Assembly: GCA_016219965.1 (NCBI GenBank) | Contig: JACRJM010000003.1 | Coordinates: 566,299-630,298, forward strand | Length of the DNA stretch: 64,000 nucleotides | Direction of reading: 5' to 3' | DNA from: Candidatus Schekmanbacteria bacterium | Lineage (GTDB): Bacteria; Schekmanbacteria; GWA2-38-11; J061 | Shown here: positions 1 through 64,000 of the stretch, piece after piece | Layout of the letters: the number at the start of each line of letters is the position of its first letter | Numbering within the stretch: the first letter of the stretch is position 1 | Notes under the pieces: generated by a model | What the model saw: only the letters and a program-made list of their open reading frames with translations | Databases searched by the model: none | Told to the model about the DNA's origin: nothing | Made by a program: the position numbers and the translations under genes

Positions 1-2
1 GA

Positions 3-1931
3 GTGACACTGCGTCTCCGGAGCCAACCATTGGACGAACCCAGGCGTGTCACACTGGTGATTGAAGTCAAAGACACCGGCATTGGCATCGCCGCCGAAGA
101 CCAGCAGCGCATTTTCGAGCCGTTCACCCAGCTCGGCAACCGGTCCGACCAGAAAGGAACAGGGCTGGGGCTGACTATCACGCGCCAGTTTGTAGAACTG
201 ATGGGTGGCAGGATTAGCGTCGAGAGCGTGCCGGACCATGGCTCGACATTCACGGTTGAGATGCAGCTAGAGACCACAGAAACTGCCGAATCGGCGGCCG
301 GAAATGTGCAGTCGGGCATGGCGCACCTTGCGCCGGGCCAGCCAGAACAACGGATACTGATTGTCGAAGATCAGGAGGAGAATTGGCAGTTGCTGAGTCA
401 AGTGTTGGAGCAGGCAGGCTTTCCGGTGCGCGTGGCAAAAAATGGCGCGGAAGGGGTCGAGATGTTTCAATCGTGGCGGCCGCATTTCATCTGGATGGAC
501 TGGCGGATGCCGGTGATGGATGGACTGGAGGCCACCCGCTGCATCCGAGCCCTCGAAGGCGGGATCGAGGTCAAGATCGTCGTTCTCACCGCCTCGGTGC
601 TTAAGGAGGAACGCGAGCAGGTGCTGGCGGCTGGGACAGATGATTTCGAGCTCAAGCCGATCCAGTTAGGGAAAATTTACGATTGCCTGGCGCGTCACCT
701 CGGAGTGCGGTTTGTCCCGGACGAAACGCCGTCACCCCTGGCCGCAGAGCCGGTCCCTGATTCGTCGCGCCCCGAGTCTCCGGCAGTTCGCGACGGGGAG
801 TTGCAAGATGCCGCCGCCAGCGGCAAAGTCACCATCCTGGCTGTGGACGACACTCCCGAATCGCTGGCGTTCCTGGTGGAGATACTGACCCCGGCGGGCT
901 ACGCAGTGCAGACCGCCGCCAGCGGCGATACGGCACTGGCCGCTGTGACCGCCAACCCATCGGACTTGATCCTACTGGACATCTGCATGAAGGGCATGGA
1001 CGGACTGGAGGTTTGTCGGCGAATCAAAGCAAACGATCAGACACGGCACATTCCCATCATCATGCTCAGCGCTTTTCCCAAGGTTGAGGATTGGAAACAA
1101 TTTCTGGAAGTTGGAGCGGCGGATTACATGGCCAAACCGTTCCAGACCGCGGAACTCCTGGCGCGTATCCAAACTCACCTGGCCTTGAGCCAGGCGAGCG
1201 ATGAGCTCAAACAACGGGCGGTCATGCTCGGCCAGCTCAACGAGCAATTGCAAGCCGAGCTTGCAAAGCGCCAGTGCGCGGAGGATGAACTGCGCCAAAG
1301 TCTTGACCTGGCCGCACAGGCCCGGTGCGAAGTACTCGACATGCTTGAGGACCAGAAACGGGCGGAAGCCGCGTTGCGGAAGAGCGAGGAAAGATTCAAG
1401 GCGCTGGCAGACACCTCGCCGCTTGCCATCTATCTGTCGGTGGGCCTCGAACAGAAAGCGGACTACATCAACCCAACTTTTGTCCGTCTGTTCGGCTATA
1501 CGCTGGATGAAATCCCGACAGCGGAACACTGGTGGCCGCTGGCCTATCCGGACGAAAGATACCGCTGTCAGATAGAAGATGAATGGCAGAAGAGAGTAGC
1601 GCAAGCCATCGAACGCCGCTCAGAGATCGAGCTGATGGAGGCCATGGTCACTTGCAAGGACGGCTCCCGAAAGAACATCCTTTGGGGTTTCAAAGCCATC
1701 GGTGAAGAAAACTGGGCGTTCGGCCTTGATATCACTGAGCGTAAGCAGGCGGAAGAAGAAATCCGAAAGCTCAATGCCGAACTAGAACAACGAGTAGCGA
1801 CACGTACCGCTGAGCTTGAAGAGAAGAATGAGGAGCTGGAAAAAATGAACAGTGTTTTTGTGGGCCGGGAGCTTAGGATGATTGAGCTAAAAGAAAGGAT
1901 CAAGGAGCTTGAAGAAAAAATTGGAAGCTAA
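3..1931 (+). CDS. Hybrid sensor histidine kinase/response regulator, 5' truncated by window edge
   Basis: This is the 3' part of a cytoplasmic phosphorelay protein; the reading frame is open at the window edge, so the sensor and HisKA parts lie upstream. Residues of the visible part: HATPase_c G1 box DTGIGI near 24-29 and G2 box GTGLGL near 52-57; a first receiver domain with phospho-acceptor D166 (WMDWRMP); a second receiver with D326 (LLDICMK); a coiled-coil stretch near 395-460; a PAS domain near 455-590 ending in the usual DITERKQ tail; and a C-terminal coiled coil. The order kinase-REC-REC-PAS is that of a complex hybrid kinase. The DNA is conspicuously G+C-rich compared with everything after about 2.6 kb. 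The 3' end overlaps the next gene by 23 bases. Input signal and partner are not visible. Confidence 0.9.
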   Translation: MTLRLRSQPLDEPRRVTLVIEVKDTGIGIAAEDQQRIFEPFTQLGNRSDQKGTGLGLTITRQFVELMGGRISVESVPDHGSTFTVEMQLETTETAESAAGNVQSGMAHLAPGQPEQRILIVEDQEENWQLLSQVLEQAGFPVRVAKNGAEGVEMFQSWRPHFIWMDWRMPVMDGLEATRCIRALEGGIEVKIVVLTASVLKEEREQVLAAGTDDFELKPIQLGKIYDCLARHLGVRFVPDETPSPLAAEPVPDSSRPESPAVRDGELQDAAASGKVTILAVDDTPESLAFLVEILTPAGYAVQTAASGDTALAAVTANPSDLILLDICMKGMDGLEVCRRIKANDQTRHIPIIMLSAFPKVEDWKQFLEVGAADYMAKPFQTAELLARIQTHLALSQASDELKQRAVMLGQLNEQLQAELAKRQCAEDELRQSLDLAAQARCEVLDMLEDQKRAEAALRKSEERFKALADTSPLAIYLSVGLEQKADYINPTFVRLFGYTLDEIPTAEHWWPLAYPDERYRCQIEDEWQKRVAQAIERRSEIELMEAMVTCKDGSRKNILWGFKAIGEENWAFGLDITERKQAEEEIRKLNAELEQRVATRTAELEEKNEELEKMNSVFVGRELRMIELKERIKELEEKIGS

Positions 1932-2592
1932 CGACTTGTCACGGATTGAAACACCACGGTCCAAAACAGATCATGGCGAAAGTACAAAGAGCCAAATCAT
2001 ACACTGGGCATCTTTCTACGATGTAGTGTTCGGGTGGCTCCTCCGGCGTACGCACGACGAAGTTGTCCGCCTTGCTACGTCAAGCCCGGGGGAGCGGGTG
2101 CTTGATGTGGGCTGTGGGACCGGGAGCCTTGCGATCGCATTAAAGGCTTCGGTTGGTCAGACAGGTTTGGTGCATGGAATTGACGCTTCACCGGAAATGA
2201 TCGAAGTGTCGCGCCGCAACGCATCAAGAGCAAGCGCTGATGTGAACTTCACGGTAGGTTTAGGAGAAGCAATACCTTTTCCCAATGAGACATTCGACCT
2301 GGTCGTTAGCCAGCTTGCGATTCACCACTTACCAGACGACCTTAAGCAGTCTGCCATCAAAGAGATGCATCGGGTACTGAAGCCGAACGGAAGGTGCATG
2401 ATTGTTGATTTTGAGCCTCCCAAATCCATCACCGGCCGCTTCGCGACACGGATGTTTCTAAGACCAATGATAAAGATAAACGTAAAAAATTATCTCCCTC
2501 TTATGGAAGAAGCCGGCTTTACTAATATCGAAACCGGCGAAACCCGGCATCGCCTGCTGTCCTTTATCCGTGGACAAGTTGCGGGGTGTTAG
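1909..2592 (+). CDS. Class I SAM-dependent methyltransferase (UbiE/Methyltransf_11 type)
   Basis: Rossmann-fold methyltransferase that would transfer a methyl group from S-adenosylmethionine to an unidentified small molecule. The SAM-binding motif I is clear (VLDVGCGTGSLA, about residues 64-75), followed by an acidic residue region (HGIDASPEM) and motif IV/V (FDLVVSQLAIHHL), ending with a LNPNGR-like loop before the last strands (VLKPNGRCMIVDF). The assigned start is TTG overlapping the kinase gene; an AAGGAG sits only 1 base before it and 13 before another in-frame TTG at 1921, so the exact start is uncertain. The overlap indicates translational coupling to the kinase. Substrate cannot be told; the length (about 227 residues) is normal for the family. 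Confidence 0.85.
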   Translation: MKKKLEANDLSRIETPRSKTDHGESTKSQIIHWASFYDVVFGWLLRRTHDEVVRLATSSPGERVLDVGCGTGSLAIALKASVGQTGLVHGIDASPEMIEVSRRNASRASADVNFTVGLGEAIPFPNETFDLVVSQLAIHHLPDDLKQSAIKEMHRVLKPNGRCMIVDFEPPKSITGRFATRMFLRPMIKINVKNYLPLMEEAGFTNIETGETRHRLLSFIRGQVAGC

Positions 2593-2728
2593 GTAATATT
2601 AAGAAAACCTTACATCTCTTCTTCTTTCTTTGTGTGGTTCTCTAAGACAATTTTATTGACCAGCTATCGGCGGGGCATATATAAAGCAACTAAGAATGTT
2701 ATTAACTTAAATTTCAAGGAGGGGAGTT

Positions 2729-3073
2729 ATGGCAAAACATGTTTTGTTTTTACTGAAACCAGGCTTTAATGATGAAAAGGGTGGACCTTATTTTTGTCCG
2801 GAGTGCGCGATGGTAGAGGGTTTATTAAAGTATGCACCGCAAATCGAGAGTAAGCTTGATATACGGAGAATCGATTTTCCGAGACCCCGTAAGGAAATTA
2901 TTGGATTAATCGGCGATGCCAATCAGGGATGTCCTGTACTCGTGATTGCCGGAGATTCTGCTCAGCCTGCTGAAGCCAAAAAAAGCTCGGAGACAGGGAA
3001 AGCATTCATCTCAGGCGGTACCGAGATATGCGAGTTTTTGGGCAAAATATTCAGTGTCGTAAGACCTCATTAA
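2729..3073 (+). CDS. DUF3088-like thioredoxin-fold protein
   Basis: Small cytoplasmic protein of 114 residues that I match from memory to DUF3088: an N-terminal strand (HVLFLLKPGF), a YFCPECAMVEG segment with a CPEC pair near residues 24-27, and a later GCPVLVI strand, which together suggest a thioredoxin-like fold with a redox or metal-binding CxxC. It is preceded by a good AAGGAGGGGAG ribosome binding site, so the ATG start is firm. Function is unknown in the family. It stands alone between the methyltransferase and the antitoxin-like genes. Confidence 0.6.
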   Translation: MAKHVLFLLKPGFNDEKGGPYFCPECAMVEGLLKYAPQIESKLDIRRIDFPRPRKEIIGLIGDANQGCPVLVIAGDSAQPAEAKKSSETGKAFISGGTEICEFLGKIFSVVRPH

Positions 3074-3214
3074 TAATTTTGATATATCGGCGAACAGCGG
3101 GCTGGACAAGGATGCGCGGAGAAGATACCCACGCACCTGTCAGCCTACGTTGCTGCTATAAAAAATGTTTAAGCTGTTTATTCCCTGAAAAAAACTTGAA
3201 AAAGTGCAATTGGC

Positions 3215-3231
3215 GTCTTACGATATAAGAC
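3215..3231. promoter_or_regulatory. Palindromic putative operator abutting the RHH gene
   Basis: A 6-bp inverted repeat (GTCTTA, 5-base spacer, TAAGAC) ends on the base just before the ATG of the ribbon-helix-helix gene at 3232. RHH antitoxins commonly repress their own promoter by binding short palindromes, so self-regulation is a reasonable inference. A TATAAG hexamer lies in its right half. No Shine-Dalgarno sequence is visible, so translation may be near-leaderless. Confidence 0.35.
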
Positions 3232-3453
3232 ATGAAGACAAACACACTTACCATAAGGTTAGATGAAGACTTGGACAAGCTCTTGACCAAGGCAGCGAAG
3301 AAATCCGGGAAAAATCGCAGTGAAATTGCTCGTGAGGCACTTCGCCGCCAACTCCGAGTCAGCCAGTTCGAAGCACTTAGAAAGAAGATTTTGCCTTTTG
3401 CTGAAGCAAGGGGATATCTGACAGACGAGGATGTGTTCCGCAAAGTTTCTTGA
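3232..3453 (+). CDS. Ribbon-helix-helix (CopG-type) DNA-binding antitoxin-like protein
   Basis: 73-residue protein with an N-terminal RHH DNA-binding module: strand TLTIRLDEDL, then two helices containing KKSGKNRSEIAREALRRQL. The tail (AEARGYLTDEDVFRKVS) is typical of antitoxins paired with PIN-domain toxins. No toxin reading frame follows: the 154 bases to the next gene carry nothing recognisable, and the preceding gap is also empty. It therefore looks like an orphan antitoxin, or one whose toxin was lost. Likely autoregulated through the palindrome directly in front of the start codon. Confidence 0.75.
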   Translation: MKTNTLTIRLDEDLDKLLTKAAKKSGKNRSEIAREALRRQLRVSQFEALRKKILPFAEARGYLTDEDVFRKVS

Positions 3454-3549
3454 AAGTGTTTCTGTTCACTAATGTCACTGTATAACTACTTTTTTAATAT
3501 GCTTTCAGAAGTGTTTTGATCAACTGTGCTAATAAGTGAAAAATTTACA

Positions 3550-3578
3550 TTGAATTCCGGGTTGGCAAAATGTATTAA
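3550..3578 (+). promoter_or_regulatory. Putative sigma-70 promoter for the HicB-like gene
   Basis: TTGAAT and TATTAA hexamers separated by 17 bases, 30 bases before the HicB-like start codon, which has an AAAGGAGGAAGC ribosome binding site. Consensus match only; not demonstrated. Confidence 0.35.
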
Positions 3579-3607
3579 TTAAATATAAGCCACAGAAAGG
3601 AGGAAGC

Positions 3608-3805
3608 ATGAAATATCAGGTTGTAATTAATAAAACTAAGTATGGATATGATGCTCATTGTCCTGCACTTCCTGGATGCCATAGCCAGGGTGAAACATTA
3701 GAAGAAGCCATAGAGAATATCAAAGATGCTATCAAGACATTTATGCAAATGGTATCTGAGGAAACAAAAAATTCCACTGTTTATGAAGTAGAGGTATCCG
3801 CTTAA
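3608..3805 (+). CDS. HicB-family antitoxin-like protein
   Basis: 65-residue protein with the HicB partial RNase H-like fold: N-terminal strands, the signature CPALPGCHSQGETLEEA near residues 18-32, and a following helix (ENIKDAIKTFM). HicB proteins normally neutralise the mRNA interferase HicA. No HicA gene is adjacent on either strand, and there is no C-terminal DNA-binding domain, so this is a solitary short HicB. Strong ribosome binding site AAAGGAGGAAGC. Solitary HicB-like proteins are common and may have no toxin partner nearby. Confidence 0.75.
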   Translation: MKYQVVINKTKYGYDAHCPALPGCHSQGETLEEAIENIKDAIKTFMQMVSEETKNSTVYEVEVSA

Positions 3806-3930
3806 TCTTTTTTTCCACTCCATTCCCCCCCGTTTGTATTCTTTTGCTTGATATATTTTAAAGAAAAGATAAAAAAGGCTGGGTTTAATTTTTAGGTTCC
3901 AGCGGAATTTTATTTTTTAGGAGGAATACC

Positions 3931-4377
3931 ATGTCCAAGATCGAAAATTTCGAAATGCCCGACGAGCTTTACTACCACTCAGAGCACAGCTGGGCAAAAG
4001 TTGAAGGCGGCAAGGTGAGAGTGGGGATGACAGATTTCTTCCAGTCCCAGGCAGGAGCAGTTGTTTATGTGGATCTCCCCGACGAGGACGACGACGTTGA
4101 ACAGGGTGAAGTATGCGGAAAGATTCAGACAAGGAAATGGATTGGAAAGCTTGTTGCCCCTGTAAGCGGAACTGTTGCAGAGATAAACGAAGAGTTAGAC
4201 GAGGACAATACACTCATTAACAAAGACCCTTACAACAAAGGATGGGTACTTGTCATTGAGCCTTCAAGCTTAGAGGAAGATCTTGCAAACTTAATTCATG
4301 GTGATAAGGTTGTTGACTGGATCAAATCCGAAATTAAGAGAGCAGAAGATCTAAAAGCTAAGGGCGCCAAGGAGTAA
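3931..4377 (+). CDS. gcvH: GcvH-like lipoyl carrier protein (glycine cleavage H or LbpA type)
   Basis: 148-residue lipoyl-domain protein. The GcvH fold is recognisable: HSWAKVEGGKVRVGMTDF, then VYVDLP, then a hairpin with the presumed lipoyl-lysine K69 in QTRKWIGKLVAPVSG; the lysine is eight residues before the AP pair, as in GcvH. The C-terminal part NKDPYNKGWVLVIEP is also conserved. It differs from classical GcvH by a very acidic loop (DEDDDVEQGE, 51-60), by a TRKWIGK hairpin instead of SVKAASD, and by an extended charged C-terminus. No gcvT or gcvP is nearby; instead a lipoate ligase and two lipoate-synthase-like radical SAM genes follow. That context suggests a dedicated carrier such as the LbpA proteins of sulfur-oxidising Hdr systems, though no hdr gene is in the window. 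Ribosome binding site TAGGAGGA makes the start firm. Confidence 0.85.
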   Translation: MSKIENFEMPDELYYHSEHSWAKVEGGKVRVGMTDFFQSQAGAVVYVDLPDEDDDVEQGEVCGKIQTRKWIGKLVAPVSGTVAEINEELDEDNTLINKDPYNKGWVLVIEPSSLEEDLANLIHGDKVVDWIKSEIKRAEDLKAKGAKE

Positions 4378-4460
4378 GTAGGAATTGCAATATTTGGCGG
4401 CATGCTTTGTCAGCGATCGGTTCGAAAATGCTCACATCACATGCATTTAAAAAAATTAAG

Positions 4461-4540
4461 GATGAGATCGCCACGCTCACGTTGTTCGCTCGCGATGACA
4501 ACCCCTAGAGTCATTGCGAGCAAAGCGAAGCAATCTCATC
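4461..4540. repeat. Imperfect palindromic intergenic repeat (REP/MITE-like)
   Basis: An 80-base imperfect palindrome beginning GATGAGAT and ending ATCTCATC. The right half (GTCATTGCGAGCAAAGCGAA... reading to CAATCTC) is the reverse complement, with a few mismatches, of the left half ending CGCTCGCGATGAC. The sequence resembles widespread non-coding repeats with a GAGATTGCTTCGC/GCAATGAC theme found in many environmental bacteria. It fills the gap between the lipoyl carrier and the ligase gene and can fold into a long hairpin. No coding potential. Confidence 0.7.
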
Positions 4541-4567
4541 TTGGAAAATAAATGAGGAAAGAATAAA

Positions 4568-5626
4568 TTGGAAAAGTGGCGCTACATAAAAGAATATGAC
4601 CGGCAGGTTTCGCCCGGTGTGGGGCTTTCAGTTGACGACACCCTGCCATTCTCGGTGATTGAAAAAAATTCGCCTCCCATACTTCATCTTTACAGATTTC
4701 AGCCTTCAGCAATAGTCGGGAAATATCAGGACATAAAGGCTGCGCTAAAGATTGACCGCTGTGATGAGCTTGGCATCCACTACAACAGACGAAGCACAGG
4801 CGGCGGTACGGTTATAATGGCGAAAAAGGCAGTAGCCTTAGGCTTCGGCATATCCTTAAAGCACCCAAAGATGACAGGCGGGATTCGCGGGATTTTTGAT
4901 GTGATGAGTAGGATACTCATTAAAACGTTGGGCAAGTACGGGATAGAGGCAACATTCCGCCCAAAGAACGACCTTGAGGTAAATGGGAAAAAAGTTGCGG
5001 GGCTTTCTGCATCTGCTGATGTGGGCGATGCGATTCTCTTTCATACGAGCCTGCTTATTGATTTTGACATACCCCTCATGCTTGAAATAATGAAAACCCC
5101 TGCGGAAAAGATATATGACAAGGGATATAACTGTTTCAGCCAGAGAATGACCACCATGGAAACAGAGCTGGGGCATGAAATAGAGATTGCTGATGTGATG
5201 GAGACTATCAGGAAATGCTATGAGGATGAATTTGAAATAGAGTTCAAGGAAAGCTCTCTTTCGCCATGGGAAAAGCAGAAATGTCTCTGGTTTGAAGAAA
5301 AAAGATACAAGTCAGATGAATGGATATTCTCCAAACGCCATCCTAAATACAAAATGGGAGAAGGTTTGCTTAAAACTCCGGGGGGACTTCTTCAGGTCTA
5401 TATCTCCCTTGCGGGCGGTGTGATTGACAATCTTATGATAACAGGCGATTTTTTCTCAACAGGGAAAGACTTAAATCTCATTGAATCGAATCTTAAATAT
5501 ACTGCCGTTCAAAAAGACGACATAGAGAAGGCTTTAAATGAAGTGTGGAAGAAAGACCTTATCTTCGGAGTTGATGTCCCTACGCTGACTGAGGCGATAC
5601 TTAAGGCAAGTGCGAACTGCGTATAA
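4568..5626 (+). CDS. lplA: Lipoate-protein ligase, sLpl(AB)-like
   Basis: 352-residue biotin/lipoate protein ligase-fold enzyme expected to activate lipoate or octanoate with ATP and transfer it to the carrier lysine. The lipoate-binding loop RRSTGGG is at residues 74-80, the NDLEVNGKKVAG segment at 134-145 holds the likely catalytic lysine K142, and HTSLLIDFD follows at 159-167. A C-terminal accessory domain (from about 265; HPKYKMGEGLLKTPGG... LQVYISLAGGVIDNL) corresponds to the LplB/C-terminal domain, so the ligase is a single-chain enzyme. Start is TTG with GAGG 10 bases upstream. It lies between the GcvH-like carrier and the LipS1/LipS2 candidates, which supports an octanoyl-loading role in the same pathway. 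Confidence 0.85.
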   Translation: MEKWRYIKEYDRQVSPGVGLSVDDTLPFSVIEKNSPPILHLYRFQPSAIVGKYQDIKAALKIDRCDELGIHYNRRSTGGGTVIMAKKAVALGFGISLKHPKMTGGIRGIFDVMSRILIKTLGKYGIEATFRPKNDLEVNGKKVAGLSASADVGDAILFHTSLLIDFDIPLMLEIMKTPAEKIYDKGYNCFSQRMTTMETELGHEIEIADVMETIRKCYEDEFEIEFKESSLSPWEKQKCLWFEEKRYKSDEWIFSKRHPKYKMGEGLLKTPGGLLQVYISLAGGVIDNLMITGDFFSTGKDLNLIESNLKYTAVQKDDIEKALNEVWKKDLIFGVDVPTLTEAILKASANCV

Positions 5627-5644
5627 AAAACTTTGTTGGGGTAA

Positions 5645-5706
5645 TGGATTGGCAGTCCAGCTCTGGCACTAAACAGCAGGTGCCTGCCGCTGGAACTGCC
5701 AATCCA
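5645..5706. repeat. Dispersed palindromic repeat, copy 1
   Basis: Inverted repeat with arms TGGATTGGCAGTCCAGC (5645-5661) and its near complement GCTGGAACTGCCAATCCA (5689-5706) enclosing a smaller GGCAC...GTGCC stem. The 26-base core at 5660-5685 is identical to 18297-18322 in copy 2. Copy 3 at 18371-18433 and a half copy at 6886-6910 share the arm sequence. All are intergenic. Confidence 0.75.
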
Positions 5707-5729
5707 CTCAATAGTTTATAGTTAATACT

Positions 5730-5799
5730 TTGTTAAACTACGGCAGTTAGCAAGGGAGAACTTCTTAAACGCAGAGTATAAACTGCCGGAGTTTAGCAA
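5730..5799. repeat. Intergenic inverted repeat, different arms
   Basis: 19-base arms 5730-5748 (TTGTTAAACTACGGCAGTT) and 5781-5799 (AACTGCCGGAGTTTAGCAA) are complementary at 17 of 19 positions across a 32-base spacer. Lies between the ligase and lipS1-like genes, ending 10 bases before the first possible ATG. Could form a hairpin; it has no T-tract, so it is not an obvious terminator. Confidence 0.55.
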
Positions 5800-5826
5800 C
5801 AACTGATAATGAATGAGGGAAAAATG

Positions 5827-6870
5827 ATGATTGAACCTGTTGAACTTGAAAGCCCTGGGACGGTAAAATTAAGCCTTGCCTCCGCCATGGCACTTGACCT
5901 TAAGCCCGGGCTTTTCTGGAGGGGTGCCGTAAACTCATGCATAAATATCCTCCTCAATTATAAGACGGGATGTATTGCAAGGTGCGCATACTGCGGCCTT
6001 TCAAAGGCGCGTGACGGCGAGTATAACGAAAAATCTTTTATAAAAGTTGAATGGCCTATCTTGAAACTCGAAACCGTGATAAGCGCCATTTCAGGAAAGA
6101 AAGGACTCGTAAGAAGAATCTGCATTTCCATGATAACAGAGAGCCGCGCTGTCTCTGACACTAAGGCAATCCTGCGAAAACTCAAAGAGGGTGTTTCCGA
6201 TATTCCGGTATCAATACTTCTTTCCCCCACCATAGTTAATAAAACTGATATGAAAGAAATGAAAGCTCTCGGTGCTGACAAAGTAGGTATTGCCGTTGAT
6301 GCTGCGGACGAGCTGATATTTGATAAATTCCGCGGAAGCAAAGTAAATGGGCCCCATAAATGGGAGCGTTACTGGCAGGCGATAGATGAGGCGGTTGATG
6401 TGTTCGGCAAAGGGAATGTTGGGATTCACATGATGGTGGGGCTTGGCGAGACTGAAAAGCAGTTCGTTGAAACCATGTTCAAAATAAGAGGCATGGGAGC
6501 AAAGACCCATCTTTTCTCTTTCTTTGCAGAAGACAACTCTCCCCTTGATAAAGTGGCACAGCCGCCAATGGGAAAATATAGAAGGTTACAGCTTGCAAGA
6601 TACCTTATAGATGAAGAGAATGTGGAAGATGACAGTATTACATTTCGAAATGATGAGGTTTTTGGATTTGGGATACATTTAAAAACACTGGAAAACATAA
6701 TTGAAACCGGCATTCCTTTTATGACGAGCGGATGCACAGGGAAAAATGGCAAAGTTGCATGCAACAGGCCTTATGGCGACAGCCTTCCCGGCGACAATAT
6801 CAGGAGTTTCCCCTTTAAGCCTGAAGCAGAAGATATTGAGAGGATAAAGAAGGAGATATTTCAATATTAG
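5827..6870 (+). CDS. lipS1: Radical SAM protein, LipS1-like lipoyl synthase component
   Basis: Radical SAM enzyme of about 350 residues. Counting from the first possible ATG at 5809, the cluster motif is C55-x3-C59-x2-C62 (CIARCAYC) after a YKTG segment. Later ISMITESR, GIAVDAADELIFDKFRG and GIHMMVGLGETEKQ match the BioB/LipS type of TIM barrel. The C-terminal TSGCTGKNGKVACNRPYG contains two cysteines where LipS1 proteins, as I recall them, have GCPGCNRP; here eight residues separate them. Context with a lipoyl carrier, ligase and second radical SAM gene supports the two-enzyme lipoyl synthase, which inserts sulfur into a protein-bound octanoyl chain. The GAGGGA at 5815-5820 favours ATG 5827 over 5809 or 5824. 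Assignment to LipS1 rather than another BioB relative is from recognition, not a search. Confidence 0.75.
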   Translation: MIEPVELESPGTVKLSLASAMALDLKPGLFWRGAVNSCINILLNYKTGCIARCAYCGLSKARDGEYNEKSFIKVEWPILKLETVISAISGKKGLVRRICISMITESRAVSDTKAILRKLKEGVSDIPVSILLSPTIVNKTDMKEMKALGADKVGIAVDAADELIFDKFRGSKVNGPHKWERYWQAIDEAVDVFGKGNVGIHMMVGLGETEKQFVETMFKIRGMGAKTHLFSFFAEDNSPLDKVAQPPMGKYRRLQLARYLIDEENVEDDSITFRNDEVFGFGIHLKTLENIIETGIPFMTSGCTGKNGKVACNRPYGDSLPGDNIRSFPFKPEAEDIERIKKEIFQY

Positions 6871-6885
6871 AGATGTGATTGAGAT

Positions 6886-6910
6886 GGCTGCCGCTGGAAC
6901 TGCCAAACCA
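6886..6910. repeat. Half copy of the dispersed palindromic repeat
   Basis: TGCCGCTGGAACTGCCAA at 6889-6906 is identical to the right arm of the copy at 5645-5706. The left arm and the core are missing. It sits between the two radical SAM genes. Confidence 0.5.
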
Positions 6911-6932
6911 ATAAATTGTAAACTAGGTTAGA

Positions 6933-7883
6933 ATGTTAGGAACTATTGAAAGAAATTTAGATGGTCTTCTCGAAGAGGCAAGGCTTCTCTCATGGAAGAG
7001 GTTTGGGAAGAAGATAACCCTCTATCTGCCCGGCATGATAAGGTGCGGAAGCGAAACAGGGCTTTATCCTGCTGTCTCTGTGTCAGGGGGGGAGTGCACT
7101 CTTTCCTGCGAGCATTGCCGGGGAAAGGTGCTTGAGCCTATGATCGAGGCGACTTCCGGGGAAAACCTCCTTTCTGTATGCAAGCGACTTAAAAAGGGAG
7201 GCAATCTTGGAGTCCTCCTTACAGGCGGCAGCGACTCACTGGGCAGGGTCGGCTGGGAAAGATTTGCCGGCACAATAAGAAAAATAAAAGAAGAAACAGG
7301 ACTTCATGTTTCTATCCATACGGGATTTCTTGATTTAAAGACTGCCATTCTTCTGAAAGAAGCAGGCGTTGATCAGGCGCTGACAGATGTAATTGGAAAC
7401 TCCGAGACTTTAAAAAACGTATATCATCTGGAAAACGGCACCGGCGTTATAGACAAAACACTGGATGCCCTTTATAAAGCCCAACTCCCGATGGTTCCCC
7501 ACATCGTTGCAGGTCTTGATTTCGGAAAGATAAAAGGAGAGTTTGAAGCTGTTAACATGCTTAAGAAATATAATCCTCCTACACTTGTGATAGTTACTCT
7601 TACGCCCTTTGCCGGCACTCCAATGGAGGAATGCAAAAGCCCTGAGGTCGATGATGTTGCAAGGCTTATGGCTTATGCGAGGTTAAGCCTTCCACAGACT
7701 GAGATATCTTTAGGCTGTGAACATCCAAGAAACAGGATGGGAATAGAGTTAGAAAAGTATGCCATTCTTGCAGGTGCAAACCGGATAGCCGTCTATTCTG
7801 ATGAGGCGATAGAACTTGCGGGAGAACTGGGCATTGAAATCCGCTATGCAAAGACCTGCTGCTCGGTCATGTCTTTAACGTAA
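6933..7883 (+). CDS. lipS2: Radical SAM protein, LipS2-like lipoyl synthase component
   Basis: 316-residue radical SAM protein. The cluster cysteines are C55, C59 and C62 (CTLSCEHC) following a SVSGG strand; the following CRGKVLEPM, LLTGGSDSLGRV and the late LGCEHPRNR/LAGANRIA segments match what I recall of LipS2. Further cysteines at the C-terminus (KTCCSVMSL) could bind an auxiliary iron-sulfur cluster. It follows the LipS1-like gene by 62 bases with the half repeat between. The two proteins together would replace the single-chain LipA, which is not present in the window. Start ATG lacks a strong ribosome binding site. Alternative: another BioB-like radical SAM enzyme. Confidence 0.75.
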   Translation: MLGTIERNLDGLLEEARLLSWKRFGKKITLYLPGMIRCGSETGLYPAVSVSGGECTLSCEHCRGKVLEPMIEATSGENLLSVCKRLKKGGNLGVLLTGGSDSLGRVGWERFAGTIRKIKEETGLHVSIHTGFLDLKTAILLKEAGVDQALTDVIGNSETLKNVYHLENGTGVIDKTLDALYKAQLPMVPHIVAGLDFGKIKGEFEAVNMLKKYNPPTLVIVTLTPFAGTPMEECKSPEVDDVARLMAYARLSLPQTEISLGCEHPRNRMGIELEKYAILAGANRIAVYSDEAIELAGELGIEIRYAKTCCSVMSLT

Positions 7884-7938
7884 ACTTGCATAACCGGAAA
7901 GTATAATGTAATAAAGATTAAAACAATCTTGGAGGAAA

Positions 7939-8229
7939 ATGGAAATGCCGCGTAATGAAAATATAGAAAAAGGTCCGTTTATTAAAGCCACTGTGGTAGG
8001 AATCAAGGGAGAATGCAGGGCAGGGCACAAAATCGGCGATGAATTTATTATGTCGCTTTATACGCCGGAAGGCCTTTGTGTTGATGCCTGTGTGAATATT
8101 GTGATTAAACTCCGCAACATGCTTTTCAAAAAAGACCCTTTCTTTTCAGAAAAGAATGCAAAGGTTATGGCCAATTGTCCGGATTTGCAAAACTTTGTAG
8201 AATTTGAGCTTGAGAAGATAGAAGAATAA
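7939..8229 (+). CDS. TIGR04076-like small protein
   Basis: 96-residue protein with a pattern I associate with TIGR04076: FIKATVVGIKGECRAGHKIGDEF, then GLCVDACVNIVIKLR, then CPD near the end. Three or four conserved cysteines (ECRAGH, LCVDAC, NCPD) suggest metal or cluster binding. Function is unknown. Good TTGGAGGAAAATGG ribosome binding site; the first of two ATGs is close to the site and the second (MPRNEN) is also possible. It closes the lipoyl cassette, 55 bases after the LipS2-like gene, and may belong to the same transcript. Confidence 0.6.
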   Translation: MEMPRNENIEKGPFIKATVVGIKGECRAGHKIGDEFIMSLYTPEGLCVDACVNIVIKLRNMLFKKDPFFSEKNAKVMANCPDLQNFVEFELEKIEE

Positions 8230-8379
8230 AAAAAACCATGAAGTGAACATTTTTTCAGTATATTCAGAAAACTGTTGACAATCTCCCTCTGTTGAGAGAT
8301 ATCCTCATTTGTTCAGTTTTGCAGTTTGCCTTTCAAATAAAAAAAGTTCAGAACCGTATTTATTCAGGAAGGGGTAGCT

Positions 8380-11127
8380 ATGCTGAAAAAATGGGGGTTG
8401 TTTTTTTCTTTAAGTTTTCTTCTTGTTTTTCTCGTCGCCAATATCTCATCAGCGGATACAGGCAAAGTAGTCGGCAAAGTAGTTGATGCAAAATCAAAAT
8501 CTGCTCTGCCGGGAGTAACTGTCAACGTTGTAGGCAGAAACGAGATGGTATTTACAGATGAGAAAGGCGAATTTGAGATAGACCTTCCTGAAGGCAATTA
8601 TACTATACGGGCTGAATTCCTCGGATTTAATCCTGTCGAAGCAAAAAATGTAGTAGTAACAAGCGAACAGCCCAATAGCATTACTCTCACACTAAAAGAA
8701 GTTGAAGCTGTCCAGGGCGAGGAAACTGTAGTCACCGGTGAGAGGCTGAGCGTGCCAATCTCAAGAGCTACGGCTTCTCTTTCTATGGTCTCATCGAAGA
8801 AATTTGAAACTATCGCAGGAGCCGATGATGCTGGCGCCATACTGAAAAACACCCCCGGCGTACAGATGGAGAGCATAGGGGGTCCCGGTTCAAAGAAAAT
8901 CATAAAACTGCGCGGACAGGGTTCACCGATTAACAGCACCAGGGTCCTTCTTCTGATAGATGGTGTTCCTCAACAAAGCCCGAGGGTTGGAACCGCAGAC
9001 CTTTCAGACTTTGATGCGGAATCAATAGAAAAAATTGAGGTAATGAAGGGTGCATCATCAGCTATTTATGGTGGAAATGCACAGGCGGGCGTTATCAATG
9101 TAATCACCAAAAAAGGAAGAAAAAATGCCGTATTCAGGTTTGACACAGGCATAAGCACTTTTCAGCACAGGACAGGTTCAAATCAGGATTGGACACAAAC
9201 ATACAGCGTGTTCCATAGTTGGGGCGGAGATAAATGGGATTATACGATAAGCGGCTCATATCTCTTCTCAAAAGGGGTAACTTATGCTGAAAAAGCAAAA
9301 ATTACTACTCAACCGGCAAAACTAAAATACATAAAGGTCAACTATCCTGGTTATCCTGATTATGACCCGAAAGCCAAAGTCAATGCTCCTCCATTCTTTA
9401 ATCAGAACATTAACAGGCTTTCAGATACGAGTGACCTCGATGATACGGAGAACTATAACTTCCAGTCGTCGTTCGGATTAAGTCCATTCAAAGGGAATTA
9501 TCTCAGGGTTACGGGAGGTTATTCTTTCAGACATGGTCCTTCCCCGTTCGGCGTTTTTACTGCACCGACAATAATACTCGTAACAAACAACAGGAGAGAC
9601 TATTCAAACATAATCGATGACTGGGAGATCACTCCTAAACTTAAATACAGCCTTAAGATAGGCCTCGCAAAACAGACTGATATTGCTGACATGTTCTTTG
9701 CATCAAGCAACTATACAACAGTGCATACAGGTGGTTATCTGGTGAAACACGGCATAGACCCGCAGGATGACATAGATTTCTATGGAGCTACAGGCGTGCC
9801 GCTTAACCCTAACCCTTTCCATTATTATTCCAAAACATGGAGCATGGATAATTCGTTGAGTTACAGCTCGGACATATTAGAGCCCGACGGGAACGGTTTG
9901 ACAATAGGCCAGCAGTACAGATGGGAAAAGGTTGATCTTCCTCCTTCAAAGAATCTCGGGCTTCAGCAGTTTGACAGAACGCCAATTCACAGAAAATTCA
10001 CATCCCTCTATTTTCAGGATGTCCAGAAGTTCGGGCCATTAAACCTTAATGTTGGCGGCAGATGGGAACAGATTACATCTTTTTTTGATGATTGGGATGA
10101 CGAGTTCTCGCCGAGGGTTGCAATCAACTATGAAATTGCCCCGGGTACATCATTCAGGGCTTCAGCCGGAAGGGCTTTCAGGGCGCCTGAATATAGCCAC
10201 ATACATTTTCTTGGCGGCGAAAATAACAAATATTATGGCAACCCTAATCTGAAATATGAAACAACATGGTCATACGAAATGGGGCTTAAGTTCCTTACAA
10301 AGTATTTAAGCGGAGATATAGCATATTTCTACTCTGATTATTCAGATGCGGAAATACCGATTCCATTCCTTGCAACCAATCCCAAGTATATAGACCTCAG
10401 AGATCCCAGCAATCTGCAGTTCTTCAAGATTTATCAGAAGAACAGGGAAATTATAGGAAATGATATTGCAAGGGAAATAGACCGCATCGTTGAATACTAC
10501 ACTAAGAAGAAATTTGTGCGTGCAGACGGTACTGTAATTGATAAAAAATTCTTAATTGAGAACTCGCAGAGGGGCTTTACATGGGTTAACAGAGGCAGTT
10601 CCGCATATCAGGGCTTTGACACTAACTTTGATGTTTCAAACCCGTGGCTTCCTGACCTTATGCTGAGCGTAAGTTATCTTTTTACCAGGGCAGTTGCAGG
10701 AAACCCCAATCCATTTGATTTTTCTCAGGGGTCTGCTCCAACGCCGACATTGGGTGCCAATGCGACCGGCGGAAAAAGAAAAGCCGTTCCTCTTGATCTT
10801 CTCGAAAGGCCCGGCGAGAAGCTTGTAGATGTTCCTACTCATACGGCAAGAGTCGGTGCTTCCTACAAATTCCCCTTTGGTCTTCTTGCCAATGTGAGCG
10901 GCAGATTCAAAAGCACTACATTATACAAGACTCCTTACGGGGTTGGCGGCGCCATAAAACAGCCTGAACACTGGGTTTGGGATTTATCGTTTGTACAGTC
11001 ATTGTATAATGAAAAAATGAAACTGAAATTTGCAATAGAAAATGTTTTCAGCAAAAGTTACTATGAAGTGGGGCTGATTCCATCAACGGTTGCCCGGTAT
11101 GAGCTGGGATTATCATGGAATTTCTAA
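8380..11127 (+). CDS. TonB-dependent outer membrane receptor with N-terminal CarboxypepD_reg-like domain
   Basis: 915-residue outer membrane transporter. An N-terminal signal peptide ends near SSADT (about residue 26), followed by a carboxypeptidase-regulatory-like beta sandwich (GKVVDAKSKSALPGVTV... YTIRAEFLGF, about 28-105), a TonB-box-like stretch (EETVVTGERL), the plug domain (ILKNTPGVQ... LLIDGVPQ... IEVMKGASSAIYGG... GVINVITKKG) and a long beta barrel ending in a terminal aromatic residue (GLSWNF). The barrel carries the usual RAPEY and YELG features. The ligand is not evident; no Fur box, cobalamin riboswitch or heme gene is visible nearby. It is followed by 64 bases and then an exported FN3-like protein before a strong terminator, so the two form a transcription unit. 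Confidence 0.93.
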   Translation: MLKKWGLFFSLSFLLVFLVANISSADTGKVVGKVVDAKSKSALPGVTVNVVGRNEMVFTDEKGEFEIDLPEGNYTIRAEFLGFNPVEAKNVVVTSEQPNSITLTLKEVEAVQGEETVVTGERLSVPISRATASLSMVSSKKFETIAGADDAGAILKNTPGVQMESIGGPGSKKIIKLRGQGSPINSTRVLLLIDGVPQQSPRVGTADLSDFDAESIEKIEVMKGASSAIYGGNAQAGVINVITKKGRKNAVFRFDTGISTFQHRTGSNQDWTQTYSVFHSWGGDKWDYTISGSYLFSKGVTYAEKAKITTQPAKLKYIKVNYPGYPDYDPKAKVNAPPFFNQNINRLSDTSDLDDTENYNFQSSFGLSPFKGNYLRVTGGYSFRHGPSPFGVFTAPTIILVTNNRRDYSNIIDDWEITPKLKYSLKIGLAKQTDIADMFFASSNYTTVHTGGYLVKHGIDPQDDIDFYGATGVPLNPNPFHYYSKTWSMDNSLSYSSDILEPDGNGLTIGQQYRWEKVDLPPSKNLGLQQFDRTPIHRKFTSLYFQDVQKFGPLNLNVGGRWEQITSFFDDWDDEFSPRVAINYEIAPGTSFRASAGRAFRAPEYSHIHFLGGENNKYYGNPNLKYETTWSYEMGLKFLTKYLSGDIAYFYSDYSDAEIPIPFLATNPKYIDLRDPSNLQFFKIYQKNREIIGNDIAREIDRIVEYYTKKKFVRADGTVIDKKFLIENSQRGFTWVNRGSSAYQGFDTNFDVSNPWLPDLMLSVSYLFTRAVAGNPNPFDFSQGSAPTPTLGANATGGKRKAVPLDLLERPGEKLVDVPTHTARVGASYKFPFGLLANVSGRFKSTTLYKTPYGVGGAIKQPEHWVWDLSFVQSLYNEKMKLKFAIENVFSKSYYEVGLIPSTVARYELGLSWNF

Positions 11128-11191
11128 TCAATAATATAAAGGTGACAGGGATAGTTTTGGCTGCTAAAAAAAATAATGTGGAGAGCATTAT

Positions 11192-13072
11192 ATGAAACTA
11201 AAAGATTTTAAAAAACTCATATGGTTAATTCTATTGTCAGTCTTAACAGGGGTTGGGATGCTTATCGCTGCAGCGCCTTCAGATGCGGCAAAGAAGAGCG
11301 AAAACCTTTTGTTCAGGGTAGGGGAGAACAGCCTTAGCATTGGTTCGCTTGGCGGTGAAGTTGCAATTTCTGACCCGACTAACCCTCTGTATGGAGCAGG
11401 AATAAGTTTTGGTGCAAGCGATTTTCTTGGTAATAAAAATACTGGTTCTCTTGACGACAGGAGCTTTACTCTTTACCAGATAGATAATGCGATAAAAATT
11501 AAAAAAGATAAAGATGGCAATCCGAGGATTCTTGAAGTTATGCCGTCAAAGAATACAACAAGTATCCTCATGGGAACTGTGGCGTTTAAACCGAAAAAAA
11601 AGAAGGGGACTATTTTTAAAGATATCGTATTCCCTTCTGAGAACACCTATGCCTCAATGATAACAGCCAATGAACAACATGATAATATTATTGTTTTGCA
11701 TATAGATACAGATGGTGTTCAGGACAAGTATGGAGTACTTCATGGAGAAAAATTTCCAACATATTTCATTAAAGACGTAAAATTTAAAAACTATAAACTG
11801 TCAAAAGCCTATGGAGCAAAAGGGGTATATTTTAAGAATATACGGCTTCCTGTTTTTACCACTTCTGCAGACCTTCCTGAGAATCTCCCGAATGGCGCTC
11901 AAGTAGTCCTTATTCAGGTTCTTCAGGTTCCGAGGGTTTCTGTAAGCCTTAATGCACCGTCAAATTTTAAAGCAAAAAATAGTCCGGTAGTTGCAGTTGG
12001 ACCTGCGGTTACATTTTCTGCTACTAACACTTTACTGGGAGTTTCAAATAACCCAACTGCCCCCGGTTCTTTTGCCGGCACGATAGAAGTACCCTATTAC
12101 ACTGGTGTGGTAAGTGCACTTGGAATAAACATCGACGATCTTCTTTTATATAAACAAAATGGCAAGAACTTTGAACCTGTTATCACTGCAACCATTTCTA
12201 ATAATTTAGATACTGCAACGATTTCTGCCAAAAATCTTGTTGAGGTTGAGGTTATTACCACAGGGGAAGACGTTGTTACCAAGACCAAGACCTATTCACT
12301 AGATTTCGGAACCTATCTGGTTGTTGCACCATCTTCTAGCGAGACAAATTCTCTCCCGGCGATTCTGAGTCTAAGCGCTGAAAATAAAAAAAGCGGCAAA
12401 GTAGAAATTAAATATATTCTTTCCGATGCGGAAAGTGATCCGTGTGATGTAAAGATCGAATACAGAAAAAGCCCTGTGACTGATAACACAGGATGGACAG
12501 AGATCGAAACACTAACTGGCGTAAAACCAAATTCAAAAAAGAGCAAGACATTTACATGGGATTCATCTGCCGACCTTTCGGATTTTACAGGTTTTTTACA
12601 GGTAAGAGTAACTCCGAGCCAGCAAATAGATTCAACATCAGTCAACGGAGCATGGAGAGTAAGCAGCACTTTCAGCGTAGATAATGGAGGAATAACAATC
12701 AGCGCTCCCACAGGTCTTAAGGGAACTGTTGTAAACTTTGTTGAAGATGTAATTTCAAACGACATAGATACTCCGCCTCAGGTCGTTTTAAACTGGAATG
12801 CAGTAGATACTGCATCGGGCTATAATATTTACAGACAGGCGCGTTTTAAGAACGGGATAGAAGATGCTCTTAAGGTAATCAAGACTATTGATAGCTCTGC
12901 AACTACCACTTTTACAGACAGCAAAGACAATGGTACTCTTGATGCGGCTTTCTTTGAGGCATTTTATAGTATAACGGCTTTCGATGCTGAAGGAAATGAG
13001 AGCAAATATGCTAAGAAGCTGCATGTTGCAAGTATAGTGTTTGGAAGCTATGGATATTACGGTACGGAATAA
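11192..13072 (+). CDS. Exported beta-rich protein with C-terminal FN3-like domain, paralog A
   Basis: 626-residue exported protein of unknown function with a Sec signal peptide (LIWLILLSVLTGVGMLIAAAPSDA, cleavage near residue 32). After it comes a conserved block (SLSIGSLGGEVAISDPTNPLYG) also found in the next gene, then several beta-rich segments; near 395-465 an SDAESDPCDVKIEYRKSP block, and a C-terminal fibronectin type III-like domain (PQVVLNWNAVDTASGYNIYR ... YSITAFDAEGNES). Such architecture suits a surface or periplasmic binding protein. It is co-transcribed with the TonB receptor and ends before a strong terminator. The tandem copy at 13215-14963 shares the same block order. Confidence 0.75.
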   Translation: MKLKDFKKLIWLILLSVLTGVGMLIAAAPSDAAKKSENLLFRVGENSLSIGSLGGEVAISDPTNPLYGAGISFGASDFLGNKNTGSLDDRSFTLYQIDNAIKIKKDKDGNPRILEVMPSKNTTSILMGTVAFKPKKKKGTIFKDIVFPSENTYASMITANEQHDNIIVLHIDTDGVQDKYGVLHGEKFPTYFIKDVKFKNYKLSKAYGAKGVYFKNIRLPVFTTSADLPENLPNGAQVVLIQVLQVPRVSVSLNAPSNFKAKNSPVVAVGPAVTFSATNTLLGVSNNPTAPGSFAGTIEVPYYTGVVSALGINIDDLLLYKQNGKNFEPVITATISNNLDTATISAKNLVEVEVITTGEDVVTKTKTYSLDFGTYLVVAPSSSETNSLPAILSLSAENKKSGKVEIKYILSDAESDPCDVKIEYRKSPVTDNTGWTEIETLTGVKPNSKKSKTFTWDSSADLSDFTGFLQVRVTPSQQIDSTSVNGAWRVSSTFSVDNGGITISAPTGLKGTVVNFVEDVISNDIDTPPQVVLNWNAVDTASGYNIYRQARFKNGIEDALKVIKTIDSSATTTFTDSKDNGTLDAAFFEAFYSITAFDAEGNESKYAKKLHVASIVFGSYGYYGTE

Positions 13073-13096
13073 CGAACCGTAGTTTTTTTCTTACAG

Positions 13097-13133
13097 GGAG
13101 GTGAAACGTTAATCCGCTTCACCTCCTTTTTTT
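13097..13133 (+). terminator. Rho-independent terminator after TonB-receptor/FN3 unit
   Basis: Nine-bp stem GGAGGTGAA (13097-13105) with TTCACCTCC (13118-13126), 12-base loop, followed directly by seven T residues. It lies 25 bases after the stop codon of the preceding gene. Confidence 0.85.
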
Positions 13134-13214
13134 ATGGCTTTAAAAAATATTTTAGTTGATTATTTTTTCCTACCAAGTACAAACCTGCTTGATATAAGGA
13201 AAATATAAATATCT

Positions 13215-14963
13215 ATGAAATCAATTTATTCCAAAATACGGAGCAGATTTATTCTGACGGCATTGATATATGTTTTAATGGCGGCAATGAGTACGGTCCC
13301 GCTTTATGGAAAAATATATAAAAAAGGAGAAAACAGTCTCAGAATAGGCGGCCTGGGCGGAGAGGTCCTGATTTCCGACCCTACAAGCCCGCTCTACAAG
13401 GCAAGTGTTAGTTTTGGAGAAAATGGGCTTCTAAACAGCGAGAAGGAAAGAAAGTTCATTCTGCTTCAGATCGATAATGCCGGAGAGATTAAGAAAGATC
13501 AAAACGGCAACCGCAGGATACTGACAGTCAAACCCACAAGCGACACTACAAAGATCATTAGAGGACGTGTGACTCTTCTGCCTTCAGAAAGTAAAAAGAA
13601 AGCCCTGCCATTTGTTTTGACAAGGCCTTCGCTTAGAGCGAACAAGACACATTCCAATATACTTACTCTTTATATCGATAGCGATGAAGATGGTATTGCT
13701 GATAAATTCCCAATTTATTTTATAAAGCACCTGAAATACAAAAATTATACACTTCCAAAAAAATTCGGGGCAAAGGGGTTTTACTTCAAAAAAGCAAGAT
13801 TACCCATAATCACTACATTTACAGATATTGAGATAGATGATAACTGGAAGATAATTAAAGTAAAGGTCGAGGAACCGCCCAATGTGTCCATAGACATGAA
13901 AGCGCCTTCCAGAACAAAGCTTGATAAAGTTAACTCGAAAGTAACTGTAATTGCCGTTGGACCTCCTGTGACAGTGGATGCAGTGTCATCGCTGAGTGCG
14001 AACGCTCCTAAGAGCTTTACCGGCACATTAACAGTTCCTTATTATGCGGATGCAGTGGACGCTTTGGGTGTTAGCGCTACGGATTTGCAGCTATATAAAA
14101 TAGAAAAGAACAAGAAAAGTAAAAAGTACGAATTCATTTCCGCAACAGATGATCTTTCTGTCAACGGTGATGATACTATTTCTGCAAATGGAACTTTGCC
14201 CTTTACTACCTATCAGGCGGTGGTTGTATCTGACACCAGCATGACAGTTCCGGAAATACTGGACGTGAAAGTTGTTCCTGAGAACAATGGGAAAGTTTCC
14301 GTGAAATATAAACTTGCAGATGCTAAAAAGAAAAACCATTCTGATGTCAGGATAGAATACCGGAAAAATCCTACTACTGATCCTGATGCAGGATGGACTG
14401 TAATAACAACAACGACCGGAGTTAAACCTAAGGCAGGTACGTTTAGAACAGTTGTATGGGACACTTTATCTGATACTGCGACAGAAAATTTTTCAGGACA
14501 CGTGCAGGTGAAAGTAGTTCCAGAATATGAGATTACAACCGGGGAAAAGATAGACGGGGCAGGGAGAGTATCCGAGACATTCCGGATAGATAATTCCGGG
14601 GTAACCATAAGCGCACCGGAAAATCTTCACGCGACTGTTACTAATTTTTCGGAGAATGAGATTTCAGGAGGAATAGAAACCAATCCTCCTGTGGTAACTC
14701 TTACATGGGATGTTTCCTCCGGAGATATAGCAGGCTATAATATTTACAGGAAGGCACGCTACAGAGCCGGAATAGATAATACATTCACCATAATCAAATC
14801 CATTGATGATCCTGCCACAACTGCGTTTACTGACAGCAAGGATAATGTGACTCTTAGCTCTTCTTTTTACGAGGCAATCTACAGAATCACAGCCTTTGAT
14901 TCCGAAGGAAATGAGAGCAAGTTTTCAAATGAAAAGAAAGTCACAAGCATAGTTTTGAACTAA
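13215..14963 (+). CDS. Exported beta-rich protein with C-terminal FN3-like domain, paralog B
   Basis: 582-residue tandem paralog of the preceding gene. Shared blocks in the same order: signal peptide, SLRIGGLGGEVLISDPTSPLY, a HLKYKNYTLPKKFGAKG block matching KNYKLSKAYGAKG of paralog A, DVRIEYRKNPTT, GRVSETFRIDNSGVTISAP, and a final FN3-like domain (VTLTWDVSSGDIAGYNIYRKARY ... YRITAFDSEGNESKF). It lacks some of the inserts of paralog A and ends shortly after the FN3 domain. It has its own upstream region after the terminator, so it is probably expressed separately. Function unknown; likely extracytoplasmic partner or duplicate of paralog A. Confidence 0.75.
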   Translation: MKSIYSKIRSRFILTALIYVLMAAMSTVPLYGKIYKKGENSLRIGGLGGEVLISDPTSPLYKASVSFGENGLLNSEKERKFILLQIDNAGEIKKDQNGNRRILTVKPTSDTTKIIRGRVTLLPSESKKKALPFVLTRPSLRANKTHSNILTLYIDSDEDGIADKFPIYFIKHLKYKNYTLPKKFGAKGFYFKKARLPIITTFTDIEIDDNWKIIKVKVEEPPNVSIDMKAPSRTKLDKVNSKVTVIAVGPPVTVDAVSSLSANAPKSFTGTLTVPYYADAVDALGVSATDLQLYKIEKNKKSKKYEFISATDDLSVNGDDTISANGTLPFTTYQAVVVSDTSMTVPEILDVKVVPENNGKVSVKYKLADAKKKNHSDVRIEYRKNPTTDPDAGWTVITTTTGVKPKAGTFRTVVWDTLSDTATENFSGHVQVKVVPEYEITTGEKIDGAGRVSETFRIDNSGVTISAPENLHATVTNFSENEISGGIETNPPVVTLTWDVSSGDIAGYNIYRKARYRAGIDNTFTIIKSIDDPATTAFTDSKDNVTLSSSFYEAIYRITAFDSEGNESKFSNEKKVTSIVLN

Positions 14964-15145
14964 TAAGAAACATTCTCTTCTCAAAGATTTTCCCTTTCTT
15001 TTTTATCACACAAAATAAACATTTTTTTGTTGATTATTTTTCTAAAATGTTCAAATTAGTTTCTATCCTTGGTAAAGTATTTTTTTCACACATCAATTCA
15101 TAGAGTTATTAAATAGAGCCATTAAATTTTTTTCAGGGAGGTGCC

Positions 15146-16111
15146 ATGCAGGAGATAAAGCAAGATTTACAGAGAGTAAATGACGCCCTTGTAAACAAGA
15201 TAAAAGTCAGGGGAAATCCTGTTGCCATTTCATTTATAAAGGACAAGCCCTTTCCCGGTTATGAACCGGTGCAGGACTGCCCCTGCTCCATAGTCCGCTA
15301 TGCCATGGATGAAGGGAAGATGGTTTACTTTGATGAAACCCACAACGACTGCCTTGTAGGCGTGCACCATGCGGGGATTTTGCCGGGGAAATCTGAGATA
15401 ACAACCGGGCATTATCTTTCCGGAACAAGCAACTTCTTTACTGAAGAAGCCGCGATGCGGAATAAAGGCGCATCATATTCTTTACCTCAAGGCCTTGTAA
15501 AAGGGATTGCTGCTGCGCCTCTTTTAAAAGTTCCGGAAGATGTGAAGATAGAATGGGTGGTAGTTGTCTGCACACCTTTTCAGGCTAATAATGTAGCAGG
15601 CTCTGTGACATGCCGCGACGGAGCCTTTCCTTACGGCGAATTAGGCGCATCTCTATGCGCATCCCTTTTTGCAACACCATGGTATGAGCGCAACATAGTT
15701 TATACGCCCGGGGATTTTGGCGGGAGAATGCACAACAGGATAAAAAAGGAAGAGATGCTAGTGATAGTTCCCTACAACATGCTCCATTATATTGTTGAGC
15801 TTATGGATGACATGCGTATGGATATCAAGCTTTCAAGGGAGATGACAAAGCCTTCCCATTCTGATTTCTGGAAAGGAAAAAAAGGGGAGATTGTTATTGA
15901 AAAAGCCCCTCAGGAAAAGGCTGACCTTGAAGGGGTGAAGTTCACGATGGAATGGGATGATGAGGCAAAGGCGATGATGAAAGATGTTCCTGATGGAATA
16001 TTGGAAATGGCAGTTGGCAATGCAGAAGAATATGCAAGGGAGCAGTCCTACCCAAAAGTCAGCAAAAAATCCATTGATGAACTTATGAAAAAGCTGGGGT
16101 TCGAATTTTAA
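15146..16111 (+). CDS. DUF169 protein with C-terminal PCP_red domain
   Basis: 321-residue cytoplasmic protein. Residues 1 to about 235 match the DUF169 pattern (NPVAISFIKDKP, DCPCSIVRYAMDEG, HNDCLVGVHHAGIL, VCTPFQANNV... CRDGAFPYGELGASLCAS). The last 50 residues (TMEWDDEAKAMMKDVPDGI ... AEEYAREQSYPKVSKKSIDELMKKLGF) match the PCP_red domain found at the C-terminus of the light-independent protochlorophyllide reductase B subunit and in various redox proteins. Several cysteines in the DUF169 part could bind metal. Ribosome binding site GGGAGGTGCC gives a firm start. It heads a co-directional cluster with short gaps (16 and 36 bases to the next genes). Function of DUF169 is unknown. Confidence 0.75.
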   Translation: MQEIKQDLQRVNDALVNKIKVRGNPVAISFIKDKPFPGYEPVQDCPCSIVRYAMDEGKMVYFDETHNDCLVGVHHAGILPGKSEITTGHYLSGTSNFFTEEAAMRNKGASYSLPQGLVKGIAAAPLLKVPEDVKIEWVVVVCTPFQANNVAGSVTCRDGAFPYGELGASLCASLFATPWYERNIVYTPGDFGGRMHNRIKKEEMLVIVPYNMLHYIVELMDDMRMDIKLSREMTKPSHSDFWKGKKGEIVIEKAPQEKADLEGVKFTMEWDDEAKAMMKDVPDGILEMAVGNAEEYAREQSYPKVSKKSIDELMKKLGFEF

Positions 16112-16127
16112 TGATTTAAAGGAGCGC

Positions 16128-17054
16128 ATGATGAAATTTTACAAACTTATAATGCCTGTTTTATGTCTGTGTTTGATTTCAGCCTTTCAGGTACCCTGTC
16201 ATGCAGAGGAAAGACATGCTAAGGAAATCGCGAAAGGGGTATATGTAATACCTGACTTCGGGTTTTCGAACTGCGGTTTTATCGTTACAGACGAAGGTGT
16301 TGTCGTGGTGGATACAACTCTTTCCCCATATTTTGGGAGCGAGATACTAAAGGAGATAAAGGCGGTAACTGACAAGCCTGTAAAATATGTAATAAACACC
16401 CACTGGCATACTGACCATGTGGGGGGGAATGAAGTATTTGTTCCTCAGGCACACATAATAGCCCATGAATTTACTGCAAAGGTAATAGCCCAGAGGAAAG
16501 CAGACCAGGATGCGGGAAAAGTTGATGAACAGCTAAAGGCATTGGGAGAATTCAAGTTCACCCCTCCGGATATAACCTTTGATAATGAAAAGACGCTCCA
16601 GATGGGAGATAAGACAATTGAGCTTAAATTCTTCGGCGGCGGCCATACGGCAGGAGACATCATCGTTTATCTTCCAAAAGAGAAAGTGCTTTTCAGCGGA
16701 GACCTTTTCATAAAAGGTTCGGGGCTTCCTGATTACAGGGATGACGGCAATATTGACAGGCAGATAGCATCGCTAAAAAAAATGCAGGAACTCGATATAG
16801 ACAAGATGGTCTGCGGACATCTGGCAGCAATGGGTTCAACGGTTTATACTGCTAGTAAAAAAGACATTCAGGACTCAATAGATAAGCTTGTCGCATTCAG
16901 GGCAAAAGTAAAAAGTTACGTTGACCAGAATATCCCGCCTGAAAAAGCAGCAGAAGAAATAAAATTTCCTGCCGGCGAAAATCCATTTTACAAGCAGAAG
17001 TTCAGCAAGGTTGTGATCAAAGCCTACAATGACATAAAAAATGCGCAACAATAA
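16128..17054 (+). CDS. Exported metallo-beta-lactamase fold hydrolase
   Basis: 308-residue metallo-hydrolase with a Sec signal peptide (cleaved near CHAEE, residue 26). The metal-binding motif HWHTDH gives H92, H94, D96 and H97; the further ligands are in GGGHTAGD, the FSGDLF aspartate and CGHLA histidine, so a dinuclear site is complete. The chain continues with a helical tail (PPEKAAEEIKFP). This is the SoxH/quinoprotein-associated type rather than an antibiotic-resistance enzyme, and it would act in the periplasm. It follows the DUF169-PCP_red gene by 16 bases and precedes a Tat protein by 36. Substrate unknown. Confidence 0.88.
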   Translation: MMKFYKLIMPVLCLCLISAFQVPCHAEERHAKEIAKGVYVIPDFGFSNCGFIVTDEGVVVVDTTLSPYFGSEILKEIKAVTDKPVKYVINTHWHTDHVGGNEVFVPQAHIIAHEFTAKVIAQRKADQDAGKVDEQLKALGEFKFTPPDITFDNEKTLQMGDKTIELKFFGGGHTAGDIIVYLPKEKVLFSGDLFIKGSGLPDYRDDGNIDRQIASLKKMQELDIDKMVCGHLAAMGSTVYTASKKDIQDSIDKLVAFRAKVKSYVDQNIPPEKAAEEIKFPAGENPFYKQKFSKVVIKAYNDIKNAQQ

Positions 17055-17090
17055 GGCACAATAATAAAGCGCAATAAAAGGAGCATATAT

Positions 17091-18257
17091 ATGAAAGAAG
17101 ATATGAATGAAAAAGATAAAAAGGTAAGCCTTGATTCTCCTCTTTCAAGAAGGACATTCCTCAAAACATCAACCGTTGCTGCAGCCGCACTTTCTTTAAA
17201 TCCTATGGGACTGCTTTCCCGCGCCGGAGATGTTGCGGGTGCTGCCCCTTCAAAGTCCATAGTATCAGTTATAAAAGACACGAAGTCTATTACTGATGGT
17301 TTTGTAATAGATGGTGTCCGGGTAAGAGCCATGGTGGATGAGGGGATAAAAGCGATAACCGGTACAGGTTCAATAAAAGAAGCATGGCTTAAGATATTCC
17401 CTGATTTAAAAGAAAAAGAGGTTATTGGGTTAAAGGTCAATACCATCAACAAGAGAATACCGGCGCATCCGCAGGTGGCTCTCGCGATTGTCGACAGCAT
17501 GGTAGATGCGGGTATCAACAAGAAGAACATACTTATCTGGGACAACCTTGAAAAGTGCCTTACCGATGCAGGCTACAAGATTAATACCACTGATGAAGGA
17601 TACCGCTGTTACGGTACATATCATGGTTTGGTGGGACCCAACAACCGGATAAAAGTCCAGCCGGCCGACCCCATGGATGTGTACAGGCAGTGCCTTGACA
17701 TGGATGCCAAGGTTTACATCAAATCCGAGAACATCGAGCGACATCACAGCAAGATACTTTCCCAGCAGATAGACTATCTCATAAATGTTCCGGTGCTTAA
17801 ATCTGCCGAGTTTACAGGGGTGACGCTTTCGCTAAAGAACATGTACGGCACAATCAATCTTTCAGAGCAGGCTACATTTGGCATATTTCAGGCTGACATG
17901 CCTTCTGTGGTGGAGAAGATGCATGCGCATCGCGCAGACCCACAGATTGCCGAGGTAAATTTCAGCGAGCAGCTTATGAAGAAGACCAAGCTTGTTGTCC
18001 TTGATGCGTTGATGGGAATCTACGAAGGAAGCGCCCATGTGGATCCGCAAGGAGTAAACCACAAAATCATAATGAGCACTGACAGGGTTGCCGCAGATTT
18101 TACAGGCTACAATCTCATCAATGACAGGAGAAAAGAAAAAGGACTTCCGGCAATAACGACAGAACATGCAGGTCATATATGGTCTGCGGAGAAAATGGGA
18201 ATAGGGAATGCTGATCCGGCAAAGATAGATGTCAGGAGTTCAGTTTTACAGGCTTAA
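17091..18257 (+). CDS. Tat-exported DUF362 protein
   Basis: 388-residue protein with a twin-arginine signal (SRRTFLKTSTVAAAALSL, about residues 17-34), implying export of a folded, probably cofactor-containing protein. The body matches DUF362: VIGLKVNTINKRIPAHPQVALAIVDSMVDAG, ILIWDNLEK, DYLINVPVLKSAEFTGVTLSLKNMYG, and a late LVVLDALMGIYEG. DUF362 proteins often carry ferredoxin-type clusters; here no CxxCxxC motif is visible. Ribosome binding site AAAGGAGCAT. Position in the cluster with other Tat substrates suggests a shared periplasmic pathway. Function unknown. Confidence 0.8.
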   Translation: MKEDMNEKDKKVSLDSPLSRRTFLKTSTVAAAALSLNPMGLLSRAGDVAGAAPSKSIVSVIKDTKSITDGFVIDGVRVRAMVDEGIKAITGTGSIKEAWLKIFPDLKEKEVIGLKVNTINKRIPAHPQVALAIVDSMVDAGINKKNILIWDNLEKCLTDAGYKINTTDEGYRCYGTYHGLVGPNNRIKVQPADPMDVYRQCLDMDAKVYIKSENIERHHSKILSQQIDYLINVPVLKSAEFTGVTLSLKNMYGTINLSEQATFGIFQADMPSVVEKMHAHRADPQIAEVNFSEQLMKKTKLVVLDALMGIYEGSAHVDPQGVNHKIIMSTDRVAADFTGYNLINDRRKEKGLPAITTEHAGHIWSAEKMGIGNADPAKIDVRSSVLQA

Positions 18258-18280
18258 TGTTAATAAAGGGATAATTGAGA

Positions 18281-18345
18281 CAGGCTTGGCTGTCCCGCTC
18301 TGGCACTAAACAGCAGGTGCCTAACGGGGAAGCTACCAGTCATGT
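18281..18345. repeat. Dispersed palindromic repeat, copy 2
   Basis: The core at 18297-18322 is identical over 26 bases to 5660-5685; outer arms (CTTGGCTGTCCCGC and a degraded right side) are diverged so the palindrome is imperfect. Lies directly before copy 3 in the gap between the DUF362 gene and the next gene. Confidence 0.7.
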
Positions 18346-18370
18346 GAATATGATTTATAATTAGAGAACG

Positions 18371-18433
18371 CAGGTTTGGCAGTTCCGCTTAGGCTTAAAA
18401 CTACATGCGCCTGCCGCGGAACTGCCAAACCTG
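18371..18433. repeat. Dispersed palindromic repeat, copy 3 (perfect arms)
   Basis: CAGGTTTGGCAGTTCCGC at 18371-18388 and GCGGAACTGCCAAACCTG at 18416-18433 are perfect 18-bp complements over a 27-base loop. The arms match those of copy 1; the loop does not carry the 26-base core. Ends 28 bases before the ATG of the next gene. Confidence 0.8.
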
Positions 18434-18461
18434 AAAACTAAAAAAAGAATAAGGGGATTCC

Positions 18462-19193
18462 ATGGGTCCTGAAGAATTCAAGCACAAATTTGCAAGCCTA
18501 TTCGAAGATGTACTGAGAATGATGAAGAGTGAAGAGGTTGTGGTCGCTGAAAAGAATAATGAGAAGCTGAGGCTTAGAATTTACACGAGTAAAAGTTCTT
18601 CCATTCCTCTGGAAAAAGTGACTGTCATGTCGCTTGAAAATGGATGGGTAAAAAACATCAAAAACAAGAGTATCGTAGATGAATGCGAATTTATCGTAGC
18701 TGCCTTCAGGCCTTCATCGAATATCCCGCTTCCTGTTTTTGCAATGGAGGCTTCATTCCATTGTGGAAAATATGACCACCTGAATGCCGATCTTTTCCTC
18801 CTTTCAAAGGATCCCGCTTACAGGGCTGTGTTCTGCGAGCCTGTGATGAAGTTGCGGAAAAAGCATGACGGACTTGAAGGACTGCTTTCGGGTGTGAGAA
18901 ACCCGATGCTTGGCGATTATACATCAGGGGGAATGATGGCAGGAGATTTTTCTGAGTCATCAAGGAGTATAACATTACCCTGGGTACTTGATTATTGCGC
19001 GCTTTACAGGGAGTTTGTGAGAAGCTTTGAAAGCATCCCAGTTTTAAAGGAAAAGGCAATAATCGAAGAGGGGAAACAGGTCGGGGAGATGTTCCGTTCC
19101 ATGTTTAAGAAGGCAACACCGCGCATACTTTCTGACATACCTAACCTTTGCAGTGAGGAAGCGGGAAACAAACTTGGGAAATTATTGTTTTAA
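18462..19193 (+). CDS. Unknown protein, possible bilin-reductase (FDBR) fold
   Basis: 243-residue soluble protein, no signal peptide. I do not recognise a firm family. The central segment (FRPSSNIPLPVFAMEASF... YDHLNADLFLLSKDPAYRAVF) resembles the LPxFGxD...DLSP region of ferredoxin-dependent bilin reductases, and D110 would correspond to the catalytic aspartate of PcyA. The tail (PRILSDIPN ... LGKLLF) also resembles the family's ending. The histidine used by PcyA (LHCVMFP) is not obvious, its place being taken by FIVAAFRP. If right, this would be a divergent member acting on a linear tetrapyrrole or chlorophyll catabolite-like substrate. Ribosome binding site AAGGGGATTCC. It is followed by two Tat-exported paralogs. 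Confidence 0.45.
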   Translation: MGPEEFKHKFASLFEDVLRMMKSEEVVVAEKNNEKLRLRIYTSKSSSIPLEKVTVMSLENGWVKNIKNKSIVDECEFIVAAFRPSSNIPLPVFAMEASFHCGKYDHLNADLFLLSKDPAYRAVFCEPVMKLRKKHDGLEGLLSGVRNPMLGDYTSGGMMAGDFSESSRSITLPWVLDYCALYREFVRSFESIPVLKEKAIIEEGKQVGEMFRSMFKKATPRILSDIPNLCSEEAGNKLGKLLF

Positions 19194-19217
19194 GAAATCA
19201 CAATAAGGAGAATGGTT

Positions 19218-19859
19218 ATGGATTCTATCTCAAGAAGAGGTTTTACTGAGAAAGCATTGAAAGGCGGGGGAGCGCTCGCAGTTTTGACTGCGCTGGCTTT
19301 GCCTGAAAAGGTGATGGCGAACAAGATGAAGTTTTCATTGAAAAATGAGAGATTCTTAAACCGTAATGATCTCAGTGATGCGCTCAAATCCCTTTATACC
19401 ACCTATGACAGTACAGCCCCCTATCCGCACAAGTTCAATGAAACAATAACCAAGGCAGTGCTTTCAGCCCTTGATTTCTGCATTCCCCTGGGGATAGAGA
19501 AGGACTACGTTGACCATTACCTTATGACCATGGCCCCTGTTTTCAAGGGAATTAAGCTGGCGGTTGAGAAGGATGGTCCTGAAAAGGCATTGCGCGGATT
19601 GTTTGAAGAAACTACCACCTCCTATCAGCTTTTTGAAAGGATAAACGTAAAGCCGGGAGAGCGTTCGTTCCCATGTCCCTATAAAGGGAAGCTCGATGAT
19701 TGCAAGGAATGGATTGGCAAATATAACGGAACATTCAAATACGAGTGGAAGGATGTCTGCAACAAGTGGTGCGTTCCCGCATGGAACGGCGCAGCAAAAG
19801 ATATAGGTGTGAAACTTGAAATCATTCCCGGCGAAGAATGTCGCGTTAAGTTAGCGTAA
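19218..19859 (+). CDS. Tat-exported cysteine-rich protein, paralog 1
   Basis: About 213 residues, unknown family. The N-terminus has a twin-arginine signal (SRRGFTEKALKGGG). The body shares motifs with the next gene: TYDSTAPYPHKF, DHYLMTMAP, SYQLFERINVKPGERSFPCPYK, DVCNKWCVPAWN and a final PGEECRVKL. The CPY...C...CxxxC...GxxC pattern near the C-terminus recalls the cysteine motif of V4R/ATC-hydrolase-like domains, so metal or cluster binding is plausible. The AAGGAG is 8 bases from ATG 19218 but only 2 from ATG 19212, which decides the start. Fifteen bases separate it from paralog 2. Confidence 0.65.
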   Translation: MDSISRRGFTEKALKGGGALAVLTALALPEKVMANKMKFSLKNERFLNRNDLSDALKSLYTTYDSTAPYPHKFNETITKAVLSALDFCIPLGIEKDYVDHYLMTMAPVFKGIKLAVEKDGPEKALRGLFEETTTSYQLFERINVKPGERSFPCPYKGKLDDCKEWIGKYNGTFKYEWKDVCNKWCVPAWNGAAKDIGVKLEIIPGEECRVKLA

Positions 19860-19874
19860 TAAAGGAGAAAAATC

Positions 19875-20501
19875 ATGAATATTGATAATAATAAATCCGT
19901 ATCGCGCAGGAGTTTCACAAAGAAGGCTTTAGGCATAGGATTTCTTTCTTCGCTCGCAATTATGAATCTTCCCGGCAGTGCTGATGCCTGGCTTGATGAG
20001 AAGATAATGGAGAGGGACGACCTTGCAGACGGGATAAAGGAGCTGATCAAGACCTATGACACTACAAGCCCATACCCTGTAAAATTTTATGACGGGCTTG
20101 TGAGGGTTCATTTGAGGAACCTAGACTTTGCCGTGAAAAAAGGGCTTGCCAAGGAACACGCAGACCACTACTCTTCGACACTTGCCCCGATGATAGAAAA
20201 GTATGTGAAAAATGCAATTCCCATAATGGGGAAAGATATTTTCCTATGGGCTAATTTTGAGAGAACAAGCTGTTCATACCAGCTCTATGAGCATATAGAC
20301 ATAAAGGAAAACGAACGCTCTGTCCCATGTCCATTCAAAAGTATCCTGGAATACCAGAACAGCACCGTGGGGACTTACAGCATTAAATGGGGTGATGTCT
20401 GCAATAAATGGTGTATCCCGGTGTGGGAGAATTTTGCCAATATGGTACAATTGAAGATTAAAGTTGAACCGGGTGAAACATGCAGGATAACGCTTGTTTA
20501 G
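19875..20501 (+). CDS. Tat-exported cysteine-rich protein, paralog 2
   Basis: 208-residue tandem paralog of the preceding protein with a twin-arginine signal (SRRSFTKKALGIGF) and possible cleavage after GSADA. Shared features: RDDLADGIKELIKTYDTTSPYPVKF, DHYSSTLAP, SYQLYEHIDIKENERSVPCPFK, WGDVCNKWCIPVW and GETCRITLV. Cysteines of the CPF, DVCNKWC and ETC motifs are conserved between the two copies while one cysteine (LDDC of paralog 1) is replaced, so the conserved ones are probably the functional set. Ribosome binding site AAAGGAGAAA. Function unknown; the pair may form a heterodimer. Confidence 0.65.
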   Translation: MNIDNNKSVSRRSFTKKALGIGFLSSLAIMNLPGSADAWLDEKIMERDDLADGIKELIKTYDTTSPYPVKFYDGLVRVHLRNLDFAVKKGLAKEHADHYSSTLAPMIEKYVKNAIPIMGKDIFLWANFERTSCSYQLYEHIDIKENERSVPCPFKSILEYQNSTVGTYSIKWGDVCNKWCIPVWENFANMVQLKIKVEPGETCRITLV

Positions 20502-20523
20502 ACTTTAAATAAGAAAAATTGTT

Positions 20524-21312
20524 ATGGACGCCAGAGAATTATTGTCTGCCAATATCATAGCAGTGGGCAATGAAGTTTTAAGCGGCAGAGTTCTTGACAG
20601 AAACTCCCACTGGCTTTCAGGGATGCTTTCAAAGAAAGGCTTTGAGATAACGCACCGTTCTACGGTTAAAGATGATCTTGATGCCATATCTAAAGAGATA
20701 AGGCTTTCGCTAAAAGGCTCACCCTCTCTTCTTATAATAACAGGAGGACTTGGCCCGACTTTCGATGATAAGACATCAGAGGCGTTGTCTCTGGCATTAA
20801 AAAGAAAGCATGCAATTCACAAAGATGCCCTGGCACAGGTTAGAAAAAGTTACAGGAAATTCTTTGAAGAAGGAGCTGTAAGCTCTCAGGGTTTAACTTC
20901 AGAGAGAAAAAAGATGGCATTTATGCCTCTGGGTGGAATACCGCTTCCAAACAATGTAGGAGCAGCTCCTGCAATTTTGGTGCGATTTGGAAAAACAACC
21001 ATAGTTTCGCTTCCCGGAGTACCAAAAGAGATGAAAGATATAATGGTGAATTCTGTTTTGCCTTTGCTCAAGGAAAAGACTTTAGGAGCTGCAATCGTTG
21101 AGAAAACGATATTAACTCCATTCAGGGATGAGTCAAAACTTGCACCGCTTATCGAGCGAGCCATGAAAAAAATCCCGCGAGTTTATATCAAGTCCCGCCC
21201 GGATAAATTTTCAAAGGATACGAAAATAAAGGTCACTATCTCTGCAAAGGCATCTGATAAAAAAAGAGCTTCCCTGCTTATTGAAAAAGCTGTAGAAATG
21301 TTGAAATTGTGA
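20524..21312 (+). CDS. cinA: CinA N-terminal/MoCF-type molybdopterin-binding domain protein
   Basis: 262-residue cytoplasmic protein with the MoaB/MoeA-like domain of CinA: ANIIAVGNEVLSGRVLDRNSHWLS at the start and IITGGLGPTFDDKTSEALSLAL around residues 72-95, followed by PNNVGAAPAILVRFGKTTIVSLPGVPKEM. The C-terminal nicotinamide-nucleotide deamidase domain of full-length CinA is absent, as in short homologs. Likely a nucleotide or pyridine-nucleotide pyrophosphatase-like housekeeping enzyme; exact role of short forms is unclear. No good ribosome binding site at the ATG. It precedes hflX by a palindrome. Confidence 0.8.
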   Translation: MDARELLSANIIAVGNEVLSGRVLDRNSHWLSGMLSKKGFEITHRSTVKDDLDAISKEIRLSLKGSPSLLIITGGLGPTFDDKTSEALSLALKRKHAIHKDALAQVRKSYRKFFEEGAVSSQGLTSERKKMAFMPLGGIPLPNNVGAAPAILVRFGKTTIVSLPGVPKEMKDIMVNSVLPLLKEKTLGAAIVEKTILTPFRDESKLAPLIERAMKKIPRVYIKSRPDKFSKDTKIKVTISAKASDKKRASLLIEKAVEMLKL

Positions 21313-21314
21313 TG

Positions 21315-21338
21315 GCAATAAATCATATGATTTATTGC
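21315..21338. promoter_or_regulatory. Perfect 24-bp palindrome directly before hflX ribosome binding site
   Basis: GCAATAAATCAT at 21315-21326 is followed immediately by its exact reverse complement ATGATTTATTGC (21327-21338). It begins two bases after the cinA stop codon and ends on the base before the GGAGGTGA of hflX. No loop and no T-tract, so a protein binding site is more likely than a terminator. It also contains an ATG that opens a nine-codon reading frame ending at 21356. Confidence 0.6.
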
Positions 21339-21355
21339 GGAGGTGAAAGAAGATA
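21339..21355 (+). promoter_or_regulatory. hflX ribosome binding site with apparent ATA start
   Basis: GGAGGTGA (21339-21346) is followed after 6 bases by ATA (21353-21355). In the hflX frame the preceding in-frame stop is TGA at 21344 and no ATG, GTG or TTG occurs before 21548. The ribosome binding site and the conserved N-terminal coding sequence point to ATA as the initiation codon. Confidence 0.5.
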
Positions 21356-23014
21356 AGTACAAAAGTTTATGGCAACACCACAGGTCTTAAAGCAGCAACA
21401 GTAAATGAGCTTGAAAAACTATACAGGCGCAGAACCCCTCCTGATAAAATAGTATCTCCTGAGCTTGCAAGGGCTATCTCCGAAATATCATTTGAATTAC
21501 GCCGGCAGGTTGGTGTCCTCATTAACCGGAAAGGCGAGATCGAGTATGTGGTTGTGGGAGATTCGGGAAGTGTGATGCTTCCTGGTCTTGGGCGAACACG
21601 CGAAGGGGAAAAAAGATTCAGGGGGCTTCGCCTTGTCCACACGCATTTAAAAAATGAACCATTGAGCCACGATGATCTCACAGACCTTGCTCTTCTCCGA
21701 TTAGATCTTGTTGCCTCAATAGAGGTTGGTGCAGACGGTCTTCCTATTATCTTAAGGGCTGCTCACCTTCTTCCATATAATAAGAACGGTTCCAACTGGA
21801 ATTTCATAGAGCCTGCGCATCCGGCCAATGTCAATGTCAACTTCAGGGAGCTTATCTCATCACTTGAAGAAGAGTTTGCAAGAAAGACTCCTTCGGGGAG
21901 AAAATCGGCAGGACGGGACAGGGCAATACTTATCTCTGTTGCAAGGGACAGGTTCACAGATGCAGAGTATTCTATGGAGGAGCTTAAGGAGCTTGCCAAA
22001 ACAAGCGGCGTTGAAGTTGTGGATTCAGTGATCCAGAGGGTGCATGATTTCAACCCGAAGTTTCTCCTGGGGAAAGGGAAGCTTGCTGATCTTGTTACAC
22101 GCTGTATGCAGCTTGAAGCGGATATTCTTATCTTTGATCAGAATTTAAGCCCTGCACAGGCAGGCTCAATAGCTGAGTTTGCCGACATGAAGGTCATTGA
22201 CCGCACCCAACTTATCCTCGACATATTTGCCCAGCGCGCCCACAGCAGTGAAGGAAAGATTCAGGTTGAGCTTGCACAGTTAAAATATACGCTTCCTCGC
22301 CTTGCAGGAAAAGGGGTAGAGATGTCGCAGCTTATGGGAGGGATCGGAGGAAGGGGCCCCGGTGAAACAAAACTCGAAGTTGACAGACGTCGCGCAAGGG
22401 AAAGGATAAGCTTTCTTGAAAGGAAGATAAAAGTGCTTGGGAAGGAAAGGGCTGTCCAGAGGTCAAAGAGGAATAAGACCGGAGTGCCTGTAATTTCAAT
22501 AATAGGCTACACCAATGCTGGGAAATCAACTCTTTTAAACAACCTTACAAAGAGCAGTTTTAGAGCTGAAGAGAAAATGTTTGCAACGCTTGACCCTGCT
22601 TCGAGAAGACTGAGATTTCCAAGGGAAAGGGAGGTAATAATAACAGACACAGTAGGATTTATCAGGGACCTGCCCCCAGACCTTATAAATGCCTTCCGCG
22701 CAACCCTTGAAGAGCTTGCAGATGCAGACCTCCTCCTCCACATAGTTGACATTTCAAATAGCTCATATGACCGGCACATAATCTCGGTGAACAAAATACT
22801 TTCCGACCTTGAGCTTAACACAAAGCCCATCCTTCTTGTTTTTAATAAGATAGACAGGCTTGATGGTCAGATGGTGAAGAACATCTGTTTGGCTCATGAA
22901 GACGCAATTCCCGTATCTGCGAAAAATCCTGATACCTTCTACGGTCTACTTGATGCAATCCAGAATATCTTCTGGAATGAAAGCGGCAATCTTCTGCTCC
23001 TAAACAGCAGGTAG
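21353..23014 (+). CDS. hflX: GTPase HflX, long form
   Basis: Ribosome-associated GTPase that splits stalled or heat-damaged 70S ribosomes. From the proposed ATA start the protein is about 553 residues. The N-terminal extension (KVYGNTTGLKAATVNELEKLYRR ... LSFELRR-like helix and VGVLINRKGEIEYVVVGD) is the recognisable start of long HflX proteins. The GTP_bdg_N domain (VDSVIQRVHDFNPKFLLGKGKL), coiled-coil region (GGRGPGETKLEVDRRRARERI) and G domain follow: G1 GYTNAGKST, G3 DTVGFIRDLP, G4 NKID. A start at GTG 21548 would remove about 65 conserved residues, so it is rejected. The final codons and stop overlap a 13-base match to the core of the dispersed repeat (23000-23012). Confidence 0.9.
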   Translation: MSTKVYGNTTGLKAATVNELEKLYRRRTPPDKIVSPELARAISEISFELRRQVGVLINRKGEIEYVVVGDSGSVMLPGLGRTREGEKRFRGLRLVHTHLKNEPLSHDDLTDLALLRLDLVASIEVGADGLPIILRAAHLLPYNKNGSNWNFIEPAHPANVNVNFRELISSLEEEFARKTPSGRKSAGRDRAILISVARDRFTDAEYSMEELKELAKTSGVEVVDSVIQRVHDFNPKFLLGKGKLADLVTRCMQLEADILIFDQNLSPAQAGSIAEFADMKVIDRTQLILDIFAQRAHSSEGKIQVELAQLKYTLPRLAGKGVEMSQLMGGIGGRGPGETKLEVDRRRARERISFLERKIKVLGKERAVQRSKRNKTGVPVISIIGYTNAGKSTLLNNLTKSSFRAEEKMFATLDPASRRLRFPREREVIITDTVGFIRDLPPDLINAFRATLEELADADLLLHIVDISNSSYDRHIISVNKILSDLELNTKPILLVFNKIDRLDGQMVKNICLAHEDAIPVSAKNPDTFYGLLDAIQNIFWNESGNLLLLNSR

Positions 23015-23022
23015 CCTTTTTA

Positions 23023-23457
23023 CTATTCTGCTGGTTTAAGAATCTTCTCTGTCTTGTAGCCTTTCTCCTTGTAATCTATGATTCCGCCGGTGAGATTATA
23101 GACTTTGGTAAACCCCTTTGTGCTTAGAGTTTGTGCAGCAGCAGCGCTACGCCTCCCGCTTCTGCAATATACGACTATTTCTTTGTCCTTAAGGTTTTCA
23201 AGTTCACCGATTCGGGTTTCAATCTGATCTAATGGGATAAGCTTTTTTACTCCGGCAATATGTTCGTCGTTATACTCAGCCTCGGTCCGCACATCCAGTA
23301 TAAAAAGGGATGCATCTTTTGAAAGCTTCTCATTAAGTTCTGATGAAGCTATGCCCTTATATGCCGGCTGTTGTATTTCTTCTGTTTGGGCAAGTCTAGT
23401 TTGAAATGCAATTATTGCCGCAACAATTAATATTAGACAAAAAATTCTTTTTTTCAT
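23023..23457 (-). CDS. Exported rhodanese-domain protein
   Basis: 144-residue protein with an N-terminal hydrophobic signal (IFCLILIVAAIIAF) and a single rhodanese domain: LDVRTEAEYNDEHIAGVKKLIPL and the active-site loop VVYCRSGRRSAAAAQTL with the catalytic cysteine intact, then GFTKVYNLTGGI. It would act in the periplasm as a sulfurtransferase or a sulfane-sulfur carrier. It lies 9 bases after the TPR gene on the same strand, so they form an operon, and it converges on hflX. Confidence 0.88.
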   Translation of the reverse strand: MKKRIFCLILIVAAIIAFQTRLAQTEEIQQPAYKGIASSELNEKLSKDASLFILDVRTEAEYNDEHIAGVKKLIPLDQIETRIGELENLKDKEIVVYCRSGRRSAAAAQTLSTKGFTKVYNLTGGIIDYKEKGYKTEKILKPAE

Positions 23458-23466
23458 TTATATACT

Positions 23467-24237
23467 TCAGATTTTTATTTTCTGAAGCTCCATTTTAAAC
23501 CTGTTGTCCTTTGGATTAACCTGCATGGCCTTTTCAAGATACTCCTTTGCCTTCTGAGAATCTCTTCCCTTTGCCCCGGTATATGAATATGCCCTGCCCA
23601 GCCAGTAAAGTATTTCAGAATTATCAGGAGATGATTTTAATGCTTTTTCAAGTTCAGCAACTGAAGGCGCTATTCCTCCTCCTACGAACTCAGGTTTGTA
23701 GAGGGCCTGAATCCCCCTGGCTAAAGAAATTAAGGGATTCCCTGGTTCGAGCTTTGCCATTGTTTCAACCTCTTTTGTAGCTTCACTGGTTAAGGGCATT
23801 ATCTTCATTACATCAAGCATGCCTCCCCCATAATGCCTTACTCTGTAAATCAGTGTCCTCATAAGGTAAAAATGCGTATCAAAAGTGGCTTTCTCAAAAC
23901 TGCCGGCTTTTCTTAGTGTTTCAAGTGCTAAATTCACGTAGAGTTCCGATTCATCCCAGTCGGCACCCTTATTATCCGGAGATTTAAGCTCATAATATTC
24001 TGCAAGCTTGAAATATATTTTCCCAAGCTCAGCAACCCCTTCAGGGTTTGTAACCCCTTTTAATTTTTCCGCTTCTGCCTTTAGTTTTGGAGCATCAAGG
24101 GTGAAAATTGCTTCATCTAAATTTGATGAAATAGCGTTTTCCGCAGAGGTTTCAACCGGGCATAATAAAAATAATCCGGTTAAGATGGACAATGACAACA
24201 TTAGCAACGGCAACAGTCTTAATCTCGTACGCATCAA
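23467..24237 (-). CDS. Exported TPR-repeat protein
   Basis: 256-residue protein with a signal peptide (LLPLLMLSLSILTGLFLLCPVETSA, cleaved near residue 32). The body contains tetratricopeptide-type helix pairs, clearest at the C-terminus (AVAELEKALKSSPDNSEILYWLGRAYSYTGAKGRDSQKAKEYLEKAMQVNPKDNRFKMEL, spread over about residues 187-252). Such proteins act as periplasmic scaffolds. Upstream of the rhodanese gene in a two-gene operon. No specific partner can be named. Confidence 0.8.
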   Translation of the reverse strand: MMRTRLRLLPLLMLSLSILTGLFLLCPVETSAENAISSNLDEAIFTLDAPKLKAEAEKLKGVTNPEGVAELGKIYFKLAEYYELKSPDNKGADWDESELYVNLALETLRKAGSFEKATFDTHFYLMRTLIYRVRHYGGGMLDVMKIMPLTSEATKEVETMAKLEPGNPLISLARGIQALYKPEFVGGGIAPSVAELEKALKSSPDNSEILYWLGRAYSYTGAKGRDSQKAKEYLEKAMQVNPKDNRFKMELQKIKI

Positions 24238-24498
24238 TATCTCCCTTAAAATAATTGTTTCTGAATTTTATTTTTATCTTGATAATCAGAGTTAATCAAG
24301 TTGAAAATATCTGAACAATTACCCGGGCAATAGCTACAGACTGTCAATGATTTAATCTACTCTGCATCAACAAATAAAAATATGTTGAAATAAAGTTAGA
24401 CTTTAGAGTTGGGGTGCTTGAAATTTTAATCTATATAAATTAATTTTAAGTCAGGAATGAACCATCTTTAAAGTCAGTTTTAACTAAAGGAGATGGCT

Positions 24499-24903
24499 AT
24501 GAAGATATTAAGCGTATTGTTGGTCATGACACTGATTGTAAGCGGATGTCAGTATTTTGATCGTTTAACTACAAGGGAAAAGGCAGGTGCAGGAATAGGG
24601 GCGCTGGGCGGCGGTTTGCTTGGCCTTATTGCGAGCGATGGAAACCCATGGAAAGGCGTATTGTTAGGATCAGTGGGAGGCGCTCTTGTAGGTGGAATTA
24701 TCGGGAACATCATTGATTATGCTTCTAAAGAATCTTCGCATAGAAGCACACCTGTTAAATACTACCGAACAACAAAAGATGGATTGAATGAAGAAGTATA
24801 TGCAACTCCATCAGAAAAAAAAGGAAACTATAAAGAGGTCAATGTTAAGTATTATCGAAATGGGAAACTAACAGGGGAAGAAGTTAAAAAAGAATACGAG
24901 TAA
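24499..24903 (+). CDS. Lipoprotein with glycine-zipper (17 kDa antigen-like)
   Basis: About 134 residues. Lipoprotein signal peptide with lipobox VSGC (cysteine near residue 17 from this start), followed by a glycine zipper (AGAGIGALGGGLLGLIASDG ... SVGGALVGGIIGNIIDYA) as in the Rickettsia 17 kDa antigen/OmpA-like membrane-associated lipoproteins, then a charged tail. GGAG lies 6 bases before ATG 24499 and touches ATG 24493, so the later start is preferred. Probably inserted in or attached to the outer membrane. Converges on sppA. Confidence 0.8.
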   Translation: MKILSVLLVMTLIVSGCQYFDRLTTREKAGAGIGALGGGLLGLIASDGNPWKGVLLGSVGGALVGGIIGNIIDYASKESSHRSTPVKYYRTTKDGLNEEVYATPSEKKGNYKEVNVKYYRNGKLTGEEVKKEYE

Positions 24904-24912
24904 TAGTTGCTG

Positions 24913-25908
24913 CTATGGCAATATTCCTACTCCCGGTTCCCAGATGTACATGAATTTTGGCGAGAGAAGCTCTGAGAGTTTGCGCCACTCAAAAAGGCTG
25001 ACACCCTCATAGGACATGGGGGTGTTCTGGGATAGAGAGTAAATATTGTTCCTGTATGAATCCGGCCGCTGGTACATTACAACTTTTGCTTTTTCGAGAT
25101 TTGCATTCTTTTTAGCTTTTTCTATTACTTCATCAAGATATGAAATCCCGTCAATAAGCCCTGCATTTAGCGCCTGACGGCTTGAATATATCCTGCCGTC
25201 TGCAAGCCTTTCTATTTCAGCCCGTGCGAGCTTCGGCCTGCCTGCTGATATGGCATTGAGGAACTCTCCGTAAAGGTCAAGAGTGATGTCCTTCATTATC
25301 TTTAGCTCTTCTTCAGATGCGCTCCTTAAGGGCGAGCCCATGTCCTTCTTATCCCCTGACTTTACCGTCCTGTCCTTAATTCCAAGTTTGTCGAGAAGTC
25401 CCGTAAGATCTATATTCTCAAATATCACACCAATGCTTCCTGTCACTGTAGTGGGATTGGCATAAATGCCGTCGCATGCCATTGAAATATATAAAGCTCC
25501 GGAAGCTGCCACATCCATCATTGAGGCATAGACGGGGATGTGCGTATCCTTTTTGAATTTAAGTATTTCTCTGTAGATGATGTCGCTTGCCGTTACAGTG
25601 CCGCCGGGACTATCGATCCTAAGGACTACCGCTTTTATCCTGTCATCTTCTTTTGCCATGCTCAATATTTCTTTTACCAGGCTCACAGTGTTTTCTTTTT
25701 TTACGAGGCCTGAAACATAGACTGCTTCTTCTGATACGATCACTCCGGAGATATCGAGAATAAGAATTTTATACTTTCCTTTACCTTCCAGCTTTGTTTC
25801 TTCAAGGGGCTTTTCCTCGGAGAATAGAGGAAAATTAAATGTACAGCCGGATGCGCATAAAAGAATAGCGGAGAAAACTATCAATGTAAAAAAATTGGAT
25901 TTATTCAT
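24913..25908 (-). CDS. sppA: Signal peptide peptidase SppA, lipoprotein form (S49 family)
   Basis: 331-residue membrane-anchored serine protease that degrades signal peptides and membrane-associated peptides. The N-terminus has a signal with lipobox CASGC (cysteine near residue 22). S49 motifs: AVVLRIDSPGGTVTASD, VAASGALYISMACDGIYANPTTVTGSIGVIF with the catalytic serine, and a downstream SGDKKDMGSPLR segment holding the likely general-base lysine, then GRIYSSRQALNAGLIDGI. Length fits the short bacterial SppA type. Start ATG lacks a clear ribosome binding site. Oriented away from the ars operon, sharing the intergenic space with its promoter. Confidence 0.9.
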   Translation of the reverse strand: MNKSNFFTLIVFSAILLCASGCTFNFPLFSEEKPLEETKLEGKGKYKILILDISGVIVSEEAVYVSGLVKKENTVSLVKEILSMAKEDDRIKAVVLRIDSPGGTVTASDIIYREILKFKKDTHIPVYASMMDVAASGALYISMACDGIYANPTTVTGSIGVIFENIDLTGLLDKLGIKDRTVKSGDKKDMGSPLRSASEEELKIMKDITLDLYGEFLNAISAGRPKLARAEIERLADGRIYSSRQALNAGLIDGISYLDEVIEKAKKNANLEKAKVVMYQRPDSYRNNIYSLSQNTPMSYEGVSLFEWRKLSELLSPKFMYIWEPGVGILP

Positions 25909-25960
25909 TTGTTTTAAAGAATAGCAGAATGTTCATCCTGCGGTCAAACCCAAAAAAGTA

Positions 25961-25989
25961 TTGACCTGTTACGTCTTAACGAATAGTAT
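25961..25989 (+). promoter_or_regulatory. Putative sigma-70 promoter of the ars operon
   Basis: TTGACC and TAGTAT hexamers separated by 17 bases, placing the start of transcription near the palindrome that follows and about 40 bases before the arsR ATG. Confidence 0.6.
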
Positions 25990-26005
25990 ATCCGTATAAA
26001 CGGAT
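25990..26005. promoter_or_regulatory. Putative ArsR operator palindrome
   Basis: ATCCGT, 4-base spacer ATAA, ACGGAT: a perfect 6-bp inverted repeat starting on the base after the -10 hexamer. Position at the transcription start is the usual place for autorepression by ArsR-type proteins. Confidence 0.55.
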
Positions 26006-26025
26006 TAAAGGATTAAAGGATTAAA
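26002..26025 (+). repeat. Three tandem GGATTAAA octamers
   Basis: Three exact direct copies of GGATTAAA begin at 26002, 26010 and 26018, the first overlapping the right half of the palindrome and the last ending 4 bases before the arsR start codon. The last copies supply AAGG for ribosome binding. A tandem octamer here could vary in number. Confidence 0.6.
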
Positions 26026-26029
26026 TGAT

Positions 26030-26416
26030 ATGGAAAGAACATCGTTAATCTTAAAAGCACTTTCTGAGGAAACGCGTCTCCGCATTATGAATCTTGTAAT
26101 CGATGGAGAGATATGTGTTTGTGACATAATGACAGTGCTCAATATGCCCCAGTCTACAGTTTCAAGACATATAGCTTATTTAAAGAACGCAGGGCTTGTG
26201 AGGGGGCGCAGGCAGGGTACATGGATGCATTACTCGATTATAGAAAATGATATCACTAATGATAGAGGAAATGAGGGTTATAGAGGGAGTGAAAATGATT
26301 TTGCAAGGGATGAAATACTTAAATGCCTTAGGGTGTTGATGTTAAAAGACCCTGTTGCTATTGAAGACTTAAAGAGACTTAACAAATTCCGCAGAGAAAA
26401 GAATAAATGCGAATAA
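26030..26416 (+). CDS. arsR: ArsR-family metalloid-responsive repressor
   Basis: 128-residue winged-helix repressor. The arsenite-binding motif is at the helix: GEICVCDI with C29 and C31, as in ELCVCDL of classical ArsR. The recognition helix ([32 protein letters not shown]) is complete. Binding of As(III) or Sb(III) would release it from the palindrome directly upstream. The tail is longer than usual and charged (FRREKNKCE at the end, one more cysteine). Followed by acr3 after 13 bases with a good ribosome binding site. Confidence 0.93.
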
Positions 26417-26429
26417 AGGAGAAAATATC

Positions 26430-27485
26430 ATGGATGCACTAACCAAAAAATTATCGTTCCTTGATCGTTTTTTAACTCTCTGGATCTTTCTTGCAATGAT
26501 AATAGGCGTTGGACTTGGGTTTGCGATGCCGGGGATAGTCCAGCTTATAACAGGTTTTCAGGTAGGAACAACTTCAATCCCTATTGCCGTAGGTCTTATA
26601 TTGATGATGTATCCTCCCCTTGCCAAGGTAAAGTACGAGGAGCTGGGTGAAGTGTTCGGCAATTTTAAGCTACTTTCACTTTCTCTTGTGCAGAACTGGA
26701 TAGTCGGACCTGTTTTAATGTTCCTTCTGGCCATTATCTTTCTCAGAGATTATCCTGAGTATATGGTGGGGCTCATAATGATAGGCCTGGCCCGCTGTAT
26801 TGCCATGGTGATAGTTTGGAATGAGCTTGCAAATGGAGACAGAGAGTATTGTGCAGGGCTTGTCGCATTCAACTCTATTTTCCAGGTCCTGTTTTTTTCA
26901 GTTTATGCGTATTTTTTTATCACAGTTCTTCCTCCTCTTGTTGGCCTTAAAGGCGCTATTGTGGAAATAACAATAAAGGAAATAGCAAAAAGCGTGTTTA
27001 TCTATCTTGGCATTCCATTTATTGCGGGAGTTATAACCCGTTTTACTCTCCTCAAGATAAAAGGGAAGGAATGGTATGAGCATGTTTTTATTCCCCTAAT
27101 AAGCCCTCTTACACTGATAGCACTTCTTTTCACCATAATTGTCATGTTTTCCCTTAAGGGAGAGTACATTGTAAGGCTTCCCCTTGATGTTTTAAGAATC
27201 GCAGTACCTTTACTTTTCTATTTTGTAATCATGTTTATTGTTTCCTTTTATATGGGGAAGAAGGTGGGGGCAGACTATTCAAAGACCGCCTCTCTCTCAT
27301 TTACTGCTGCAAGCAACAACTTTGAACTGGCTATAGCAGTTGCAGTGTCAGTTTTTGGTATAAATTCTGGTGAAGCTTTTGCCGCTGTGATAGGCCCCCT
27401 TGTTGAAGTGCCGGTATTAATCAGCCTTGTAAATGTGGCCTTCTGGTTTCAAAGAAGATATTTTTCCGCGCCACAGGAAGTTTAA
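26430..27485 (+). CDS. acr3: Arsenite efflux permease Acr3
   Basis: 351-residue inner membrane carrier of the bile/arsenite/riboflavin transporter superfamily with about ten membrane helices. The conserved cysteine required for arsenite transport is present as C123 in [19 protein letters not shown], and the second signature [13 protein letters not shown] with its conserved glutamate is present near residue 291. Exports As(III) using the membrane potential. Ribosome binding site AAAGGAGAAA. Second gene of the ars operon. Confidence 0.95.
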
Positions 27486-27543
27486 GAATAATATCTAAAA
27501 TACTTGTGAAAAGAGTTTTTATTTTTTAGTAAGAAGGTCATTA

Positions 27544-28830
27544 ATGACTGAGCTAATCAAAAAACTGTACGTTGAGACAACATCTCGCTGTAACATCAGC
27601 TGTGCCATGTGCGTCAAAAGCTTTAAGAGGGGTGAGGAAGGAGATATGAGCCTCAATACATTCAAGAGGCTTCTCCCTGTCCTTCGCGAAGTCGAATATG
27701 TAAACCTTAACGGCATCGGTGAGCCACTGATGAACCCTGAATTCCTTGAGATTTTGAAGTTTGCCAAGGATAATATGAAAAAAACTTCTAAGACAGGGTT
27801 TACTACAAATGGGATGCTTCTTAATGGGGAGATAGCGGAAAAACTTGTCCTGGCAGGACTTGATAAGCTTGTAATTTCATTGGACAGTGTAGATCCTGAG
27901 AATTTTTCCGGCATAAGGGTAGGGGCCTGTTTCAAGCAGGTTGAATTGAATATAGATTCTTTAAATATGGCAAAAAAGAAACTTGGCAGGGAGAACCCCG
28001 TCCTTGGATTTGAGCTTGTTGCCACAAAGGAAAACTTCCACGAAATACCTCAGGTTGTTGAATTTGCCCATAGGAAAGGGGCAAAGCTTTTAATATTTTC
28101 ACATATATTTCCATACTCACCTGATATGAATTTAAAGAAGCTTTTCGAACCCCTGTCAAATGACTCCTTTGACATTTACAGGGATATAAAGGAGAAACTT
28201 AAGGAGAAGGGATTAGATATAAAAAAATATGCAAATTTCAATTTTCTGCTCCTTAAACATAAAAAGGATGAATTGTCTGGGATTCTTTGGGACATAATGG
28301 ATAAGGCATTCAATGAAGCCAAGAAAAAAGAGCTGTTCCTCAATATACCGAGGCTGATAGAGATAGACGGGGACAAGATTTATGCTGAGGCTGCTAAGGT
28401 TTTTTCTGATGCTTTAAAGCTTGCTTTAGAATATAATATTGAGCTGATTTACCCTCCTATAATTCCGGAATTTACAAGGGAGTGCAAATTTATAAAGGAT
28501 GGGACCTGTTTTGTCGGATGGGACGGAGATGTTTCGACCTGTCTGCGTGTCCTCCATGAAAACAGGTATTTCGTAAATGGCTGCCAGAGGGAAACTTTCA
28601 GAACGAGTTTTGGGAATATCAATGAGCAGGATATAATTGATATCTGGAAAGGGAAAAAATACAGCACATTAAGGGAAAAGGTTGCAAAGTTTGACTTTCC
28701 AAACTGCCTTGACTGCTCGGCTTACGATTCCTGTGGATATTTTAAGGATAATTTCAACTATGATTGTTATGGAAATGAAGAACCCTGTGCGGACTGTCTA
28801 TGGAGCAAGAAACTGCTCCATTGTTTGTAA
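27544..28830 (+). CDS. Radical SAM/SPASM protein within the ars operon
   Basis: 428-residue radical SAM enzyme with the cluster motif C16-x3-C20-x2-C23 (CNISCAMC) and barrel features NGIGEPLMNPEFLEIL and VISLDSVDPENFSGIR. The C-terminal third holds a cysteine-rich SPASM-type region: GTCFVGWDGDVSTCLRVL, NCLDCSAYDSCGYF, and a final DCYGNEEPCADCLWSKKLLHC, which would carry auxiliary iron-sulfur clusters. The CYGN...PCxxCLW ending resembles radical SAM proteins found beside tungsten aldehyde oxidoreductases, but no such gene is here. It lies between acr3 (58-base gap) and arsC (22-base gap), so it is very likely co-expressed with arsenic resistance. It does not look like ArsS. Substrate unknown. 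Confidence 0.85.
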   Translation: MTELIKKLYVETTSRCNISCAMCVKSFKRGEEGDMSLNTFKRLLPVLREVEYVNLNGIGEPLMNPEFLEILKFAKDNMKKTSKTGFTTNGMLLNGEIAEKLVLAGLDKLVISLDSVDPENFSGIRVGACFKQVELNIDSLNMAKKKLGRENPVLGFELVATKENFHEIPQVVEFAHRKGAKLLIFSHIFPYSPDMNLKKLFEPLSNDSFDIYRDIKEKLKEKGLDIKKYANFNFLLLKHKKDELSGILWDIMDKAFNEAKKKELFLNIPRLIEIDGDKIYAEAAKVFSDALKLALEYNIELIYPPIIPEFTRECKFIKDGTCFVGWDGDVSTCLRVLHENRYFVNGCQRETFRTSFGNINEQDIIDIWKGKKYSTLREKVAKFDFPNCLDCSAYDSCGYFKDNFNYDCYGNEEPCADCLWSKKLLHCL

Positions 28831-28852
28831 ATTATTAAAATGCCTGTAAATT

Positions 28853-29299
28853 ATGAAAAAGAAAACGCGCATATTGTTTGCATGCACTAACAATTCCTGC
28901 CGGAGCCAGATGGCTGAAGGCATTGGGAGGGCTTTAGGCGGAGATACTGTAGAAGTCTTGAGTGCCGGTACGGTTCCAACATCAGTAAATCAGCTTGCCA
29001 TAAAGGTAATGAAAGAGGTCGGCACTGACATCTCCGGACAGAGGTCGAAATCAATAGAAGAGATCAATCTTCAGGAAATAGACTATGTTGTCACTCTATG
29101 CGGGGATGCCCGTGATACATGTGCCATGATCCCGGTAGGTTCCTTTAAAAGACTTCATTGGGATATAATTGACCCTGCCTCTGCCCATGGGGGAGAGGAA
29201 GCAGTCCTTCATATCTTCAGGAGTGTAAGGGATGAACTTCGGAAAAGGATAGAGTTATTGATAAAGGAAACAGGGGGCTCCCAGCTTCCCCTTTTCTGA
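28853..29299 (+). CDS. arsC: Arsenate reductase ArsC, thioredoxin-coupled LMW-PTP family
   Basis: 148-residue enzyme reducing arsenate to arsenite. The phosphatase-like loop is C11-x5-R17 (CTNNSCR) with C16 also present, and the redox relay cysteines C83 and C90 lie in LCGDARDTC, matching the C10/C82/C89 set of the staphylococcal enzyme. The general-acid DP pair is in HWDIIDPA. The reaction would be regenerated by thioredoxin. Last gene of the ars operon; its product feeds Acr3. About 115 bases with a new promoter separate it from mltD. Confidence 0.95.
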   Translation: MKKKTRILFACTNNSCRSQMAEGIGRALGGDTVEVLSAGTVPTSVNQLAIKVMKEVGTDISGQRSKSIEEINLQEIDYVVTLCGDARDTCAMIPVGSFKRLHWDIIDPASAHGGEEAVLHIFRSVRDELRKRIELLIKETGGSQLPLF

Positions 29300-29341
29300 T
29301 TCCGGGGCACCTTGTTTAATACCATTTTACATCTCTTTGTC

Positions 29342-29371
29342 TTGACACAATAGACTATAGAAGGTTATATT
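29342..29371 (+). promoter_or_regulatory. Putative sigma-70 promoter for mltD
   Basis: TTGACA and TATATT separated by 18 bases, ending 43 bases before the mltD start codon. Close to consensus. Confidence 0.65.
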
Positions 29372-29414
29372 TATCAGGTAACGCAGGGGGGGTAGTTATA
29401 TTTAAGGGGAGAGA

Positions 29415-31358
29415 ATGCGCAAATTTTCACTGCTATTGATAATTTTGATCCTCTTGACAGGGGGTTGTGCCTGGGAAAAGCTTTCATCAGATTATTGGGA
29501 TAATAACAAGGTCTATGTTTTAGAAGGGCCGCCTTTGCCTCCTGCCGATTATGAATCTGACATAGCTGAAGCTGACTCCAATGATTTGCAGGTTGACACA
29601 GAGCCTGTTCCTGAAGTTACACTCCCTGAAAATCCGCCCAACAAGGAATTGGAAGAGCTCTTTGTCTCTTCAGATGAGTTCTACAATAAAGGTGTCAAAT
29701 TTACACAAGAGGGAAAGTGGGAACTTGCAGAGGATGAATTCGAGAACGCACTCGAATTGCTTCAAAACTCTGAACTTAAGGACAACTATCCTGATGAAGT
29801 AAATAACTTCTATAACCAGCTATCCCGGAATGTGCTTGATATACTGGAAAAGAAAGAATCAGAAGATGTTAAGACACGTGAAGAGATTCTTCTTGCAAGG
29901 ATAAGAGCAAAACCCGAGGAAGAGAGGACAATCAGGGAAAAGGTAATGCTTGACTTCAAGGAAATAGACTATGATCTCCCTTTGGAGATAAATGATAAAG
30001 TGATCAAGTATATTGAATTTTTTTCAACTGACGTAAAAAGTAAGTTTCAGACATGGCTTTCAAGGTCAAATGCCTATCTTCCCATACTTAGAAAAATCCT
30101 TAAAGAAGAAGGCCTCCCCCTTGACCTTGCCTATCTTCCCCTTATAGAAAGTGGTTTTAATACAAGGGCTTATTCTAAGGCAAGGGCTGGTGGAATGTGG
30201 CAGTTCATTCCCGGTACAGGGAAAAAATATGGTCTTGATATTAATTGGTGGGTTGATGAACGCCGTGACTTTGAAAAATCAACACACAGCGCTGCGGCAT
30301 ATTTAAAATTTCTTTACGAGTCATTCGGCTCATGGTATCTGGCCCTTGCAAGCTATAATGCAGGAGAGGGGAGGGTTGCAAAATCCATCCAGAGTCAGGA
30401 TACAGCAGATTTCTGGTCGCTGCGTCTTCCCCGGGAGACCATGAACTATGTACCAGCTTTTATAGCCTCTGTAATTGTGGCAAAAAACCCACAGCGTTAC
30501 GGACTGGAGGTGGAATATGAAAAGCCCCTTGAGTATGATACTATAACGCTTGACCGTCCTATAGATCTTGATTCTGCCGCAAAATGCGCAGAAACAGAAA
30601 AGGAAGAGATCAAACACCTTAACCCTGAAATAACTTACTGGTCAACACCGCCTGTTGCGAGCTATCAGCTCCGCATTCCGGGTGGGAAATCTGAAGTATT
30701 CGCTAAAAATTTTGAAGAAATAAAAGACTCCTTCAGTCTTGCCTTTGTAAAATATACAGTTCAGAAGAATGAAACCCTGAAATCTATCTCCCGCAAATTT
30801 GGCGTTCCTTCTGAAGCAATAATTGCGGCAAACCATATAAAGAAGCCTTCAACGATACTTGCGGGTACACAAATATTAGTTCCAAACAAATGGGCAGGTC
30901 AGGGGAAAAAGACTACAGCCTATGCTTCTTCTTCTCCGGTTAAAGGAAAGAAAGGTGAGCTTTCAGTCCACACTGTAAGAAATGGCGACACTTTATTTGA
31001 TCTTGCCCGCGCCTACGGAACATCAACGGAAAGTATAATGAAATGGAATAATCTTAAGTCATCAGCCCTTTCATTAAATCAGAAACTCAAGATTTATTCT
31101 GGAACAAAAGCGGGAGAGTCGCAAAAAACTGCAACTAAAGTTGCAAGCAGCAAACAGGCAGCAAAGACAAAGCAGGATAATTATATCCTTCACAGTGTCA
31201 AAAAAGGAGAAACACTTTCCGTCATAGCAAAGAAATATGGTGTTACAATTCCTAAGATTATGCAGTGGAATAAGATTAAATCTGCAACAAGCATCCAGCC
31301 AAGCCAGAAGATAATCATCTATCCTAACTTAGTGAGCTCGCTCGAAAGAGACGGATGA
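29415..31358 (+). CDS. mltD: Membrane-bound lytic murein transglycosylase D with three LysM domains
   Basis: 647-residue lipoprotein (signal with lipobox LTGGC, cysteine near residue 18) that cleaves the glycan strands of peptidoglycan. After a long N-terminal helical region (about 60-200) comes the SLT domain: catalytic glutamate in YLPLIESGFN, then AGGMWQFIPGTGKKYGL, HSAAAYLKFLY and LASYNAGEGRV. Three LysM peptidoglycan-binding repeats follow near residues 440-485, 515-560 and 590-640 (YTVQKNETL, HTVRNGDTL, HSVKKGETL). Ribosome binding site AAGGGGAGAGA. Longer than E. coli MltD because of the N-terminal region and third LysM. Confidence 0.93.
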   Translation: MRKFSLLLIILILLTGGCAWEKLSSDYWDNNKVYVLEGPPLPPADYESDIAEADSNDLQVDTEPVPEVTLPENPPNKELEELFVSSDEFYNKGVKFTQEGKWELAEDEFENALELLQNSELKDNYPDEVNNFYNQLSRNVLDILEKKESEDVKTREEILLARIRAKPEEERTIREKVMLDFKEIDYDLPLEINDKVIKYIEFFSTDVKSKFQTWLSRSNAYLPILRKILKEEGLPLDLAYLPLIESGFNTRAYSKARAGGMWQFIPGTGKKYGLDINWWVDERRDFEKSTHSAAAYLKFLYESFGSWYLALASYNAGEGRVAKSIQSQDTADFWSLRLPRETMNYVPAFIASVIVAKNPQRYGLEVEYEKPLEYDTITLDRPIDLDSAAKCAETEKEEIKHLNPEITYWSTPPVASYQLRIPGGKSEVFAKNFEEIKDSFSLAFVKYTVQKNETLKSISRKFGVPSEAIIAANHIKKPSTILAGTQILVPNKWAGQGKKTTAYASSSPVKGKKGELSVHTVRNGDTLFDLARAYGTSTESIMKWNNLKSSALSLNQKLKIYSGTKAGESQKTATKVASSKQAAKTKQDNYILHSVKKGETLSVIAKKYGVTIPKIMQWNKIKSATSIQPSQKIIIYPNLVSSLERDG

Positions 31359-31365
31359 AATATCT

Positions 31366-32565
31366 TTATTGATTTTCCCTGAAGCTTATCTTTATCAGCG
31401 GCGGGGTTACTAGCGTTGTAACCATCACCATTATTACGACAGCACTGAAGATGGAATCGTCTAAGACTCCAATCTGTTTTCCGATTGAGGCAAAAATCAG
31501 TCCAACTTCTCCTCTTGGAACCATTGCGAATCCTACGCATAATCGGTTTATCCCCTTGCCGACAGCAAATCCGCAGACCTGTTTTCCTGCAAAGGCTGCG
31601 AGAGTTATTCCAGCCGCAACACCAAGGACTTTCATATCAGTGAATGTTTGAAGATTAACCTGTACCCCCATAAGGACAAAAAATATTGGGACAAGGAATC
31701 CTGAGATAGGTTTAATGATGTCTGTTAATGGTTCGTCTGTTCTGAAACGAGAAAAATGCACTTCATCGAGGATAAGACCTGCGGCAAAAGCGCCAACAAT
31801 AGGTGCAAGCCCTATCATGCTCGCAATATAAGAAAAGATAAAAGCTGTGCTCAAAGCAAAGACAAGCTTTGTCCCGTCAACCTTCATCTTTGCAACATAT
31901 TTTGTAAGTATTGGGGCGGCTTTAATCCCTATCAATATTCCGAGACAAATGAAGATTACTGACTTAGCAGTTATTAGGAGAACGGATGAAACACTTATGG
32001 TTCCGGATATTACAATTCCAGTGACTACACTTAAGATGACGAGCCCCATTACATCATCTATTACTGCGGCGCCAAGCACGATCTTTGCCTCTTTTGATGA
32101 AATCTTCCGGAGGTCTTTAAATACCCTTGCAGTAATTCCTACACTTGTGGCGCATAAAATTGCGCCAATGAAAATATGCAGATTGGTGCTGCCTGAAGGA
32201 TAAAAATAGAGGCTGACAAAGTAACCAAGTATAAATGGGGCAATAACACCTACGGTAGCAACCCAGAGCGATGTCCAGCCCACCTTCATCATTTCGCCGA
32301 GGTTGGACTCAAGTCCCACTTCAAAAAGCAGAATTACAACTCCTATCCTTGAAAGAATGTCAATATAGGGGTCATGAGCAATTGGTTTGAAAAAATCTAT
32401 ACCTGTAAAGTAAGGGAGATTTCCTATTAGAATGCCGGCTAAAAGTTCGCCCAGAACAGCCGGCTGCTTGATTTTTTCAAATAATTCACCGCCAATTTTG
32501 GCTGCCACCAGGATTATAACAAGCCATAACAATATCGGGGTTACAGGGTCAATATGGGTATCCAT
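31366..32565 (-). CDS. Kef-type cation:proton antiporter (CPA2 family)
   Basis: About 399-residue membrane protein with 11-13 hydrophobic helices of the Na+/H+ exchanger fold: [58 protein letters not shown] and [11 protein letters not shown] are CPA2 signatures; the DD pair in the central helix is intact. No regulatory TrkA-N domain. Its ATG overlaps the stop of the ABC ATPase gene (TGATG), so it is translationally coupled as the last gene of the metal/redox operon, which is unusual for a Kef-like protein and implies ion balance linked to that system. Confidence 0.9.
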
Positions 32566-33236
32566 CAATTTTCTTTTATCTTTCCATCGAGGATGACTAT
32601 TTTCCGGCTTGCGTGCGTTGCATTTTCAGGGTTGTGCGTCACCATTATAATTGTATGCCCATGTTTATTCAACGTATCAAATACAGCCATAATCTCATTG
32701 CTTGTGCCTGTATCGAGGTTTCCAGTGGGTTCATCTGCAAGGATTATTGGCGGATCGTTAACAATAGCTCTTGCGATTGCCACCCGCTCCTGTTCGCCCC
32801 CTGAAAGCTGGTTCGGGAGTCTTTCAATCTTTTTTTCCAGCCCGACCTTTGCCAGCACCCGGAGGGCTTTATCAGATTTTTCAGCTTTGCTCCCTTTCTG
32901 TATGGCAAGGGGGAGCATTACGTTCTCTATGACATTAAGATAGGGGATAAGATTAAAATCCTGAAATACAAAACCAAGATACTCGCTTCTGTAGGCTGCT
33001 ATCTGCTCATTGGAAAGAGAATATATGTCCATCTCATCAATGAGAACATTTCCCCCGGAAGGGTGATTCAAGCCTCCCAAAACAGAAAGGAGCGTGCTTT
33101 TGCCGGAGCCTGACTGTCCCATTATGGATACAAACTCTCCGTCATCGATTGTTACGTTTACTCCGTTAAGAGCAAACACCTCCTCGTGACTGCCTGTGTA
33201 TTTTTTCTTAATGTTTTTAATTTCAATAAAATTCAT
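32565..33236 (-). CDS. ABC transporter ATP-binding protein (LolD/MacB type)
   Basis: About 223-residue ATPase. Walker [12 protein letters not shown]-loop [14 protein letters not shown], signature [14 protein letters not shown], Walker [13 protein letters not shown] and H-loop VTHN are complete. The MacB/LolD subgroup is indicated by [13 protein letters not shown] and by the partner permease. The reading frame extends 28 codons upstream into the permease gene, but the ATG at 33236 ([13 protein letters not shown]) begins 1 base after the permease stop and starts the conserved domain, so it is chosen. Would power the adjacent FtsX-type permease in substrate extrusion or mechanotransmission. Confidence 0.92.
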
Positions 33237-33237
33237 A

Positions 33238-34491
33238 TCATAATGACCTAAGTGCGGCTGATGGGTCAAGCCTTGAAGCCTTTCTCGCCGGATAATAGCT
33301 TGCAAGGATTCCTGCGACAATAGAAAGTCCTACTGAGCTTAGGGCGAGATATGGGTTAAAGGAAATACCTCCTCCTGAAAAATCCTTCAACGCAGTCATA
33401 ACAATGTAGGCTGCTCCTATGCCGGCAGCATAACCAATTATGCCCGCAATGGCTCCCACAGTAACTGCTTCAATAAGGAATATATGCATTATACTTTTCT
33501 GCTGGAACCCTATGGCTCTGAATATTCCTATCTCTCGTTTTCTTTCATTTACAGAGCCCATCATTGTAACAAAAACAAGGAGCGTTCCCACAAGTATAAC
33601 TACACCGGAAATACCGGCAGCAAAATTTCTGAAGTGATCGAGCGTTTCTATTCTCCCCCGCACAACCTCTTTTAAAGCTGTTACCCTTGCCTGCGGGAGG
33701 ATCCCTGATATCTGTGAAACGATATCCTCTATAGGGCAGTTGTAACAGTAAGCACTTATTTCAATTAAAGAGATTTTTCCGTCTTTCCCGAGGATTTTCT
33801 GCGCAAAGGGGAGGCTTGTGAATATCATCATGTCATCCTGTGAACCGGTCTCCTCAAGAACTACAGATGAATAGAGACGAAAGTCTTTTCCCGGTATATC
33901 CTCTCCGGGAGATATTCCAAGTTTGCGGGCAGCTTCGTATCCTATAATAGCAGCATTTTCAACGCGCATGTCAGATAGTATGACAGGTTCTCCGTTATTT
34001 TGCGGAATGTCGGCGCTGGTGCCCTCCATATCCATATCGTGTTCAGGCATAGGTGCTTTATAATTTGGAGAGGCTTTTCTCCACCATCTCTTAAGTCTCA
34101 GTTCCTCTTCAAAGTCAATCCCTGCTATCGGTACATTTATACCGGCAAAATTTACTACTCCTATTATCTTGGGGGCTATAATACTTATGTTCCTGCTGTT
34201 TTCAATATTACGGATCTTGTCAAGAACGGCTTCATCCATTTCTTTTTTTTCGAGAGACATCTCGCCTAAAGCAATACCTCCGTAGCTTAAGGTAAGGCCG
34301 TCAGACTTTGGGATTACAATGATGTTTGCTCCGTATTCATCAAGTTTCCGTCCCAGGCTTTCTCCCATTTTCTCGGTTACAGTTACAAGTGTTACTACGG
34401 TAGATACAGCAACAAGAAGTCCAAGTATTATGAAGAAAGTTTTTCCTTTTCTTCTTTTCAGATTTTCAAATGCTATGTCTCTAAGTCTCAT
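33238..34491 (-). CDS. FtsX/MacB-type ABC permease with extracytoplasmic CxxC
   Basis: 417-residue permease: one N-terminal helix (FFIILGLLVAVSTVVTLVTV), a periplasmic domain of about 220 residues, and three C-terminal helices of the FtsX fold (GVVILVGTLLVFVTMMGSVNERKREIGIFRAIGF). The periplasmic domain carries AYCYNCPIED, a CxxC near residue 249 that could bind metal or exchange disulfides. Permeases of this type with cysteine pairs accompany DUF2318 and thioredoxin-like proteins in P19/Fet iron loci. Start ATG overlaps the stop of the HMA gene (ATGA). Single permease, so it would act as a homodimer. Confidence 0.88.
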   Translation of the reverse strand: MRLRDIAFENLKRRKGKTFFIILGLLVAVSTVVTLVTVTEKMGESLGRKLDEYGANIIVIPKSDGLTLSYGGIALGEMSLEKKEMDEAVLDKIRNIENSRNISIIAPKIIGVVNFAGINVPIAGIDFEEELRLKRWWRKASPNYKAPMPEHDMDMEGTSADIPQNNGEPVILSDMRVENAAIIGYEAARKLGISPGEDIPGKDFRLYSSVVLEETGSQDDMMIFTSLPFAQKILGKDGKISLIEISAYCYNCPIEDIVSQISGILPQARVTALKEVVRGRIETLDHFRNFAAGISGVVILVGTLLVFVTMMGSVNERKREIGIFRAIGFQQKSIMHIFLIEAVTVGAIAGIIGYAAGIGAAYIVMTALKDFSGGGISFNPYLALSSVGLSIVAGILASYYPARKASRLDPSAALRSL

Positions 34492-34883
34492 CCTTCTGCA
34501 CGCTCCTTAACAATCAACACTTCTCCTTTATAACCGCCTGTACCTGCCTTTGCTATTGCAGCTACGAATTGCTGAGGATCAGTCCTCTTGCTGTCAAAAT
34601 ATACAAGTGCGCTGTTGGTTGACAAATCAACGTCAGCTTTTATGACACCGGGTACGCTTTCTATGGCTGCCTTAACTCTTGGAGGGCACGACGGACAGTA
34701 GAGTCCGTCTATCTTAAGGGTCGCAAGACTGTATGACTTTAATTCATTTACTTTATAAAGGTAAAATCCTGCTGATGCAAAAAGGATTAAAGCCACTGCA
34801 AGGGATATAACTCTTGCAGTAGTGTTTTTTTTGCCTTTGCCGGTGTTTAAAACCTTTGCTCGCTTTTCAGGGTAATGTATCAT
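34488..34883 (-). CDS. Membrane-anchored heavy-metal-associated (HMA) domain protein
   Basis: 131-residue protein with one N-terminal helix (VISLAVALILFASAGFYLY) and a periplasmic HMA ferredoxin-like fold domain with the metal motif GLYCPSCPPRV (CxxC), then VPGVIKADVDLSTNSALVYF. Binds soft metals such as Cu(I), or mercury or zinc, as a periplasmic chaperone. It overlaps the ABC permease gene, suggesting it hands metal to or from the transporter. A Pro-Pro after the second cysteine is a variation on the usual CxxC motif. Confidence 0.85.
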   Translation of the reverse strand: MIHYPEKRAKVLNTGKGKKNTTARVISLAVALILFASAGFYLYKVNELKSYSLATLKIDGLYCPSCPPRVKAAIESVPGVIKADVDLSTNSALVYFDSKRTDPQQFVAAIAKAGTGGYKGEVLIVKERAEG

Positions 34884-34897
34884 TTCAAGAATTTAAC

Positions 34898-35380
34898 TTA
34901 CTGAAAGTAAAAAGCTCCTTCCTCAATGTTCTTCCTCAGGATTACCAGATTTTTTCCATTAATCTTTCTGTCAAGAGGAGCAGGATTACATCCACCCTTA
35001 ACTTCATTGATTTTGGAAGATGGGAATGTCTGTCCACAGCGCCTGCAAACCATTAAATCGCCATTCTGATAATATCCAAGTTTCCACCTGAAACATACAT
35101 CGCAGGTGTCAAAGGCGGCCCTTATCGCCCCGTCTGAGCTTTTAACTATGAAGAAGCGTACAGGAGAGGTTCCTTTATTATAAATAAAATAATGGACTTT
35201 CCCGTCTGAAACTTTGTCAACTGGGTATGTGAAATCCGCCCCATCTGCAAGTTCAACCTTTTCAAATTGCGTTATGTCGAGGGGCGGGACATTTGGTCCT
35301 GCTGTTGTTGCCTTCCATGGGGAAAGAAACATCAGAACTCCCGCAACAAATAAAATAGCAAATAACTTATTTTTTCCCAT
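34898..35380 (-). CDS. DUF2318 exported metal-binding protein
   Basis: About 160-residue protein with signal peptide (LFAILFVAGVLMFLSP). The DUF2318 cysteine set is clear: FDTCDVCFRWKLGY, LMVCRRCGQTFP and GGCNPAPL, i.e. two CxxC pairs plus a further cysteine. Family members accompany iron transporters (FTR1, P19) and are proposed to bind iron or an iron-sulfur cluster. The ATG at 35380 with AAGGAGATACA in front is preferred to an upstream in-frame Met. Lies between the HMA-SurA fusion and the HMA protein in the operon. Confidence 0.88.
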   Translation of the reverse strand: MGKNKLFAILFVAGVLMFLSPWKATTAGPNVPPLDITQFEKVELADGADFTYPVDKVSDGKVHYFIYNKGTSPVRFFIVKSSDGAIRAAFDTCDVCFRWKLGYYQNGDLMVCRRCGQTFPSSKINEVKGGCNPAPLDRKINGKNLVILRKNIEEGAFYFQ

Positions 35381-35391
35381 ATTGTATCTCC

Positions 35392-36330
35392 TTAGCTTTT
35401 TGAGCAGCATGAGCCGCCACATCCTTTTGTTGATCCTCCACTATCTTTTGCCTGAAGAATTTCCGGGTTGTATATCTGAATGTCTGCAGCATCCTCTATC
35501 TCTGTAAGCCATGCCTGAAAAAGATCTCCTTTTTTGCTGTCCGGCGTATCCTTTGGAAACACTTTGGAGGTTAGAAACTTTTCCAGCATAATGTTCTTTC
35601 CGACATCATTGCGAAAATCGTCAAAGCTCCTTCCATCTTCTTTTAGACTTGCATTGAGGCTTTCCATATTCATGTTATATTGCTTGAGAATACTGTCTAT
35701 CTGCTGATTGATTTCTGCATCAGAAACCTGTATTTTTTCCTTTTCAAGTACATCATTTATCAGCATCTCAGTTATCATTTCATCAGCGAGATCTCCTGTT
35801 AAGCTGAGTTTTTGCTCCTCGGTGAGCATTGGAAGCTTATTCTGTTTTTTTATAATGTTTATTGTGTTAAAAAGTTTTTTGTTGAATTCCTCGTTAGTTA
35901 CCCTCTTTCCGTTTACTGCCATTGTATAATTCGCTGAAAACTCTTTTCTCTTTGCAGCTTCTCCGGCAAGGGTTTTTTCATCTTTAAGTTTTACTAGAGT
36001 TGCCTTGTAATTGCCTGCTTTGGCAACTCTATCAATAAGCTCTTTTGTTGATATCTTAGAGGGATTGAATATGATGGAAGCATTCTCTCTTGCAAGGCTG
36101 ACATAAACCTTCTCAGTTTTTCCTGGGATAGAAAGGGCAGTTTTTATTTTTTCAACACAACTTCCGCACGTCATTCCTTCTATTTTTAATAAGGCTTCAT
36201 TCTTCCCGATTAGTTCCTCCTGTGCTGAAGCTTCAGACTCAGGAAAGCCCTTTAACGTTATTGCCTGCCTAAGAACCAAGAGCGCAGTAATAAACAGTAT
36301 TGCTATTATAACGATATTTTTTTTGTTCAT
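35392..36330 (-). CDS. HMA domain fused to SurA-like chaperone domain
   Basis: 312-residue exported or membrane-anchored protein with an unusual domain order. Residues 1-25: signal or anchor helix. Residues about 45-112: HMA domain with GMTCGSCVEK (C55, C58). Residues about 133-290: a SurA_N-like helical domain (MAVNGKRVTNEEFNKKLFNTI ... LINDVLEKEKIQVSDAEINQQID... FRNDVGKNIMLEKFL) as in periplasmic prolyl isomerases, without a parvulin domain. The tail ends GCGGSCCSKS, three cysteines that may form a second metal site. Starts directly after the cytochrome stop codon. Inference: a metal-delivering periplasmic chaperone. Confidence 0.8.
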   Translation of the reverse strand: MNKKNIVIIAILFITALLVLRQAITLKGFPESEASAQEELIGKNEALLKIEGMTCGSCVEKIKTALSIPGKTEKVYVSLARENASIIFNPSKISTKELIDRVAKAGNYKATLVKLKDEKTLAGEAAKRKEFSANYTMAVNGKRVTNEEFNKKLFNTINIIKKQNKLPMLTEEQKLSLTGDLADEMITEMLINDVLEKEKIQVSDAEINQQIDSILKQYNMNMESLNASLKEDGRSFDDFRNDVGKNIMLEKFLTSKVFPKDTPDSKKGDLFQAWLTEIEDAADIQIYNPEILQAKDSGGSTKGCGGSCCSKS

Positions 36331-36741
36331 TTACTTTTTCTCCGGAACAGAAAACTTTCTTATGTGATTTACCAGATCCCATATCTCGCTTTCCTTCAGT
36401 TTATCCTTCCATGAAGGCATGGGTCCTTTGCCTGTTGAGATCTTCCAGAAAATTTCTCCATCTGTCATTTCGTCCATCATTTCTTTGTCAGTGAAGTTTG
36501 ACGGTTTAACCGTAAGGTTTGCTCCTACCACACCTTTGCCATCGCCCTTCTCGCCATGACATATAACGCACTTTTCCTTATAAGTTTTTGCCCCTCTTTC
36601 AATTGAAGTTGTATCCGCCTGTATGGGATTTTTAATCGCCTTTACATTGTCCGGAGCTATCCACCCCATATTATGGGAATATGCGAGGGTTGTAATTGTT
36701 AACAGTATTATTGATGAAACCATTAAATGCTTAGATTTCAT
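36331..36741 (-). CDS. Periplasmic class I cytochrome c
   Basis: About 136-residue cytochrome with signal peptide (HLMVSSIILLTITTLAYS). One heme c site, CVICH, follows GAKTYKEK; the distal methionine is in GKGPMPSW, and the final helix (EIWDLVNHIRKFS) is typical of small monoheme cytochromes. Would carry electrons in the periplasm. The ATG at 36741 with AAAGGGAGAAAA in front is preferred over a start 25 codons earlier. Its presence in the metal operon suggests that metal redox state is controlled there. Confidence 0.9.
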   Translation of the reverse strand: MKSKHLMVSSIILLTITTLAYSHNMGWIAPDNVKAIKNPIQADTTSIERGAKTYKEKCVICHGEKGDGKGVVGANLTVKPSNFTDKEMMDEMTDGEIFWKISTGKGPMPSWKDKLKESEIWDLVNHIRKFSVPEKK

Positions 36742-36772
36742 GGCTATTTTTCTCCCTTTTATTTTAGAAAAA

Positions 36773-37252
36773 TTATTTAAGTTCATGCCAGAATTTTGCA
36801 ATGTGTTTCTTTTCATCAGCAGTTTTAAATAAAACTATGACCCCGTATTTCCCTTTTTTCTGCATATTAAAGTCACAGCTGTAGTGATTCATTTCTTTTA
36901 AAAACTCTGCCCATTGTATCTGGTCTTTCTGATCAGGATCTATTATTTTTACTCGTACAACTGCATTATCAACAACTTTTCCGTCAGTTCCTTTCATTTC
37001 AAGCGAAAAAAAGTGTGTTGCCTGTGGGGTCATCTTCATTTTGGCTGGATCAATCTTCATGTCTGTCATCATTTTTTTATGCTCGTCAGCAGTCTGAACA
37101 CTGTAGTTTAATATGTAACCGTCAACTGTAAGAGTGCTCATAGGTCCCATATTCATCATGTCATGCTGAGTTTCAGCTTTGGCATTTGCCGGAAGAAATA
37201 AAACTGTACAGAGAAACGTAATAGCTATTACACCAAGCAACCCTTTCTTCAT
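36773..37252 (-). CDS. Exported methionine-rich protein, first gene of metal operon
   Basis: 159-residue protein with a Sec signal (LLGVIAITFLCTVLFLPANAKA). The mature N-terminus is rich in His and Met (ETQHDMMNMGPMSTL; HKKMMTDMKIDPAKMKM), a pattern of periplasmic copper-binding proteins, followed by a beta-rich part. It contains one cysteine (HYSCDF). No firm family recognised; copper or other soft metal binding is inferred from composition and neighbours. Ribosome binding site GGGAGGAGCAAA. It begins the eight-gene minus-strand operon that ends with the antiporter. Confidence 0.7.
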   Translation of the reverse strand: MKKGLLGVIAITFLCTVLFLPANAKAETQHDMMNMGPMSTLTVDGYILNYSVQTADEHKKMMTDMKIDPAKMKMTPQATHFFSLEMKGTDGKVVDNAVVRVKIIDPDQKDQIQWAEFLKEMNHYSCDFNMQKKGKYGVIVLFKTADEKKHIAKFWHELK

Positions 37253-37289
37253 TTTGCTCCTCCCTTAGATATTTAGTTAACTACTTTCA

Positions 37290-37317
37290 ATTATCTTATC
37301 TTTAATAATAAATGCAA
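37290..37317 (-). promoter_or_regulatory. Putative sigma-70 promoter of the metal/redox operon
   Basis: Reading the minus strand, TTGCAT and GATAAT are separated by 16 bases, about 38 bases before the start codon of the Met-rich protein. Moderate consensus match. The rest of the 289-base gap up to 37541 holds a terminator for the next unit and nothing else recognisable. Confidence 0.4.
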
Positions 37318-37464
37318 GATGAATGCCAAATCTGTTTACTAATAATAGTTGGAGTTAATATGTTGAAAATGTAAACTTATTAGTTGATGTTTGGGATTGA
37401 AATCCAACATTTCTATAAAAAAATTTGTATCAAATGCTGCATGAAGGTTTCATTTAATGCTACA

Positions 37465-37503
37465 GAAAAAAATGGGAAGCCTAAAAAGGTTTCCCATTTT
37501 TTA
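37465..37503. terminator. Bidirectional terminator after the Gly/Tyr-rich protein gene
   Basis: Stem AATGGGAAGCC / GGTTTCCCATT (one mismatch) with a short A-rich loop, flanked by a run of A on the left and T on the right, so it has a U-tract in either direction. It lies 40 bases downstream of the minus-strand gene ending at 37542. Confidence 0.75.
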
Positions 37504-37541
37504 TTACTATCTGTTTGTCAGAAAAAATTTTCCCTATTATT

Positions 37542-37862
37542 TTATTTTCCCTGAGTGTTTGGTCCGTACCATGATCCCGGTCCGGGACAGAACCATCCGC
37601 CTCCGCTTTGCGGACTACTCTGTGCATTTGGCTGTCCCTGGAAGTATCTCATTCCTCCTCTGGGGCCATAGCCTTGCCCGCGCGGTCCATAGCCGCCACC
37701 TCCGCAGCATCCATAATAATACTGCCCTTCTGCCGGAGCCTGCTGTGCAGAAGTGTCAGGAGCATTCTTTGATGCTGACTCATCAGCAGCAAAGGCCAGC
37801 ATGAATGTCCCAAGTGCTGCTACGCAAAAGAGAACCATAATAATTAATGTTGTCCTTTTCAT
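37542..37862 (-). CDS. Exported Gly/Pro/Tyr-rich protein with Cys pair
   Basis: About 106 residues. Signal peptide (TLIIMVLFCVAALGTFMLAFA) followed by a low-complexity, presumably unfolded region rich in Gly, Tyr, Pro, Arg and Gln (YYYGCCGGGGYGPRGQGYGPRGGMRYF). Cysteines occur as an adjacent CC pair and once more near the end. GGAGGAGGTG precedes the ATG at 37862, whereas an in-frame GTG upstream lies inside that site. It is the last gene of the ECF sigma region, after a 108-base gap, and may be a target or effector of that stress system. Family unknown. Confidence 0.6.
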   Translation of the reverse strand: MKRTTLIIMVLFCVAALGTFMLAFAADESASKNAPDTSAQQAPAEGQYYYGCCGGGGYGPRGQGYGPRGGMRYFQGQPNAQSSPQSGGGWFCPGPGSWYGPNTQGK

Positions 37863-37970
37863 CTTGTTCACCTCCTCCGGTTATTTTTGATTTGCTGTTC
37901 CGGAATAAGAAGTTTATTTCGGCTTATACTTTTTAAGACAACCCATATGCTTATAAGGTTCCAATGAATT

Positions 37971-39068
37971 TTAATTACCTTCATTTTTCTCCAGGTTTTT
38001 TCTCAGTGTATCGAGGTCTGATTCAGCTATTGTCCCGATTATTATAAACCTTGTGCCGCTGTTGAAGAATGCCCTCAGATTTTCTCCGCTCTGTTCCAAA
38101 AGCTCACAGTTTGCAGGCGAACATCCTCTGCCCATGCGCATCCGTCCCCTCATCATTGTCCTCGGTGAAAAACCTTCGTCACATCTCGGGCATTTTTTTG
38201 GCCCCTCAAAGATTGATATACTTGTCAGCCCGTCAAAATAACGGATGTGTGCCATTTCAACCCCGCACTGGCATTGATAAGTGTAGATGCCATCGAGAAC
38301 AAAACCGGGTGGAAGCCAGCCGGGTTGTAAAACTTTAAAGCCGGCATGCTTTGAGAAATCATCAATTGATGTTATTTTTTTAGGGCCTTCGCTAATATCT
38401 ATTATTCTAACTTCGCGTGGGACATTGAATGCATTTTCAGGGACAGAAGAATTAAAATCCACGCTGGTAAAATATGTCACAAGCTGCAAAGAATTATCAG
38501 GATTATAAAGTTTGGAACTCAATATTGCGTAGTTGGATTTATCGATCCAGAGCTTCTTATATGGCCGGCCGGAATATTTTGAACTGACTTCAATAAGATA
38601 GGTGTCCCGCCCGGCAACTTTTTCTTCTCCCTCCTGAATGACCTTATAATTTTCAAATAACAGTTTCTTCTTGTCTTCCGTATTTTGAGGAGAAGCTTCC
38701 GCTAGAGTTCGAAACACTATCTTTTTTACCCTGTCATAACGTAACAGACTGTTGTCTTTATTTATTACAACAATGTTTGAAGCCCCGGCTCCTTTATATT
38801 CCATCCTGCACATACCATGCTGCCTGTAACTTACATTAGCCTCGTTAGAAAAGTCATAGGGCTTCATGTAGGATATGGTTTTTGATGTCCCGGTGAAATC
38901 AAGCATCCCCTCAGTGCTGAGGGCTTTTTTGAGGATTTCTTCGCCAGTCTCTGCATATATTTCAAAAAAACAGCCGGTCCAGACAAATATCTGGATAATG
39001 ATGACGGGAATAAGAAAAGACAACTTTCTGAATATAATATCGTTGTTACAATATATTGGAGGTTTCAC
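37971..39068 (-). CDS. RseB/MucB-like or LolA-like envelope regulator with Cys-rich C-terminal part
   Basis: 365-residue exported protein (hydrophobic segment LIPVIIIQIFVWTGCFF near residues 19-35). The region after it, up to about residue 220, resembles the LolA/RseB-like fold that senses envelope lipids or lipoproteins (FTGTSKTISYMKP, RMEYKGAG, LLRYDRVKKIVFRT, YLIEVSSKYSGRPYKKLWIDKSNYAIL). The C-terminal domain (from about 225; GFKVLQPGWLPPGFVLDGIYTY) resembles the MucB C-terminal part but holds extra cysteines (QCQCG, KCPRCDEGF, GCSPANC). Start is GTG overlapping the anti-sigma stop (TAGTG). Likely controls the adjacent anti-sigma factor. Confidence 0.7.
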   Translation of the reverse strand: MKPPIYCNNDIIFRKLSFLIPVIIIQIFVWTGCFFEIYAETGEEILKKALSTEGMLDFTGTSKTISYMKPYDFSNEANVSYRQHGMCRMEYKGAGASNIVVINKDNSLLRYDRVKKIVFRTLAEASPQNTEDKKKLLFENYKVIQEGEEKVAGRDTYLIEVSSKYSGRPYKKLWIDKSNYAILSSKLYNPDNSLQLVTYFTSVDFNSSVPENAFNVPREVRIIDISEGPKKITSIDDFSKHAGFKVLQPGWLPPGFVLDGIYTYQCQCGVEMAHIRYFDGLTSISIFEGPKKCPRCDEGFSPRTMMRGRMRMGRGCSPANCELLEQSGENLRAFFNSGTRFIIIGTIAESDLDTLRKNLEKNEGN

Positions 39069-39568
39069 TATTTTTGTTCCTCTGCTTTTGCTATTATGAA
39101 ATTTAAAGCAATCCTGTCAGAAAGCGGGTCATTCATTGATGCTTCCATGTATTCTTCCATATACTCCCCCCCGCCTGAAGTGCTTAGTGACCTGGTTTGG
39201 TTCCAGTAAAGAAATCCTCCTGCGAGCAGCAGGATAAATGCCAAAACTCCGAAAGCAGCGGCTACGCGTTTTCTAAATGAAAATGAGGCGAAGTAAATGT
39301 CGAGATTACTTAAGGCATCAGACAGGGATAAACGCTTTGAATGTTTTTGTTCGATCATTATCTCATTTCTGATGGCATTCCACATTCCTTCAGGTTCTTC
39401 CTCGAAATCTATGTTGCCGATCATATTGTTTATGCTTTTAAGATATTCAAATTCTCCATTGCACCTTCTGCAGGAGGAAAGATGTGATTGAAGTTTTCTG
39501 ATCTCCTCAGCATTCAGGGCATCTGAAAGATAAGGGTTTATTTTTTTTAGTGTTCTCCTGCAGTTCAT
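39068..39568 (-). CDS. Zinc-finger anti-sigma factor (zf-HC2)
   Basis: 166-residue single-pass membrane protein. The N-terminal cytoplasmic anti-sigma domain has the zinc site C3...H-x3-C-x2-C (HLSSCRRC near residues 29-36), followed by a linker and one membrane helix (VAAAFGVLAFILLLAGGFLYW, about 109-129) and a short periplasmic tail. Expected to hold the ECF sigma factor inactive until the RseB-like protein or a protease releases it. ATG overlaps the sigma gene stop (ATGA) and its stop overlaps the GTG of the next gene, so all three are translationally coupled. Confidence 0.88.
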   Translation of the reverse strand: MNCRRTLKKINPYLSDALNAEEIRKLQSHLSSCRRCNGEFEYLKSINNMIGNIDFEEEPEGMWNAIRNEIMIEQKHSKRLSLSDALSNLDIYFASFSFRKRVAAAFGVLAFILLLAGGFLYWNQTRSLSTSGGGEYMEEYMEASMNDPLSDRIALNFIIAKAEEQK

Positions 39569-40179
39569 TGATTTCCCTCTTTATTCTGATAATACTTAAA
39601 TTTTTCAGCTATTTGCACTCTCCCCCGTGAAAGGCGTGACTTGATTGTCCCTTCAGGAAGCCCTGTGATTTCAGAGATATCCTCTATTTTTATTTCTTCT
39701 ATGTAATGAAGTATCAGAATTTCCCTGTAAGTTTGGTTTATTTCTGAGAGACAGGTAAGAAGTATTCTTTTGTTTTCATTGACAATTAATTTTTCTTCCG
39801 GGTTATCATCTGGTGACATATGATCATCCGGGCTCGAATTGTAGCCCTCCATCCTCTTATTTGTATATTCCCCTTTATCAATAAATAGTTTTAACTCATG
39901 TTTTTTTTTGCTAATTACATCTTTTATAAGGTTAGATGCTATTCTCATAATCCATATACCGAAGAGTTTCTCATCCCTTAATGACTTTAACCCTTTGAAT
40001 ACTCTTATAAAAATATCTTGAGTTGCTTCTTTGGCTATTTCATGGTTTCCAACCATTCTCAGGCAGTAGTTATATATCCTTTTCTTGTGTTTCAGGAAGA
40101 TTTGCTCAAAAGCTCCTATATCTCCGGAACTTGCCTTCCTGATAAGGTCAACTTCAACATTCCCATCCTGTTCAGCCAT
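39565..40179 (-). CDS. rpoE: ECF RNA polymerase sigma factor (RpoE group)
   Basis: 204-residue sigma-70 family member with region 2 (AFEQIFLKHKKRIYNYCLRMVGNHEIAKEATQDIFIRVF) and region 4 (LSEINQTYREILILHYIEEIKIEDISEITGLPEGTIKSRLSRGR), joined by a rather long acidic linker (about residues 112-135). Regions 1 and 3 are absent, as in ECF factors. Directs polymerase to GGAACTT-type promoters, one of which lies directly upstream, implying autoregulation. Ribosome binding site AAAGGGAAG. Confidence 0.92.
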   Translation of the reverse strand: MAEQDGNVEVDLIRKASSGDIGAFEQIFLKHKKRIYNYCLRMVGNHEIAKEATQDIFIRVFKGLKSLRDEKLFGIWIMRIASNLIKDVISKKKHELKLFIDKGEYTNKRMEGYNSSPDDHMSPDDNPEEKLIVNENKRILLTCLSEINQTYREILILHYIEEIKIEDISEITGLPEGTIKSRLSRGRVQIAEKFKYYQNKEGNQ

Positions 40180-40197
40180 TTCTTCCCTTTGTTATTA

Positions 40198-40225
40198 ATA
40201 GACGGTCGGGAGCAAAAAAAGTTCC
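40198..40225 (-). promoter_or_regulatory. ECF (RpoE-type) promoter of the sigma operon
   Basis: On the minus strand GGAACTT (40225-40219) and GTCTAT (40203-40198) are separated by 15 bases, which matches the sigma-E consensus (GGAACTT-N15/16-TCTAA-like). The start codon follows about 18 bases after the -10 element. Confidence 0.7.
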
Positions 40226-40344
40226 TTAGCTATTCCTAACTATTTGACTAATTTTACATTTTATGTTATCAGGTTCCTAATTAGTTGCAATCCATTTGGG
40301 GGTCCTGCTCAAAAGATTTTCGAATTTTTTTTAAGGAGGCGTAG

Positions 40345-40785
40345 ATGACTATAAAAAGGGAGGATTTGGTAGAGAATAATACTATCAACATCTTTTGTGG
40401 AAAGTGTAATGGTAAGTCTCCACATAATATCCGTTCAGTTAGTGAAGATAAAGTTAAAATTCATTGTAACGGATGCGGGAAAAACTCAACCAGGCTTGTC
40501 CGCCGCTTATTGAATGAGAAAGAACCTGGCATAAGGAAATCTAAGAAAAGAACAAGCAGTGACAGACTTTCCGGCATTTACAGAGAGGAATCATATTACA
40601 ACAAGCTTCTTAGCAGCAATCCTAAGCCCTATATCTTCAGGGAGAGCTATATTCTTGATGATATCATTTCCCATGACACCTTTGGTCTCGGAAAGGTGGT
40701 AGAGCAGAAAGGCGACAATAAGATAATTGTCCTTTTCTACAAACATGGTGAAAAGATGCTTATCTGCGGAACGGACTATAAGTAA
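40345..40785 (+). CDS. Zinc-ribbon protein with C-terminal tudor/KOW-like segment
   Basis: 146-residue protein of unknown function. An N-terminal zinc ribbon (FCGKCNGKS ... HCNGCGKNS, two CxxC pairs) is followed by a basic linker (GIRKSKKRTSSDRL) and a C-terminal beta-barrel-like segment (ISHDTFGLGKVVEQKGDNKIIVLFYKHGEKML) that resembles the CarD/UvrD-tail tudor modules binding RNA polymerase or nucleic acid. Ribosome binding site TAAGGAGGCG. Divergent from the ECF sigma operon. A transcription-linked role is a guess. Confidence 0.6.
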   Translation: MTIKREDLVENNTINIFCGKCNGKSPHNIRSVSEDKVKIHCNGCGKNSTRLVRRLLNEKEPGIRKSKKRTSSDRLSGIYREESYYNKLLSSNPKPYIFRESYILDDIISHDTFGLGKVVEQKGDNKIIVLFYKHGEKMLICGTDYK

Positions 40786-40892
40786 GTAAAGAAGGAAATA
40801 GATGGAAATTTTTCGTTCATTTATTCGCTTGACAACTTTGAAAGCTCTCATTAATAGAATAATGTGAAACTTTATCTTCGGAGGGGAATGGC

Positions 40893-41135
40893 ATGGCAGA
40901 ATATTTTGTATATCTCAGCTATCCGGATAGCAGGGCTGTAATTCATCTGGCGACGTGCCCAGATTGCAAACCTCATAACGGAACACCTACAGATTACTGG
41001 TCAGGTCCGTATAATAATGTGGAAAAAGCAAAGGGGTATGCCTTCGTAGCATTAAAGAAGAACATAAGCGGTTGCCCGAAATGCACGAACATCGGTAAGG
41101 TAATTAATCCGCTACCGATGGATTCTTTTGACTGA
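40893..41135 (+). CDS. Small CxxC-containing protein
   Basis: 80-residue protein with two CxxC pairs (ATCPDCKPH and SGCPKCTNIG), likely one zinc site, in a compact alpha/beta chain (YFVYLSYPDSRAVIHLATC; ENVEKAKGYAFVAL-like helix). No family recognised. CGGAGGGGAATGGC ribosome binding site 7 bases before the ATG. Ends before a strong bidirectional terminator. Confidence 0.55.
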   Translation: MAEYFVYLSYPDSRAVIHLATCPDCKPHNGTPTDYWSGPYNNVEKAKGYAFVALKKNISGCPKCTNIGKVINPLPMDSFD

Positions 41136-41159
41136 TTAGAAATTGCCATAAAATAGAAT

Positions 41160-41226
41160 CTGCTGCAAAGATCTTAAATTGAATTTTTTAAACATTACTT
41201 TTAAGATTCTTGCAGCAGTTTTTTTT
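41160..41226. terminator. Long hairpin terminator between convergent genes
   Basis: CTGCTGCAAAGATCTTAAA (41160-41178) pairs with TTTAAGATTCTTGCAGCAG (about 41200-41218) with one bulge, followed by eight T residues. It separates the small CxxC protein from the convergent TSUP permease gene and probably serves both. Confidence 0.8.
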
Positions 41227-41974
41227 AATTCCCTTTTAATGCGGGTATAACAAGAAATACTGCTGAACAGATCAAAATCCCGGCAACAATCCTGTTGAAG
41301 TAAACCTCATTTATTTTGAGATGAAATATCGAACCGCATATAACCGCAGCAATCAAGGATGGTAAGAAATATAAAGCAGATGTTAAAAGTTCCTGTGTAA
41401 AAAGCCCCTGTGCTGTATACACGCCGCACCTTAAGATGTCGTTTATAAAAAATATTGCAATAAGCGTTGACCTTAATTTTCCCCTGTCTTCTATCTGGCT
41501 TTCAGTATATATGGCAATTGGAGGACCCTGCTGTCCTGTCACTCCTCCAATACTTCCTCCTGCAAAACCACAAAGTAATCCAAAAGGTATATTTGGCGTT
41601 TTTTTTATTGAAAATCTTGTTGATGCAGGGAACAATATTTTTATGGCAAATATGAATATCAGCGCTGAAAGAATTATCCTCAGGCTATTCTGACTTGCAT
41701 ATGCAAGTATCCTGGAACCTACCATTACTCCGGCAAAGGAGCTTGATATCATTATGACTAATATGTCTTTTTTTACCTGGCCCCATATTTTGATTATTAT
41801 TACTGCACCAAAAAAAACCTCGAATATAAGTTCCAGAGGGACTACTGTTTTGATGTCGATAAGTAATGAAAGTAATGGAACACAGACAAGAGCTGCACCA
41901 AGACCTGTAACCGCTTTTAAACCGAATGAAATGAAAACTATGAGACTTCCCGCTATTAACTGATATGAATTCAT
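41225..41974 (-). CDS. TSUP (TauE/SafE) family membrane permease
   Basis: 249-residue integral membrane protein with about eight helices. TSUP features: GLKAVTGLGAALVCVPLLSLLID at the start and PFGLLCGFAGGSIGGVTGQQGPPIAIY in the middle, the repeated glycine-rich motif of the family. These carriers transport sulfur- or carbon-containing organic anions such as sulfite, thiosulfate or sulfoacetate. No adjacent metabolic gene indicates the substrate; the gene stands alone between terminators. Confidence 0.88.
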   Translation of the reverse strand: MNSYQLIAGSLIVFISFGLKAVTGLGAALVCVPLLSLLIDIKTVVPLELIFEVFFGAVIIIKIWGQVKKDILVIMISSSFAGVMVGSRILAYASQNSLRIILSALIFIFAIKILFPASTRFSIKKTPNIPFGLLCGFAGGSIGGVTGQQGPPIAIYTESQIEDRGKLRSTLIAIFFINDILRCGVYTAQGLFTQELLTSALYFLPSLIAAVICGSIFHLKINEVYFNRIVAGILICSAVFLVIPALKGN

Positions 41975-42091
41975 TGTTCAGTCAATATCTTATACAGATT
42001 CTAATCTGTGAGAGATATCCAATTATTCTAGGAATCAAGTTTTGACTTTTCATTGACGACATGCCCCGCTATCTCTTATAAAAGTATATAC

Positions 42092-42820
42092 ATGAACTCT
42101 ATTTCTATTATTATACCGGCCTATAATGAAAGTAAACGGATTCTTCCCACGATTGAAGGTCTTGTGGATTTTTTTTCCGGCTTCATGTCGAAGTATGAAA
42201 TAATAGTAGTTGATGATGGCAGCACAGACGGGACCTCTGAGCTGGTGAAGAAATTTGCATCAGGGGTTTCAGCGAATATCTCTGTTGAGCGTCTTGATTT
42301 AAATTGCGGCAAGGGGATGGCTGTGAAAAGAGGGGTTGAGAAGGCAGAAAATGATATTGTCTTTTTTGTTGATGCAGACCAGTCATATGGACCTGAGAAT
42401 ATAGCATACGCGGTAAAGGAGTTTGAAGATCCTGCTATTTCAATGCTAATAGGAGACAGAAATCTAAAGAACTCCCGGATAATAAATCCCCCTCCATTAC
42501 TGCGGACTATTTCCGGAAAAATATATTCCCTTCTTGTGCAGTCTCTTGTACTTCCCGGAATAACTGATTCGCAATGCGGATTTAAGGCATTCAGGCATGA
42601 ATGTGCGGTCAACATATTTAAGAGAGTTACCATATTCAGATTCGGGTTCGACGTTGAAGTCCTCTATATCGCAAAGAAGCTTGGTTACAAAATAAAGAAG
42701 ATGCCCATAACATGCAGGAATACTATTGAATCAAGGGTGCGCCTCATAAACGATTCCCTCAGAATGTTTTCTGACCTTTTTACAATTAGAGCTAATGACA
42801 AAAAAGGACTCTACCTCTGA
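42092..42820 (+). CDS. Family 2 glycosyltransferase, polyprenyl-phosphate sugar synthase type
   Basis: About 242-residue DPM1-like enzyme. GT-A motifs: ISIIIPAYNESKRILPTIE, VVDDGSTDGT, FFVDADQSYGPENI and SQCGFKAFRHE. Such enzymes move a sugar from UDP or GDP to undecaprenyl phosphate. Reading frame is open upstream to a TTG at 42053, but the ATG at 42092 begins the conserved strand, so it is chosen. Overlaps the next gene (GT39-type) by 26 bases, which fits donor synthesis for that membrane transferase. Confidence 0.9.
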   Translation: MNSISIIIPAYNESKRILPTIEGLVDFFSGFMSKYEIIVVDDGSTDGTSELVKKFASGVSANISVERLDLNCGKGMAVKRGVEKAENDIVFFVDADQSYGPENIAYAVKEFEDPAISMLIGDRNLKNSRIINPPPLLRTISGKIYSLLVQSLVLPGITDSQCGFKAFRHECAVNIFKRVTIFRFGFDVEVLYIAKKLGYKIKKMPITCRNTIESRVRLINDSLRMFSDLFTIRANDKKGLYL

Positions 42821-44456
42821 CTTTGTTGTTTTAATAATCATACTCACTTTAGCAGGTGCATCATTTTTTCTTAACCTTGGGGATATCCCTTTCTGGCAGG
42901 ATGAAGGAGAAACAGCGGTAGTTTCATCAAATCTGTTAGAAAATAAAATTCCTGTTGCCTGGGATGGGAAAAACCTTGTTTCATCTTTGAATGGTGCAGA
43001 TTTTAATTCTGACTTTGTCTGGACCTGGCATCCATGGGTTCAGTTCTATGTTACTGCTGCATCATTTTTGGTTTTTGGGAAGTCAACCTTTGCAGGAAGG
43101 ATCCCTTTTGCATTATGCGGTTTTCTTACAGTTTGGCTTCTTTATTTTGTTACAGTTAAACTGACGGATAATAAAAAAATAGGCCTTCTTGCAACCTTTT
43201 TTCTCGCCACGAATCTTCAGTTCATTCTGTTTTGCAGACAATGCCGGTATTATGCACTTCTTCCATTATTCACTCTTCTCATGGTTTATGCCGTAACTTT
43301 TCTCGAAACAAGAAAGGGGTTTTGTATCTTTGCCTGCTCTGCTGTTCTTCTTTTCCATTCAAATTATGCCTCATTCCCATTTATTATGTTAGGGCTTTTT
43401 TGTTATCTGGTGATGTACAGGGATAATAGGAAACTCAAGAATTTTTTTTATTCCCTGATCCCCATAGTGCTTCTTACTGTACCCTGGTTTATATATGCAA
43501 AAGCATATCTCAGAAAACCTCAATCACCATCATCAGGAAAGCTACATGAGTATATTGTTCAACTTACTGATCTTCTTTATCTGGTGAATCAGGTTGCACT
43601 ACCTCTTCTTCTGATGTTACCTGCAATTTATTTTCTTTTTAAAAGAAAAGCAGATTACAAAAATGCTGTGATGGTTTCGCTGGCTGTAGTGCTTCCTGTG
43701 ATTTTTCTTCTCCCATTCGTAAGCTATACACAATACATAGTAGGGATGAGATATGCCACTGGAATTATTCCTCTGCTATGCGTGATTGGTGCATTGTCTG
43801 TTGCTAACCTTTACGGTGTACGCAAATGGCTTGGAGTTTCAGTGTTTCTTATTTTTATTCTTACCGACCTCTTGGTGTGGGTTCCTGCCTATGGTTTCAG
43901 ATTAGCAGCAGGTGAAAGCGGGAAATATAAGATTTTCCCTATTACAGAGGAAATAAAAACGGCACTCACCGGAAAATCTGTGTATTCCGATTTTTTCCAT
44001 GAAATCATGTATCACTTTAAAAGCCCTATAGAAGGTATCTCAGATTTTTTAAAATCAAAGAGCGAGCCCGGGGATGTAGTTCTTACCAATTATGAAAGAG
44101 ACCCGTTAATTTTTTATACCGGAAGGAGAATGGCGTATATACTTTCAGATGATGAGATCTTCTGCAATTCCATTCCGGCAGCACCTTATGATCCGTCGCT
44201 TAAAAATAAACTACCTGATTATATATTTTCAATTGAAAACATTGACTGGATAGTTGAAAGATCAAATTATCCGATACGTCTTTTTGATTTCAACGCATTA
44301 AAGGAGAGGCTTGAGAAGGATGGTCTAATAGAAAAGGTTTATAAACTTGACTACCCCGATCTTCCATGGAGCAACAGAGAAGATATCAGGTACCATAAAT
44401 TTAAAACTCCGATTGGATATCCACAGGTTACGATTTTTAAATTAAGAAGACATTAA
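42795..44456 (+). CDS. GT39/ArnT-like integral membrane glycosyltransferase
   Basis: 553-residue membrane protein with about 12 helices and the GT-C fold hallmark, an acidic pair in the first loop (FWQDEGETAVVS). A large periplasmic C-terminal region follows (from about 375). Would transfer a sugar from a polyprenyl-phosphate donor to an envelope acceptor, supplied by the preceding overlapping GT2 gene. Acceptor unknown; lipid A or protein O-glycosylation are both possible. Confidence 0.85.
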   Translation: MTKKDSTSDFVVLIIILTLAGASFFLNLGDIPFWQDEGETAVVSSNLLENKIPVAWDGKNLVSSLNGADFNSDFVWTWHPWVQFYVTAASFLVFGKSTFAGRIPFALCGFLTVWLLYFVTVKLTDNKKIGLLATFFLATNLQFILFCRQCRYYALLPLFTLLMVYAVTFLETRKGFCIFACSAVLLFHSNYASFPFIMLGLFCYLVMYRDNRKLKNFFYSLIPIVLLTVPWFIYAKAYLRKPQSPSSGKLHEYIVQLTDLLYLVNQVALPLLLMLPAIYFLFKRKADYKNAVMVSLAVVLPVIFLLPFVSYTQYIVGMRYATGIIPLLCVIGALSVANLYGVRKWLGVSVFLIFILTDLLVWVPAYGFRLAAGESGKYKIFPITEEIKTALTGKSVYSDFFHEIMYHFKSPIEGISDFLKSKSEPGDVVLTNYERDPLIFYTGRRMAYILSDDEIFCNSIPAAPYDPSLKNKLPDYIFSIENIDWIVERSNYPIRLFDFNALKERLEKDGLIEKVYKLDYPDLPWSNREDIRYHKFKTPIGYPQVTIFKLRRH

Positions 44457-44497
44457 GTTGAATGTGTCCGGCGGGTGAAATACCGTTGGAATTATAC

Positions 44498-46636
44498 CTA
44501 CTTTTGTATAGACAATCCATTCCCGTCTGATATTTTGTTTAGAGTTTCATTTTGAAGAATGGGATCATTAAAAGTCATAGTAACCGCGTACTTAATTCCG
44601 GAAGTAAATGGTTTTAGCATTTCTGGATTAAGTCCCTTTGATGCTAGGATTATCTTAGAAACATTTTTATTAAGCAGGTTATCGAAAGCAGAAACTGCAT
44701 TGGCAGTTTGGTTCTTAGTAAAAACTGCCTGCTGCAATCCCATAAGCCAGTAGGATGACAATTCGTAACCAAACCCCTCTATTACTTCCCCTTTTTTATC
44801 AGGTGGAATATCAGAAATAATGCTTAGGCATTTCGGCATGATTCTCTCGAGAGGTAGACGGTTGGATGTTGACACAAAAAGCTCTACCTCCATAATATAA
44901 CGTGCAAGTCCTCTGTACGCTGATGACCTGTTTCTTTCGTCAGTAATCTTAATTAATTTTGATACTTTGCTTATTTCCCATATACATTTAAATCCATGAT
45001 CCAAAGAAATATATTTAGAATATTCTCTGGCTGCTTCGTTAATATATCCTTCATAACAAAAGCCCTGGTAAGCCTCCGGAATGACTGTTATTGCTTTTTG
45101 GACCGAGACTATATCATCTTTAAACTCATCAAAGATTCCCTTGCCGATTCCGAAATAGAGCCTCGACTTGAGAAATTCATCTCTTCCTTCTGCAATTCTC
45201 TCTATAATAGTAGGTTCTTTTAATGAGTAGGATGCAAGCTGTCTTCCGACCTCCGGGAAGTTAATTAATGCGGCCTCCCTTTCAAGCTTTTGCACAAGGA
45301 TTTTCAGTTCTTCTTCACTTCTTACTTTCAGAAGGTAGTTGGGAATAAGCTCCCAGTAACTGTAGCCGCGGTTAACAGTTCCTGAAAGAAATTTTGAAGG
45401 CTCGATATAAACTGAATTCTCTTTGAATCCGGCTATCATTATGGATGCCAATATTATTATAGGCAGATACTTCTTAGATGTACCGGAAAAACGGTTAATT
45501 AAATTTTTAATTCCCCAGGCAGCGAAGAAATATAAGAATGGAATAAGCGGAAGATAATAACGGTATTTTGAAATAAAGAACCATTCCTTTTCAGGGATTG
45601 ATGGGTTGTAAAATCCACTGAAGAAAAAAATGAATAAAAATGAAGCAAGAAAAGAAACAGGAAATAAACAGAAAAAGTTATTATGCTTTTGAAACAGTTT
45701 TTGTATATAGAATATCAGAGAAAATCCTATGACACACAGAAGAATAAATGTTGCAATCTTACCAAAGATGGGGAATCCATTAATATAATGAAGAGAAGAA
45801 GGAATATCATTTATAATAATCTGGATTATTTTGTCAGCAATATGGGAAGGGCTGAAATTCAAATCCATCCTGCTTGTAAAAACTTTTGAGAAAAGAAGAG
45901 CCTTCCCTCTGACAGGATCAGTATGCTGAAGTCTATAAAAAATCCATGGAGAAAAACCGGCAATAAATGAGATCAGAAGATAACAAATATTCTTTATGGT
46001 GAAAATATTTCTTTTTACCACTAATACGGCCAACATGACAGCCATGAGAGTAATGGCATAAATATAGTCAAAATATATTCCAAGACCTGCTATTATTCCA
46101 ATTGCGACCAAATTTTTAACATAATTTTCCCGGTTTTCATCTTTTTCAAGCAGGGATGCTGTTAACCACACAGTTGAGATCGTAAAGAGATTTGATTCGC
46201 AATGGTTTGCCCATGCGATTAATTCGCCTCTGCATAAAAGATCTGATGAAAATATATAGAAACCGGAAAAGATCAGCGCCATTAAAGAGTCAAAATATTT
46301 TTCTATTATTTTAAACCAAAGGGCAAGAGTGATTAGTGAGAATATCAGGGGTATCAATTTAAGAGAAATAATAGATTTTCCAAATAAAGCAAAAAACGGG
46401 ACAGCAATTAATCCATAAATCAGTGTTCCCCCTGAATGAGGATATGCCTGGTAGTTGAACATTCCCATAAGCAGTTTCCCGCTAAGAATATCATTTGCAA
46501 GGCATCCATTGGTTGTCTCCTCATATGCAAGGAAAGGTTCGGTTGCTGTTAAAAGCTGAGTAATCTTCAGCAGGCAAAAGACTGCCAGTACTGACCAAAA
46601 TACTTTCTTTGACTTTTTATTGTTTTCAGTTAGCAA
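44498..46636 (-). CDS. GT39-like membrane protein with large C-terminal domain
   Basis: 712-residue protein. The first 410 residues form about 10-12 helices of GT-C type with an acidic pair in the first extracytoplasmic loop (FLAYEETTNGCLANDI). The remaining 300 residues are a soluble helical domain of unknown family (repeating motifs such as GFCYEGYINEAAREYS and EVIEGFGYELSSYWL). Start is TTG inside the end of the SGNH gene, overlapping by 11 bases, so the two are coupled. Glycosyltransferase activity is inferred from fold only. Confidence 0.75.
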   Translation of the reverse strand: MLTENNKKSKKVFWSVLAVFCLLKITQLLTATEPFLAYEETTNGCLANDILSGKLLMGMFNYQAYPHSGGTLIYGLIAVPFFALFGKSIISLKLIPLIFSLITLALWFKIIEKYFDSLMALIFSGFYIFSSDLLCRGELIAWANHCESNLFTISTVWLTASLLEKDENRENYVKNLVAIGIIAGLGIYFDYIYAITLMAVMLAVLVVKRNIFTIKNICYLLISFIAGFSPWIFYRLQHTDPVRGKALLFSKVFTSRMDLNFSPSHIADKIIQIIINDIPSSLHYINGFPIFGKIATFILLCVIGFSLIFYIQKLFQKHNNFFCLFPVSFLASFLFIFFFSGFYNPSIPEKEWFFISKYRYYLPLIPFLYFFAAWGIKNLINRFSGTSKKYLPIIILASIMIAGFKENSVYIEPSKFLSGTVNRGYSYWELIPNYLLKVRSEEELKILVQKLEREAALINFPEVGRQLASYSLKEPTIIERIAEGRDEFLKSRLYFGIGKGIFDEFKDDIVSVQKAITVIPEAYQGFCYEGYINEAAREYSKYISLDHGFKCIWEISKVSKLIKITDERNRSSAYRGLARYIMEVELFVSTSNRLPLERIMPKCLSIISDIPPDKKGEVIEGFGYELSSYWLMGLQQAVFTKNQTANAVSAFDNLLNKNVSKIILASKGLNPEMLKPFTSGIKYAVTMTFNDPILQNETLNKISDGNGLSIQK

Positions 46637-47834
46637 TATTTTCAGAAGGTATAAGATTGTTCTGTTTTAAGAAGCTTATTATTTCACTTGTGGCAACACT
46701 ATTTCCGTCCGGGCTAAGATGCCCCCATCGATATAAATGCATGTCTTTCCTGTTTTTAAATGCCGGTAAAAGATCAAGCACCGGAATATTAGCCTTCGCA
46801 ATATATTTTGCAAGCTTAGAGTTTAAGCCTTCAATATTATAATCCTTTTCCTGCAATTTGTATTCATAGATAAGTCCTTTGTAAATTTCTTCATAAACCT
46901 GAAAGCCGGCTGGGATTATTACAACTGCGAACTTTGCTCCGCTTTTTTCCGACTCCTCTTTGATGTCGGTAATTAGCTTTATTGTTTTACTGAACAACAT
47001 TTCCTCTTTTTTCGGCATTGGATCTCTGAAGAATTCAAAATTTCCTCTGTCTAAATATCCATAGGGATCTAGTACTTTCCAGTTAAAATATTTCTGCAAA
47101 AAAAGTTCTGACCTGTTCTTTATTAAGAAGAACAAAAGACTTCTTTTCTCAAGGAAATTCCCCGCTTTATATAAAGATAACTTAAAGATATTTCTTTTTA
47201 ATTCCTTGCATGCCATATTCTCAATATATCTGTCATAAAGAAAGCCGTTAGACTCAACCCGCCTCCGTTTTATTCCGCCTATCATGTTGTCAATAAGATC
47301 GTTTCCGGTATAGAAAGTTAGAAGGACAAGATTAGGATGTGTCAGTTTTTTTGTTTCTATAAGCATTTCAAGTTCCTGATCAGTTCCAAAACCTGGGACA
47401 CCGGCATTGATTATGTTTATTTTTGGATTTCTATCTTTGTTTTTGAAATACTCCGCGAGTTCGGCTACGTAATTTTCCTTGTCCTCTGTTCCCTCTCCAA
47501 AAGTGAATGAATCACCTATGGCAAGTATGGTATAATTGTATAATTGATCATCACTTGTAACGTTTTTTCTAAATCCAAAAGGGTCAGTTGTTATGATGTG
47601 TCCCTGAAACTTGGTGTTGAGATTAGGAGCCATTTTGTATCCGGTATTTGGATTGTTCACATAAATGTTTTTCTGCTCAAAATCAGGAATATTTTCTCTT
47701 AACATTTGTCCCGGGCATAACCGTAATATTCCTTCCCCAATTAGCATGAATGCAAAAATGGAAAGTAACATCGTAACTATATTGACTGCAAGTTTCATAA
47801 AAGAAGTATATCTAAAATATTTTTTTCTACTCAA
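46626..47834 (-). CDS. Membrane-anchored SGNH/GDSL hydrolase
   Basis: 402-residue protein with an N-terminal helix (LAVNIVTMLLSIFAFMLIG) and an extracytoplasmic SGNH domain: block I AIGDSFTFGEG with the catalytic serine, block III FYTGNDLIDN, and block V GHLSPDGNSVATSEI with the catalytic histidine preceded by an aspartate-rich stretch (DMHLYRWGH). Likely acts on an acetylated polysaccharide or peptidoglycan, i.e. an O-acetyl esterase or transferase. Coupled to the GT39-like gene. Divergent from the NtrC-family gene. Confidence 0.85.
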   Translation of the reverse strand: MSRKKYFRYTSFMKLAVNIVTMLLSIFAFMLIGEGILRLCPGQMLRENIPDFEQKNIYVNNPNTGYKMAPNLNTKFQGHIITTDPFGFRKNVTSDDQLYNYTILAIGDSFTFGEGTEDKENYVAELAEYFKNKDRNPKINIINAGVPGFGTDQELEMLIETKKLTHPNLVLLTFYTGNDLIDNMIGGIKRRRVESNGFLYDRYIENMACKELKRNIFKLSLYKAGNFLEKRSLLFFLIKNRSELFLQKYFNWKVLDPYGYLDRGNFEFFRDPMPKKEEMLFSKTIKLITDIKEESEKSGAKFAVVIIPAGFQVYEEIYKGLIYEYKLQEKDYNIEGLNSKLAKYIAKANIPVLDLLPAFKNRKDMHLYRWGHLSPDGNSVATSEIISFLKQNNLIPSENIAN

Positions 47835-47926
47835 TCTTTTTGCACCTGAATATGAAAAATGTTAGTATATAACAATTATTATATATTATTAATATAACAG
47901 CCTGGAAGGTAAATGGTCATTAAATT

Positions 47927-49315
47927 ATGAATGGGAAATCAATACTTATTGTTGATGACGAACAGGAATTCAGGGAGTTCTTGTCTGAATTTCTTCGCAA
48001 CAAGGGATTTGTTACTGAACAGGCATCGAGTTTTGAAGAAGCAGAAAAAAATATTCACGAAAAAGACTTCAATCTTGCCCTTATAGATCTAATCATGCCT
48101 GGCAAAAGTGGTATTGAAGTGATGAAGATGCTTAAGGGTAATCTTCCCGATATTATTACAGTAATAATGACCGGATACGCATCCATAGAAACTGCCGTTG
48201 AAGCAATGCGCAGCGGTGCCTTTGATTATGTTACAAAACCTTTTAATCTTGAAGAAATATTGCTTACTATAAATCGTGCGTTGGAGCTTAAACAATTACG
48301 CGGTGAAAATATTCTGCTTAAAAGCCAACTCAAGAAAAAGTATGATTTTGAAAATATTATTGGCGACAGCGAACCAATGCAAAAAATATTTAGACTGATA
48401 GAAAAAGTAGCTGACACAGATAGTACGGTACTGATTAAGGGGGAAAGTGGAACCGGTAAGGAACTTGTAGCACGTGCTCTTCATTATAACAGTAAGAGAA
48501 GAAACAATCTGCTTGTTCCTGTCAACTGCGGTGCCATACCTGAGGAACTACTTGAAAGTGAACTATTCGGGCATGTCAAAGGAGCTTTTACAGGAGCGAT
48601 AGCGGATCGACCCGGCAGATTTGAAATAGCCAATGGTGGGACTATTTTTCTCGATGAAATTGGTGATATGAGCCCAAAATTGCAGGTAAAACTATTGAGA
48701 ATATTGCAATCCAGGGAATGTGACCCTATTGGGAGTACAAAGACCAAGAAGGTTGATGTGAGAGTAATAGCCGCAACAAACCAGAACCTTGAAGCGCTTG
48801 TTGAAACAAAGCTTTTCAGGGAGGATCTTTTTTACAGATTAAATGTTATTCCCATCTATCTTCCTCCTCTCAGGGATAGAACCGGTGATATTCCTCTGCT
48901 TGTTAATTACTTTCTTACCAAGATGAATGCAGAAAAGAAGTGTTCCATAGATGGAGTTGATGATGATGTAATAGAATACCTTACTAAATATTCCTGGCCT
49001 GGAAATGTGAGAGAGCTTGAGAATCTGCTTGAGAGGATTGTCATAATCAATTCCGGTGTTAATTGTCTTAAATTGGAACATTTTCCTGAGAAGATCAGAT
49101 TGTTGAAACAGAAGGATAATAATTACAATATTTCACTTCCAGAGGATGGGATCAACCTTAATTCTGTTTTAGACAAGGTTGAAAATAACCTGATACTGCA
49201 GGCTCTTGAGAAAAGCGGATGGGTTAAAGAAAAAGCAGCCAGGCTTCTTAATATAAATAGAACTACTCTGGTTGAAAAGCTAAAAAGAAAAGATTTTATA
49301 AAGAAAGAACAATAA
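47927..49315 (+). CDS. Sigma-54-dependent response regulator, NtrC family
   Basis: 462-residue transcription activator: receiver with phospho-acceptor D54 (LIDLIMP), AAA+ domain with Walker A GESGTGKE (172-179) and the sigma-54 contacting loop GAFTGA (219-224), and a Fis-type helix-turn-helix at the end (GWVKEKAARLLNINRTTLVEKLKR). It drives open complex formation at sigma-54 promoters. No cognate kinase is adjacent. Convergent with the receiver-SHOCT gene. Could act on the flagellar sigma-54 promoters or on other targets. Confidence 0.92.
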   Translation: MNGKSILIVDDEQEFREFLSEFLRNKGFVTEQASSFEEAEKNIHEKDFNLALIDLIMPGKSGIEVMKMLKGNLPDIITVIMTGYASIETAVEAMRSGAFDYVTKPFNLEEILLTINRALELKQLRGENILLKSQLKKKYDFENIIGDSEPMQKIFRLIEKVADTDSTVLIKGESGTGKELVARALHYNSKRRNNLLVPVNCGAIPEELLESELFGHVKGAFTGAIADRPGRFEIANGGTIFLDEIGDMSPKLQVKLLRILQSRECDPIGSTKTKKVDVRVIAATNQNLEALVETKLFREDLFYRLNVIPIYLPPLRDRTGDIPLLVNYFLTKMNAEKKCSIDGVDDDVIEYLTKYSWPGNVRELENLLERIVIINSGVNCLKLEHFPEKIRLLKQKDNNYNISLPEDGINLNSVLDKVENNLILQALEKSGWVKEKAARLLNINRTTLVEKLKRKDFIKKEQ

Positions 49316-49332
49316 GGGATATTCCGGCTTAA

Positions 49333-50064
49333 TTAAAGATCAGTCAAAATTTTTTTTTTAAAATTCTCGAATTCTTTTTCATCGATTGCGCCATCTGATT
49401 TCAATTTTGACAATGTCTTCAGTTCTTCAATTGCCTGCTGAAGGTCTATAAGGTTTTTTTTGTTATATTGATCATAATGACAGGGGAGAATTCTGGTTGT
49501 TGCCCATTTCATTATGGAACTCATATCTGGCGGTAAAGCTTCATCGCAACCATCTTCACCAAGAAATTCTCTGCATTGAGCAACAAGTGAGTCATTTAAC
49601 GGTTGTGATGACTTAAGTCTTTCATAAGCCTTTTTTAACTGTTCTACTAGTATCTTATTAGCTTTTATAAGATTGACCTTAAGAACCGCATTTCTTATTA
49701 CAACATCTATTTCATCAAATGTGAATGGCTTCTTTATATAATCATATGCACCGGTTTTAATCGCTTTTAATGCTGTATCAAGCGTTGCATAGCCGGTTAT
49801 TATTATTACCTGGCAATCAGGGTTAGAGTCGAGACTTTTTTCGAGCACTGCAAAACCGTCGGCTCCGGGCATTATAAGGTCGGTTATTACGAGATCGAAC
49901 TTTTCTCTGTCAATATATTCAATTGCCTCCCTTCCGTCATATGCTGTCTTTACCGGGAAGCCCTTATTTTCAAGAAACGATTTAAAAAGTTCCCTGAAGT
50001 TTTTGTCATCATCTGCAACTAGAATTTTTATCTCAGTTTTATTAGTAACAGTGTTAGCAGTCAT
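49333..50064 (-). CDS. Response regulator with C-terminal SHOCT-like domain
   Basis: 243-residue protein: receiver domain with D62 (VITDLIMPGADG) and conserved lysine in KKPFTFDEID, a coiled-coil helix (VNLIKANKILVEQLKKAYERLK), a middle part with CREFLGEDGC and PCHYD cysteines, and a final SHOCT-like helical module (AIEELKTLSKLKSDGAIDEKEFENFKKKIL). There is no DNA-binding output domain. The role may be protein-protein signalling. Located between the NtrC-type gene and the flagellar regulators, transcribed away from the latter. Confidence 0.8.
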   Translation of the reverse strand: MTANTVTNKTEIKILVADDDKNFRELFKSFLENKGFPVKTAYDGREAIEYIDREKFDLVITDLIMPGADGFAVLEKSLDSNPDCQVIIITGYATLDTALKAIKTGAYDYIKKPFTFDEIDVVIRNAVLKVNLIKANKILVEQLKKAYERLKSSQPLNDSLVAQCREFLGEDGCDEALPPDMSSIMKWATTRILPCHYDQYNKKNLIDLQQAIEELKTLSKLKSDGAIDEKEFENFKKKILTDL

Positions 50065-50267
50065 TATTGTTCATTCCTATATTTATATAAACTGTCTGGC
50101 TTTCTTAACTTTCGTCTAAGGTGTAGGGAACTTAAAGTTAAAATTCGCCAGAATATTGGCATTGAATCAAGATATTGACGATAAAAAATCATACAAGAAA
50201 ATTCATCGCTACTACATACCTATCAGAAAAATAAGACTATTTAAAGGCTAGAGATAACTTTTTGTTG

Positions 50268-50284
50268 TTGGCATAGCATTTGCA
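50268..50284 (+). promoter_or_regulatory. Sigma-54 promoter before the AMIN/TPR-flrB-flrC operon
   Basis: TTGGCATAGCATTTGCA: GG at 50270-50271 and GC at 50282-50283 with exactly 10 bases between, the -24/-12 signature. Lies 22 bases before the first start codon of the operon. The gap 50065-50306 holds no other recognisable element. Confidence 0.75.
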
Positions 50285-50306
50285 CGTAGCAGACTGAAAT
50301 TTATAT

Positions 50307-52982
50307 ATGATGAAACAGTTGATGAAAAAATTATATACCAAAAAAATATTGTTTGCGTATGCAATACTAATAATTAGCATTGTTTTCGTTGTTCCAGAAA
50401 TTTCGTATTCAGGCGAATCAAAAAAAGTACTTTCATTTAAAGCTGCAGATCACGGGAATTTTTACAGAATAGTGTTTGTCCTTAGCGCGCCGGATAAAGC
50501 TGAAATTAAAAAACAGGATGAAAGTGGACAGCTTGAAGTGACTTTCAAGGAAGCTGAAATAGCAGATAACCTATCTTTGACTTTGAGCAATAAGTATATC
50601 AAAAGCAGTTCAATTATCAGTCCATCACCATTTGTGTGGCAGTGCGTGTTAGTAGATAGCGGAATTAACATAGCAAAAATGGTTTTGGTAAATCCTGACA
50701 GGGTGGTATTTGACTTTAAGAAATCTGCTGTCCCGAAAGAGATTATACAAAATGTAAAAGCTGAGGTAAAAAATATCTCCAACCCTTCTAAATCCAAGAA
50801 TAATCAAGAGCCTAAAAAGGATGTTAATGTTCAGAAACTAGAAAATAAAAAAAGCAAAGAAGATATCAAGGTAGCTTCATCAGTTAGTTCTGCGCACATT
50901 AGTTCTCCGCAAAATAAAATAAATGAAATTAAGCAAAGTAAGCTTATAGAAAAAAATGGATATAAAGAATATCCACAAAAAGTTAATACTTCGCCATTAA
51001 TTGATTTACCAAAGACATCTGCAAGGACAGTAAATATTCAGCAGCCAGAAGACGTTCAAAGTTTAATTCCTGCAAATGCTCCGCCGCTCGTTATCGATGC
51101 TGTAAAGGACTTTAAAGCAAAGAAGTACGCCGATGCATTCCGCAAGTTTAATCAGGCAATAAGAGAAAACAATGGTACGAAGTTTGCAGCTGTATCACAT
51201 GTCCTCGCTGCAGAATCTCTCTTAAACATAATGAAATTACAAGACAAAGAGAGCTTTACTAATGCATTAAAGTTTCTGAATTCGGCGCTTTCATTAAGCA
51301 ATGATAAAATATTGCAGGCCAAAGCTTATTATCTGCTGGGAAACGCTTATTCCAAGATGGGTTTCTATGATGAAGCATCTGCTTATTATAATATGATAGA
51401 TAAGAAATTCCCTTCAACTTATTATGCGACTGCGGGAATATTGGAGAGAGCAAACCTTCATTTTGAGAAAAAAGAATTTGATAAGGCATTAATGCTTCTT
51501 AACTCAATTCAAACAGAAAGCCTTGATGCTAAAATGCGAGAACAATTATTCCTCCAAATGGCCTCAGGTTATTTCAAAATTGCCAATTATAATATGGCAT
51601 GTGAGTGTTTCGAGAGAGCAACAACACTCTCGTCTGGTTTTGTATCAAAATCCGTTTCGGAAGATAATTGGCTGCAATATGCTCAATCGTTGTATAAAGT
51701 TGGACGGTATAGCGAATCAAAAAACATATTGTCAAAATTTATTATTTCAAATGATGCAAAATCCTTGTCTGTTGCCGGAGCAAAAATAATAATGGCCGAT
51801 GTGGATTTGGCTGAAGGGAGAGAAGCAGACGCGATTAACAGTCTGTCTCAGTTAGCAAGAGAGTTTGCAGGTACAAAATATGCAGGTGAGGCAAAGCTGA
51901 GAAGAGCGGAATATAATTTTAGGAGAAACCACAATTTAGGTGTAGCAATAACAGACTTCAATGATATTGTTTTTTCAGATTATCCATCTGACTTAAGGCG
52001 CAAAGCTTTAAGCAGCGAAATCAGCGCCTTTTGTGAACAATCTAAGTATAACGATGCATTGAAGATTCTTTCAAAAGTTAAAAGTACTAAGGACGGGAAT
52101 ATGACAGATACCATTAATGAGTGTATCGGAAAAATCATTAATGAAGGAGTTTCATTTTATTACCTTAGTGGCAACCACAGCAAAATTGTTGAATTGTATA
52201 TTGCAGCTAATGAGATAAGCAATGTTCAAAGCAAAGGTATCGAAGCTGCAGCGGCCTTAAAACTTTGTGAATCATTAATTGAATTATCTTACGTTTCTGA
52301 AGCAAGGAGAATACTGGAAGGTAGTATGATTCAATCTGGCATAGACGAACAAAATCGGGCTATATATCTGGAGTCAATTTCCTATATGAAGGAGAACTCT
52401 TTTGCTAAAGCAGAGGAGAGTTTAAGAAGATTTTTGCAGGAAAATTCTGATACCATAAGTCAGGAAAATGGGACTATGTTTCTCGCAGAGTCCCTATATG
52501 AACAGGGAAAGTATGAAGGATCGCTCCAAATTCTGAAAGAAACTAAAAAAGATGGTGTTAAAAGAAAATATCTTGAAGGAAAGAATTTTATGATGATGTC
52601 TCAATATGGTGTGGCAGTTTCAAGCTTCAAAAGGGCTTTGGAATATATTGAAAAATTACCTGATAGACAGCCTCTTTACGAAGATATAGTTTTTTGGATG
52701 GCGTATAGCTGCTATAAGCTTGATGATTATGAAGAGGCATTATCTAATTTGAGCCTTATTGATACATCTCTTTATAAGTCAAAGGAAAGTGAAGTGGCAT
52801 TGCTGAAGGTACAGATACTGAACCAAATGGGTGAACAAAAAAGAGCACTTAAAGTTGTTGAAGAAGATGAAAATAAAAATTCCACTATGCCTGAACTCAA
52901 TGATGAGATAAAAGAAGATATTTTATGGAAATTAAAACATGAAAAACAGTTAAGAAAGATACTGAAGAGAGGTCAAAGTTAA
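50307..52982 (+). CDS. Exported AMIN-like/TPR protein linked to flagellar regulators
   Basis: 891-residue exported protein with signal (KKILFAYAILIISIVFVVPEISYS). Residues about 35-145 look like an AMIN-type beta domain (VLSFKAADHGNFYRIVFVLS ... VLVNPDRVVFDFKKS) that binds peptidoglycan. A low-complexity Lys/Asn/Ser linker follows (about 150-255), then many TPR helix pairs (KARNATED-like IQTESLDAKMREQLFLQMASGY, QAKAYYLLGNAYSKMGFYDEASAYYNM, and further to the end). Starts ATGATG with another ATG at 50322; no strong ribosome binding site. It is the first gene of the sigma-54-dependent operon with the kinase and regulator, so a role in flagellar assembly or positioning is inferred. Confidence 0.8.
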   Translation: MMKQLMKKLYTKKILFAYAILIISIVFVVPEISYSGESKKVLSFKAADHGNFYRIVFVLSAPDKAEIKKQDESGQLEVTFKEAEIADNLSLTLSNKYIKSSSIISPSPFVWQCVLVDSGINIAKMVLVNPDRVVFDFKKSAVPKEIIQNVKAEVKNISNPSKSKNNQEPKKDVNVQKLENKKSKEDIKVASSVSSAHISSPQNKINEIKQSKLIEKNGYKEYPQKVNTSPLIDLPKTSARTVNIQQPEDVQSLIPANAPPLVIDAVKDFKAKKYADAFRKFNQAIRENNGTKFAAVSHVLAAESLLNIMKLQDKESFTNALKFLNSALSLSNDKILQAKAYYLLGNAYSKMGFYDEASAYYNMIDKKFPSTYYATAGILERANLHFEKKEFDKALMLLNSIQTESLDAKMREQLFLQMASGYFKIANYNMACECFERATTLSSGFVSKSVSEDNWLQYAQSLYKVGRYSESKNILSKFIISNDAKSLSVAGAKIIMADVDLAEGREADAINSLSQLAREFAGTKYAGEAKLRRAEYNFRRNHNLGVAITDFNDIVFSDYPSDLRRKALSSEISAFCEQSKYNDALKILSKVKSTKDGNMTDTINECIGKIINEGVSFYYLSGNHSKIVELYIAANEISNVQSKGIEAAAALKLCESLIELSYVSEARRILEGSMIQSGIDEQNRAIYLESISYMKENSFAKAEESLRRFLQENSDTISQENGTMFLAESLYEQGKYEGSLQILKETKKDGVKRKYLEGKNFMMMSQYGVAVSSFKRALEYIEKLPDRQPLYEDIVFWMAYSCYKLDDYEEALSNLSLIDTSLYKSKESEVALLKVQILNQMGEQKRALKVVEEDENKNSTMPELNDEIKEDILWKLKHEKQLRKILKRGQS

Positions 52983-52985
52983 AAA

Positions 52986-53726
52986 ATGAATCAGCATAAT
53001 GAAAAAAGAGAACTTGAGATCCAGTCTGAAAGATCAAAAAAGCTTAGGGCTATGGGAGAACTTGCGGCAGCCATGGCGCATGAAATTAGGAACCCTCTTG
53101 GAAGCATTGAGCTCTTTGCCTCAATGATTAAATCGGGGATGCTTGAAGGCGAAGAGATAAAAAAATTCTCTGAACATATTCTGGTTTCAGTTAAGAAACT
53201 TGATTGTCTGATAACTAATCTACTCATTTTCTCTAATTTACCAAAGCCTGCATTGTTTAAGATTGACCCAAATAATTTTATTGAGGAATTTTTTGGATCT
53301 CTTAAATATTTCCTGGAGCAGAACAACATAGAACTGAAAAAAAATATCTCTTCAGAACCAGCCAGCATACTTGTAGATCGTGAATTTTTTAAACAGACAC
53401 TGCTTAATATTGTTATTAATTCATTACAGGCAATGCCTGAGGCAGGTATTATTTCTGTAAATACTTATTTAAGTGCTGCTAATTATGATTTTTTAAAGAC
53501 CTATTATGTGATAGAAATATCAGATACTGGATGCGGTATATCTCCTGATGTGATTGATAAAATATTTAATCCTTTTTTTTCTACAAAGGAGAAAAAGGCG
53601 GGAATAGGACTGTCTATAGTAAACAACATAATGGAAACGCATAAAGGACTGATAGAGGTTGAAAGCAAGGAGAATAAAGGAGCATTATTCAGATTAAAAT
53701 TCCCATTAGTTATTATGGAGACTTGA
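52986..53726 (+). CDS. flrB: Cytoplasmic sensor histidine kinase, FlrB/FleS-like
   Basis: 246-residue kinase with only the catalytic core: HisKA with the phospho-accepting H32 in AAAMAHEIRNPLGSI, and HATPase_c with ISDTGCGIS and KAGIGLSIV boxes. No membrane helix or PAS domain, apart from a short N-terminal coil, which fits FlrB-type kinases of flagellar hierarchies. Stop is 1 base before the start of the next gene, so tightly coupled to the regulator below. Symbol is by analogy, not from a search. Confidence 0.85.
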   Translation: MNQHNEKRELEIQSERSKKLRAMGELAAAMAHEIRNPLGSIELFASMIKSGMLEGEEIKKFSEHILVSVKKLDCLITNLLIFSNLPKPALFKIDPNNFIEEFFGSLKYFLEQNNIELKKNISSEPASILVDREFFKQTLLNIVINSLQAMPEAGIISVNTYLSAANYDFLKTYYVIEISDTGCGISPDVIDKIFNPFFSTKEKKAGIGLSIVNNIMETHKGLIEVESKENKGALFRLKFPLVIMET

Positions 53727-53727
53727 A

Positions 53728-55071
53728 GTGACCAGGGCTATCCTTGTTGTAGATGATGAACCGGAAATGAGAATTGCCATATCCAAGGCAATAAGCATGG
53801 GTGGTTTCAGAGTTGAATCAGCTTCAAATGGTTATGAAGCTATAGCTAAAATGAAACAGTCTTTCTTTGATCTTATTCTCACTGATCTTAGAATGCCTAA
53901 AATGGACGGAGTAACACTTCTCGGTCAGATAAAATCTCTTTCTCCGGAATCTTCTGTTGTTCTAATTACAGCTTATGGCACCATAGAAAATGCAGTGGAA
54001 GCTATGAAACTTGGCGCTGACGATTACATACTTAAACCATTTTCATTTGAGATACTAAATAATGTAATTGAAAAAGTATTAGACAGAAAAAATGAAGCCT
54101 ATAGGTCAGGAACTGACGCGGATATTCCATATAAAAAGGAGATTATTACAAAAAACTCCGACATGGCGAAGCTTCTGTTATTTGCAAAATCGATAGCTGT
54201 CAGCAATGCCACAGTCCTTATTCAGGGAGAGAGTGGCACAGGAAAAGAGCTTCTTGCGAGGTATATACATCAGGAGAGCGACAGACGTAACATGCCTTTT
54301 GTTGCCATAAATTGCGCTTCTCTTCCTGAAGGGCTTCTGGAAAGTGAACTTTTTGGTCACGAAAAAGGTGCTTTTACCGGAGCGGTTGCACGAAAAGAGG
54401 GAAAGTTTGAACTGGCTAATGATGGTACATTGATGCTTGATGAGATTACTGAGATGAAATATTGCCTTCAGGCAAAGCTTTTAAGAGCAATCCAGGAGGG
54501 AGAGATTGATAGAGTTGGCGGAAGGAATCCCGTAAAAATAAATACCAGAATTATTGCTACTACCAATAGAGATATTAAAGAGTGCATAAAAAATGGAGAA
54601 TTCAGACAGGACCTTTTTTATAGATTGAATGTTATACCACTAAGAATACCATCGCTTTCTAAACGTGTTGATGACATTCCTTTCCTTGCTGAATACTTTC
54701 TAAAAAAATCTTGTGAACGCAATAAGAGGAATTTACTTAAACTAAGTTCAGATGCTTTAGCATCTCTTGAAAACCACTCATGGCCTGGAAATGTAAGAGA
54801 ATTTGAAAATCTTATAGAAAGAGCTGTGTTATTGTGTGAAGGAGATAATATAGAACCTGAACATCTTTTGTTTGATTATAATGACGATTCTTCTTGTGAG
54901 GAATCATCAGATTCATTAGCAGACGATATTACAATTCATGAAATGGAAAAACGTCTGATAGTAAATACTCTCAAGAAGGTAAATGGTAACAGAACAAAAG
55001 CTGCTTCTATTCTGCAAATAAGTATAAGAACGTTGAGAAACAAACTCCGGGAATACCAGATAAGCCAGTAG
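53728..55071 (+). CDS. flrC: Sigma-54-dependent flagellar regulator, FlrC/FleR-like
   Basis: 447-residue activator with receiver D53 (LTDLRMPKMDG), AAA+ Walker A GESGTGKE (167-174), GAFTGA (214-219) and a Fis-type HTH (NGNRTKAASILQISIRTLRNKLREYQIS). Cognate kinase lies immediately upstream. It would activate the sigma-54 promoter before flgB, and possibly its own operon promoter. Start is GTG (MTRAILVVDD); no terminator hairpin is evident downstream. Confidence 0.9.
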   Translation: MTRAILVVDDEPEMRIAISKAISMGGFRVESASNGYEAIAKMKQSFFDLILTDLRMPKMDGVTLLGQIKSLSPESSVVLITAYGTIENAVEAMKLGADDYILKPFSFEILNNVIEKVLDRKNEAYRSGTDADIPYKKEIITKNSDMAKLLLFAKSIAVSNATVLIQGESGTGKELLARYIHQESDRRNMPFVAINCASLPEGLLESELFGHEKGAFTGAVARKEGKFELANDGTLMLDEITEMKYCLQAKLLRAIQEGEIDRVGGRNPVKINTRIIATTNRDIKECIKNGEFRQDLFYRLNVIPLRIPSLSKRVDDIPFLAEYFLKKSCERNKRNLLKLSSDALASLENHSWPGNVREFENLIERAVLLCEGDNIEPEHLLFDYNDDSSCEESSDSLADDITIHEMEKRLIVNTLKKVNGNRTKAASILQISIRTLRNKLREYQISQ

Positions 55072-55243
55072 GAATTCTTTTCATCTCTGCGGGAAAAAAT
55101 ATCCTTCTTAAAGGTAAAAACTACCTTAAGCATTCAATTCAAAAATGATTAGCATTTTACTTCAGCTCCAAAAAAAGCTTTAAATCAATAGGTTGCAAGA
55201 ATTGTTGTTTTGTTTTTTTAGTATCAAAAACGGCAAAGTGTTG

Positions 55244-55260
55244 TGGCATATTTCTTGCTA
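55244..55260 (+). promoter_or_regulatory. Sigma-54 promoter of the flagellar basal-body operon
   Basis: TGGCATATTTCTTGCTA: GG (55245-55246) and GC (55257-55258) with 10 bases between. Start of transcription would be about 12 bases after the GC, 30 bases before the flgB ATG. The reading frame annotated from a GTG at 55243 overlaps this element, so the true flgB start lies downstream. Confidence 0.8.
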
Positions 55261-55299
55261 TTAAAAGCTCCGGTAACTCTTAATGAAGGTAATGCAGAT

Positions 55300-55716
55300 A
55301 TGGGTGACAGTGAAATATTCGGCAAAACGATCGACATCCTGAAAAGCAGCATGGATATGAGAGCTGCACGCCATCTTGCTATCTCTTCGAACATAGCCAA
55401 TTATGAAACTCCGAACTATAAGGCTAAAGATCTGAAGTTTGATAAAGTGTTGGCAGATGAAATCAGGAGCAATGATGCTATAAAACTTAATGTCACTAAT
55501 CCTAAACATTTTATTCTATCTGGAACTCCCAGCAGTTCAACTGGTGTAACTGTGGAAGAGAATGATACGGCTAATATGGATAGGAACAACGGAAATACAG
55601 TTAATATAGACCAAGAGATGGTAAAGCTTGCTGAGAATGGAATTATGTATGATGCCCTTTCCCAGATAATTGCCCGTCAGTTCAATTCACTGAAAGATGT
55701 TATTAAGGGATATTAA
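55300..55716 (+). CDS. flgB: Flagellar basal-body rod protein FlgB
   Basis: About 138 residues, proximal rod protein. The rod-family N-terminal motif (AARHLAISSNIANYETPNYKAKDLKF) and the C-terminal helix (MYDALSQIIARQFNSLKDVIKGY) are present. The ATG at 55300 with AAGG 11 bases before it is chosen because an earlier in-frame GTG lies inside the sigma-54 promoter. First gene of the flagellar operon. Confidence 0.93.
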   Translation: MGDSEIFGKTIDILKSSMDMRAARHLAISSNIANYETPNYKAKDLKFDKVLADEIRSNDAIKLNVTNPKHFILSGTPSSSTGVTVEENDTANMDRNNGNTVNIDQEMVKLAENGIMYDALSQIIARQFNSLKDVIKGY

Positions 55717-55735
55717 GGAAGGAGGAAGTTAAATC

Positions 55736-56176
55736 ATGGATTTTTTGACAGCGCTTCAAGTAAGTTCTTCAGCACTTGATGCCCAAAGGGTAAAGATGAA
55801 CACTATTGCTTCAAACCTGGCTAATGCAGAAACAACAAGGACTCCTGAAGGAGGCCCATATAAGAAAAAAACCGCTGTATTGACAGCTACGGAAGTTAAT
55901 AATGCTGGCGGCTTTAAGAATTTTAAAGATGCGCTTGAACAGAGTATTAAAGGAGTAAAAGTTTCAGAAATAACTGAGGATAATGAAAGTTATAAATTGA
56001 AATATGAGCCGGGTAGCCCGGATGCTGATGAGAAAGGCTATGTAAAACTTCCAAACATAAATTTAATGGAAGAGATGGTAAACATGATGTCTGCTAGCAG
56101 GGCTTATGAAGCTAATGTGACGGCAATCAATGCTACCAAAAGTATGGCACAAAAGGCTTTGGATATAGGTAAATAA
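55736..56176 (+). CDS. flgC: Flagellar basal-body rod protein FlgC
   Basis: 146-residue rod protein: N-terminal ALQVSSSALDAQRVKMNTIASNLANAETTRTPEGGPY and C-terminal NLMEEMVNMMSASRAYEANVTAINATKSM are the FlgC signatures. Ribosome binding site AAGGAGGAAG. Forms the rod with FlgB, FlgF, FlgG and FliE. Confidence 0.95.
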   Translation: MDFLTALQVSSSALDAQRVKMNTIASNLANAETTRTPEGGPYKKKTAVLTATEVNNAGGFKNFKDALEQSIKGVKVSEITEDNESYKLKYEPGSPDADEKGYVKLPNINLMEEMVNMMSASRAYEANVTAINATKSMAQKALDIGK

Positions 56177-56190
56177 AAAAGGGGATATAA

Positions 56191-56496
56191 GTGGTTGATT
56201 TAAAAATAGGCAGTCTTCCCTTCAAAGATTTGATTCAGGAAAAAAAGCTGAACAATGATGTGGCAACGACCAATGGTCCGTCATTTTCAGATACTATCAA
56301 AGATTTTGTAAAGGACGTAAACCAGTCCCAGAAGGAAGCTGATCAGGCTGTACAGAATTTCGCCTCTGGAGGAAACATCAGTATACACGAAACAATGATT
56401 TCTCTCCAGAAAGCAGATGTCTCATTTAAATTGATGCTTCAAATAAGAAACAAAGTGTTAAGTGCGTATGAAGAGATAATGAAAATGCAACTTTAG
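56191..56496 (+). CDS. fliE: Flagellar hook-basal body protein FliE
   Basis: 101-residue protein with the FliE C-terminal signature (SGGNISIHETMISLQKADVSFKLMLQIRNKVLSAYEEIMKMQL, split here over about residues 60-101). Starts with GTG behind an AAGGGGA ribosome binding site. Links the MS ring to the rod. Confidence 0.93.
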   Translation: MVDLKIGSLPFKDLIQEKKLNNDVATTNGPSFSDTIKDFVKDVNQSQKEADQAVQNFASGGNISIHETMISLQKADVSFKLMLQIRNKVLSAYEEIMKMQL

Positions 56497-56512
56497 TTTT
56501 TTGGGAGTGTAA

Positions 56513-58072
56513 ATGGCTTTAATAAATCAATTATTGAATCAGTTAGGAAATATTTTTAAAAATCTTCCAGTAGCAAACAGGGTATCATTTATTCTTCTCC
56601 TGTCAATTTTTTTGGCTGCTTTTGGTGCTGTTGTATTCTGGGGGACAAGACCGGATTATGAACTCCTGTATGCTAATCTTTCAGGGTCTGATGCTTCTTC
56701 TATTGTATCTAGCCTTAAAGAGAAAAAGGTTTCTTATAAATTGGAAGGTAATGGCAGCAGAATATATGTCCCGGCAGAATCTGTTTATGACATTAGAATG
56801 GAGCTTGCAGCTGAAGGGGTGCCAAAGGGAGATGGTATAGGTTTTGAAATTTTCGACAAGAATAGTTTCGGGCTTACGGATTTTGTACAAAAGGTAAACT
56901 ATCAGAGATCTCTTCAGGGGGAACTTGAAAGAACTATATCCAGGCTTGATTCTGTGGAAACAGTGAGGATTCATCTTGCTATACCAGAGAAATCTCTTTT
57001 CCTTGAAAATGCAGAAGAACCTAAAGCATCAGTAGTAATAAAGCTCAAACCAGGGATGACCATTAACCAGAAACAGGTCCGTGGAATTGTGAACCTTGTT
57101 TCAGGTTCAGTTGAGAGGCTTAAGGCACAGAATGTTACTGTTATAGATTCACTTGGCAATATCTTGTCCAATAATGAAGCAGATGAACTTGGAATAGGAG
57201 AAAACACTCTTCAGATGGAATACAAACAATCTATTGAAAGCTCTTTTGAAAAAAGAATTCAAACTATGCTTGAAAGGGTTGTAGGGAAAAACAACATAAT
57301 TGCCAGAGTAACTGCAACTTTGGATTTCCAACGTGTGGAGCTAACTGAAGAAAAATATGACCCTGATTCACCGGTTGTAAGAAGTGAACAGATTAGCGAA
57401 GAAAAAACTCAAGGGTCACAGGGGCAGTTAGGCGGTCAATCAAATAAGAGCAATGAAGTAAGGAATTATGAGATCAATAAAACTGTAAGTCATCAAGTTG
57501 CCCCGTCAGGAACCATAAAAACTCTTTCGGTGGCGGTATTGATTAATGGTTCTTATAAGGAAACCGGTGAAGCTGGAAAAAATGAATACATGCCGCGTAC
57601 TAATGACGAGATGAAGAAGTTTTCAGATATTGTCAGGACAGCAGTCGGATTCAACCAGGACAGGGGAGATAAAGTAGAAGTCGTAAATGTCCCGTTTGAA
57701 ACAGTAAATGATGAGAGTATTAAGCCTGCAGGATTCTTCAATAATGAAACGACCAACCTTGCTATTAAATACGGTGTAATGCTCGTACTAATGTTACTCA
57801 CATATTTCCTCATAATTAGACCATTAATCGCCTGGATGACAAAACCCATAGAACCAGGTGGATATGCAGTTTCATATCCCATGAGTGTAAGTGAAATTGA
57901 AAGAAGGATGTCTGAGCCAGCGGCAATTTCGGGAGAAAGAGCTTCGGCTGCATATGGACAGAGAAATGCTGATTTTGGCGGAACGCAAAGAGATAAAGTG
58001 CTTGAGATGGCAAAAACAAATCCTGAAATTACAGGGAAAGTAATAAAGGGATGGCTTAATTCCAGGAGTTAA
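56513..58072 (+). CDS. fliF: Flagellar MS-ring protein FliF
   Basis: 519-residue membrane protein: N-terminal helix (VSFILLLSIFLAAFGAVVFW, about 24-43), YscJ/FliF domain (YELLYANLSGSDASSIVSSLKEKKVSYKLEGNG), second ring-building domain, C-terminal helix (YGVMLVLMLLTYFLIIRPLI) and the cytoplasmic tail ending in the FliG-binding segment (LEMAKTNPEITGKVIKGWL). Full length for the family. Confidence 0.95.
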   Translation: MALINQLLNQLGNIFKNLPVANRVSFILLLSIFLAAFGAVVFWGTRPDYELLYANLSGSDASSIVSSLKEKKVSYKLEGNGSRIYVPAESVYDIRMELAAEGVPKGDGIGFEIFDKNSFGLTDFVQKVNYQRSLQGELERTISRLDSVETVRIHLAIPEKSLFLENAEEPKASVVIKLKPGMTINQKQVRGIVNLVSGSVERLKAQNVTVIDSLGNILSNNEADELGIGENTLQMEYKQSIESSFEKRIQTMLERVVGKNNIIARVTATLDFQRVELTEEKYDPDSPVVRSEQISEEKTQGSQGQLGGQSNKSNEVRNYEINKTVSHQVAPSGTIKTLSVAVLINGSYKETGEAGKNEYMPRTNDEMKKFSDIVRTAVGFNQDRGDKVEVVNVPFETVNDESIKPAGFFNNETTNLAIKYGVMLVLMLLTYFLIIRPLIAWMTKPIEPGGYAVSYPMSVSEIERRMSEPAAISGERASAAYGQRNADFGGTQRDKVLEMAKTNPEITGKVIKGWLNSRS

Positions 58073-58075
58073 TTT

Positions 58076-59116
58076 ATGGTTTTGGTTCCACCGGATTCAA
58101 ATAATTTAAGAGCTGAAGCAAGTAATTCAAAGAAAGCAGCCATTCTCCTATATATGCTTGGTGAGGATGTAGCCTGCGAATTGTTAAAAAATTTAAACAG
58201 CAATGAAATTAGAGAAGTTTTGGAACATCTTTCCAAGCTTGATAAAGTATCGCAGGCTGAAGTGGATATGATAATGGATGAGTTTTATAAACAAGCCTCA
58301 TCCACAAACGTTGGAGCACTTAATCCTGACAAGGGTTATGCAAACAAGCTGATGAAAAAGGTAGCAAATCTGGTTAAGGAAACAGATGAAGACTTTGACT
58401 TGTCTTTTGCTTTTACAAATGAGGAAGGTCTGTCTCTTCTCAGAATGACTGATCCTGAACTTTGTGCCAATTTTTTAAAGACTCAGTATCCGCAGATTTC
58501 AGCCTTGATTATATCACGTCTGGAGCCATTGAAGGCCGCCAACATCATAGAGAAGATGCCAAAAAAACTTCAAAGTGAAATTATCACCAGGATGGCAAAC
58601 CTTAAAGAAGTTGCCCCTGAGGTTTTGAACGAAATCGATTTCATATTAAAAAAAGAATTAAGTGATTTAGGGGGAAATCGCAAGAATGCCATAGGAGGAG
58701 TAAAACCGGTTGCTGAGATACTAAACCACCTGCCTAAATCAATTGAAAACAAAATACTAAGTGCAGTATCAGAAAAGGACAAAGATATAGCGCAGAAAAT
58801 AAAAGAACATATGTTCACATTTGAAGACCTCATTCATGTTGCTGCAAAAGATCTGCAGGCTGTGCTGAAAGAAACAGACGGACAGAAACTTGCTTTAGCT
58901 CTAAAAGCGGCCAGTGAAGGACTTAAAGAAAAAATATTTTCTAATGTGTCTGAACGCGTCAAAGATATGATTAAGGATGATATTGACACAATGGGTCCGG
59001 TAAAACTTAAAGATGTTGAAAAAGCTCAGCAGGACGTAGTCTTGATTGCGAGAAAGCTTGAAGAAGAAGGCAAAATAACCTTTGGCGGGAATGCCGAGGA
59101 AGAAATGATAGTGTAA
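58076..59116 (+). CDS. fliG: Flagellar motor switch protein FliG
   Basis: 346-residue switch protein with N-terminal FliF-binding part (SKKAAILLYMLGEDVACELLKNLNSNEIREVLEHLS), middle domain (EKMPKKLQSEIITRMANLKEVAPEVL) and C-terminal torque-generating part (FEDLIHVAAKDLQAVLKETDGQKLALALKAASEGLKEKIFSNVSERVKDMIKDDI). Starts 3 bases after fliF. Confidence 0.95.
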   Translation: MVLVPPDSNNLRAEASNSKKAAILLYMLGEDVACELLKNLNSNEIREVLEHLSKLDKVSQAEVDMIMDEFYKQASSTNVGALNPDKGYANKLMKKVANLVKETDEDFDLSFAFTNEEGLSLLRMTDPELCANFLKTQYPQISALIISRLEPLKAANIIEKMPKKLQSEIITRMANLKEVAPEVLNEIDFILKKELSDLGGNRKNAIGGVKPVAEILNHLPKSIENKILSAVSEKDKDIAQKIKEHMFTFEDLIHVAAKDLQAVLKETDGQKLALALKAASEGLKEKIFSNVSERVKDMIKDDIDTMGPVKLKDVEKAQQDVVLIARKLEEEGKITFGGNAEEEMIV

Positions 59117-59118
59117 AT

Positions 59119-59841
59119 ATGAAAGGGAATACTGTGTCCACTTTGCCATTTAAGCTCGAAGATCTCGAGCCCGGGAAACGAAGAATAAAGGTTAAGAAAA
59201 AAAATCATGAGGTGTTTGAGAGGATAACAATACTTCAAAATTTAAATTCAAATGGTTTCAAACAAAATCAAAAAAAAGATCCACACAATGCTGGAGATGA
59301 AAGCAACAGTTCTCAGTCTGCAGACTTATATTTATTAACGGAAAATGAAAATGCCTATCAAAAAGGTCTCGAAGAAGGAGAAGAAAAAGCACTGAGGAAA
59401 CTAAAGGAATTTTTTGATTCCTTAGGGCTACTTTCTCATGAAATGAAAAAGAAAATAGAGGAACTCGACGGAGAAAGTATGTCTTTCTCCATTCAAATGT
59501 CACTGAAGATAGCTGAGAAGATTGTTGGAAGCGAACTTTCTGTCAATGAGAAATCTGTAGAAAATGTTTTGAGGCGTGTACTTAAAAAAGTACCAAAATC
59601 TGGAGAAATAAAAATTTTAATGAATATGTCAGACCTTGAAAGATTTAAATCACTACATCCTAAAGTTGATGAGTTTCTCGGGGGAATAAGTGAAACAGTA
59701 GTATTCGAGGGAAGTGAAAAGGTTAAATCAGGTGGATGCTATGTACATACAGAAACGTTTTGCATGGATTCGTCTGTAGAGAAACAGCTTGAAAATATCG
59801 GTTCCAAACTTTTGGAAACGGTAAGTAAAAAAGAAAAATAA
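59119..59841 (+). CDS. fliH: Flagellar assembly protein FliH
   Basis: 240-residue export regulator that binds FliI. N-terminus is basic and variable, the middle has a GxxxG-like helix (AYQKGLEEGEEKALRKLKEFFDSL), and the C-terminal part (LKIAEKIVGSELSVNEKSVENVLRRVLKKV ... GGCYVHTETFCMDSSVEKQLENI) matches the V-ATPase E-like domain. Starts 2 bases after fliG. Confidence 0.88.
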   Translation: MKGNTVSTLPFKLEDLEPGKRRIKVKKKNHEVFERITILQNLNSNGFKQNQKKDPHNAGDESNSSQSADLYLLTENENAYQKGLEEGEEKALRKLKEFFDSLGLLSHEMKKKIEELDGESMSFSIQMSLKIAEKIVGSELSVNEKSVENVLRRVLKKVPKSGEIKILMNMSDLERFKSLHPKVDEFLGGISETVVFEGSEKVKSGGCYVHTETFCMDSSVEKQLENIGSKLLETVSKKEK

Positions 59842-59846
59842 AATTA

Positions 59847-61184
59847 ATGGTAAACTCAATGGCAATAGATTTTGATTTGTATAGCAAGGCAGTAGAAGAG
59901 GCAGAGAATTTCGATATTTATGGGAAAGTTACAAAAGTCGTCGGTCTTGTTATTGAAGGTTATGCACCGCACTCCATTATAGGATCTTCTTGCATGATTT
60001 ATCCGCACGACAAGGATACTCCAATTCAGGCAGAAATCGTAGGATTTAGAGATGGGAAAGCCCTGTTGATGTCATTGGGCGACATAAGAGGGATTGGCCC
60101 AGGGAGTCTTATAAAGGTTAAGAACAATAAAGCATCATTGAAGATAAGCAGACAATTTCTTGGACGCGTAATAGATGGGTATGGAGATCCAATAGATGGT
60201 AAGGGACGATTATTTGGAGAGGAAGAGTATCCAATCTATTCTGAACCGCTGAATCCGCTCGAAAGAAATATGATAAGCGAAACCCTGGATCTTGGAGTAA
60301 GGAGCATAAATGGGTTGCTGACATGCGGTAAAGGACAAAGGATGGGCATCTTTGCAGGTTCAGGGGTAGGCAAGAGCGTACTTATGGGAATGATTGCCAG
60401 GAATACCATGGCGCAAGTAAATGTAGTTGCCTTAATTGGTGAACGGGGAAGAGAAGTAAGGGAATTCCTGGAAAAGGATCTGGGGAAAGATGGACTTAAA
60501 AGATCTGTTGTTATTGCCGCGACGTCAGACCAACCTCCATTAGTAAGGGTTAGAGGTGCATTTATTGCAACGACCATAGCAGAGTATTTTCGCGACTTGG
60601 GAATGGATGTAATTCTGATGATGGATTCAGTGACAAGACTTGCTATGGCGCAACGCGAAGTAGGTCTTGCTATAGGGGAACCACCGACAGCTAAAGGATA
60701 TACTCCATCGGTGTTTGCAATGCTTCCTAAGCTTCTTGAAAGAGCAGGTCTTTCAAACGGGAAGGGAAGCATAACTGGAATGTATACTGTTCTCGTCGAA
60801 GGAGATGATTTTAACGAGCCAGTCTCTGATGCCATGAGATCTATTCTCGATGGGCATCTGTGTCTTACGAGGGAACTGGCGGCAAGAAACCACTACCCTG
60901 CAGTAGATATCCTTCAAAGCATCAGCAGATTGATGAAAGATATCTCTTCAAAGGAACACATAGAGACTGCAAAGAAATTGATAGAAGTTTTAGCAGTCTA
61001 TAAGAAAGCTGAAGACATGATAGATATAGGTGCATACTCCAAGGGGAGTAATCCAAAAATTGACCTTGCAATCAAAATGATTGACAAAATTAACTCTTAT
61101 TTAAAGCAGAACGTAGATGAAAAGGTGACAATTCAGCAGTCAATTTCTCAGCTTATGAATCTTTTCAAAGAAAAAACAGGTTGA
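59847..61184 (+). CDS. fliI: Flagellum-specific ATPase FliI
   Basis: 445-residue export ATPase: Walker A AGSGVGKS (170-177), DYLRDLG-like segment YFRDLGMDVILMMDSVTRLAMAQREVGLAIGEPP and the Walker B ILMMD. Oligomerises at the export gate and uses ATP to help substrate unfolding. Two ATGs (59847, 59859) are possible starts; the first is not preceded by a clear ribosome binding site. Confidence 0.95.
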   Translation: MVNSMAIDFDLYSKAVEEAENFDIYGKVTKVVGLVIEGYAPHSIIGSSCMIYPHDKDTPIQAEIVGFRDGKALLMSLGDIRGIGPGSLIKVKNNKASLKISRQFLGRVIDGYGDPIDGKGRLFGEEEYPIYSEPLNPLERNMISETLDLGVRSINGLLTCGKGQRMGIFAGSGVGKSVLMGMIARNTMAQVNVVALIGERGREVREFLEKDLGKDGLKRSVVIAATSDQPPLVRVRGAFIATTIAEYFRDLGMDVILMMDSVTRLAMAQREVGLAIGEPPTAKGYTPSVFAMLPKLLERAGLSNGKGSITGMYTVLVEGDDFNEPVSDAMRSILDGHLCLTRELAARNHYPAVDILQSISRLMKDISSKEHIETAKKLIEVLAVYKKAEDMIDIGAYSKGSNPKIDLAIKMIDKINSYLKQNVDEKVTIQQSISQLMNLFKEKTG

Positions 61185-61201
61185 GATAAAAGGAGGTCGC
61201 T

Positions 61202-61657
61202 ATGCCTAGGCAATCATTTAAATTACAAAGGGTTCTCGAATACAGAGAAATGCTGGAAGAGCAGCTCCAGATGGAGGTTGCAAAAATAAAAACAAATCTG
61301 GCCGAACAGGAGAACGCCTTAAAAGCGAAACATGACAAGCTTTCTAAATGTAAGAGCAAACTAAATGAATTACAAAAAAATGCAACATCTGTGAATGATT
61401 ATAAGACCTACATGGATTACATCGGTTATCTCCTTAAAGAAATCATGATACAGGAGAAGGTAATTATGGGAATACAGGAGACTTTGACGACCTCAATAGA
61501 AGGTCTGAAAAAAGCGTGCCAGGACAAACATGTTCTGGAGAAGCTTAAAGGGCGGGAAGCAACAAAAATCAGTCAGGAACACAGCAGGAAAGAACAGATA
61601 TTTTTTAATGAGCTCGGTCTTAAATCGCATAGCGGGTCGGGCAGATCTTCTTTGTAA
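61202..61657 (+). CDS. fliJ: Flagellar export chaperone FliJ
   Basis: 151-residue coiled-coil protein (FKLQRVLEYREMLEEQLQMEVAKIKTNLAEQENAL ... EKLKGREATKISQEHSRKEQIFFNEL). FliJ links FliI to FlhA. AAAAGGAGGTCGC ribosome binding site. Confidence 0.88.
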   Translation: MPRQSFKLQRVLEYREMLEEQLQMEVAKIKTNLAEQENALKAKHDKLSKCKSKLNELQKNATSVNDYKTYMDYIGYLLKEIMIQEKVIMGIQETLTTSIEGLKKACQDKHVLEKLKGREATKISQEHSRKEQIFFNELGLKSHSGSGRSSL

Positions 61658-61677
61658 AATAATTTGAGGGATCAACT

Positions 61678-62250
61678 ATGAGCATAATGAAAAATAATAA
61701 ATTTCTTAAACTTGCAGTTTTTGTTTTGTTAATAAAAGTATTTCTCCTTGGTTTTTTTATTGTTCCTGCAATGATTGGAAATGAAGTTAAAGCAGAAAAT
61801 GGTCAAAATAACGCAGGAAACATTAAGGTTTCAGAACAAACAGCTTCCATTCAACCATCTGAATCCGAGAAATCTCTTTCTATTTTTAATGAAAAGGAAA
61901 AGGAGATTGCAAGGAGATATTCTGAGCTGAAAGAAAAAGAGGAAAAAATAAAGATAGCAGATGAGGAGATAAAAAACAGAATAATTGAATTAAAAAACCT
62001 TAGGAGTGAGATTGAAGGAATGCTGAAAATCAAGGAACAAAAAGATGAAGAGAAAATACAGCATCTTGTAAAAATATACTCGTCAATGAAAGGAGAAGCA
62101 GCAGCTCAGATAATGGATAAACTACCAGATGATGTTATAACTGAGATGTTTTCAAGGATGAAGGGAGATCAGGTCGCGAAAATACTGGGATTGATTTCAA
62201 AGGACAAAGCAGTAAGGATTACAAGCAGCCTGACCGGAATGGAGCCTTGA
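61678..62250 (+). CDS. motE: MotE-like flagellar protein (MgtE_N domain)
   Basis: 190-residue protein with one N-terminal helix (LAVFVLLIKVFLLGFFIVPAM), a long coiled coil (about 65-130), and a C-terminal MgtE_N/FliG-like module (SMKGEAAAQIMDKLPDDVITEMFSRMKGDQVAKILGLISKDKAVRIT). MotE chaperones the stator in some bacteria. Placed between fliJ and fliK as in many deltaproteobacterial operons. Confidence 0.85.
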   Translation: MSIMKNNKFLKLAVFVLLIKVFLLGFFIVPAMIGNEVKAENGQNNAGNIKVSEQTASIQPSESEKSLSIFNEKEKEIARRYSELKEKEEKIKIADEEIKNRIIELKNLRSEIEGMLKIKEQKDEEKIQHLVKIYSSMKGEAAAQIMDKLPDDVITEMFSRMKGDQVAKILGLISKDKAVRITSSLTGMEP

Positions 62251-62255
62251 CGCTG

Positions 62256-63689
62256 ATGAATTCTGTCTCGTTAAATTCACTTTTAGAGATAAACCCTAAC
62301 ATGAACTTGGCTGTCGGTGGAAAAATTGACGTAGCCAATTCCGGGGAAGATTTTAGTATTGAACAGTCTCTCGATACATCTGGTGAAACAGAAGGTATCC
62401 CGGATTTTGCAGATTTGGTTAACAAAATAATAGAGGATGCTCTTCAGCCGAGTTCCGGGAAAAATATAAAAAATATAAGTGATGATAATGTAGAAGATAT
62501 TGATGAATCAATGAACGCTGACAAAACTGCAGCAGTGCAGTTGTTGGGGATGTTCCCGACAGAGGCTTTAATATTTGACAATACAGAAAATGCTGTTCCT
62601 CAAGAAGCAGTTCAAGAGCTTCAAGAGACTGGGATTCCGTTACCTCAGATAGATTTTAATACACATCTTAATACACAAACGACTGTTGGCACATGGAATG
62701 TTGAATATAATGAAATAACGGATGTGAAAAAAGATAATGTTCTTGATAAAGCAATTAATCTTGATGAAAACATTGTTAATAGAACCGTTGAAAGCATAGA
62801 TTATGAATCTGATGCTGTCGCACCTGACAATAACGCTGATATATTAAAGGCTGAATCAAGCCAGTCACTTCCATCTTCCAAGAATCCATTAGCCAGTAAT
62901 ACTGTTTATTCTGGGATCTTTAATGCAGACAGCTCAAATATAGGAGATGTACCCAAAGCTCCAGCAAAAGAGATTAAAGATAAGCCTCAATCAAAGATGC
63001 AAGATGAAAATCAAAAGGTAAGTTTAGGTCAACAACAAACAAAGCCTTTTTCAATCACAATAGAAACCAAGAACACTGATATCCAGCAATTGACTCAAAA
63101 AAATTCTGGAAAAGATAGTAATGGAAATGGGGAAAAGGACTTTGCAGAATCAGAGAAAATATCTCAGTCTGCTGTATTAAATAATAGAAAAACTGGTTAT
63201 GAGACTTTTAAGATTGAAACTTCTGAAAAACAAATCCAGATAGGACAAAAAGAAATAGATGGCAAGTTTCATACTGTTAAAGAACAGATTACTGATTCTG
63301 TTCATGCAATGTTGTCAAGCGATAAAAAGGAATTGAAAATAGATTTTTCCCCTCCGAATCTTGGAAGTATAAAAATTGAACTTGTAACTAACGATAAAAA
63401 AGAAATCATAATATCTATTATTACCAGGGACAGTGGTGTCAAATCAGCTATTGAATCTAATCTTTCAAGTCTAATTAACAATATTTCTGATAGCGGTGTA
63501 AGCGTTAAAGAATTTACCGTCTCTGTAGGAGGCAACAGAGATTCATACTTACAGGATGACGGTAATTCTAGAAATCCGGCAAGAGACGGATTCCTTAAGT
63601 CAGATGCATCATTATTAGAATCTGGAGCAGAGACACAAAAAATAAACCGTGTCAATTATTTGAACAGCGTAGTGGATCTCTACGTTTAA
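62256..63689 (+). CDS. fliK: Flagellar hook-length control protein FliK
   Basis: About 477 residues, low-similarity Asn/Asp/Ser-rich N-terminal two thirds, and a conserved C-terminal Flg_hook domain (KKELKIDFSPPNLGSIKIELVTNDKKEIIISIITRDSGVKSAIESNLSSLINNISDSGVSVKEFTVSV, about residues 345-425 counted from the upstream TTG). Controls hook length and export specificity. GGAG lies 11 bases before ATG 62256 and only 2 before the TTG at 62247, so the ATG is preferred. Confidence 0.88.
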   Translation: MNSVSLNSLLEINPNMNLAVGGKIDVANSGEDFSIEQSLDTSGETEGIPDFADLVNKIIEDALQPSSGKNIKNISDDNVEDIDESMNADKTAAVQLLGMFPTEALIFDNTENAVPQEAVQELQETGIPLPQIDFNTHLNTQTTVGTWNVEYNEITDVKKDNVLDKAINLDENIVNRTVESIDYESDAVAPDNNADILKAESSQSLPSSKNPLASNTVYSGIFNADSSNIGDVPKAPAKEIKDKPQSKMQDENQKVSLGQQQTKPFSITIETKNTDIQQLTQKNSGKDSNGNGEKDFAESEKISQSAVLNNRKTGYETFKIETSEKQIQIGQKEIDGKFHTVKEQITDSVHAMLSSDKKELKIDFSPPNLGSIKIELVTNDKKEIIISIITRDSGVKSAIESNLSSLINNISDSGVSVKEFTVSVGGNRDSYLQDDGNSRNPARDGFLKSDASLLESGAETQKINRVNYLNSVVDLYV

Positions 63690-63713
63690 CCTTATTTTTT
63701 TGGAGGAATCTAA

Positions 63714-64000
63714 ATGACTATCTCAAACATATCCGGGATAACGTCTACAGCTCAATATGAGAAGCAGACTGATTCGACTAACTCACTCGGACAGGATGCT
63801 TTTTTAAGTATGCTTGTTACCCAGATGAAATACCAGGATCCGCTGGAACCGATGAAAAATACTGATTTCACAGCTCAGCTTGCGCAGTTTTCAAGTCTTG
63901 AAGCGTTAACTAATATACAAGATCAGTTTTCATCGTTAACTGCATCAATTGATTCACAGAATAATTTAATGACAGCGGCATTAATTGGCAAAGATGTTGA
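63714..64000 (+). CDS. flgD: Flagellar hook assembly protein FlgD, truncated by window edge
   Basis: The reading frame from the ATG (behind a TTGGAGGAATC ribosome binding site) stays open to the window end. It encodes the FlgD N-terminal signature: LGQDAFLSMLVTQMKYQDP (about residues 24-42), then MKNTDFTAQLAQFSSLEALTNIQ. FlgD caps the growing hook. The rest lies outside the window. Confidence 0.93.
   Translation, partial: MTISNISGITSTAQYEKQTDSTNSLGQDAFLSMLVTQMKYQDPLEPMKNTDFTAQLAQFSSLEALTNIQDQFSSLTASIDSQNNLMTAALIGKDV

Follow-up and report, generated by a model that had tools for sequence, protein, structure and literature searches.

What would an enzyme with the fold of the FDBR family, whose best-known role is the synthesis of pigments for light harvesting and light sensing, do in a nonphotosynthetic bacterium, next to genes for exported proteins? 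The locus that raises this question in Candidatus Schekmanbacteria consists of six tightly spaced open reading frames at positions 15146 to 20501, all on the + strand, of a 64,000-nucleotide stretch of DNA (the window). Their coordinates bear out the six codirectional genes described in an earlier note made from the sequence, with gaps of 16, 36, 204, 18, and 15 bases; the fourth gap becomes the 24 bases given there if the alternative ATG at 19218 is used. The features of the locus are as follows.

8380-11127, + strand: TonB-dependent outer-membrane receptor, a possible import route (PF00593, 128.7 bits; PF07715, 80.1 bits)
11192-13072, + strand: exported paralogue of the next protein (48% identity); membership in the neighborhood uncertain
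13215-14963, + strand: exported protein of no family, probably part of the conserved neighborhood (counterpart in genome G001)
15146-16111, + strand: gene 1, DUF169 (COG2043) protein whose C-terminal segment resembles PCP_red (PF02596; PF08369 below threshold)
16128-17054, + strand: gene 2, predicted exported metallo-beta-lactamase (MBL)-fold hydrolase (PF00753; HWHTDH motif)
17091-18257, + strand: gene 3, DUF362 protein with a Tat signal (PF04015; PF10518)
18371-18433, no strand: inverted repeat with 18-base arms between genes 3 and 4 (sequence; gap comparison with G001)
18462-19193, + strand: gene 4, divergent, predicted cytoplasmic enzyme of the FDBR/RCCR/coproporphyrinogen oxidase (CPO) fold (AlphaFold and Foldseek)
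19212-19859, + strand: gene 5, Cys-rich protein with a predicted Tat signal, clade A of an unnamed family (SRRGF motif, alignment, tree)
19875-20501, + strand: gene 6, Cys-rich protein with a predicted Tat signal, clade B of the same family (SRRSF motif, alignment, tree)

No Pfam family, PF05996 (FDBR) included, matched gene 4 even at an E value of ≤10. As a single query, gene 4 found its counterpart in the sister genome as the sole match: genome_contigs, plasmids, and PHROGs yielded no relative and the PDB only chance-level matches. A two-row profile retrieved only chance-level fragments outside the two genomes. The AlphaFold model (pLDDT, 93.3; pTM, 0.90) matched RCCR, PcyA, PebA, PebB, HY2, PebS, and CPO in Foldseek at E values from 4e-7 to 1e-3, with RCCR as the best hit (E = 4.3e-7), followed by PcyA, PebA, and PebB. 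The predicted structure thus confirms that gene 4 belongs to the FDBR/RCCR/CPO fold superfamily, with the alpha/beta/alpha fold of PcyA and RCCR, as the earlier note had suspected when it spoke of a possible bilin-reductase fold. Tetrapyrrole binding is common to every member of this fold known so far (PMC13193486). The likeness to plant RCCR reaches a TM score of 0.74 by query length, but identity is only 14%, and no chlorophyll breakdown pathway is known in this organism; a literature search on anaerobic chlorophyll breakdown with RCCR returned nothing relevant. Among the catalytic residues of PcyA, we compared Asp105 and the C-terminal Asp, Glu76 and His88 being specific to PcyA. According to the alignment, gene 4 carries Glu96 at the Asp105 site and Thr219 at the C-terminal Asp site and lacks His88, and it sits on a long branch in the tree.

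Besides gene 4, at least eight more genes of this genome belong to the FDBR superfamily, and seven genes other than gene 4 score above the PF05996 cutoff. In the class in which the gene 5/6 family also occurs, 13 of 17 genomes carry 7 to 21 FDBR genes each; such genes occur in all 10 genomes with the gene 5/6 family versus 3 of the 7 without it (Fisher P of about 0.015, calculated by hand and ignoring kinship). In the alignment, most paralogues have kept an acidic residue at the positions of PcyA Asp105 and its C-terminal Asp, and they stand in heterogeneous contexts. Specific loci hold HemF-like, BchLNB-like, and NIR_SIR proteins. At locus L033, an orthologue of gene 4 (49% identity) lies with DUF169, a relative of genes 5 and 6, FrhB-type proteins, a flavoprotein of the geranylgeranyl reductase type, and a protein with the HemF fold, and at locus L163 an FDBR gene is close to BchB-like, BchN/NifE-like, and NifH/BchL-like genes. 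When 20 FDBR-free regions were compared with 21 FDBR regions of the same two genomes, however, most candidate tetrapyrrole neighbor families were equally frequent in both sets (5 versus 1 for the geranylgeranyl reductase type; 0 to 2 versus 0 to 3 for the others), and we therefore dropped the general claim that FDBR genes sit among tetrapyrrole enzymes. Two candidate pathway members near the gene 5/6 family were likewise rejected: a chlorophyllase-like hydrolase, which was below threshold and also present in 3 of the 20 control regions, and a ferrochelatase-like lipoprotein, whose match was below threshold. Heme oxygenase (PF01126) was found in none of five genomes, this one included, so that the canonical source of biliverdin is missing from them.

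For genes 5 and 6, a Pfam search up to an E value of 10 gave no family, and NCBIfam gave none either, apart from a chance-level hit of gene 6 (E = 0.16). Together with gene 3 they are predicted Tat substrates, since each shows an RR-x-F motif followed by a hydrophobic stretch, read directly from the sequence as SRRGF in gene 5 and SRRSF in gene 6; the two Tat-exported, cysteine-rich paralogues of the earlier note form a single family, whose clades A and B stand in tandem across lineages. All 25 aligned sequences share the cysteines Cys155, Cys187, and Cys210 (numbered as in gene 5). Both loci of this family in the genome adjoin an FDBR gene, and elsewhere (L027, L028, and L030) it adjoins a third FDBR clade, which makes three separate clades. 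Other loci (L024, L025, and L029) show no FDBR gene in the DNA available around them, genome G343 has the family and no FDBR gene at all, and the members at L032 to L037 lack a Tat signal. Foldseek listed TRAPP Bet3, H-NOX, and PoxR chains for genes 5 and 6 (E ≥ 0.06; TM score of about 0.3). This hint at V4R membership found no support when the profiles were compared with eight V4R sequences (probability below 1%).

The families proposed earlier for the first three genes largely stood. Gene 1 is a DUF169 protein (PF02596; 107.9 bits against a cutoff of 27) in which no signal peptide was seen, but its PCP_red match (PF08369) reached 27.1 bits, under the Pfam cutoff of 32.5, so that this label denotes a resemblance only. 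The suggestion that two members of the cluster recall tetrapyrrole enzymes accordingly holds for gene 4, by its predicted structure, and remains a hint for gene 1. In another genome, PCP_red does score above its cutoff, on a BchB-like protein that is encoded near an FDBR gene; a literature search on DUF169 function gave nothing relevant. The MBL fold of gene 2 was upheld by Lactamase_B (PF00753; 116 bits against 22.7) and the HWHTDH motif, and the Tat-exported DUF362 assignment of gene 3 by two matches above the Pfam cutoffs (PF04015, 55.7 bits against 24; PF10518, 24.6 bits).

We tentatively read the locus as an operon with which an anaerobic heterotroph handles a tetrapyrrole-like ligand reductively, most likely in breakdown or detoxifying uptake, and put the probability of this at slightly under one half (about 0.47). 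The locus suggests that a nonphotosynthetic bacterium has an as yet undescribed anaerobic route for handling tetrapyrrole-like pigments. This reading is based on the fold of gene 4 and the ligands of its known members, on the many FDBR genes in this genome and in the class, on the adjacency and co-occurrence of the gene 5/6 family with FDBR genes, and on the tetrapyrrole-type enzymes at L033 and L163. The altered acids of gene 4, the missing heme oxygenase, the neighbor control, and the FDBR-free loci and genome argue against it. In such a pathway, gene 4 would be a cytoplasmic enzyme that uses electrons from ferredoxin to reduce a tetrapyrrole, either linear or opened. The products of genes 5 and 6 might use the three invariant cysteines to fold around a ligand or cofactor while still inside the cell; once exported by Tat, they would bind, carry, or process the pigment in the periplasm, where genes 2 and 3 could also act on it. 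Gene 1 would be a cytoplasmic accessory protein, and uptake of the ligand may fall to the TonB receptor and the exported proteins encoded upstream. A more specific version appears doubtful, namely that anaerobes use the expanded RCCR/FDBR-type reductases to make a pigment, which a new family of Cys-rich proteins exported by Tat then carries or receives for tetrapyrrole chemistry outside the cytoplasm, without photosynthesis or heme oxygenase.

Alternatively, the FDBR/RCCR fold could have been recruited for other substrates, and the operon could encode a redox pathway for a nontetrapyrrole compound. The extreme number of paralogues in heterogeneous contexts would fit, as would the lack of a clear general enrichment of tetrapyrrole neighbors and the altered acids and long branch of gene 4. 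We nevertheless consider this somewhat unlikely, given that every characterized member of the fold uses a tetrapyrrole, that most paralogues keep both acids, and that HemF-like, BchLNB-like, and NIR_SIR proteins do occur at specific loci. Tat exports folded, cofactor-loaded proteins, and it is therefore also conceivable that gene 4 makes a reduced bilin, which becomes attached in the cytoplasm to a cysteine of genes 5 and 6 before export, yielding an exported biliprotein for sensing, storage, or electron transfer. FDBR products attach to cysteines in known biliproteins, and both the invariant cysteines and the three adjoining FDBR clades agree with this idea, but the family members without a Tat signal do not, three invariant cysteines plus a histidine fit a metal or Fe-S site equally well, and no globin or GAF bilin-binding domain was recognized; we regard it as unlikely.

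Against this background, the preferred reading of reductive tetrapyrrole handling can be compared with described systems. Roots of FDBRs in nonphotosynthetic bacteria were shown only in 2023, and the pre-PcyA clusters of heterotrophic bacteria (Rockwell et al. 2023, PMC10151467) encode a heme oxygenase, a pair of V4R proteins, and a globin that binds bilin. Those clusters resemble ours in joining an FDBR-type enzyme to two paralogues of a second family in nonphotosynthetic bacteria, some loci also having Fe-S proteins. They differ in that our genome has no match to heme oxygenase or V4R (PF02830 was absent from G000 to G003, this genome included) and that the paired proteins here carry predicted Tat signals. 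That paper places FDBR/RCCR-like sequences of Candidatus Schekmanbacteria, probably the same as ours or close kin, in the RCCR outgroup, and the text considered here mentions neither their gene neighborhoods nor paralogue numbers per genome nor the Tat family. A functional parallel is found in HmuW/ChuW and HmuF/ChuY (PMC10404700), which open and reduce tetrapyrroles anaerobically after TonB-linked uptake, but the protein families are unrelated, and no radical SAM ring opener was seen in our cluster. FDBR/RCCR-like sequences in Schekmanbacteria are thus already known, while their neighbors here are not described in the literature searched, where we also found no system with this gene set, in agreement with the earlier note. 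Here a putative conserved operon links an enzyme of the FDBR/RCCR fold to an unnamed Tat family, among genomes with 7 to 21 paralogues, which makes a role of FDBRs outside photosynthesis testable and provides candidate genes for how pigments derived from chlorophyll or heme are turned over anaerobically in sediments.

The cluster recurs beyond this genome, which is what the earlier note had proposed to look for: all six families are found in G001, the one further genome of the family covered here, at 57 to 80% identity (gene 1, 80%; gene 2, 57%; gene 3, 63%) and in an order that matches wherever its fragmented contigs allow a comparison. A 40% identical counterpart of the protein at 13215-14963 directly precedes the gene 1 orthologue there, the contig ending before any position for a TonB gene. 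The FN3 label given earlier to the two upstream exported proteins found no HMM support, as neither has a Pfam match. Genomes of the Thermodesulfobacteriota type also carry parts of the set, and in G353 the orthologues of genes 2 (66%) and 3 (61%) adjoin each other, as they do in G001. That the six genes are neighbors without a common function is hardly credible, for although the MBL-DUF362 pair stands in G353 without genes 4 to 6 adjoining, so that subunits of the set can separate, the order is kept with small gaps in two genera of the family, the pair is kept into another lineage, and the A-B tandem is kept across lineages. Promoter-like sites were not above expectation, and the terminator-like sites (11 versus 6.2 expected) lie mostly within genes, so that no operon boundary emerges. 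An Rfam search gave no match. The 204-base gap between genes 3 and 4 contains a perfect 18-base inverted repeat (18371-18388 and 18416-18433) with a 27-base spacer; since the corresponding gap in G001 measures 57 bases, the long gap looks like the result of an insertion, and the repeat is probably an inserted element.

An earlier note had read six co-directional genes from the sequence, and their open reading frames, strand and gaps were borne out; a further reading frame lies directly beyond them.

15146-20501, + strand: genes 1 to 6, encoding DUF169 (gene 1), metallo-beta-lactamase (MBL; gene 2), DUF362 (gene 3) and FDBR/RCCR-fold (gene 4) proteins and two Tat-exported Cys-rich paralogues (genes 5 and 6)
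20524-21312, + strand: CinA-like gene, read from sequence, starting 22 bases past gene 6, with which it may be co-transcribed

Family matches were obtained for gene 1 (DUF169, 107.9 bits), gene 2 (Lactamase_B, 116 bits) and gene 3 (DUF362, 55.7 bits, together with a Tat signal), while genes 4 to 6 matched no Pfam family and had no significant NCBIfam match. The PCP_red domain claimed for gene 1 holds as a resemblance of the segment, but its score falls below the curated cut-off, and the FN3 label given to two exported upstream proteins found no HMM support, neither of them matching a Pfam family. The gap before gene 4 (204 bases) need not split an operon, since it contains an inverted repeat and shrinks to 57 bases in G001, the other genome of the same family.

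We tentatively propose, with a probability of roughly 0.47, that genes 2 to 6 serve the reductive handling of a putative tetrapyrrole-like ligand, which gene 4 would reduce in the cytoplasm and genes 2, 3, 5 and 6 would bind, carry or process in the periplasm. The observations behind this are the gene 4 fold, the export signals, conservation and gene partnership; what we infer are the substrate and electron donor, which way the flow runs, and what genes 1, 2 and 3 do. The structure predicted for gene 4 from a 28-member alignment (pLDDT 93.3, pTM 0.90) retrieved red chlorophyll catabolite reductase (RCCR), PcyA, PebA, PebB, HY2, PebS and coproporphyrinogen oxidase from the PDB with Foldseek (best E value 4.3e-7; TM ≤0.74 by query length). 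The alignment profile matches the same PDB families by sequence; because most aligned sequences are paralogues that themselves match the FDBR family proper (PF05996), these matches support the group rather than gene 4 alone. Aligned with PcyA, gene 4 has Glu96 at the Asp105 site, where 27 of the 28 sequences have D, E or N, and Thr219 at the C-terminal Asp site, where 21 have D. Gene 4 falls with its two orthologues into a single clade (100/99) on a long branch, which leaves its exact placement unsure. That the fold was recruited to act on other substrates is a less likely alternative, and an operon making an exported biliprotein is less likely still.

FDBR genes are numerous in the window's genome, with at least eight PF05996 genes beyond gene 4 (seven above the cut-off), a lower bound as only part of the candidates was scored. 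G001 has eight and two genomes of the same order have three each. Only 4 of 332 other genomes searched gave a PF05996 match, three of which look cyanobacterial from their scores (262-272 bits). In the class of G337, a Thermodesulfobacteriota MAG, 13 of 17 genomes hold 7-21 FDBR matches each (A5 profile). Heme oxygenase was not found in the window's genome or in four others searched alongside.

Reductive ligand handling, the reading we prefer, would pair an FDBR-type protein with the gene 5/6 family. Both loci of this family in the window's genome adjoin an FDBR gene, the second (L020) at 65 bits and followed by a NIR_SIR protein. Scanning genome_contigs added 14 loci, every one from a MAG titled Deltaproteobacteria, Thermodesulfobacteriota or Proteobacteria. 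L027, L028 and L030 have a third FDBR clade next to the family, and no FDBR lies within the DNA examined at L024, L025 and L029. One genome (G343) has the family and no FDBR. Across the 17 genomes of the G337 class, FDBR occurs in 10/10 genomes with the family versus 3/7 without it (p ~0.015, Fisher's test by hand, kinship ignored). A 25-member alignment of the family has Cys155, Cys187, Cys210 and His102 (numbered as in gene 5) in every sequence. Four groups stand apart in the tree: clade A with gene 5 (95/97), clade B with gene 6 (90/90), one clade lacking a Tat signal (100/100) and one more (100/100). Besides the window, L024, L025, L027, L028, L029 and L030 have the A-B tandem; the pair is therefore old or moves as a unit.

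Co-occurrence beyond the window's genome was confirmed in G001, the sole other same-family genome compared, which has orthologues or relatives of all six families. On its contig C280, orthologues of MBL, DUF362, gene 4 and gene 5 appear in the window's order, and the contig terminates just within another ORF bearing an RR motif; C370 terminates within a gene 6 relative (60% identity), and on C356 an exported protein (40%) directly precedes the DUF169 orthologue (80%) at the contig end. These are consistent with one window-like locus, its full order unproven across three separate contigs. MBL and DUF362 genes are also adjacent in G353 (66% and 61% identity), of the same class as G337. In locus L033 of G337, a stretch of ~6 kb contains an orthologue of gene 4 (49%), a relative of genes 5 and 6 and a distant DUF169 member (22%). 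Alongside such recurrence, it is very improbable that genes 1 to 6 are chance neighbours.

Individual FDBR or gene 5/6 loci have further tetrapyrrole-type neighbours: HemF-fold proteins in L033 and L054 (50 and 43 bits), FrhB-family proteins and geranylgeranyl-reductase-type flavoproteins, and, close to an FDBR gene in a Thermodesulfobacteriota MAG (L163, G340:C122:70000-84000), a nitrogenase-like set made up of a BchB-like gene (178 bits, its PCP_red match exceeding the cut-off), a BchN/NifE-like gene and a NifH/BchL-like gene. All fall far under NCBIfam equivalog cut-offs and are thus relatives rather than BchB/N/L. Geranylgeranyl reductase type was counted 5 times in FDBR regions versus once in 20 regions lacking FDBR from the same pair of genomes, and other candidate tetrapyrrole families 0-2 versus 0-3 times. 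As this control gave no clear general enrichment, the tetrapyrrole reading rests on the gene 4 fold and a few specific loci.

The window's genome also has two NifH-type ATPases and a nitrogenase-component-1-type protein encoded consecutively (L187, G000:C10:14000-30000) and a second, lone component-1-type gene (L186). A flavodoxin-like gene (Flavodoxin_5) lies directly upstream of an FDBR gene in three genomes (L161, L167, L185), the L161 protein having a sub-threshold match to HemG, protoporphyrinogen dehydrogenase. In L028 (550-9829), the gene 5/6 family comes after PorB-like, NuoE/F/G-like, ferredoxin and geranylgeranyl-reductase-type genes, which could supply it with electrons; L025, L026 and L029 are arranged similarly.

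Rockwell et al. 2023 (PMC10151467) demonstrated active FDBRs in heterotrophs and placed Ca. Schekmanbacteria sequences in the RCCR outgroup, and a 2026 paper (PMC13193486) mentions two more uncharacterised lineages; the FDBR-like sequences found here may belong to these or fall outside them. Neither, in the sections consulted, describes the Tat-exported partners or the six-gene set, nor did a literature search covering few subscription papers find them described. The window's genome probably belongs to Ca. Schekmanbacteria, to judge from the sparse sampling of its lineage, its FDBR-like genes and the LipS1/S2-like radical SAM genes in the window (cf. PMC10332631).

Elsewhere in the window, positions 1-2600 encode a response-regulator/PAS protein and have a GC content of 57% over the first 2 kb versus ~43% beyond, possibly marking foreign DNA or an assembly join. 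At 3931-7883, consecutive GcvH-like, lipoate-ligase or octanoyltransferase-like and two radical SAM genes resemble the LipS1/LipS2 lipoate assembly cluster (cf. PMC10332631).
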